Below, piece by piece: positions 1 through 26,570 of a DNA stretch of 26,570 nt. The notes under the pieces are model-generated. The model worked only from the letters and a program-made list of their open reading frames with translations, had not been told where the DNA came from and searched no databases. The position numbers and the translations under genes were made by a program. Source of the stretch: a virus. Location of the stretch: the IMG/VR virus record IMGVR_UViG_3300043395_002685, positions 1-26,570 of that record, one strand, 5' to 3'. Positions within the stretch are counted from its first letter, which is position 1. Each line of letters opens with the position of its first letter.

Positions 1-351
1 CCTTGCAGCCGACCCTGGGGCAACCCTATCCCTCCCCGGTCAATGGGAGACGCCAGGCCGCCCGTCTATCAGCCCTTGGCAAAGGGACGACGAGCGAGTC
101 ATTTCAACGCCGGAAGAAGTGCTAAGAACGGTCCTCCTGCCTAGCACGCTCGGGCAGGAGGGTCGCCGCATGTCCCCATTTGCTCAGCCGTATCCGCTAC
201 ATCCGGCGGCGAGTGGGGGCAGTCGGCGGCCTTCCGTGATGGGGTCTGCCGCGAGCGTGCGTTAAGACCTGCCCCAAAACCAATGTGCGTGCCAGGGAGC
301 AGGGCATAACCCCTTTGATGGGATCGAGCACGCCGCACGTTCACGATAGAC
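1..351. other. Left-edge stretch with no confident gene
   Basis: No gene can be supported here. All three plus frames are open from the left edge and stop at about 125, 144 and 265, so the 3' end of a truncated plus-strand gene may be present, but the frame cannot be decided. A minus-strand reading frame at 141-395 has a low-complexity, Arg/Pro/Ser-rich product with no recognisable fold and I treat it as chance. The only clear structure is the hairpin at 133-161. Confidence 0.5.
133..161 (+). other. Strong 9-bp hairpin near left edge
   Basis: CCTCCTGCC (133-141) is the exact reverse complement of GGCAGGAGG (153-161), with an 11-nt loop. No T-run follows on either strand, so it is not a standard intrinsic terminator. 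A stop codon of one open frame lies in the loop, which would suit a gene-end structure for a gene entering from the left. Confidence 0.45.
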
Positions 352-525
352 ATGCCAAAAATACTTGCCATCCTCGTCGCAATAGCTGTTTCCATGGCCT
401 TTGGCTACGTCATCGGCCTGACCAAGTCGCCTTTTGAGCGGCCAATGCCTACGGATGCCGAGCTGGCCCTTGGCGCGGCGCTCATGTGCATCCTGGCGTA
501 TGGGGTGTACATGGTGCTGATATAG
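352..525 (+). CDS. Small membrane protein, 57 residues, function unknown
   Basis: The frame runs from ATG at 352 to TAG at 523-525. The product has a hydrophobic N-terminal segment (about residues 4-22), a short polar middle that includes KSPFERP, and a second hydrophobic segment (about 39-57) reaching the C-terminus, so it looks like a two-helix hairpin membrane protein. No family is recognised. It ends just before the tandem promoters at 531-591 and lies on the same strand as the secreted-protein cassette. No Shine-Dalgarno sequence precedes the ATG. Small two-helix proteins near phage structural genes may be holins, holin antagonists or superinfection-exclusion proteins, but nothing here decides between these. 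Confidence 0.5.
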   Translation: MPKILAILVAIAVSMAFGYVIGLTKSPFERPMPTDAELALGAALMCILAYGVYMVLI

Positions 526-530
526 GCGGG

Positions 531-560
531 TTGGAAAAACAGGTATCTGTCGGGTATACT
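531..560 (+). promoter_or_regulatory. Upstream sigma70-like promoter of the left cassette
   Basis: TTGGAA (531-536), an 18-nt spacer and TATACT (555-560) make a fair sigma70 match: 4/6 at the -35 and 5/6 at the -10. It lies immediately upstream of the better promoter at 563-591. A transcript from here would carry a short leader and could use the ATG at 592 or at 601. Confidence 0.4.
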
Positions 561-562
561 GC

Positions 563-591
563 TTGACAAATGCCTATTTTTAGGCTATAAG
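563..591 (+). promoter_or_regulatory. Near-consensus sigma70 promoter with operator-like repeat
   Basis: TTGACA (563-568), exactly 17 nt, then TATAAG (586-591). This is the best promoter seen in the window. The spacer contains a perfect inverted repeat, GCCTA-TTTT-TAGGC (572-585), where a repressor would block polymerase. Transcription would be expected to start near 598, only a few bases before the ATG at 601, so the first mRNA may be almost leaderless. Confidence 0.7.
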
Positions 592-600
592 ATGCACATT

Positions 601-1137
601 ATGCGTACAATCCTCGCTGCTATCGCCATCGTCTTGTTGATCGCGCCTTTCCAAGTAGATGCGCGTTCTTATCGCACAAGCCCATCTGATGTACGCATCA
701 ACGGCTATTATAAAAAAAACGGTACATACGTCGCCCCATACTATCGTACACCGCCAAACAGTACGAAGTTAGACAATTACGGGTGCATAGATAGTGGGCG
801 CTGTGAGGCTTCGCCCGCCAAGTCCTCATACAGTGGACCAGTCTATGCAAATCCTTCGTACGTTCCGAATACGCCTTGGCAGGCTCCATCGTGGAATACG
901 CAGGATGCCGTATGGTGCCAACGTACATACCCAGGGCGTGTCTATGTAGACGGTAGGTGCACTTGCTTGGAGGGGCAGGAAGAAACTGGCACGGGCTGCA
1001 GAGAGAAGATAGGGCCTAGCGTCACAATAATCGAGCATCAAATAAATACGGTCGTCCCGAAATCATCCAAGGGGCGTATCAAGACATTTACTGACGGCTC
1101 GAAGTTAGACCTGGACACGATGCAGGTGGTCAAATAA
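601..1137 (+). CDS. Secreted Cys-rich protein, 178 residues
   Basis: Exported protein of unknown function. Residues 1-21 form a clear signal peptide (Arg near the start, hydrophobic core, VDA before the predicted cut). Residues 30-60 carry a GYYKKNGTYVAPYYRT segment followed by DNY; this resembles a short motif found in many small secreted bacterial proteins. Six cysteines (62, 68, 106, 120, 122, 133) suggest three disulfides; the last ones follow a C-x-C-x2-G-x4-G-x2-C spacing like EGF-type or small disulfide-rich domains. The C-terminus is GRIKTFTDGS and then acidic/hydrophobic. I place the start at 601 because the promoter's -10 ends at 591 and MRTILAA is a normal signal-peptide start; an in-frame ATG at 592 would add three residues. 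No Shine-Dalgarno sequence is seen. It is the first gene of the left cassette. Confidence 0.75.
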   Translation: MRTILAAIAIVLLIAPFQVDARSYRTSPSDVRINGYYKKNGTYVAPYYRTPPNSTKLDNYGCIDSGRCEASPAKSSYSGPVYANPSYVPNTPWQAPSWNTQDAVWCQRTYPGRVYVDGRCTCLEGQEETGTGCREKIGPSVTIIEHQINTVVPKSSKGRIKTFTDGSKLDLDTMQVVK

Positions 1138-1165
1138 ATGTCTGCAGCCCTGGCTTCGCTTAGAT

Positions 1166-1429
1166 ATGACGAATGACCTGATACTTCTCGGCCTGTTCCT
1201 CCTCGGGGGTTGGTTCGTGTATGCCGAAATGAGGGAGGGGGCGAAGGCGAAGGTCCGGCACTTCGGAAAGCATGTTGCATTTTTCATGCCGTTTCTCTTG
1301 TTTATGCTGTTCGGCACGATAATTTTTGACCACTACGACTACCCGACTGGCATCGTGATACTTATCGGCATGGCGGGTTACTACCTGGCCCGGAAGCGTT
1401 GGATGAAGCCCCCGGCTCCGAGGGTATGA
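1166..1429 (+). CDS. Small membrane protein with about three helices, 87 residues
   Basis: Integral membrane protein of unknown function. Hydrophobic segments lie at about residues 5-20, 37-54 and 59-74, with a charged loop (EMREGAKAKVRHFGKH) between the first two and a basic, Pro-rich tail (RKRWMKPPAPRV). It follows the 178-residue secreted protein after 28 nt and overlaps the next gene by ATGA (1426-1429), the classical translational-coupling overlap. Size and topology would fit a holin, an immunity or a superinfection-exclusion protein. A lysis role is less likely because the lysis-type genes are on the other strand far away. Confidence 0.65.
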   Translation: MTNDLILLGLFLLGGWFVYAEMREGAKAKVRHFGKHVAFFMPFLLFMLFGTIIFDHYDYPTGIVILIGMAGYYLARKRWMKPPAPRV

Positions 1430-1698
1430 ACCACAAACTCATAGCAGCGTCATTGACGGGGCTGGCTCTTGCCGGGACTGTTTACAGCGTCAGCCAAGCA
1501 CCCAAAGAACCGCAGGCCCAGGTTGAGACTGTGGATTGCAAAATAAAGGGGAACGTGAGCGCATCCGGGGAGAAGATATACCACATGCCCAGCGATCAGT
1601 ATTACGATGTCACGGAGATTGACCGCTCGAACGGCGAGCGTTGGTTTTGCAGCCCGGAGGAGGCTAAAAACGCCGGATGGCGGCACTCAAAGCGCTAG
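1426..1698 (+). CDS. Secreted sunset-domain protein, 90 residues
   Basis: Small exported protein. Residues 1-26 look like a signal peptide or anchor (NHK then a hydrophobic run). Residues 38-86 match the small conserved domain usually found at the C-terminus of secreted thermonuclease-like proteins and called the sunset domain: CKIKGN, then SGEKIYH, YYDVTEID, GERWFC, EEAKNAGW. Two cysteines (38 and 75) probably pair. The nuclease domain is absent; this is the domain alone. The start at 1426 gives the signal peptide and the ATGA overlap with the upstream gene; an in-frame ATG at 1399 would add nine polar residues and is unlikely. Its TAG stop shares the CTAG at 1695-1698 with the stop of the convergent 751-residue gene. 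The biochemical role of the domain is not established to my knowledge. Confidence 0.75.
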   Translation: MNHKLIAASLTGLALAGTVYSVSQAPKEPQAQVETVDCKIKGNVSASGEKIYHMPSDQYYDVTEIDRSNGERWFCSPEEAKNAGWRHSKR

Positions 1699-3950
1699 AT
1701 TTTCGGCTTCTTGACCACGGAGGGCTTGTACTTGAACTTAAATTGCGAGAACACCTTTTTTTGCGCCTCGGCATCCATGCCATTGAGGATGGTCAGTTTG
1801 TCCTCGTCAGACAAATCCTTGTAGGTCGGCTTGTTTATAGCCTCCTCTAGCATCTTGCGGAGGTGGTAGCCATAGCGCATTTTGGCATTCTCCCAATCGC
1901 TTTGGCTGTGTTTTTCCTTGAACTGCGCCAGGGTCTTGCTGGTACTCTTCTCCCAATCCGTAAACGTAATGCCTTTGCCGACAGCACTTGATACGTCGCT
2001 AATCTCCTTGATGACCGCGTTCTCCCGGTCCGTTTTGACCCGTGAGCCAAACAAGATTTGAGACAGTCCCGGCTCTGCGGGTAGCTCGTTGTTGAACACA
2101 TCGCGTTTGATGGGCTGTTTCTCCCGAAGGAAAGGCACTTTTGCCTTGATACGCTGGATGCTCCCACCTGTTGTCACACGCTCGAAGTCGTCCATGGCGT
2201 AGGCAGCATCGCTCAAGATGCTCGGAACAAGGCGGCTATAGGCATAGTCGCTAGCGAAATTGAAAGCCGCCGTCGATAGCGCATCCGCACCCTCGAAGGC
2301 GTCGGCAAGGTCTTTGTCTGCGTCAATCAAGTCCTCAATAACCGGGAGGTTGCCGATGCTGTATCCAAGGCCTTTGCCGAAAGCCACGGCCTTTTCAGCA
2401 ACGCCACCGCGTTGCTTCCGGGCGTACATGATGGCCGTAACAGGGACGGCGAGGGGACCGAGCCAGTCGGTCGCTATCCATTTGCCGCCGACCCGGATGG
2501 TGTTTTCTCGGGAATTGCGAAGCTCCTCTATCTGTTTTCGCTTAGGGTCATAGGCCCCCACGAAGTCGTCGTCATCCAAGTAGGCGGCGATGATTGCGGC
2601 CATGGTCAAGCCGAACCCTGAGCGCACGAGGCTCTGCATGGCGCGGCGCATGTTGGCTTTGTTCCCCAGCTCCCCATTCCGAAAGGCCTGCGCGATGTCG
2701 AACGCGGCCCTCGGTATGCCAAGGCCCGCATAGTCCATACCTGTTGCGATCACGTTGGCCGGGGTTTTCACGAACGGCATTAGCTGGTCACCAATGCGAA
2801 GGTCTGGCACGAGGTTGTTTAGGATGCGGCGTATAGCTAGCGTGGCTTCCGACGCCCAAGAATCGTTGGTCCATGTGGCGGTCTGCGCGTCCAGGATGGC
2901 CTGTTCTCGCAATAATTCGCCTGCGGGCGTCTGCGGCTCAAGCCGCATAGCATCAAGCATCATGGTCCTGGCCCTTGCCTTGTCGCCCTTGGCCATTTTC
3001 ATGGCGTTGAGGTTCACGCTGTCTGCAAAGTGCGCTCCAGCAAAAGCGGCGTCCGGCGCACCCATGAGCTGCTTGAACACGATATCCTCGACCACCCGGC
3101 CCGCGAGACGGACGGCCCCCGGCCCCTGGCTCGTAACGGTTTCTCCAACCACACGAGAGCCGGACAGCCCGGCGTCGGATATGTGCTGCATCCTCGAAAT
3201 GTCGTAGCCCGTGGCCTGGTAGATCTTGTTGACCATCTTGGCATAGTCGATGGCGAGCTGATTGTCTGCCCCGGTCACGCGCCCGCCGGACAGACGACGC
3301 ACCAACGCCTCCGTGATGGCTAGCTCGGTATTCGACCCAATGTTAAGGATGGGGGATTTGATGGAGGCGAGCATCATGCCGCGCCCTATGGTGCTAGTAG
3401 CGACTTTGAGCCTGTTGGCAGGCACGAGGCTGGCCAAGTAGTCGTCCATCTTCTTTTTTGCGGTCCAAAAGGCAAGGTTCTCATCCAGCTTTTCTGGGTT
3501 TCCCAAGTCCTCGCCAAGCGCGATCTGCGCGGCGTCTATCTTCTGCGCCCGTTCCTGGATAGCTGCAACCTCCTCCGGGCTGACGGAAACGCCTAGCTTG
3601 TCGGTTACGAGGTCTTGCAAAAAGGCCCGTTCGCTCTTGGGGTTGAGCACGCCGAGTGCATCCAGGCTCTTTATCTTATCGAGCACGGACTGATACGAGG
3701 GCTTGGTTTTGGCCTCCGGGGAAAAGACGCTCTTGGCCCAATCGGTTATGGCCGTCTTTTGCTTCGATATCATCGCCTTCTCAAACTCCGTATTGAGAAA
3801 CTTCCCGACCTGTTCGTCGGTATGCTTCACGAAGAACGCCCGGCGCTCTGCCGAGGACATTTCGTACAGGGCTTTGATATCGACGGCTCCGCGCAGGGCC
3901 GAGGCCTTTAATTTTTCGACCAAGTGGCGGGGGATACAGAACACGGCCAT
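1695..3950 (-). CDS. Large virion/polyvalent-type protein, 751 residues
   Basis: Probable internal virion (ejection) or polyvalent protein; last gene of the minus-strand block. The N-terminus has the style of large polyvalent phage proteins: IPRHLVEKLKASALRG, then a MSSAERRAFF segment. The middle has SIKSPILNIGSNTE and PFVKTPANVIATGMDY, which I recall from the large-polyvalent-protein-associated regions of metagenomic phages. Two moderately hydrophobic stretches occur around the SGFGLTMAAIIAAYL and WLGPLAVPVTAIMYA segments, which could meet a membrane during DNA delivery. The C-terminus is charged and helical and ends KPSVVKKPKI. It follows the 1171-residue gene with a TAA-T-ATG junction (3954-3948). 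The pair may be one giant protein in related phages. Exact function is inferred. Confidence 0.65.
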   Translation of the reverse strand: MAVFCIPRHLVEKLKASALRGAVDIKALYEMSSAERRAFFVKHTDEQVGKFLNTEFEKAMISKQKTAITDWAKSVFSPEAKTKPSYQSVLDKIKSLDALGVLNPKSERAFLQDLVTDKLGVSVSPEEVAAIQERAQKIDAAQIALGEDLGNPEKLDENLAFWTAKKKMDDYLASLVPANRLKVATSTIGRGMMLASIKSPILNIGSNTELAITEALVRRLSGGRVTGADNQLAIDYAKMVNKIYQATGYDISRMQHISDAGLSGSRVVGETVTSQGPGAVRLAGRVVEDIVFKQLMGAPDAAFAGAHFADSVNLNAMKMAKGDKARARTMMLDAMRLEPQTPAGELLREQAILDAQTATWTNDSWASEATLAIRRILNNLVPDLRIGDQLMPFVKTPANVIATGMDYAGLGIPRAAFDIAQAFRNGELGNKANMRRAMQSLVRSGFGLTMAAIIAAYLDDDDFVGAYDPKRKQIEELRNSRENTIRVGGKWIATDWLGPLAVPVTAIMYARKQRGGVAEKAVAFGKGLGYSIGNLPVIEDLIDADKDLADAFEGADALSTAAFNFASDYAYSRLVPSILSDAAYAMDDFERVTTGGSIQRIKAKVPFLREKQPIKRDVFNNELPAEPGLSQILFGSRVKTDRENAVIKEISDVSSAVGKGITFTDWEKSTSKTLAQFKEKHSQSDWENAKMRYGYHLRKMLEEAINKPTYKDLSDEDKLTILNGMDAEAQKKVFSQFKFKYKPSVVKKPKI

Positions 3951-3951
3951 A

Positions 3952-6900
3952 TTAGGTGCAGGCTAGGCTATCTATGAGTCTTTGAGCTTCGTTCAGGTCC
4001 AGCTCCTTTGCGGCGCTGATGGCTTCCACGGCCTTGTCCACCTGGTAGTCGATGGCGGCTACGGCTCGAGACTTGCTCCGCTTCCCGCGCACGTCTTTGA
4101 GCTTGGCGAGGGTGGTCCTGTCCAGCTTCTCCAAACGTGCCTTCACAAGCTCTTTGACGTACCGGGACGTGCTGTTATCGGTCACGCTGCCCTTTTCGGC
4201 CACAAGCTCCTGGCCACGTCTGGTCTGTTCAAGGCTGCGGTTCTTCACGAGCTGGGCGTATAGGGTGTTGTTCCCATCATCCAAAGCCTTTTCAGCCATG
4301 GCGATATTGACCGCGGTGCTGGTCTGGCCTTCCGGCGCAGGCTCGACACCCAAGGCGATGCGGTACGCCTGCTGCGGGTCGTCCCCAATGAGCTGTACGG
4401 CCTTCTCGATGTTCTCTTGGAGGTTTTGCTTCTGGTACGTCACTTCGCCCTCTAGGTCGGGGTTTTCTGCCTGTAGGCGGGCGAATACGCGGCTTTCCAG
4501 CTTCTCGTTCGTCCGGGCGCGCCTGCGGGGAGCCTGGGGCTTCTCCTTGGCCTTCCCGGACGCGATATCGGCATATAGAGCCTCAATCTTCGACTGGTTG
4601 CCAACGAAGCCGACGATGCGCTGCAAGAGGCGGTCGAAATAGAGGCGTAGCTTGCCCTTGGCCCCGGTGCGGTCCTTGGCATACTTGATAAAGTCCTCCG
4701 CGATACGCTCCTCAATCTCTGCGAAGTCGTCGATGCCGTAGACCTTCTGGCCTTCCTTGAGGATGGCGATATGCTCGGCCCGGTCCGTGAACACGTCCAG
4801 GTACTTGTGGACCGCCTCGTGGTAGAAGGTTCCCTCGGGGTCGGCCTGTCCGCCCAAGATCTCCACGATGCCGCGCTGGTACTTGCCCAAAGCATCCTGG
4901 TTGGCCAGGATTTGCCCCATGATGCGAATATCGCCGTCGCCAAATATCTTTTGGTTCAGGTCGAATATCGCCTTTTCCTGGGCGTCCGTAACCTCGATAC
5001 CCTTGGCCGCAAGGTCGTCTTTAAGCCGGAACTTGGCATTTCGCGTGTCCTTGGTTTCGTAGCTGTCCACGATGTCCCGCGCCATGCGGGAAAGCTGCTC
5101 GTTGGATTTGCCAGCCACGTCCTTGCCGAACAGGTCTTGCATGACGCGCGCCGCATCCTCCTCGATGCGGATTTCCGCACGCGGGTCGGTCCTAAACACG
5201 CCTTCTGCGAGGTCAATAAAGTCGGTCAACGCCGCGTAGTCCTCATAGTGGAGGGCAGGGGAGCCGGGCTTGCGCGGGGCGTAGTAGTCCTGATTGCTGA
5301 CGAAAGCCCCCGTGTTGTCTTTCAGGGTCGCCGTGCGGAACTTCGCCGCCTTGCTAGCGACAAACTCCTCGGCGGTCTGCTTCCGCTCGTTCGTGCGTTC
5401 TAGCTTCTCGCCCTCTTTCGCCTCTCGCTCTATTCGTTGCTCGGTTTGGCTTCGTTGCTCGGTTTGGGCTGTGGTTTCGGCTTGAACTGGCTTGCCCAAT
5501 CCTTGAACCTCTGCTCGGCCCGCTTCCGAGCTTCGGGATTTACCTTGGAGTTTTGCATATTCTTGGTCAAATTTGGCTAGCGCGGCGGCGTTCTCCTCCG
5601 GCGTAGCGAACGGATCAAATAGGTTATTGCGTTGAGCCTCGACGAACTTGGCATCGTTCAAGACTTCATCCTGGGCTGCCATCTCCTCGGCCACGACGCG
5701 GTATAGGCGCGTCTCGGCGGCCTGGGTAGGCACCGTCCCCTCCATGATGTGCCGAGAAACGGCATCGAGCAAGGGCTTCCGGCGCAACTCCGTGGGTATC
5801 CAGCTCGGAAAGGTGGACTTTTTGCCGGTGAACTTCATCGGCGTACCGGGGCCGTCGCTCGGGGTCATTATGCGCTCCCCAGCCTCGGCGTTCACCAGCT
5901 CGTTCATCACTCGGTTATGGACCGGGGTATCTTGGAACTCTATTTTTGACGGAGGGGCCGCTTTGGCGACGACAGGCTTAGCTTCTGCTACGATAGGCGC
6001 TTCCGTCGGTCCTGGGGCAGTTTCAACGGCCTGGGGCTGTGCTTTGGTTTGCTCAATAGGCACCATCTCGCCCTGCTGTTCGATGTACTTCTGCACAGGC
6101 TCCACCTGCGCGGCGGCGGGTTGTGTAACAACAGGCTTGTTCTGCTGTATAGGTATCATTTCGCCGTCTTGCTCCACGAACTTCTGCGTCGGCTCCGCTC
6201 GGACCGTCGGCCCCGTGGGGCTTCCAGCCTCTCCGGGAGTAGCTGGGACATACTCAACACCGGGGGTTGGTTCTGACTTGATTGTGACACCTGGCTTGAC
6301 CGGGACCATCTCGCTGTTCCGTTCAACAAAAACCTCCTTGGCAGGAGCTGGGGGAGCCGGGGGTACGGTCGGCGCGACGGCGTCCTGTTGGACAGGGGCC
6401 GGGCCGCTCACGGCGCGATAAGCGTCCGCGATAGCGCCAAGGCCACCACCACCGATGATGCCGCCAAGCGCGGCCATGGCGTTGCGTGTCTTCACTTCGT
6501 TCCACCCCAAGTCATCGCGGAAAGTCGCCTCTGCCGCGAGCTGTAGGTTCTCTTGGGCAACCTCGGTCACAGCCTCTCCTCCGGATGCTTTGAGGGTACG
6601 GCCAAGGAAACCACCCATAAACTGCTTTTTTGCCTCGCCGGACAACACCTTTCCGGGAATGAGGCGATCTAGCCACCCGACAGCGATACCCGTGACAAGG
6701 CCAAGGTCTTCGGCCTTCTTTTCGTCCATCCCTGACTTAACCGCCTTCTCTTTCACATCCTCGGCGGTTGAGCCGACCATCGAAGCCGCGCCAAGGGCGG
6801 GGTTTACAAGATACCCGACCATAGAACCCGCCACGCTCGGGACGAGCTTGTATATCGTCTTTGGCAGGTTTTTCGGGGCAAGTCGCTCCTTCCATGTCAG

Positions 6901-7467
6901 CTTCTCAAACTCTAGGTCAACAGGGTTGACCTCCTCGTTGAATTGCCGAGCCTTCTTCTGCGCGATATCAAGAGGGTTTAGGCCCGCGTCCGTGACTTCC
7001 ATGTACTTCCTCGCAATAACCTCCTTCGCTTTTTTTATTGGGGGCAGGTTCTTAACAGCCGATGCGACGATATCGCCTTGCACCAAAATCTCTGGCCGCT
7101 TCACAAGATAATCTGCTGTGAACTTGGCCGCATCCGCGAACTGCTGCATCGCTACTGCTCCAGTCCGCAAGGCCACCGCTCCCAATCCCTCTGCTCTTTT
7201 TTGCGGTGTAGGAGTCAAAGGCGACTGCACGACCTGTTGGCTCGGGTCGCGTGCAGCAATCTGCTCGTTCTTCTTCACCTTCGGCAATAGGCTCATGCGC
7301 GGGCCTGGCGCAAGCGGGACAGCGGGAGCCGGGGGAACGGCAGGGGTGGCTGGTTTTACCGGGGCCGAAAACAGGTCACTAAAGAGGCCGCCCTGTGTCG
7401 CGGCCTCCGGCTTCTTTTCGGCAGTCTTTACGGGCGTTGTACCGAACAAGTCATCGAACTGGCCCAT
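3952..7467 (-). CDS. Giant virion/polyvalent protein with HExxH metallopeptidase motif, 1171 residues
   Basis: Probable internal virion or polyvalent protein. Residues 1-100 are Pro/Ala-rich and low in complexity. Helical and glycine-rich hydrophobic stretches follow to about 360. Three imperfect repeats with the core (F/Y)(V/I)E-x3-EM(V/I)P start near residues 379, 429 and 460 (DNA about 6295-6333, 6148-6183 and 6055-6090) in a Pro-rich linker. Residues 883-887 are HEAVH inside a helix-like FYHEAVHKYLD segment, with an acidic EIEERIAED stretch about 35 residues later: the zincin pattern of two His, a catalytic Glu and a later acidic ligand. The C-terminus (LEQTRRGQELVAEKG, then charged helices) resembles other giant phage proteins. 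It is preceded by a weak AGGA 11 nt before the ATG. It could cleave host envelope or virion proteins during entry; that role is inferred. Confidence 0.7.
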   Translation of the reverse strand: MGQFDDLFGTTPVKTAEKKPEAATQGGLFSDLFSAPVKPATPAVPPAPAVPLAPGPRMSLLPKVKKNEQIAARDPSQQVVQSPLTPTPQKRAEGLGAVALRTGAVAMQQFADAAKFTADYLVKRPEILVQGDIVASAVKNLPPIKKAKEVIARKYMEVTDAGLNPLDIAQKKARQFNEEVNPVDLEFEKLTWKERLAPKNLPKTIYKLVPSVAGSMVGYLVNPALGAASMVGSTAEDVKEKAVKSGMDEKKAEDLGLVTGIAVGWLDRLIPGKVLSGEAKKQFMGGFLGRTLKASGGEAVTEVAQENLQLAAEATFRDDLGWNEVKTRNAMAALGGIIGGGGLGAIADAYRAVSGPAPVQQDAVAPTVPPAPPAPAKEVFVERNSEMVPVKPGVTIKSEPTPGVEYVPATPGEAGSPTGPTVRAEPTQKFVEQDGEMIPIQQNKPVVTQPAAAQVEPVQKYIEQQGEMVPIEQTKAQPQAVETAPGPTEAPIVAEAKPVVAKAAPPSKIEFQDTPVHNRVMNELVNAEAGERIMTPSDGPGTPMKFTGKKSTFPSWIPTELRRKPLLDAVSRHIMEGTVPTQAAETRLYRVVAEEMAAQDEVLNDAKFVEAQRNNLFDPFATPEENAAALAKFDQEYAKLQGKSRSSEAGRAEVQGLGKPVQAETTAQTEQRSQTEQRIEREAKEGEKLERTNERKQTAEEFVASKAAKFRTATLKDNTGAFVSNQDYYAPRKPGSPALHYEDYAALTDFIDLAEGVFRTDPRAEIRIEEDAARVMQDLFGKDVAGKSNEQLSRMARDIVDSYETKDTRNAKFRLKDDLAAKGIEVTDAQEKAIFDLNQKIFGDGDIRIMGQILANQDALGKYQRGIVEILGGQADPEGTFYHEAVHKYLDVFTDRAEHIAILKEGQKVYGIDDFAEIEERIAEDFIKYAKDRTGAKGKLRLYFDRLLQRIVGFVGNQSKIEALYADIASGKAKEKPQAPRRRARTNEKLESRVFARLQAENPDLEGEVTYQKQNLQENIEKAVQLIGDDPQQAYRIALGVEPAPEGQTSTAVNIAMAEKALDDGNNTLYAQLVKNRSLEQTRRGQELVAEKGSVTDNSTSRYVKELVKARLEKLDRTTLAKLKDVRGKRSKSRAVAAIDYQVDKAVEAISAAKELDLNEAQRLIDSLACT

Positions 7468-7472
7468 AGCTT

Positions 7473-8993
7473 TTATTTTCCTACGGAATATGTATCTTGA
7501 GGATTACGAATTCCTTTGAAACGGCTGTCAAAGGTGGTCGCGGAGAGACCCTTGGACACCCAAGCCCCTTTGAGCTTCAAGTAATCCTCCGGGGCGATGT
7601 ATCCATCGGCACCGAGCCAGGGGACGCGGGAACCGTCCGGCAGGGTCTTGGTCGCCGCGGCAATCCCGGCGTTCATTTCATTTACCGCTTCGGCCACTCT
7701 CTTTGATTCGGACACTGGCTTTTTACCAGATGCCGCGGTCGCCGCTGGCTGGTTGATACCCTTGGCCTTCTCCCAGGTCTTGCCCCCATCAAAGGAAGTA
7801 TAAGCCACGTTTTTGACTACCTTCGTTTGTGGCTTTTCTTCCTTGGTCGCAGCCCCAATCTTCGTGGCCGTCTTGCCGTCCGGGGAAACGGACCATATCT
7901 CGTCTCCGAGAATCTTCACATCGTTGCCTTGCGCCTCTGCCGGGAGAGCCTTTGTCTGATAGACCATCTGCCCGTTCACGGGATCGAGACCATAGGCGAT
8001 GATGTTATTCCCCTTGATATCCGTCTTCCAATCAATCTTTTCCGCAGGCTTGCGTGCCGCATTGAGCGCAAGGTTCAAGGAGAACTCATCCATCCCGGAG
8101 TTTTTGAGGAGGGCGGCTAGCTGATCTGGCGCCTTCTCTTTGAGCTGGTCGAGCGACATGCCAGCGGCCCCAAGCCCTTTGATATATTCCTTCGCCTTGC
8201 CCTGCGCCTCGTCCAAATACTTGCTGTAGGCGTCGGCGTTTCCGATAGCCTCTTGCTTCTTGGCCTCAATCTCCTTGGTGGCGATGCTGTCGATTTGGGA
8301 GATGATGTCATTGACCTTGGCGGCGCGCTCGGCCTGGATAGCCTCTATAGCCTTGTTTCCCGCGTTCCGCTGGTTCATGTCGTTGGCATTGCCAAAGTCC
8401 GAGCCAATGAGGCCAGAACGGGCGTTTACGGCCCTGGTAGCCCCGGCATTCGCCTCGTTGGCCCTGCCTTGGTTGCGAAGGATGTCCTGATAGGCCAGCT
8501 CAACCGCATCAATCCTCGCCTGTTGCCGCTTCCGCACGTCCTCGCGGATAGCCGCCTCGTCCACGCCCCCGGTCCGGGACGCCTGGAACTCTGCAGCCGT
8601 CATGGTCGTCGGGATGGAGCCGGGGGTCGCCTGCGGGGACGCTCCCGCCGGGCCTGTGGGGGCGGGTGTGGTGGACGGAGCCGCGACCGAAGGGGCCAGG
8701 CCCGTGTTCACGCTCCCGTCGGCGTTGTAGCGGGTCGTCGGCTTGGCGGGGTCGGTCGGCTTCGCCATAGGTACGCCCTGGTCAGGACGTTGGGCGTTTA
8801 CCGTCGTCATGGCCTGATACTGCGTCCCATCTGCGCCCGTCCCACCGCGAACAAGGACGCCGGGCGTTTTCATAGATACCGCCTGGGTCATGGCCGCCGT
8901 GTCCGCAGAGGCGCCCTTTGCCCCCATGGCAATAAGACGGGCCTGCACGTTGGGGTCTTGGGAAACGAACGGGTCTTTTGTTTGCGTGGGCAT
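7473..8993 (-). CDS. Putative internal virion protein, coiled-coil, 506 residues
   Basis: Unrecognised protein between the LysM fibre and the giant proteins, where podoviruses keep their internal/ejection proteins. The first 150 residues are Ala/Pro/Thr/Gly-rich and probably disordered. Residues about 150-300 are strongly helical and charged, with a RSGLIGSDFG segment that I recall from similar-sized proteins of metagenomic podoviruses. Residues about 330-420 look beta-rich, including a YTSFDGGKTWEKAKG stretch typical of repeat or propeller strands. The C-terminus ends in a compact ATTFDSRFKGI segment. No export signal or enzyme motif is seen. The start is 7 nt after the TAA of the upstream gene with no Shine-Dalgarno sequence. 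Confidence 0.6.
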   Translation of the reverse strand: MPTQTKDPFVSQDPNVQARLIAMGAKGASADTAAMTQAVSMKTPGVLVRGGTGADGTQYQAMTTVNAQRPDQGVPMAKPTDPAKPTTRYNADGSVNTGLAPSVAAPSTTPAPTGPAGASPQATPGSIPTTMTAAEFQASRTGGVDEAAIREDVRKRQQARIDAVELAYQDILRNQGRANEANAGATRAVNARSGLIGSDFGNANDMNQRNAGNKAIEAIQAERAAKVNDIISQIDSIATKEIEAKKQEAIGNADAYSKYLDEAQGKAKEYIKGLGAAGMSLDQLKEKAPDQLAALLKNSGMDEFSLNLALNAARKPAEKIDWKTDIKGNNIIAYGLDPVNGQMVYQTKALPAEAQGNDVKILGDEIWSVSPDGKTATKIGAATKEEKPQTKVVKNVAYTSFDGGKTWEKAKGINQPAATAASGKKPVSESKRVAEAVNEMNAGIAAATKTLPDGSRVPWLGADGYIAPEDYLKLKGAWVSKGLSATTFDSRFKGIRNPQDTYSVGK

Positions 8994-9000
8994 AATATTT

Positions 9001-10620
9001 TTACTGCTCGTCGTAGAAAGCGGTCCAATTCACAGTCCTGGCACTACCAGATTGCGTACAAATGAGGTTAAAGCCAGATGTGGATGTCACTACGGCAACG
9101 GAAAATGTCGTAGGGCCGCTTTCTGCCCAATAAAGTGCAGAAGTACCCGAGTGTACGAAATAACTCGTCGCGCCTATCGAACCTCCTATAGCCCTTGAAG
9201 TAGAGGCGCCGCTAGATAGGGCAGTCCAAGTGCCTATGGAAGCTCCAAGGCTGTTTGTATTTCCACCTTCAAGCTCAATTCTTGTAGGAGTGAATGGTAC
9301 AGTTATCGCTTGATCGCCATTACATACGTTTGCGCTTGTTCCAGCCGTAACTGCCCTGAACTCGGGCTTACGGAGGAGCATTGTCGATGTCGAATAGGCT
9401 ATACCGACGGATACCGGGATAGTGCCTGGCGATAGAGCTATGGCCCCGCCTGTAGAAAGGTAGTATTTACTTCCGGGTGAAAGGCCAGAGAAGCCCCCGA
9501 CGATAGCACCATGCCTAGCGAAGCTGACTGAATTGCCAGCGGTCGCAGCGCTCAAAGCCACTCCTACATACGCCCAGGCTGTAGTCGATACGCTAGAATC
9601 CGCCAGGAACAGGCGAGAACTAGTTGACGAAAGAACGAGTAGACTACCGGCGGTTATCGTAGTCCCTGCCGTGCCAGTCGCAACGAGGTTTCCAAGCGCG
9701 CCCATGTTCACAACGTCAAAGGTTGTTGTGGGCGCGTTGACTAATGCGAACCTAGCCGTTGCGGTCGCGTTTCCAATAAACGAAGCCGTCCCATTGAATA
9801 CGGTAGACGTGTTCACCACACCGCCAAAAGCCATCTCGCCCGTTGTCGGATTCCTATACAACCCGCCAGTCGAGGAAACATTTACAATCGCGCACGCCGC
9901 AGCCGTTGAGCAGTTAGGTATGCCGGAAGATATGGCTGTCAAACCACCCGTTGATGAGACGTTTGCCGCCGTGAACCCTCCCGCGCCGACGCTGTCGACG
10001 TAATACTTCGAGGCAAAATAAGCCGCCGATGGTGGGATGTAGGTTGTCGAGGACGAATAGATGTTACCCGGTATGGAATCCTGCCCGTTCAACATCCGCG
10101 TAATTAGGGCGAGCTGCGGGAAGTTGGATATCTTGACCACCGCGCCGCGCCGATGCTCGGCTTTGAGGGCCGATACCTCGGTCGAACCGTCCACCGGGCT
10201 TAGCCCACGCGCGACAATGGTACAGGCCGTCGAAACGCAGGTCGCCGTCATGTACTCGTCGTCAATGCGGAACCCGTACAGCCCGGAGAGGGCCGTACCC
10301 GTACCGGGAACCGTGCCGCGGGTCAAGGTGAGGCTAGATGCCGATGACGTGATGCGCGAGGCGAGGCTATCGTCGAAGTCCGCAACCACGATAGGGAGGT
10401 TGGCTCCAAGGGAAGCGTCAATCTCTAGAACCTGCCCGGCAAGAATGAGGTCGGGGTCGGCTATGTCGTTCGCTGCAGCGATCTGCGCGACCGTCGTGCC
10501 GGACCGCTTGGCGATACCAAAGAGCGTATCCCCGCGTTTGACCGTGTACGGAGCGGCTGCGACCGGCAAAGATGAGGCCAGGAGAGCCACCGAGAGTGCG
10601 ATTGTTAAGAGCTTTTTCAT
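9001..10620 (-). CDS. LysM-containing fibre/adhesin with signal peptide, 539 residues
   Basis: Putative receptor-binding or cell-wall-binding protein. Residues 1-23 are a textbook Sec signal peptide (MKKLL, hydrophobic core, AAA). Residues 25-67 are a LysM peptidoglycan-binding domain (YTVKRGDTLFGIAKRSG, then the NDIADPDLILAGQ half). Residues about 85-180 form a beta-rich domain with a RRGAVVKISNFPQLALITRMLNG segment resembling fibres of metagenomic phages. The remainder is Ser/Thr/Gly-rich, with a GLSPGSKYYLSTGG segment common in phage fibre and decoration proteins. The start was moved to 10620 because it lies one base after the stop of the preceding gene (TAA-T-ATG) and gives the signal peptide; the frame remains open upstream to 10932 inside that gene. 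An export signal is unusual for a cytoplasmically assembled tail protein. G+C drops from about 60% to about 45% near 10000, so the distal part looks acquired. Confidence 0.75.
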   Translation of the reverse strand: MKKLLTIALSVALLASSLPVAAAPYTVKRGDTLFGIAKRSGTTVAQIAAANDIADPDLILAGQVLEIDASLGANLPIVVADFDDSLASRITSSASSLTLTRGTVPGTGTALSGLYGFRIDDEYMTATCVSTACTIVARGLSPVDGSTEVSALKAEHRRGAVVKISNFPQLALITRMLNGQDSIPGNIYSSSTTYIPPSAAYFASKYYVDSVGAGGFTAANVSSTGGLTAISSGIPNCSTAAACAIVNVSSTGGLYRNPTTGEMAFGGVVNTSTVFNGTASFIGNATATARFALVNAPTTTFDVVNMGALGNLVATGTAGTTITAGSLLVLSSTSSRLFLADSSVSTTAWAYVGVALSAATAGNSVSFARHGAIVGGFSGLSPGSKYYLSTGGAIALSPGTIPVSVGIAYSTSTMLLRKPEFRAVTAGTSANVCNGDQAITVPFTPTRIELEGGNTNSLGASIGTWTALSSGASTSRAIGGSIGATSYFVHSGTSALYWAESGPTTFSVAVVTSTSGFNLICTQSGSARTVNWTAFYDEQ

Positions 10621-10621
10621 A

Positions 10622-12454
10622 TTATGAGCGGTATTTTCGGGGAAGTTTGGCCTCATGGGTGCGGATGTCGTGGTCGGTGATGGCCGAAATGGAGGCGTAC
10701 CCGATGCCGCGGGCCACGAACTTGAGTTTTCTATCCATGAACTTGTCCAAACGTAGGTGGATAGGCGCGTGATAATGATACGCCTCGACTGTTGAGGCGC
10801 CGCCGCCGACCTCCTTGGAGCCGACCGTATGCGTCCCGACGAGGACGGATTGGCTGGTATCGACGTAGCTCTCGCTTCCATCGACCGTCCCAACGAGGGC
10901 CATGCCGCCCCGGTCGTTCTCCTGGTACACATCGAAGGATTGCGCCTCCTGTATCTCGCCCTCTATCCAAAGACGCTTCACCTTTTTGAGATTGCCCGGA
11001 CGTTTCAGGTTCGAGTTGTTGCCAGCCCAATAGTTGTTGATGAGGGAATCGCTATCGTCGAACCCGGAAAAGAGGGTGATGACGTTGTTCGAGATGCTTT
11101 CACCTGCGATGAGCGTCCCGTTGGCCTTGGTCGTGCAGGAGACGTAATAGTCCAGGATGTCGATGCTTTTCCAGCGCTTGTGGAAGGCAAAGAGGCGGTT
11201 ATTGACCGTAGAATCCGATGCGCGACCCGTGAACGTGATGTAATCGCCCCACTCCTCCATGCAGCAATCGTCGAAGATATAGCCCGTTAGGTCCACGTTC
11301 TCGGTTACGACGGACGGGACGATGTTGCCGGACGCGCCGGAGGGGTAGAGCTTCTTGAATTGCGGGTTAGCCGGATCAGTTGTGTCGATGAAATAGATGC
11401 CGTCCCCAGCCGCTATAGCCGCGCGAGGGGAGGGGATGCCGACATTGACCCGGAAGATATCGTTCGAGGCCGCCGTATCGGTCGCCGTGAGGGTCAAGGC
11501 CCAGGAACGGTGCTCATGGAGGCAGAAAAGCGTGTCTCCGATGGGCAAGATGTTCATGAGCTTGCTGCCGCCGTCGTCCTGCCGGAATACGAAGCCCTGG
11601 CCAGCCGTGCGCGGGGTAGACTTGGAAAAGTCCGTGATGCCCGCCGCGTTGCTGTTCTCCCATTGGTAGTCAGCCGTCCCGACGCCAGCGTTCGACAAGG
11701 TGTATTCCCCGGTCGTGTAGTTGATGGTCCCCGTACCGCCCAAGGAGCCGGTCAGGACGCCGTTGTAATTGTCTGTATAGACCTCCCCGGAAGCCGTGAT
11801 GGTGATTGCGACGCCAAAGCACGTCCGCTTAGGCCCGGCCGCCTTGAACGCGAGCGTGCCGGAGAGCGAGGTGGTCGCCTCTGCCGAAACGGTCGTATAG
11901 GTCGCCGTGTCGATGTATGAGCCGTATGGCGCGGTTATGTCCGTCGTGCGCTGCCACAAGAGCATCCTGTTCTGATGGATTGCTATGAGGCCCTTAAAGT
12001 TTTTGGTGCTGTCGTAGAGGTCCGTATAGCTCCCCGGATTGGCCACCATGACCTTGAACAAGGAGCTGTTGGGGGACGAGAAGAACATCATCGCCCCGGC
12101 ATTGGTCGAGTAGTTGGCAAAAAAGACGTTCTCGCCGTCCGCGGCCGTTCCGAGGATGTCGGAACCGAGCTCGGTCCATGGACCATCAACGGCGTTGGTC
12201 GTATATTCGACCTTCTTGCCACGGGCGCGGTAGTAGACCTCCGTGCCGTCGGCTTTGAAAGCGGTATGGATGCCCGTAACCCGGCCAGTCCCGGCGATTT
12301 CCGTCCCGATCACGCGGGAGCCCCGACGAAGCTCTATCTTGTCGCCTTGCGTGAGCCAATTTAGCGCATCCGAAGCCGCACCATCAGGGATGCTCTGGTC
12401 TTCGATGCTATCGACGACCCCGTGCTTGAACGCTGTTACCCGGTAGTCCTCCAT
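10622..12454 (-). CDS. gp10-like packaged-DNA stabilisation / tail hub protein, 610 residues
   Basis: Probable tail-machine protein that closes the portal-adaptor channel or forms the nozzle, equivalent to P22 gp10 or T7 gp12. The opening DSIEDQSIPDGAASDALNW segment with ELRRGSR is typical of this family: a short strand exposing Asp/Asn before the first propeller blade. The rest is almost entirely beta, with repeated strand-turn motifs such as FFANYSTNAGAMMFF and IAAGDGIYFID. The C-terminal region (KKVKRLWIEGE, HYHAPIHLRLDKF) is also characteristic. Its position just after the adaptor gene supports the call. It starts two nt after the TAG of the adaptor gene with no Shine-Dalgarno sequence. 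The family assignment is from fold-like features, not a search. Confidence 0.7.
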   Translation of the reverse strand: MEDYRVTAFKHGVVDSIEDQSIPDGAASDALNWLTQGDKIELRRGSRVIGTEIAGTGRVTGIHTAFKADGTEVYYRARGKKVEYTTNAVDGPWTELGSDILGTAADGENVFFANYSTNAGAMMFFSSPNSSLFKVMVANPGSYTDLYDSTKNFKGLIAIHQNRMLLWQRTTDITAPYGSYIDTATYTTVSAEATTSLSGTLAFKAAGPKRTCFGVAITITASGEVYTDNYNGVLTGSLGGTGTINYTTGEYTLSNAGVGTADYQWENSNAAGITDFSKSTPRTAGQGFVFRQDDGGSKLMNILPIGDTLFCLHEHRSWALTLTATDTAASNDIFRVNVGIPSPRAAIAAGDGIYFIDTTDPANPQFKKLYPSGASGNIVPSVVTENVDLTGYIFDDCCMEEWGDYITFTGRASDSTVNNRLFAFHKRWKSIDILDYYVSCTTKANGTLIAGESISNNVITLFSGFDDSDSLINNYWAGNNSNLKRPGNLKKVKRLWIEGEIQEAQSFDVYQENDRGGMALVGTVDGSESYVDTSQSVLVGTHTVGSKEVGGGASTVEAYHYHAPIHLRLDKFMDRKLKFVARGIGYASISAITDHDIRTHEAKLPRKYRS

Positions 12455-12456
12455 AG

Positions 12457-13086
12457 CTAGCCCATTATTCCGTTCGCCACGTCCGGCTGCTGGCTCCCTT
12501 CTGCATACTGGCCGCTTTCGATAGCCGCCTGCTGCAAGGCTACGTCCCAGTCAATCATGGCGCGGCGCAATAGCTCGCGCTGGACCGACCACTTATCATC
12601 CCAAGACCGGCTACGGTCGCCCTGGTCGATAGCAAAGAACAGCTCGGCCATCTCAAAGGCGATGAGCTTGTGGAACTTGGCGGGCCAGATGGGGGAAGTG
12701 GAGAGCGTCAGGTCGTCCGTCTGCTTCTTGTAGAAATGCTTGATGGTCCCCGACAGGTTCGATCCGGTGAGGTAGAACTGGCTGTTGGCCATGTCCAAGT
12801 ACCAATACCCGCCCCCGGTGTACAAGTCCTGCTTCTCGAACGGAACCTGTATCAAGGGGTTTGATGCGCCGGAAATACGCATCTCAATCGTCCCTAGGTA
12901 GCCCGTCGGCAGGGTCTTGGCGGCAGAACTGGCCGACTGCGAGCTGTCCAGCCGCTTGACCATGGCCCAAGGCCGCTCGCCCTCAATCTTGTCCTTGGCG
13001 TTATTCGCCAGGTCAACAGCAAAATCCGCATCGAGCGTGTCATCGACCAGGTTCTCGAAAAAGTCGATAATTTGCTGTGTTGTCAT
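12457..13086 (-). CDS. Head-tail adaptor protein, 209 residues
   Basis: Probable connector protein between portal and tail. Helical N-terminus (MTTQQIIDFFENLVDD) with a RPWAMVKRLD segment; then a beta-rich middle in which YWYLDMANSQFYLTG is followed by IKHFYKKQTDDL; then a helical C-terminus with IWPAKFHKLIAFEMAELFF and QGDRSRSWDDKW. This order of segments, including the Trp-Pro-Lys-Phe-His helix, is what I recall for podovirus adaptors that precede the stabilisation protein, and the next gene is exactly that. The start follows the stop of the holin-like gene by 4 A/T-rich nt. No Shine-Dalgarno sequence. Confidence 0.65.
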   Translation of the reverse strand: MTTQQIIDFFENLVDDTLDADFAVDLANNAKDKIEGERPWAMVKRLDSSQSASSAAKTLPTGYLGTIEMRISGASNPLIQVPFEKQDLYTGGGYWYLDMANSQFYLTGSNLSGTIKHFYKKQTDDLTLSTSPIWPAKFHKLIAFEMAELFFAIDQGDRSRSWDDKWSVQRELLRRAMIDWDVALQQAAIESGQYAEGSQQPDVANGIMG

Positions 13087-13090
13087 ATTT

Positions 13091-13318
13091 TTACAGCTTG
13101 CCCATCAGCTTGCCGTCTTCGGTCGTCAGGAGTTGCTTGCTCAAATAGCCAAGCGCGGAGGTCACGGCGACCGCGGCGATGGTCCGAAGGGCGGCGCCAT
13201 CGAGCGCAAAGCCTTGGTTGCTAATCATCGTTCCCATGGCCGCGAATACGGCCGCAAGGACGGACACGACGAGGCCTTTGAGAAGGTCTTTTAGGTCGAG
13301 CTTAAAAATAGGGGACAT
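13091..13318 (-). CDS. Holin-like small membrane protein, 75 residues
   Basis: Two predicted transmembrane helices at about residues 13-31 and 44-63, joined by a short loop (SNQGFALDG), with a charged C-terminal tail (TTEDGKLMGKL). The opening FKLDLKDLLKGLVVSV and the end GYLSKQLLTTEDGK recall a small phage membrane-protein family often placed near lysis genes. Size and two-helix topology fit a class II holin. It starts one base after the stop of the papain-like peptidase gene (TAA-T-ATG), which links the two as a probable lysis pair. Function is inferred from topology and context only. Confidence 0.6.
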   Translation of the reverse strand: MSPIFKLDLKDLLKGLVVSVLAAVFAAMGTMISNQGFALDGAALRTIAAVAVTSALGYLSKQLLTTEDGKLMGKL

Positions 13319-13319
13319 A

Positions 13320-14306
13320 TTAGACGTGACGAGTGACGATTAAATGGCTCATAGGGCAGGGGAACTTGTCTACCTCTTTGATCGGCAGTTCCCGGAAATC
13401 CGTAATGCCGTAGAGGCTCTTAAACAAGGCTTGCGCTTCGACCGTACCGCCGGAAAAACCAATCATGCAGTTTTCGGAGAAATGCTTGACAGCTAAGGCC
13501 GGTTTCCCTTTCTCCTTCAATATCTGTATGTTCATCTTTTTTTTTGCGCTTACAACGAGTGGACTGCCGAACGGATAGGCCCAATCAAAGCGGATAAATT
13601 GCGTTGCCTCGCTATCGAAGACGTGCCAGCATACGCCCTCCTCGTAACCGAACACCGTGACCTCGTGGGCGTATTGAGGCTTTTCCCTGTTCCACACGAC
13701 GATGCCCTTGTCGTTCATGTCGTAGAACCCGGTGACATCCACCTGGACCGGGGAGAAGCGCAGCGCGTCCTTTAGGGCCGCAGGGGAGTTGTTACCGACC
13801 CATTTCCAGTAGAAGGCCCACTTGTCCAAATTTGCCTTGCCCTTGGCCAGCAAGGGGGGTACGAGAGGGGCATACGCCTGGTCTAGCGTCATGCTCTCGG
13901 TGTACGGGTAGTCCGTCTCGTGGACGAAGCCGTTGCGGCGCGCCCATTCGGCCACCGCGCGCTTGCTGTTCCCTTGGCCGCGGATGGTCCCGGAGCCGGA
14001 ACCAAGGAAGACATCGCTCATGTTGAGCACCTCCCCGTAGCGTCGGTTGGCCAGGAACTCGACGATGTTGTTCCAGGAGAAGGAGACGCACATGAACGTA
14101 TCCCCGAAGCGGTTGCGCTGTAGCTCGCCCTCTGGGAGATAAGCCGTCCATTGACCGTCCGGCACAAGCATCTCGAAGTCCGGCCCGGCTATCCCACCAA
14201 CAGCCCCAAGTATGTGGTCCTGCCCGTCCACCTCGGACGCAATTAGGCCGCCCGTGGGCTGCACTAAGCGGTCCTTAGTAGCAAACGCGATATGTTTTTG
14301 TTTCAT
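13320..14306 (-). CDS. Papain-like C1-type cysteine peptidase, 328 residues
   Basis: Probable cysteine peptidase of the papain fold. C73 sits in DTFMCVSFSWNN, aligning with the catalytic Cys and following Ser-x-x region of papain (CGSCWAFS). H214 lies in YAHEVTVFGYEEG, matching the papain His-Ala-Val...Gly-Tyr strand. The third catalytic residue would be D231 in WHVFDSEATQF, where papain has Asn. The N-terminus (HIAFATKDRLVQPTGG) resembles papain-like proteins of metagenomic phages. There is no signal peptide. It lies beside a holin-like gene and an XhlA-like gene, and no conventional amidase, muramidase or transglycosylase is found in the window, so it is the best lysin candidate; a virion-processing role is the alternative. 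A run of nine A's followed by G (13545-13537) encodes KKK near residues 255-257 and may allow frameshifting. Confidence 0.7.
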   Translation of the reverse strand: MKQKHIAFATKDRLVQPTGGLIASEVDGQDHILGAVGGIAGPDFEMLVPDGQWTAYLPEGELQRNRFGDTFMCVSFSWNNIVEFLANRRYGEVLNMSDVFLGSGSGTIRGQGNSKRAVAEWARRNGFVHETDYPYTESMTLDQAYAPLVPPLLAKGKANLDKWAFYWKWVGNNSPAALKDALRFSPVQVDVTGFYDMNDKGIVVWNREKPQYAHEVTVFGYEEGVCWHVFDSEATQFIRFDWAYPFGSPLVVSAKKKMNIQILKEKGKPALAVKHFSENCMIGFSGGTVEAQALFKSLYGITDFRELPIKEVDKFPCPMSHLIVTRHV

Positions 14307-14318
14307 AGTTATTTTGGG

Positions 14319-14343
14319 AAAAGAGGCCAGATCTAGACGGCCT
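14319..14343 (-). terminator. Weak terminator-like hairpin before peptidase gene
   Basis: On the minus strand AGGCC and GGCCT (plus-strand 14339-14343 and 14324-14328) pair around a 10-nt loop, followed by C and four T's (14322-14319). The stem is only 5-6 bp and the T-run short, so any termination would be partial. It lies between the 71-residue gene and the papain-like gene, in one of the few real gaps of the block. Confidence 0.3.
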
Positions 14344-14348
14344 ACGAG

Positions 14349-14564
14349 CTATGCCCCGGGATTGAGAGCGAGGAGTGTCTGAAAATCAAGGTTGATTTGA
14401 TGCAGCTTCGCCTTGAATATCTGCTCCGCGACAAACACGGTAATATCCATGTTTGGGGCATGTCGTTGAAGTGTAATGAGCGCAGCTATGGCTTGGCTGT
14501 TGAATGGAATGTCCGGGATGACCGCGATAATGCGCTGCCCTTTGAATGTCGCCTCTGCCTTCAT
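14349..14564 (-). CDS. Small protein of lysis region, 71 residues, unknown
   Basis: No family recognised. The product is small with alternating strands and helices (RIIAVIPDIPF, then QAIAALITLQRHAP, then ITVFVAEQIF) and could be a small alpha/beta domain. The start at 14564 is chosen because AAGGAGG lies five bases upstream, the best Shine-Dalgarno sequence in the window; an in-frame ATG at 14588 lies in the loop of a 10-bp hairpin and has no such site. That hairpin covers the first bases of the Shine-Dalgarno sequence. The gene sits between the XhlA-like and papain-like genes and probably belongs to the same cassette. Confidence 0.55.
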   Translation of the reverse strand: MKAEATFKGQRIIAVIPDIPFNSQAIAALITLQRHAPNMDITVFVAEQIFKAKLHQINLDFQTLLALNPGA

Positions 14565-14569
14565 GACAG

Positions 14570-14599
14570 CCTCCTTCAGTCGCCTCATAGCGACTGAAG
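14570..14599 (-). promoter_or_regulatory. Ribosome binding site abutted by a perfect 10-bp hairpin
   Basis: On the minus strand CTTCAGTCGC (14599-14590) and GCGACTGAAG (14583-14574) form a perfect 10-bp stem with a 6-nt loop. The AAGGAGG ribosome site (14576-14570) begins within the 3' arm, so folding removes part of it. An alternative in-frame ATG lies in the loop. The arrangement would permit translational control of the 71-residue gene; there is no T-run, so it is not an intrinsic terminator. Confidence 0.55.
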
Positions 14600-14612
14600 C
14601 AGCCTCACGAAG

Positions 14613-14912
14613 CTAGCTGCTACGGACCACGAGTCCAGTTATCGCGCCGAGGACTGCAAGAAGGATAAAACCTGCCACCGCATAAAAGCCGTTTTTGACA
14701 GGCGAAAAATCCTCTTTTCTAACGTATGCCTCCGGCACATTGTCAACGGCATCCTTGACTGGCTTAAACTCCTGTTTTGTGACATATCCAACCTGGAATG
14801 CGCCTAGTGTCGTAACGATGCTCTTTGTGCGCTCATCAAGCCTAATAAGTAGCTCGTATGCGTTCTTTTCTCCCTCTAGCACTTGCTCGACATCTTTTTC
14901 CAAAGTGGACAT
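14613..14912 (-). CDS. XhlA-like membrane protein, 99 residues
   Basis: Small protein with a helical, charged N-terminal two-thirds and one C-terminal transmembrane helix (about residues 75-95), ending VVRSS. The segments EFKPVK (48-53) and DFSPVK (68-73) repeat just before the helix. Amphipathic or coiled-coil N-terminus plus a single C-terminal helix after an F-x-P-V-K motif is the layout of XhlA-type or spanin-helper lysis proteins found next to holins. It heads the probable lysis cassette. The call rests on topology and context. The preceding gap (14913-14945) is A/T-rich and has no Shine-Dalgarno sequence. Confidence 0.55.
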   Translation of the reverse strand: MSTLEKDVEQVLEGEKNAYELLIRLDERTKSIVTTLGAFQVGYVTKQEFKPVKDAVDNVPEAYVRKEDFSPVKNGFYAVAGFILLAVLGAITGLVVRSS

Positions 14913-14945
14913 ATACTTTTTGTATTCGCCTATTTTGCGGCGCAG

Positions 14946-15596
14946 CTAAAATGTGAGAGGACCGACAGAAGCCCCACCGCCTGGACCTCGCATATTCGTC
15001 ATGGCACGCGCGGATGGGGCTGGTGCTGTATATGGCTGTATCGAGTCGTAATACACGCTTTCGCCACCGGAAGTGCTGCAATTTATATACATGCGCGTAA
15101 TGGCACCGGAATTCGTCATGTTGTAGTCACTAGCGACCAACGCATCATTCAGGTAAACATCAAACTTATTTGTTGACGCGCGCAAAACGACCCGAATCTT
15201 GTTCCACGCGCCTCCTGTAACTGTCCCAACATTAACATTGGAAGCGCCGTCATTTACATATAGGGCGCCATTCGACAAGTAATTTACGCGAATGTCCGCA
15301 CGAGAACTTCCCCCAGATCGGAACTCTATCGCCCCGTATGCGTTGGTCGTCCCTGATGTCGGGAAAACATAAATCTCCATCTCATCCCCATCAGATGCGG
15401 TGAAGTTGCGATATGCGTAATCATCTGCGCCCGTGAACTTCGCGGATAGCGTGCCGGATTGCGCTTGCGCGTTTGATATTGTCGGCGCGCCGCCAGCTAA
15501 TGCCCAGGCACTACTCCAACCAGACCCGCCGTTTTTTCCGTTCAGCGCGTCTCCATTTGCGTATGAGTCAAAGTTTTCACTTGCGGGCCAGGCCAT
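14946..15596 (-). CDS. Lectin-like (concanavalin/LamG fold) virion protein, 216 residues
   Basis: Probable carbohydrate-binding surface protein. The start (ENFDSYANGDALNGKNGG, then GWSSAW) is typical of jelly-roll LamG or concanavalin-like domains, as are SGTLSAKFTG, GDEMEIYVFP, AWNKIRVVLRAS and KFDVYLNDALV further on; these are successive strands of the sandwich up to about residue 190. A flexible Pro/Gly-rich tail follows (PSARAMTNMRGPGGG). There is no signal peptide, unlike neighbouring adhesins, so it may be a true tail or head decoration protein. It begins two nt after the TAG of the upstream gene. G+C is low (about 47%) compared with capsid genes. Confidence 0.65.
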   Translation of the reverse strand: MAWPASENFDSYANGDALNGKNGGSGWSSAWALAGGAPTISNAQAQSGTLSAKFTGADDYAYRNFTASDGDEMEIYVFPTSGTTNAYGAIEFRSGGSSRADIRVNYLSNGALYVNDGASNVNVGTVTGGAWNKIRVVLRASTNKFDVYLNDALVASDYNMTNSGAITRMYINCSTSGGESVYYDSIQPYTAPAPSARAMTNMRGPGGGASVGPLTF

Positions 15597-15598
15597 AA

Positions 15599-16048
15599 CT
15601 AAACAATTTCACCCACAGATTCTGAGATGCCTTCACCACCCGTATCGACAACCGGCTCGACAACAATACTCTCTTTGGCCTGCACCAAATCCCCGTCCTG
15701 CTGGCGTTTCTCGGCCAAAACGAGCGTATCGCCGCCGACCAGGGCCAAGGCGTCCATGTGGGCGCTGATTTCATCTAGCGTCACCTCACGCACCTCATCA
15801 TCTTTGATAATCATTTTTGACGCCTCCACTTTGGAGGCCGTATCTGCAAAAACTTTCGGGTGGAGGAGTCTAGGCGTCCGCTCGTCAAGAACGCGAGCCA
15901 TCATGGTCTTAGCCACTGAGTCGATAAGCTCAGGAGACACGTTTTTCCCCTCAATAAAACCGTTGTTCGCCTTGTCAGGGAAGCTGCCATCGTCATTGTA
16001 GATCTGAACCATCACACCTGCCTGAAGATACATCGCTTTGTAAAGCAT
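15599..16048 (-). CDS. Unknown protein, 149 residues
   Basis: No family recognised. The product starts MLYKAMYLQAG, contains a NDDGSFPDKANNGF segment and is then largely helical and acidic to a VEPVVDTGGEGISE tail, with no membrane segment or Cys. The start at 16048 is four nt after the TAA of the fibre gene, in line with the spacing seen at most junctions here; an in-frame ATG at 16063, inside the fibre gene, would add five residues (MFGKY). It sits between the fibre and the lectin-like gene, so it may be a fibre chaperone or accessory virion protein, but nothing in the sequence shows this. Confidence 0.6.
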   Translation of the reverse strand: MLYKAMYLQAGVMVQIYNDDGSFPDKANNGFIEGKNVSPELIDSVAKTMMARVLDERTPRLLHPKVFADTASKVEASKMIIKDDEVREVTLDEISAHMDALALVGGDTLVLAEKRQQDGDLVQAKESIVVEPVVDTGGEGISESVGEIV

Positions 16049-16052
16049 ATAT

Positions 16053-17324
16053 TTACCGAACATCGCTTAGACTTTTGACGCCAAAATTCACATACACAGC
16101 CGAAAGGCCTGCCCATGCAGTCTGGGTATCTGCCGATGCCGCCCCATCACGAGAAACTTCTATATACGCAACACGACCGCCAAAAGTGGAACCGCCGAGA
16201 GCGACAGTCGTACCTGATGTGTACGTCATGGTGAGCGACGTGCCATTTGGCGGCGTTGTGACAGTCGAAGTCGTGCCCCATGTGCCATCTATCGCCCCAC
16301 CAGATGCCACAACAAAGCCGCGAACACCCCAAGTTACACCTCCCGTATTCGTGGACGTTGTTGTGAACATTAGGGTCGCCGTGACCGTGCTGCCGTCCCA
16401 ATTATTCGGTATCGCTACCTTCCAAGTCGCTTTGTTGAGCGAAGATGGGGAGAATTGAAGCACGCTCTCATTTTGGAAGTTGGTCGGCATTTCAAGCTGT
16501 GTCGGGCCTCCGGCACCGTTAGTCACGTTTGGCATGCCGCCGCCAGCGGATAATATGAGCGGTTTTTGTAGATTTATGCCGCCAGCCGTTATATTTGTAC
16601 TCGACGATGTTAGATTTATGCTGTCAAAATGCGATGTTGATGACGAATACACGCCACCAACGTACAAATATCGCCATCTATAGAATGGAGAAGTGGCGCT
16701 GCCAAGATCGTAGGTGAGATTTGCCGTCGGTATGACTGTCGCGTTGACCTGCGTCTGTGAGCCGAACATCCAGCTCCAAACACCATTCCGTATGATGCGT
16801 ACAACGCCGTCTGATGTCTGTGAAAAACCGGTATCTTCATCGCTAGAGAAGGAATACTGAACAGGCCAGTTACTCGCGCTTACGCCAGATTGAGCAACGA
16901 AACGAGTGGATGAAACGGTCGATGTGTTTGTGCCTAAGCTGCCCGCCACCTGTAGGGTGCGTGAGTTAGTGGAGGTCGAATAAGTGTAATTCGCGTCACC
17001 TCCAAGGTTTGACGTCCCAGCCCAAAATGTTGCCTGATTAGCTACGCCTGTGCCAGTGATAGTCCCGCCTCCGCCTATCGTCGAAGATGCCGAAAGAATG
17101 AGCCGCCCGAACCTATCGACCGCTAAAGCCGAACCATACCCGTCTTGCAGCACCAGGTCCGTACCCGTGGCGTTATAGATGCCAGGCAGGTTGCCGTTTG
17201 AGGGGACTGCGGCCCCAAGTGCCGTCTCTTGTTTGAGGTACGCGACCCCGATGAGCACCGAGAGAGTGACGAAGGCGCACCCGGTCAGCGCACCTAGGGC
17301 AGCAAAGATCTTGTTTTTGTCCAT
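16053..17324 (-). CDS. Membrane-anchored fibre/adhesin, 423 residues
   Basis: Probable fibre or surface adhesin. Residues 6-30 are a hydrophobic segment after DKNK, a signal anchor; an LTGC lipobox-like site (13-16) is followed by more hydrophobic residues, so a lipoprotein is unlikely. Residues 36-80 are a module (PSNGNLPGIYNAT, DGYGSALAVDRFGRLI) shared with the adjacent 72-residue protein; similar YN-x-T...DG-x-G...D-x-x-GR modules occur in phage structural proteins. The rest is Ser/Thr/Gly-rich beta-repeat sequence, with a FSSDEDTGFSQTSDG and YDLGSATSPFYRW region typical of trimeric tail-spike repeats, and a C-terminal jelly-roll-like part. The start at 17324 follows the upstream TAA by five nt; the frame stays open to 17573. 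G+C falls from about 62% in the N-module to about 40-47% beyond it, a sign of exchange. Confidence 0.7.
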   Translation of the reverse strand: MDKNKIFAALGALTGCAFVTLSVLIGVAYLKQETALGAAVPSNGNLPGIYNATGTDLVLQDGYGSALAVDRFGRLILSASSTIGGGGTITGTGVANQATFWAGTSNLGGDANYTYSTSTNSRTLQVAGSLGTNTSTVSSTRFVAQSGVSASNWPVQYSFSSDEDTGFSQTSDGVVRIIRNGVWSWMFGSQTQVNATVIPTANLTYDLGSATSPFYRWRYLYVGGVYSSSTSHFDSINLTSSSTNITAGGINLQKPLILSAGGGMPNVTNGAGGPTQLEMPTNFQNESVLQFSPSSLNKATWKVAIPNNWDGSTVTATLMFTTTSTNTGGVTWGVRGFVVASGGAIDGTWGTTSTVTTPPNGTSLTMTYTSGTTVALGGSTFGGRVAYIEVSRDGAASADTQTAWAGLSAVYVNFGVKSLSDVR

Positions 17325-17329
17325 AGTTA

Positions 17330-17548
17330 TTATTGGCTCGTTGAGCTGGCGATGACACGACCGTATCGATCCGTCAGAATGGCGGCCCCGTACCCGTCGC
17401 CAAGGGCAGTCGGCGTGGCGTTGTAGATGCCTGGGAAGCTCCCATTTGAGGCTGGCGTCGCTCCAAGTCTCGTGGCTGGCGAGGTCTGGGCGATTGCGGC
17501 GGTCATGAGGAGGATGCCCACGATTGCGCCTGCGAAGAACTTGGTCAT
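17330..17548 (-). CDS. Secreted 72-residue protein, duplicated fibre N-module
   Basis: Residues 1-20 are a signal peptide (MTKFF, hydrophobic core, AIA then QTS). Residues 28-70 repeat the N-terminal module of the next gene: LGATPASNGSFPGIYNAT against LGAAVPSNGNLPGIYNAT, and DGYGAAILTDRYGRVI against DGYGSALAVDRFGRLI. The DNA is also alike, so the copies arose by duplication. The protein stops where the neighbour continues into its fibre repeats, so it is either a deliberate stand-alone module or a truncated copy. It is preceded by a 58-nt gap holding a strong hairpin. No Shine-Dalgarno sequence is seen. Confidence 0.65.
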   Translation of the reverse strand: MTKFFAGAIVGILLMTAAIAQTSPATRLGATPASNGSFPGIYNATPTALGDGYGAAILTDRYGRVIASSTSQ

Positions 17549-17570
17549 AGGGTGGTCGATGTAGTCGGCC

Positions 17571-17593
17571 CATCCCCGGACGAGCCGGGGATG
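17571..17593 (-). other. Perfect 9-bp GC-rich hairpin between adhesin genes
   Basis: CATCCCCGG (17571-17579) and CCGGGGATG (17585-17593) pair exactly around a 5-nt loop. It lies in the gap between the 227-residue and 72-residue genes, and no T-run follows on the minus strand, so it is more likely an mRNA-stabilising or processing structure than an intrinsic terminator. Confidence 0.5.
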
Positions 17594-17606
17594 AAGGACG
17601 ACACCG

Positions 17607-18290
17607 TTAGAGGTACGTCAAGCTGCAAGCTCCTGCGTTCGTGGTCGTGGCAGAGACGAAGTTGAAGTATTCGCCACTAGCCCATTCCGTGTACGCTGTA
17701 AGCTGCGGGGTCGAGGTGGTCGTGATGCGGTCCACACCAGACAGCCGGACGACTGCCGTATTGAGCGCCTTTCCAGTCGCCACAGTAGCGACGCCCGGAT
17801 AGGTGCTCGTACCAGCCAACCAGATCACGGAGCCAAGGGACGAGGCCGTGCCACGGTCGCGCACCCCAGCGGAGGTCACGGTGCGAACCACGCCAGACCC
17901 GTTATAGAAGGAGCAGGCCGTGGTCGTGGCCGAACTGGACATCGTGGAGGTCAGCTTGGCGGCGACGTTGCCGGTGGCTACGCCCGTAACGTACAGGTTC
18001 GTGCTCGATACAGAGCGGTCAGAGCCGACGACGGCAACGCCTTTGACGGCGATGCCTGCGTCAAACGTCTCCTGGGTGTTGTGGACAAGCCCGCCTAGCT
18101 TCTCCTCCGGCTCAGGAGCCGGGAGAGAGGCGACGTTTGCGCCCGAGGGCAGCACCACTACCGGGGCAGGCGCAGGGGCCGGGGCCACGGTCGGGCGTGC
18201 GAGAAAGAGCGCGGACAACGCGAGGCCTACAGCCGCGACCCCGAGGGCCACGGCTGCGAGCATTCCGTTGTGTTTACATTGTTCGTTCAT
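17607..18290 (-). CDS. Membrane-anchored Pro-rich surface protein, 227 residues
   Basis: Residues 10-31 form a single hydrophobic segment (LAAVALGVAAVGLALSALFL), followed by an Ala-Pro stalk (about 32-45), a linker with PAPEPEEKLGG, and a Ser/Thr/Val-rich beta domain from about residue 65 to the end (VKGVAVVGSDRSVSSTNLYV onward). Cysteines are few. The layout is that of a cell-surface or fibre stalk protein anchored in the cytoplasmic membrane. It lies directly after the major capsid gene, where virion decoration genes are expected, but an anchored topology is odd for that. No family recognised. Confidence 0.6.
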   Translation of the reverse strand: MNEQCKHNGMLAAVALGVAAVGLALSALFLARPTVAPAPAPAPVVVLPSGANVASLPAPEPEEKLGGLVHNTQETFDAGIAVKGVAVVGSDRSVSSTNLYVTGVATGNVAAKLTSTMSSSATTTACSFYNGSGVVRTVTSAGVRDRGTASSLGSVIWLAGTSTYPGVATVATGKALNTAVVRLSGVDRITTTSTPQLTAYTEWASGEYFNFVSATTTNAGACSLTYL

Positions 18291-18322
18291 AGAGTTTGAA
18301 AGCCTGTTAGCTTCGTTTGCTC

Positions 18323-19528
18323 TTAGGCGAACAAGGTCGTGTCGGAGGTGTCGATCTTGACGTTGACGATTTCGTTCTTGCCCTGGTTGAAGGTCTTGCA
18401 GCCGAACACGTCGAGCGAGCCGACATTCACACCGAACTTGCCGTTAGACAGCATTTCGTCCATCTGCACGGTCGGCTCCTTCTGGATGACCATGTCGATA
18501 GCATTCTTCATGCCCGCGAGGACATGCTGGGTCGGTTTGGTCCAGGTGTCAGTCGCATCAGAGCCGGAAACCGTCATAAAGGACACGCCCTTCTGGTAGA
18601 CGGTCACATAGGTCGTGCCATCGACAGCGACCATGTTCTGCACGATGCGCTGGTTGGCGACGGACAGGTCATAGCCCTGCGACGCCACGCCAGCACCGCC
18701 CGCGTTGATGAACGCCACGAGGTTGTCGAGGGTCACAGCGGTCGAGGTTTCAGACTTGACCTTGCCGGCCGCATCGAGCGTTCCCGTCTCGAAGGTGAAG
18801 GTCACGCCACCGATAGTGATGGTGTCACCGTCCGAAGGCTGGTTGGCAGGCGTCCAGACAGCCGAAGCGGTCAGGTTGTTGGTCAGGTACAGGTCGAGGC
18901 CAGCGTACTTGCCGACATGCCCATACTCGCCGCTCTTATCGCCAAGCAAGCTCTCCTTGCCCGAGATGTAATTCCACAAGATCTCGTGGAACTGCGGGGA
19001 AATAGCCGCGAAGCGGCCCTCCACCGGGCAATTCTGCGAGTTGAGCTTGCGGTTGATTTTGGCCAAGACGCTCGAAACGTTGCTCGTCGAGAGGGTCAAG
19101 CCGGTCCCGGACGAACCGCCGAAGTCGGCAGCGTCGATGGTGTTGTTGGCATTGATGACCTCATACAAGAACTCGGCATCCATGGCCTCGCCCTGACGCT
19201 TGCCCATTTCCTCGGCATTGACCTGCATCAAGTCGTACTTGTTCTGCAGCTTATCCACCGTGTCGATGTATATAAGGATGGTCTTTTGCTTGTTGATCTC
19301 CAGCTTGTCCGAGGTAGCGGAGATGTCCTGCACGTTGGCGGCAGTACCCTTCGTGTAGTTTTCAACGACCAGGTTCGAGCGGTACGGGCGGTCAACGCTC
19401 AACCCGAAGGTCAAGGAAGGCTGCTCGGCGAACGAAGCCAAGGCGCGGAACACGTTGGTCTTGAACCGCTTGCGGCCCATGATTTTGCTCCACAAGAGGG
19501 GAGAGGCCGCTGAAAGTGAATTTGCCAT
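18323..19528 (-). CDS. Major capsid protein, 401 residues
   Basis: Probable HK97-fold coat protein. It directly follows the scaffold gene, has a typical coat length and shows the expected order of features: an N-terminal arm with RPYRSNLVVENYTKGT, a long helix (residues about 90-125, KLQNKYDLMQVNAEEMGKRQ), a P-domain stretch with RFAAISPQFHEIL (172-184) and a final strand GKFGVNVGSLDVFGCKTF (363-380). Residues about 225-335 form a beta-rich insertion (DGDTITIGGVTFTF, then TLDNLVAFINAGGAG) resembling an inserted domain known in some coats. The gene starts after 32 nt that are A-rich just before the ATG, with no Shine-Dalgarno sequence. The start is clear (MANSLSAASP). Confidence 0.8.
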   Translation of the reverse strand: MANSLSAASPLLWSKIMGRKRFKTNVFRALASFAEQPSLTFGLSVDRPYRSNLVVENYTKGTAANVQDISATSDKLEINKQKTILIYIDTVDKLQNKYDLMQVNAEEMGKRQGEAMDAEFLYEVINANNTIDAADFGGSSGTGLTLSTSNVSSVLAKINRKLNSQNCPVEGRFAAISPQFHEILWNYISGKESLLGDKSGEYGHVGKYAGLDLYLTNNLTASAVWTPANQPSDGDTITIGGVTFTFETGTLDAAGKVKSETSTAVTLDNLVAFINAGGAGVASQGYDLSVANQRIVQNMVAVDGTTYVTVYQKGVSFMTVSGSDATDTWTKPTQHVLAGMKNAIDMVIQKEPTVQMDEMLSNGKFGVNVGSLDVFGCKTFNQGKNEIVNVKIDTSDTTLFA

Positions 19529-19560
19529 AATTGGTTTTTGTTTTGAGCCTCACCAAGTCG

Positions 19561-20430
19561 CTATCCTTTCGGATTTTTTCGCAGCCACTCGGCGTACTTG
19601 TCGATTTCCTCCCCGGAGAGGGATGCAAGCTGGTCCTCGGTCATTTCCTTGTAGTCGATGACGCGAGTGCCGTTCCTGCTACCTCCCGGCGTCTCCATGG
19701 TCTTGCGACCCGGAGCCTCGGGGTTATCGTGCTTGTACGCGATGGCGAGCGTGCGGAGCTTGGTGTTGATGTTCTCCTCGGAAAAGGCCAGCTCTTTTAG
19801 AGCCTCTTTCCGTGAAGCCAGCTCGGGGAACTCTTTGACGATGCTGTCGAACTCGCTGTCGAAGTGCTTATCCTCGGCAGCTTGACGTTGCTGGGCTTCG
19901 GCTTCGGCGCGAGCCGCCTTGATTGCTTCTAGGTCTGCTTTCAGCTCCGGCGGCAGGTCTTTTTGCTGCCTTGACGTGAGCTTGGATACACCTTCGAGCA
20001 AGTCATTGACGAAACCGGGGTCTAAGTCGTGCTTTTCAGCGAGGGACTTGCCTAGGTTCGCCAGATCATCGTTCGCTTCCCCTGCGGGCTTGTTAGAAGC
20101 GGCATCGAGTTTGGCACGCAGCTCGGCGGCTTCGCGCTCGGCCTTTTCGGCGCGAGTTTCGGCTTCCTGACGCTTGTGCCGCTCCTCGACATGCTTGCTA
20201 ACGGGAACGTATTTTGAGGTGCGTTCTACTTTGTTTTTGTTTTCGTCCGGCTCCGGCTTGTCCTGGGCTTCGGCCTTCTCCTCCGGCTTAGCCTCGGGTT
20301 TGACCTCCTCCTTGGTTTCCACCGTCTCCGTCTTAGCCTCCGGCGCGGGTGCGCTTTCGGCCTCCATCTCTTTGATAATCTCCCGAACTTCGGGCGAAGC
20401 GTTATCAAGCGCTTGATTGTCTTGTGACAT
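19561..20430 (-). CDS. Scaffolding protein, 289 residues
   Basis: Probable capsid assembly scaffold. The protein is very rich in Glu, Lys and Ala: an acidic, low-complexity N-terminal third (residues about 20-75), a long coiled-coil (about 80-115, KHVEERHKRQEAETRAEKAE), a middle helical region containing KHDLDPGFVNDLLEG, and a basic, compact C-terminus (VIDYKEMTEDQLASLSGEE, ending RKNPKG) suited to binding the coat protein. Position immediately before the capsid gene supports this. It is the first gene after the terminator and structured leader at 20431-20639, so its expression may be set apart from the packaging genes. No Shine-Dalgarno sequence; A-run seven nt before the ATG. Confidence 0.75.
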   Translation of the reverse strand: MSQDNQALDNASPEVREIIKEMEAESAPAPEAKTETVETKEEVKPEAKPEEKAEAQDKPEPDENKNKVERTSKYVPVSKHVEERHKRQEAETRAEKAEREAAELRAKLDAASNKPAGEANDDLANLGKSLAEKHDLDPGFVNDLLEGVSKLTSRQQKDLPPELKADLEAIKAARAEAEAQQRQAAEDKHFDSEFDSIVKEFPELASRKEALKELAFSEENINTKLRTLAIAYKHDNPEAPGRKTMETPGGSRNGTRVIDYKEMTEDQLASLSGEEIDKYAEWLRKNPKG

Positions 20431-20639
20431 AAGTGTTTTTTGTCCCGGCGCTTAGCCGGTGGTCCTGTCGAAGTCGGACCAGGCTTAGAAAGGCTAAAAA
20501 GCCTTGATTTACGAAAAAACCCCCGCGATGCGGAGGCTCTTTCAGGCGACGAAACGATAGAGACTTGCGAGTAACTATCGCTCCGAGGCCTATATAGAAC
20601 CTCCGAACGTCGCAAGTCTTTTATTGTTTGTCTAAGTGA
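20431..20639 (-). ncRNA. Structured leader RNA upstream of scaffold/capsid genes
   Basis: Largest gap in the minus-strand block. In RNA order it shows: a 10-bp stem pairing 20619-20610 with 20570-20561; a 6-bp stem pairing 20580-20575 with 20560-20555, which crosses the first so that both are unlikely to form fully together; the intrinsic terminator at 20536-20514; and three small hairpins (20505-20490, 20481-20460, 20459-20445) just before the scaffold ATG at 20430. I see no good promoter after the terminator, so capsid expression would depend on read-through or on an unseen promoter. That it acts as a regulatory RNA is inference. Confidence 0.5.
20514..20536 (-). terminator. Intrinsic terminator after the packaging-gene operon
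   Basis: On the minus strand CCTCCGC (20536-20530), a 3-nt loop and GCGGGGG (20526-20520) form a 7-bp stem with one G-T pair, followed directly by six T's (20519-20514). This is a standard rho-independent terminator. It ends the segment that begins near 26.3 kb and precedes scaffold and capsid. Confidence 0.8.
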
Positions 20640-20894
20640 CTAGGCTCGATTCCAACCCGTCAGGAGCGCGCGGCCCTCGGCCTCTGTCTTTGGCCGGCCA
20701 ACCGCCTGCTTATTGTCGTTGAACACCACGAACTCGTCGCCAGCCTTGAAAAGCGAGAACTTCCCGCGTTTCTCCACCAGCTCGGCCTCGGGAACCTTCT
20801 TAGCCTCAACCGGGGCGACTTCCACCTCGGTATCCACCTCTTTGACTTCCGTCTGATCCGCTTGGACCTCGGCGTTCTTCTTCGGTCTACCCAT
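20640..20894 (-). CDS. Small GRPK-motif protein, 84 residues, unknown
   Basis: Starts MGRPKKNAE, then an acidic Glu/Val-rich stretch (about residues 10-40), and a small folded-looking C-terminal half (GKFSLFKAGDEFVVFNDNKQ, then VGRPKTEAEGRALLTGW). GRPK occurs twice, like an AT-hook core, so contact with DNA is possible but unproved. The start is put at 20894 because it overlaps the upstream stop in an ATGggTAG arrangement; an earlier in-frame ATG at 20933 lies inside the preceding gene. It is the last gene before the terminator. Confidence 0.55.
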   Translation of the reverse strand: MGRPKKNAEVQADQTEVKEVDTEVEVAPVEAKKVPEAELVEKRGKFSLFKAGDEFVVFNDNKQAVGRPKTEAEGRALLTGWNRA

Positions 20895-21273
20895 AAATGC
20901 GTTTGATTGCTTTATTGATGTTAAAAAGCGCACCGTCTACCCATTGAAAGAAGTTGTTGACGTGCGGGTTGGTGAGCGGTGTCTGCATGTGGAACATGAT
21001 AGCGGCGATGAACTTGTCGATGGCCCCGTTCTTGTCGAACTTGGACACTTTCAGCACCTCGCGGACCACGTTGCAGTCCTTCCCATCCTCGGATTTTATG
21101 ATACCACCCGTTTGTTGACCCCTATGGGCCATGAACAGGGTATTATCCCTCGGGTCAGCGACGATTATGAGCAGTCGCTTGTTGGCGTTGGCGAACGCGG
21201 CGATGTTCGTCATGGAGCGCCTGATGCGCCAGTCCGTGTACTTTTTGACGATATTTTCTATGTATTCTTGCAT
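20887..21273 (-). CDS. Unknown protein, 128 residues
   Basis: No family recognised. Helical N-terminus (EYIENIVKKYTDWRIRRS), a beta strand with KRLLIIVADPRDNTLFM in the middle, and a helical C-terminal half (DKFIAAIMFHMQTPLTN, then DGALFNINKAIKRIYG). No Cys pairs, export signal or membrane helix. It lies between the portal and scaffold genes among four small orphan genes and overlaps the next gene by eight nt. It begins two nt after the TAA of the 114-residue gene. Confidence 0.55.
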   Translation of the reverse strand: MQEYIENIVKKYTDWRIRRSMTNIAAFANANKRLLIIVADPRDNTLFMAHRGQQTGGIIKSEDGKDCNVVREVLKVSKFDKNGAIDKFIAAIMFHMQTPLTNPHVNNFFQWVDGALFNINKAIKRIYG

Positions 21274-21275
21274 AT

Positions 21276-21620
21276 TTACTCAATCAGGCTGTCGATGGCA
21301 CGGTCTATCTCCTCGCACCGTTTGCCGGGGTCGAAGGTGGACATGAAATCGCGGTACAGCTCCTTCCTGTCCAGCAGGTTTTCACGGTCCAGGTCGGACA
21401 GCTTTCGCTCGGTCAGTAGGCGGGTGTCCATTTCCTTGACGCGACTCTCGCACTTCCCGACGAATTTCTTGATGATGTCGCTCTCGGCAATAGCCTCGAC
21501 CGCCTGGACCTCGCGCACGGCCTCTAGGAAGCCGTCGAGCATAGCGTTCACGCGGCTGTCATACTCGGACCGATTGAACGAATTAATCTTGGCGATGAGG
21601 GTGGATGCCGTGATCTGCAT
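21276..21620 (-). CDS. Unknown all-helical protein, 114 residues
   Basis: Predicted almost wholly helical and charged (TLIAKINSFNRSEYDSRV, then RVKEMDTRLLTERKLSDL, ending CEEIDRAIDSLIE), with no membrane segment. Size and helical content could suit a head-completion, portal-accessory or scaffold-helper protein, but no family is recognised. It begins one nt after the TAG of the preceding gene (TAG-t-ATG) with no Shine-Dalgarno sequence, and ends two nt before the next ATG. Confidence 0.55.
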   Translation of the reverse strand: MQITASTLIAKINSFNRSEYDSRVNAMLDGFLEAVREVQAVEAIAESDIIKKFVGKCESRVKEMDTRLLTERKLSDLDRENLLDRKELYRDFMSTFDPGKRCEEIDRAIDSLIE

Positions 21621-21621
21621 A

Positions 21622-21852
21622 CTAGACCAGGATGCGGCCAGCCTGCATTAGCTCCGTGATTTTATCGTCGAAACGCGCATGGACCGACGTTTTCCGGCGC
21701 TCGTCCCGCATGATGTCGCGGTACATGCGCGGCCTAGGGCCGGGCGCGATGGGCAAGTCGTCCTCGTCTACCACGGGAGCGCGGCGGCGACGCATCCACT
21801 CCCTTGCATACTCCCGGCGCTTGATACGTTGGGCTTCGTTCAGTATTCGCAT
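21622..21852 (-). CDS. Unknown basic protein, 76 residues
   Basis: Very Arg-rich N-terminus (QRIKRREYAREWMRRRRAP), an acidic-to-Pro linker (VDEDDLPIAPGPRPRM), then a helical C-terminus (RDIMRDERRKTSVHARFDD, ending MQAGRILV). It may bind nucleic acid or sit on the portal, but no family is recognised. It starts three nt after the TAG of the portal gene and is followed one nt after its own TAG by the next gene, so it belongs to the same transcript. Confidence 0.5.
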   Translation of the reverse strand: MRILNEAQRIKRREYAREWMRRRRAPVVDEDDLPIAPGPRPRMYRDIMRDERRKTSVHARFDDKITELMQAGRILV

Positions 21853-21855
21853 AGT

Positions 21856-23778
21856 CTAGGCAAGGGCCATGGCCGGATTGAGCGGTGGCTTGGGGGCAGG
21901 GGAGACGGGCATCGGCACGGCCTCCTCCGGGGGTAGACCGGTCTGGGAGCGGCGGCGCATAGCCTCGCGCACCATGTTCTCCTCCACGATGGCGTCATGG
22001 GCTTCGGAATAGGTCATGAGCGCCATGTACAGGTCGAGGTTATCGTCGGTATTGTCCAAGGCGAAGTCCACAATCTTTTGCTGGAAGGCCGTATTCGCCC
22101 CTCTAAAGAGCTTCGGCGTCTTTCCGGCCACAATGTCGTTGATGGCCTCGGACGCGCGCGCCATGACGGTTTTATTACCAGTCGTCTCGGTGTCCATGGC
22201 CACCCGCACCTCCTCATCGGTGAAGTCCCCGGCGAGCAAGGTCTGTTCAGCGCGCCACTTGGGGTTGACCACGGCGAGAAGCGCCGGGTCGGCGTTGAGA
22301 GCCGCGAGCGCGTTCGAGCGCGACTGCTTCTTGACGAGGGCGACTTCCAGCTCTGCCGAGCCGCTTTCCACGAGGATATCGACGTTCGGGTCGATGTCCC
22401 GGCCTCGCAGGTAGTCCCATTCGACTCCATTCTCCCCGATGAGACGGACGGCCATTTGCTCGTTCAGATGTTCCTTGCAGGCCCACACAAAGGCACGAGC
22501 GATGGCGCGCCAGCATTTCGTATAGCTCTTGTTGACCAGGCCAAGGCGGTCAGCGATTTGCTGCAAGTTGCCTTGGTAGATGCCGACCTTCTGCTCCTCT
22601 GCTGCCCCTTGGGAGCCAGCCGTGATGCCCGACTTCGTGCCGAGCATGTTATCCATGTACTCGACGAGGTTGATGGTCCCTTGCAGCTCCGGCGTCTCGA
22701 ACTGGTAGATGCCGCTAGCGATCTGGCGCGTCTTGGTCGCCCCGGCGGCCGTAGGCACGAGCCCATCAGGCCGGAACTCGAGAAGTGCCGCGTTCGGGAA
22801 CATCTCGGGGTCATAGGCACGCTGCCCCATGTTCCGGCGATTGCGGTTGGTCAGCTCCTGATTGAACAGGACGGCGATGCTCTCCGCGACCGGGAGGATG
22901 TCGTCGCACGGCCCCTTGGACCAGAAGTTGAACTCGTCCTCGTGGGTTGCCCAAGACTTCCAGGCCCACATGCCGCTCTCGAAAACCTTGTCCCACTCCT
23001 CCAAGCGGATGATGAGCTTGGTTTCGTAATTCCATAGGGCATACATGCGCTTGCCCTTATAGGTCGTGCCGCTCTCGATAAACTGCGTCATGCCTTCCCC
23101 TTGGAAGTTGAACATCGTGCCGGTCAGGCCCAGGGCATTGAGGCGGTTGGCCTTGTTGCGGTACTTGTCGTCGTTGTCCTTGATGGTGTCCTCCGACTGG
23201 CCGTTGATGAGGGTATCGACCGCTTTCGCGTCATACATCCCGTCATTCGCCCCGTCGATGAGCTGTTGGCGTGAGAGCCAAATGCCAGCCTCGCCAAGAT
23301 AACGGGCGTTCTCGACGCCCCCGCGCGTCATCGGGTCGATGTAGAAATCGTAGTGGTCAACCGGGCGCAGGTTGAACTTGAACTTTGGCTTGCTTTCGCC
23401 AAAAACCCGCCAGATGCCACGCCCGGACATGATGGCGAGCTTCTTGACGTTCAGATCCTTAGACGCGAAGTCGTTGTCGTCCTTGTTGCTCTCCGCATCC
23501 CAGAAGGCTTGGGTCTTTTTCGTGTTGCGGTACAGGCTCTCGTGGGCCTCCTTGAACCGCACGATGGTCTTTTCGTCCACCTTAGAGTGCATCGTGTCCA
23601 CGAACCCGGACATGATGGGGAGCGGGACGTTGAACTGGCCTTTTACCGTCTTTTTGACCCTGCCGAAGTACAGGTCTTCGATGCGCTGCCAGTTGGCAAC
23701 GCGGCCCTGCTTATATTCGAGGCCGTTTTCGTATTCTTGTGATAGCTGTAGAGCTATCTTTTCTCTGTCGTTGGGCAT
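21856..23778 (-). CDS. Portal protein, 640 residues
   Basis: Probable podovirus-type portal, the ring through which DNA is packed and ejected. Length fits. The N-terminal helix YENGLEYKQGRVANWQRIED, the NVPLPIMSGFVDTMHSKV segment that follows, the YDFYIDPMTRGGVENARYL wing motif (about residues 143-161, typical of portals), and a long helical stem and C-terminal crown ending in a Pro-rich tail all fit. Position after TerL (with one small gene between) supports this. The start overlaps the end of the 95-residue gene by 25 nt and has only AAAGGG two nt before the ATG, too close for a normal ribosome site. Confidence 0.75.
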   Translation of the reverse strand: MPNDREKIALQLSQEYENGLEYKQGRVANWQRIEDLYFGRVKKTVKGQFNVPLPIMSGFVDTMHSKVDEKTIVRFKEAHESLYRNTKKTQAFWDAESNKDDNDFASKDLNVKKLAIMSGRGIWRVFGESKPKFKFNLRPVDHYDFYIDPMTRGGVENARYLGEAGIWLSRQQLIDGANDGMYDAKAVDTLINGQSEDTIKDNDDKYRNKANRLNALGLTGTMFNFQGEGMTQFIESGTTYKGKRMYALWNYETKLIIRLEEWDKVFESGMWAWKSWATHEDEFNFWSKGPCDDILPVAESIAVLFNQELTNRNRRNMGQRAYDPEMFPNAALLEFRPDGLVPTAAGATKTRQIASGIYQFETPELQGTINLVEYMDNMLGTKSGITAGSQGAAEEQKVGIYQGNLQQIADRLGLVNKSYTKCWRAIARAFVWACKEHLNEQMAVRLIGENGVEWDYLRGRDIDPNVDILVESGSAELEVALVKKQSRSNALAALNADPALLAVVNPKWRAEQTLLAGDFTDEEVRVAMDTETTGNKTVMARASEAINDIVAGKTPKLFRGANTAFQQKIVDFALDNTDDNLDLYMALMTYSEAHDAIVEENMVREAMRRRSQTGLPPEEAVPMPVSPAPKPPLNPAMALA

Positions 23779-24041
23779 AGCCCTTTTTGTTTTAGGTATT
23801 CGTCGAGGTCGAAGTTACGCGCGATGACCAGGACCTTGCCGCCCGTTGACCGCACCAGGGTCAATTTCGTCGGGTCACCGTCCATGAGGGTAATGCTGTA
23901 GTCGAAGTATCTGCGCCAGAAGGGTGACCACTCCATGAGGAAGCGCTGCCACCTTGGTACATGCTCTAGTATAAGCCTGTACTGTTGAACATATAAGGTA
24001 TTCATCTGTTCGGCCGCAGCTTTTTCAAGGGATTTGTTCAT
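23754..24041 (-). CDS. Unknown protein between TerL and portal, 95 residues
   Basis: Amphipathic helical first half (LEKAAAEQMNTLYVQQYRL, then RWQRFLMEWSPFWRRYFDY, with several Trp and aromatic residues), followed by a small beta part (KLTLVRSTGGKVLVIARNF) and a C-terminal LDEYLKQKGLCP. No family recognised. It begins three nt after the TGA of TerL and ends inside the portal gene, so it is packaging-operon encoded; a terminase or portal accessory role is the simplest guess. Confidence 0.55.
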   Translation of the reverse strand: MNKSLEKAAAEQMNTLYVQQYRLILEHVPRWQRFLMEWSPFWRRYFDYSITLMDGDPTKLTLVRSTGGKVLVIARNFDLDEYLKQKGLCPTTEKR

Positions 24042-24044
24042 ATT

Positions 24045-25622
24045 TCAGTATGTTTCGTAGCTGCTCGTCGGGATATACGGCTCTTGGACGTACTGCTGTA
24101 TGGCCACGTCCGGGCGGTAGAACGTCAAAGCCAAGGCGTCAGCCTTGTTAGGGGAGCGGCCATGGTTGAGGCCCAGCTTTCGCATGATAGGCTTGGGCAT
24201 GATCTGTATGCGGTCCTTGGCCCCCGGCGTGCGGCGATAGCGGATGCTCAACAGCTCCTCGCGCCACTTGTCCAGGTCGCAGAACTCCCCACCGGCCTTG
24301 ACCCACTCGCGCAGCCTCCAAAACAGCTCGGCACGGCGGTTGTAGAAACGCTCCGGGTCATCCGGCCCCTCGCCCACGTTGACGCCGTTGATGCGAAGGT
24401 TCGGGAGAGCCTTGCCGTCCGGCCCGGTCCCAACGCTTGAAAGCGCCACCTCTTGCGCCACGTTCGCGCCCTCCCCGAAGTTGTCGCAGGCCACATCGTC
24501 CGGGTCTATGCCAAAGGTCTTTATATGCCCCACAGCGCGATGGGCGATGCTTTTGGGCGTGTTGACCTTCTCAAGCTCCAAAATCTTCGCCTTGAGGCTA
24601 TCCCTGGCCGCCTGGCACATATCGTCGCCACCATCCTTGGCCGGGTCTATGCCCAAGCGGATGCGCCCGCGTAGCGCCGTGTCCTTCGCGGCACGCAGGT
24701 CGGCCTCGACCAAGAGGGGAACATAGCCCTGGTCGTCCACCCCTTCCTCGGCAGCAAATTCGCCAGCGACGCGGATGCGGAACTCGTCGCTATCCCGCCC
24801 ATGCTTGGCGATGATGCCCGTCACGAAATCCTGGTCCACGATAGGGCTATCCTCGCCGTTGAAATGCAGGGTTTGCCAACGGGCGCTATCGCTATTGTGC
24901 GTGTCGTAGAAATAGCCCACCAAGCGCGTGCCGTTGGAAATGAGGATGACCAAGACGTTTTCGCCCGTCATGGCTCCTTCGGCGGTGTTGTAAATCTCCT
25001 CGTAGACGCCGGAGGCCTCATCAACCGCCATGAGGACGAAAGGACCGTGGACGCCGGCCAGGGCCTCGCTGTTCTCCTTCGAGGCCGTGCGAGCACGGGC
25101 AAACCACGTCTCGGGGCTTTCCCTCATGCGTATATACTCGCTCGACCAGTCGTAGAGCGAGGCGATCTGCGCAGGCATCTTGCGGAGCCAGGACGCTAGC
25201 TCCTTCCAAAGCACGTCATGCATCTGGCTCGACGTGGGAGCCGTGCAAGGCACTTGGGCGTCCTTGTGGCAGAACAAGGCCCATAGGATTATCCAGGACA
25301 TCGTACAGCTCTTGCCAACCCCATGGCCGCTCCTGACGCTGATGCGCCTTTTACCCTTGCCGCGGATGGCCAGCTCGACGGCCACCAGCAAGAGCCATTG
25401 TTGCCAAGTGATGTGCTTGCCCTTCTCAAAAGGGGAGAAGTGGGACTTTTTGATGCCTTTGAGGTTGCCTGATGCAACCAAGGCCTTCACCTCGTCAAAG
25501 CACTCGGGTTTGACTGGCTGCGGGACGAGGCCCCACATGCGACGCACGAAATAGGTCGGGCTTTTCTGAAACCGACGCATCAGCTCCTTATCCTTGGCCA
25601 GCGTCTCATCCATCGTCGGCAA
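24045..25622 (-). CDS. Terminase large subunit, 525 residues
   Basis: ATP-driven packaging motor and headful or site-specific nuclease. The ATPase part shows Walker A SGHGVGKS (98-105), Walker B VLMAVDE (196-202, D201/E202) and a coupling motif ISNGT (228-232). The RuvC-like nuclease part shows acidic residues D326 (RLGIDPAKDGG), D380 (VACDNFGEG) and D495 (NKADALAL). Length and order are normal, so the protein looks intact. The start is a TTG at 25622 with GAGGG five nt upstream; the next ATG (25613) would remove three residues and has worse spacing. The start overlaps the end of the small terminase gene by 17 nt. Confidence 0.92.
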   Translation of the reverse strand: MPTMDETLAKDKELMRRFQKSPTYFVRRMWGLVPQPVKPECFDEVKALVASGNLKGIKKSHFSPFEKGKHITWQQWLLLVAVELAIRGKGKRRISVRSGHGVGKSCTMSWIILWALFCHKDAQVPCTAPTSSQMHDVLWKELASWLRKMPAQIASLYDWSSEYIRMRESPETWFARARTASKENSEALAGVHGPFVLMAVDEASGVYEEIYNTAEGAMTGENVLVILISNGTRLVGYFYDTHNSDSARWQTLHFNGEDSPIVDQDFVTGIIAKHGRDSDEFRIRVAGEFAAEEGVDDQGYVPLLVEADLRAAKDTALRGRIRLGIDPAKDGGDDMCQAARDSLKAKILELEKVNTPKSIAHRAVGHIKTFGIDPDDVACDNFGEGANVAQEVALSSVGTGPDGKALPNLRINGVNVGEGPDDPERFYNRRAELFWRLREWVKAGGEFCDLDKWREELLSIRYRRTPGAKDRIQIMPKPIMRKLGLNHGRSPNKADALALTFYRPDVAIQQYVQEPYIPTSSYETY

Positions 25623-26001
25623 TCAAACCCTCGTTATCGTCCTCTACCTCATCGACCAAGAGCGCGGTCAGGCTCATGGAGCCGGATATGTGCTTCTTCT
25701 CGGGAGCGTATGATCCGTGAACCTTGAACACTTGCTCGGATGCCTTGAGCTTCACTTCGTCCCGTGTTTTCTCGCCGTGCAGAATCTTCGCCACGACCTT
25801 CATGGCGCTCTCAGGGTCAAAGCCAAGAACCTTTAGCTCTTCTTGCACCCCCTCTTGGGCAATAATGTCCCCTGGACGACCCCTAGAAGTCGCCTTGCTA
25901 TAACCCACCTTTTCCAAAATAGCCCCAGCAGAGGTCTTTTTACCGCTTTTTGCGGCAGCGACTATCTCTTTGGCGAGGTTCTTTTGTCGAAGGGTGGCCA
26001 T
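25606..26001 (-). CDS. Terminase small subunit, 131 residues
   Basis: Probable DNA-recognition partner of the large terminase. Residues 1-45 form a helix-turn-helix-like N-terminus with the VGYSKATSRGRPGDI segment typical of small terminases; EGVQEELKVLGFDPESAMKV and a DEVKLKASEQVFKVHGSYAPE stretch follow, which I recall from small terminases of the same general group. The C-terminus is acidic (VDEVEDDNEGL) and probably contacts the motor. It is directly upstream of and overlapping TerL, in the normal order. It starts two nt after the TAG of the zinc-motif gene. Confidence 0.8.
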   Translation of the reverse strand: MATLRQKNLAKEIVAAAKSGKKTSAGAILEKVGYSKATSRGRPGDIIAQEGVQEELKVLGFDPESAMKVVAKILHGEKTRDEVKLKASEQVFKVHGSYAPEKKHISGSMSLTALLVDEVEDDNEGLIADDG

Positions 26002-26003
26002 AG

Positions 26004-26276
26004 CTATTTCTTCTTTCGCTCGGCGTTCGGCTTGACCTCTCCCTCGTTTGCTAGCATCACGTCTTGCATGAGCTTGGCGAAGAACTGGCCTAGATGGTCG
26101 GGCCTGCAGAAGTGCAAAAACTTCCCATTGAGGCTAGCGAACACGCCCCAATACGGAGTGCCGTATATGAACGGCGGGAGGGCGATGCCGGAGAACTGGC
26201 CGAAGCTCAAACTGATGTGCGGCTTCTCACCGATAGCTCGCTTACAATGGTCGCATTTGTAGACGGTGGTTCGCAT
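26004..26276 (-). CDS. Zinc-motif small protein, 90 residues
   Basis: Contains C-x-x-C (YKCDHCKRA, residues 8-11) and a later C-x-x-x-H (FLHFCRPDH), the ligands of a small zinc knuckle or treble-clef fold, with a hydrophobic core between them (SFGQFSGIALPPFIYGTP, then WGVFASLNGKF) and a basic tail. Function unknown; it is the first gene of the packaging operon. The start at 26276 is preferred because the likely -10 (26290-26285) lies between it and the other in-frame ATG at 26294, which would add six residues. No Shine-Dalgarno sequence precedes either, so the mRNA may be nearly leaderless. Confidence 0.6.
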   Translation of the reverse strand: MRTTVYKCDHCKRAIGEKPHISLSFGQFSGIALPPFIYGTPYWGVFASLNGKFLHFCRPDHLGQFFAKLMQDVMLANEGEVKPNAERKKK

Positions 26277-26284
26277 ATGCACAA

Positions 26285-26311
26285 AGTATACCATATGTGT
26301 TCATGGCTCAA
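26285..26311 (-). promoter_or_regulatory. Possible promoter of the packaging operon
   Basis: On the minus strand TATACT (26290-26285) is preceded by TTGAGC (26311-26306) with a short 15-nt spacer. The -10 is good and extended by TGG, the -35 is weak. Two CATATG palindromes (26274-26279 and 26292-26297), 18 nt apart, flank the -10 and could be operator half-sites. This is a moderate candidate. Confidence 0.4.
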
Positions 26312-26353
26312 CTAACGCTCGCCGGTTTCGGTAGGGCTTATCTTCTTGCAGCC

Positions 26354-26367
26354 CCTCATGTATGAGG
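26354..26367. promoter_or_regulatory. Operator-like inverted repeat in divergent region
   Basis: CCTCAT-GT-ATGAGG is a perfect inverted repeat in the intergenic space between the minus-strand packaging operon and the plus-strand gene at the right edge. A repressor site is plausible. A TTGCAG (26346-26351) and AATACT (26371-26376) with a 19-nt spacer may be a weak plus-strand promoter around it. Confidence 0.35.
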
Positions 26368-26414
26368 CACAATACTAAGGCTCATTCTTAACGCGGCCAA
26401 GCCGCAATAATCGT

Positions 26415-26570
26415 GTGCAGAAGCACTTTGAAGACGAGTTGGAGATACTCATGCTGACCAACCCAAGGGGAGGGAAGCCGCAGCAAATGGGGAGGACGTA
26501 CTGGATAGGGATGCAGACAGGATGCCAGTCGCCGGAGGACGTGGTGGAGATAAGCGCGATCCGCGAGGAC
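26415..26570 (+). CDS. Partial plus-strand gene at right edge, unknown
   Basis: A plus frame is open from 26379 to the right edge, with possible starts GTG at 26415 and ATG at 26451. The visible product includes HFEDELEILMLTNPRGGK, then RTYWIGMQTGCQ and DVVEISAIRED. No family recognised, and the gene is cut by the window, so only the N-terminus is seen. It diverges from the packaging operon and presumably opens another (perhaps early) region. The start is uncertain. Confidence 0.4.
   Translation, partial: MQKHFEDELEILMLTNPRGGKPQQMGRTYWIGMQTGCQSPEDVVEISAIRED

What the first reader, a model, noticed from the sequence alone, without database searches (positions are those of the whole stretch)
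352..1698. Convergent cassette of small envelope proteins under its own operator-like promoter
Four small plus-strand genes encode a two-helix membrane protein, a secreted six-Cys protein, a three-helix membrane protein and a secreted sunset-domain protein. The last three follow tandem promoters; the stronger has TTGACA-17-TATAAG with an inverted repeat in the spacer. Separate control and envelope targeting suggest a phage accessory unit, for example host-surface modification or superinfection exclusion. The combination is not one I recognise.
Basis: partly seen in the sequence, partly recalled or inferred. Interest (0 to 1): 0.6.

Follow-up and report, generated by a model that had tools for sequence, protein, structure and literature searches.

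The report
Accessory envelope-protein islet in a podophage-like virus
At the end of its virion genes, an uncultured short-tailed-type phage carries an extra group of four tiny genes for membrane and secreted proteins; it sits where Salmonella phage P22 keeps the gene that blocks DNA entry by rival phages, so it may do a similar job, but no function has been tested.

Summary
The four ORFs are real genes, placed tail to tail with the last late gene; sunset and g751 share the stop palindrome CTAG (1695-1698). The TTGACA-17-TATAAG promoter is the only 11/12 match in the window. The spacer inverted repeat and the upstream 'tandem' promoter are at chance level.
The combination is unique in everything searched. 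About 90 loci with a p181-type N-domain and 46 with a sunset domain gave no second co-occurrence. p57 and p87 have no credible relatives. Records with g751 relatives lack the islet. It is a lineage-specific accessory (moron) islet assembled from widespread secreted families, not a conserved system.
New here: (i) the sunset domain resembles the Ada N-terminal DNA-binding domain by predicted fold and by bridging sequences, without its zinc cysteines; (ii) p181-type genes recur tail to tail with large virion or ejection genes in other phages, as sieA does with P22 gene 16, though support is weak after clustering; (iii) start-codon context, TerL relatives and protein architectures point to a Patescibacteria host.
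Best mechanism, inferred only: envelope proteins made under separate control that hinder entry of further phage DNA. Ordinary in kind, moderately interesting in detail.

The parts
352..525 (+). p57: 57-aa protein with two hydrophobic segments; no credible relative found
531..560 (+). weak promoter-like match TTGGAA-18-TATACT, chance level
563..591 (+). strong sigma70-type promoter match TTGACA-17-TATAAG (11/12); predicted start about 598, giving a nearly leaderless mRNA for ATG601
601..1137 (+). p181 (178 aa from ATG601; ORF opens at ATG592): signal-like N-terminus, GYYKKNGTYVAPYYR domain (phrog_29674) and a six-Cys C-terminal part with the C-x(n)-CxC-x(n)-C module
1166..1429 (+). p87: 87-aa membrane protein, two clear hydrophobic segments and a weaker third; no credible relative in any collection searched
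1426..1698 (+). sunset protein (90 aa): signal/anchor plus Ada-like sunset domain (NF051437); start overlaps the p87 stop
1695..3950 (-). g751, last late gene, tail to tail with the islet; presumed virion/ejection protein by position, relatives in G004, L320, L333 and L334

Best explanation
The region is a lineage-specific moron islet of a tailed phage, probably podovirus-like and probably infecting a Patescibacterium. p181, p87 and sunset are transcribed from their own sigma70-type promoter, against the late operon, so they can be made when virion genes are silent. Their products go to the membrane and beyond it, and the most likely job is to hinder entry of further phage DNA, in the manner of P22 SieA. 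Shown: the genes, the promoter match, the tail-to-tail position, absence from relatives, and family membership of the p181 N-domain and of sunset. Inferred: timing of expression, host, targeting and the exclusion role.
For: Coding signal and promoter. Stops interlocked with the last late gene. Islet absent from G004, from the phage contig in a Taylorbacteria bin (L320) and from L333, whose g751-like protein is 57% identical. In P22, sieA has its own promoter and lies tail to tail with ejection gene 16, 22 bp apart; [quoted passage not shown] p181-type genes lie tail to tail with a >500-aa gene in 12 of 76 phage loci against 3% of control genes; one such gene is a PHROG 'DNA ejection protein' (L250) and another a virion structural protein (L235). 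Sunset is Ada-like by fold and bridging sequences and is fused to a secreted nuclease in L199 (Pfam SNase) and, from reading, in L185 and MT835709, so binding of DNA is conceivable.
Against: No expression or exclusion data. After clustering by DNA similarity only 5 of 56 clusters show the tail-to-tail position (P 0.03-0.07), and one of these (L256) is doubtful. g751 has no detectable profile similarity to the ejection-type proteins of L250/L251/L261, so its role is inferred from position. No integrase or repressor was recognised in the sequence held, so lysogeny is not shown. No protein resembles a known exclusion protein, and the sunset domain lacks the Ada zinc cysteines.
Confidence: 0.38

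Rival explanations
1. Host-modification morons: the proteins alter the surface, adhesion or DNA uptake of the host cell for the benefit of the lysogen or the infected cell, without excluding phages.
For: p181-type and sunset proteins are common host proteins: sunset above cut-off in 63 of 287 Patescibacteria genomes, p181 N-domain in 11. One relative carries a peptidoglycan-binding domain (L206). Adhesion-related accessory genes are reported in phages of groundwater Patescibacteriota (PMC12911398).
Against: Does not explain the position against a virion gene; no conserved link among the genes.
Confidence: 0.3
2. Auxiliary lysis or late-infection genes: small membrane proteins and secreted partners help to breach the envelope.
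For: Small membrane proteins plus secreted partners; in L213, L215 and L292 similar genes lie near spanin-, lysozyme- or amidase-type genes.
Against: The late strand already has holin-like ORFs g75 and g99 (from reading); opposite strand to the late operon; no lytic domain in the islet.
Confidence: 0.15
3. The islet is the far end of the plus-strand early region carried around a circular or terminally redundant genome, with no special role.
For: Early genes are on the plus strand beyond the right end (ERF-like recombinase, replication genes); in G006 plus-strand genes also run towards the end of the late operon.
Against: Own strong promoter; envelope-directed proteins of host-type families; the gap between the two sides is not sequenced.
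Confidence: 0.15

Closest known systems
P22 sieA (superinfection exclusion)
   Same: Small membrane-protein gene with its own promoter, tail to tail with the last ejection-protein gene; acts at DNA entry (PMC10883804).
   Different: SieA is a single inner-membrane protein; here there are four small ORFs, two with secreted domains, with no SieA-named family among their matches; exclusion is untested.
phrog_29674 / small secreted GYxRKxGTYV proteins
   Same: p181 N-domain matches (E 5e-8); shares invariant G, Y, GTY, R and N with Alteromonas, Xanthomonas and Patescibacteria proteins.
   Different: p181 adds a C-terminal Cys-rich part; only some Patescibacteria relatives show a comparable Cys module (L206, L209).
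Sunset domain NF051437
   Same: E 5e-13 and 48.8 bits against a cut-off of 27; closest to the GERWFC type, as on a secreted thermonuclease-type protein.
   Different: Here a stand-alone secreted domain without nuclease.
Ada N-terminal domain (PF02805)
   Same: Best four structural matches of the predicted model, Z up to 4.8; PF02805 and sunset profiles hit the same places in several Patescibacteria genomes.
   Different: The zinc cysteines are not kept; Z is low and Foldseek alone gave nothing significant.

Membership tests
Phage moron / accessory islet | absent from close relatives at the same place | tested here: met
   G004, L320 and L333 lack it; other genes follow g751 there
Phage moron / accessory islet | own promoter, independent orientation | tested here: met
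   11/12 promoter match and opposite strand; promoter activity not tested
Phage moron / accessory islet | expressed from the prophage or outside the late programme | not testable with these tools
   no transcript data
SieA-type superinfection exclusion | sequence or fold homology to SieA | not tested
   no direct comparison with SieA was run; family scans gave no SieA-named match
SieA-type superinfection exclusion | tail to tail with the last ejection-protein gene | tested here: inconclusive
   tail to tail with the last late gene, yes; that g751 is an ejection protein was not shown
SieA-type superinfection exclusion | blocks DNA entry | not testable with these tools
   needs a plating or DNA-entry assay
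Sunset domain (NF051437) | score above curated cut-off over the full model | tested here: met
   48.8 bits, positions 1-42 of 42
Ada Zn-binding (PF02805) | four zinc-binding cysteines | tested here: not met
   the protein has only two cysteines, C38 and C75
Conserved multi-gene cassette | same genes linked in other genomes | tested here: not met
   no second locus holds both p181-type and sunset genes; never on the same contig in the Patescibacteria genomes searched

The most novel reading that the evidence does not exclude
The place tail to tail with ejection-protein genes is a general home for phage exclusion genes, and this islet is a new multi-protein, envelope-located exclusion system in a Patescibacteria phage, using an Ada-like DNA-binding sunset domain outside the membrane to trap incoming DNA.
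Probability: 0.1. Interest if true: 0.75.

Novelty: new variant of a known kind. Interest (0 to 1): 0.42.

Why it matters
If right, it extends the P22 sieA arrangement to phages of uncultured, probably ultra-small bacteria and gives a simple rule for finding exclusion genes: look for small secreted or membrane genes tail to tail with ejection-protein genes. Linking the sunset domain to the Ada fold would also give a first testable activity (DNA binding) to a domain found on secreted nucleases and ribosomal proteins.

Tried and rejected
p181 relatives by single-sequence scans of viral contigs and phages: none; the profile scan succeeded. p87 in phages, viral contigs and 287 Patescibacteria genomes: only chance-level hits. 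Close DNA relatives of window 1-5000 in named phages: none. tRNA or Rfam elements marking an attachment site in the window: none. 'Operator' in the spacer: rejected as chance. Foldseek search of the sunset model against PDB gave no significant match; Ada appeared only in the second alignment. Homology of g751 with ejection-type proteins of L250/L251/L261: not detected. Proteobacterial host: disfavoured by start-codon context; Bacteroidota not excluded, since crAss001 shows a similar context. The 70% sunset hit in 'Bacteriophage sp.' MT835709 is a thermonuclease-type gene beside bacterial-looking genes, so not a phage precedent. The p181 model had low confidence overall (pLDDT 63.5) and was not searched.

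Full report
What the window is. It is a 26,570-base virus record without end repeats. A second contig, IMGVR_UViG_3300047546_001801, is 99.7% identical over window 8814-26570 and continues 5.1 kb to the right. The minus strand carries the late genes from terS and terL down to g751; to the right of terS the second contig has plus-strand early genes with ERF-, NinB- and replication-protein-like ORFs (names from my reading of the sequences). The islet lies at the other end, tail to tail with the last late gene. The sequence left of position 1 is not known.

The observation. The four ORFs behave as genes: their own frame scores best in a codon model built from the late genes, although p181 scores weakly (0.01 per codon, other frames negative) and is poorer in GC. 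Hydropathy gives two segments for p57, a signal-like start for p181, two clear segments for p87 (a weaker third from reading) and a signal or anchor for the sunset protein. The promoter TTGACA-17-TATAAG is the only 11/12 match on either strand of the window and is rare in shuffles of its intergenic region (P about 0.0007). The other promoter and the inverted repeat are at chance level. If p181 starts at ATG601, as the T at -1 suggests, transcription from this promoter would give a nearly leaderless mRNA (inference).

The parts. p181: its N-domain belongs to a widespread family of small secreted proteins (phrog_29674; alignments). Its C-terminal Cys module fits a C-x(n)-CxC-x(n)-C pattern seen repeatedly in two Patescibacteria relatives, L206 and L209, and in 0.6% of shuffles of p181 (the pattern was written after seeing the three proteins). 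Sunset: 48.8 bits against a cut-off of 27. The predicted structure is confident over the domain, and the best four matches after realignment are all the Ada N-terminal domain, Z 2.8-4.8; Foldseek alone found nothing significant. Independently, Pfam's Ada_Zn_binding family and the sunset family hit the same places in several Patescibacteria genomes, for example G045:C2, G055:C3, G161:C3 and G112:C8. I read this as distant homology with loss of the zinc cysteines. p57 and p87 have no credible relatives (p57 was only scanned against family libraries and the fetched loci).

Linkage. About 90 loci with a p181-type domain and 46 with a sunset domain were examined; only the window (and its own copy L001) holds both. 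In 287 Patescibacteria genomes the sunset profile matched 77 (63 above cut-off) and the p181 profile 11; the three genomes with both (G055, G135, G260) have them on different contigs. The islet is therefore a local assembly. It is absent from the records found with g751 relatives: G004 has a 51-aa membrane ORF there instead, and in L320, L333 and the more distant L334 same-strand ORFs follow.

Position. In P22, sieA with its own promoter lies 22 bp from and tail to tail with gene 16; SieA blocks DNA injection, and escape mutations map to ejection genes 16 and 20 (PMC10883804). p181-type genes in phages lie tail to tail with a gene of more than 500 aa in 12 of 76 loci against 3% of control genes. 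Those large genes matched a DNA ejection protein in L250, a virion structural protein in L235 and an endolysin-type family in L212. In L250, L251 and L261 two small secreted genes sit between that gene and a fibre-like gene. After clustering only 5 of 56 clusters remain, one doubtful, so this is a lead, not a law.

Host. Relatives of TerL above 45% identity over most of the protein in the genome collection were only in a Taylorbacteria bin and an Aenigmatarchaeota bin (best 80 loci kept). The Taylorbacteria contig also carries a g751 relative, 34% identical. Late genes mostly lack Shine-Dalgarno motifs and prefer T before ATG (72% against 9% internally; 65% in close TerL relatives, 47% in Patescibacteria pieces, about 20% in Firmicutes and Proteobacteria contigs). 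A Bacteroidota phage shows a similar pattern. A Patescibacteria host is likely but not shown.

Mechanism. The arrangement fits envelope proteins made independently of virion genes. By analogy with sieA I favour hindrance of further phage DNA entry (0.38), followed by host-surface modification (0.3). Expression, localisation and exclusion are inferred. As a kind it is a known thing, a moron; the composition is new.

Noticed in passing
window late genes; G004, G018, close TerL relatives: Genes mostly lack Shine-Dalgarno motifs and strongly prefer T at -1 (TATG): 72% in the window, 92% in G004 and G018, against 9-29% before internal ATGs.
   Followed up: partly
L181-L200: In most of these Patescibacteria loci the membrane-anchored sunset gene lies between a divergent methyltransferase-like ORF (MxYAFVLGRVYTLSLAEL) and a cysteine-desulfurase-like ORF; names from reading.
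   Followed up: no
L250 7743-8162, L261 7759-8162, L251 2356-2824: Two tiny secreted-protein genes, one of p181 type (51 aa in L250 and L261), sit tail to tail with ejection-type genes and beside a fibre-like gene.
   Followed up: partly
L059 6133-8141: A phage has a ComEA-like helix-hairpin-helix ORF, two small holin-like ORFs, an amidase-like ORF and a secreted sunset protein in one run (names from reading).
   Followed up: no
window 13320-14306: Late gene with a weak papain-family match (19.3 bits, cut-off 20.7), conserved in G004 (52%) and detectable in G006 and G012.
   Followed up: no
PDB 8crx chain e (outside the window): A sunset-type domain forms the C-terminus of ribosomal protein L4 in a solved ribosome (E 1e-5), so a solved structure of a relative may exist.
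   Followed up: no
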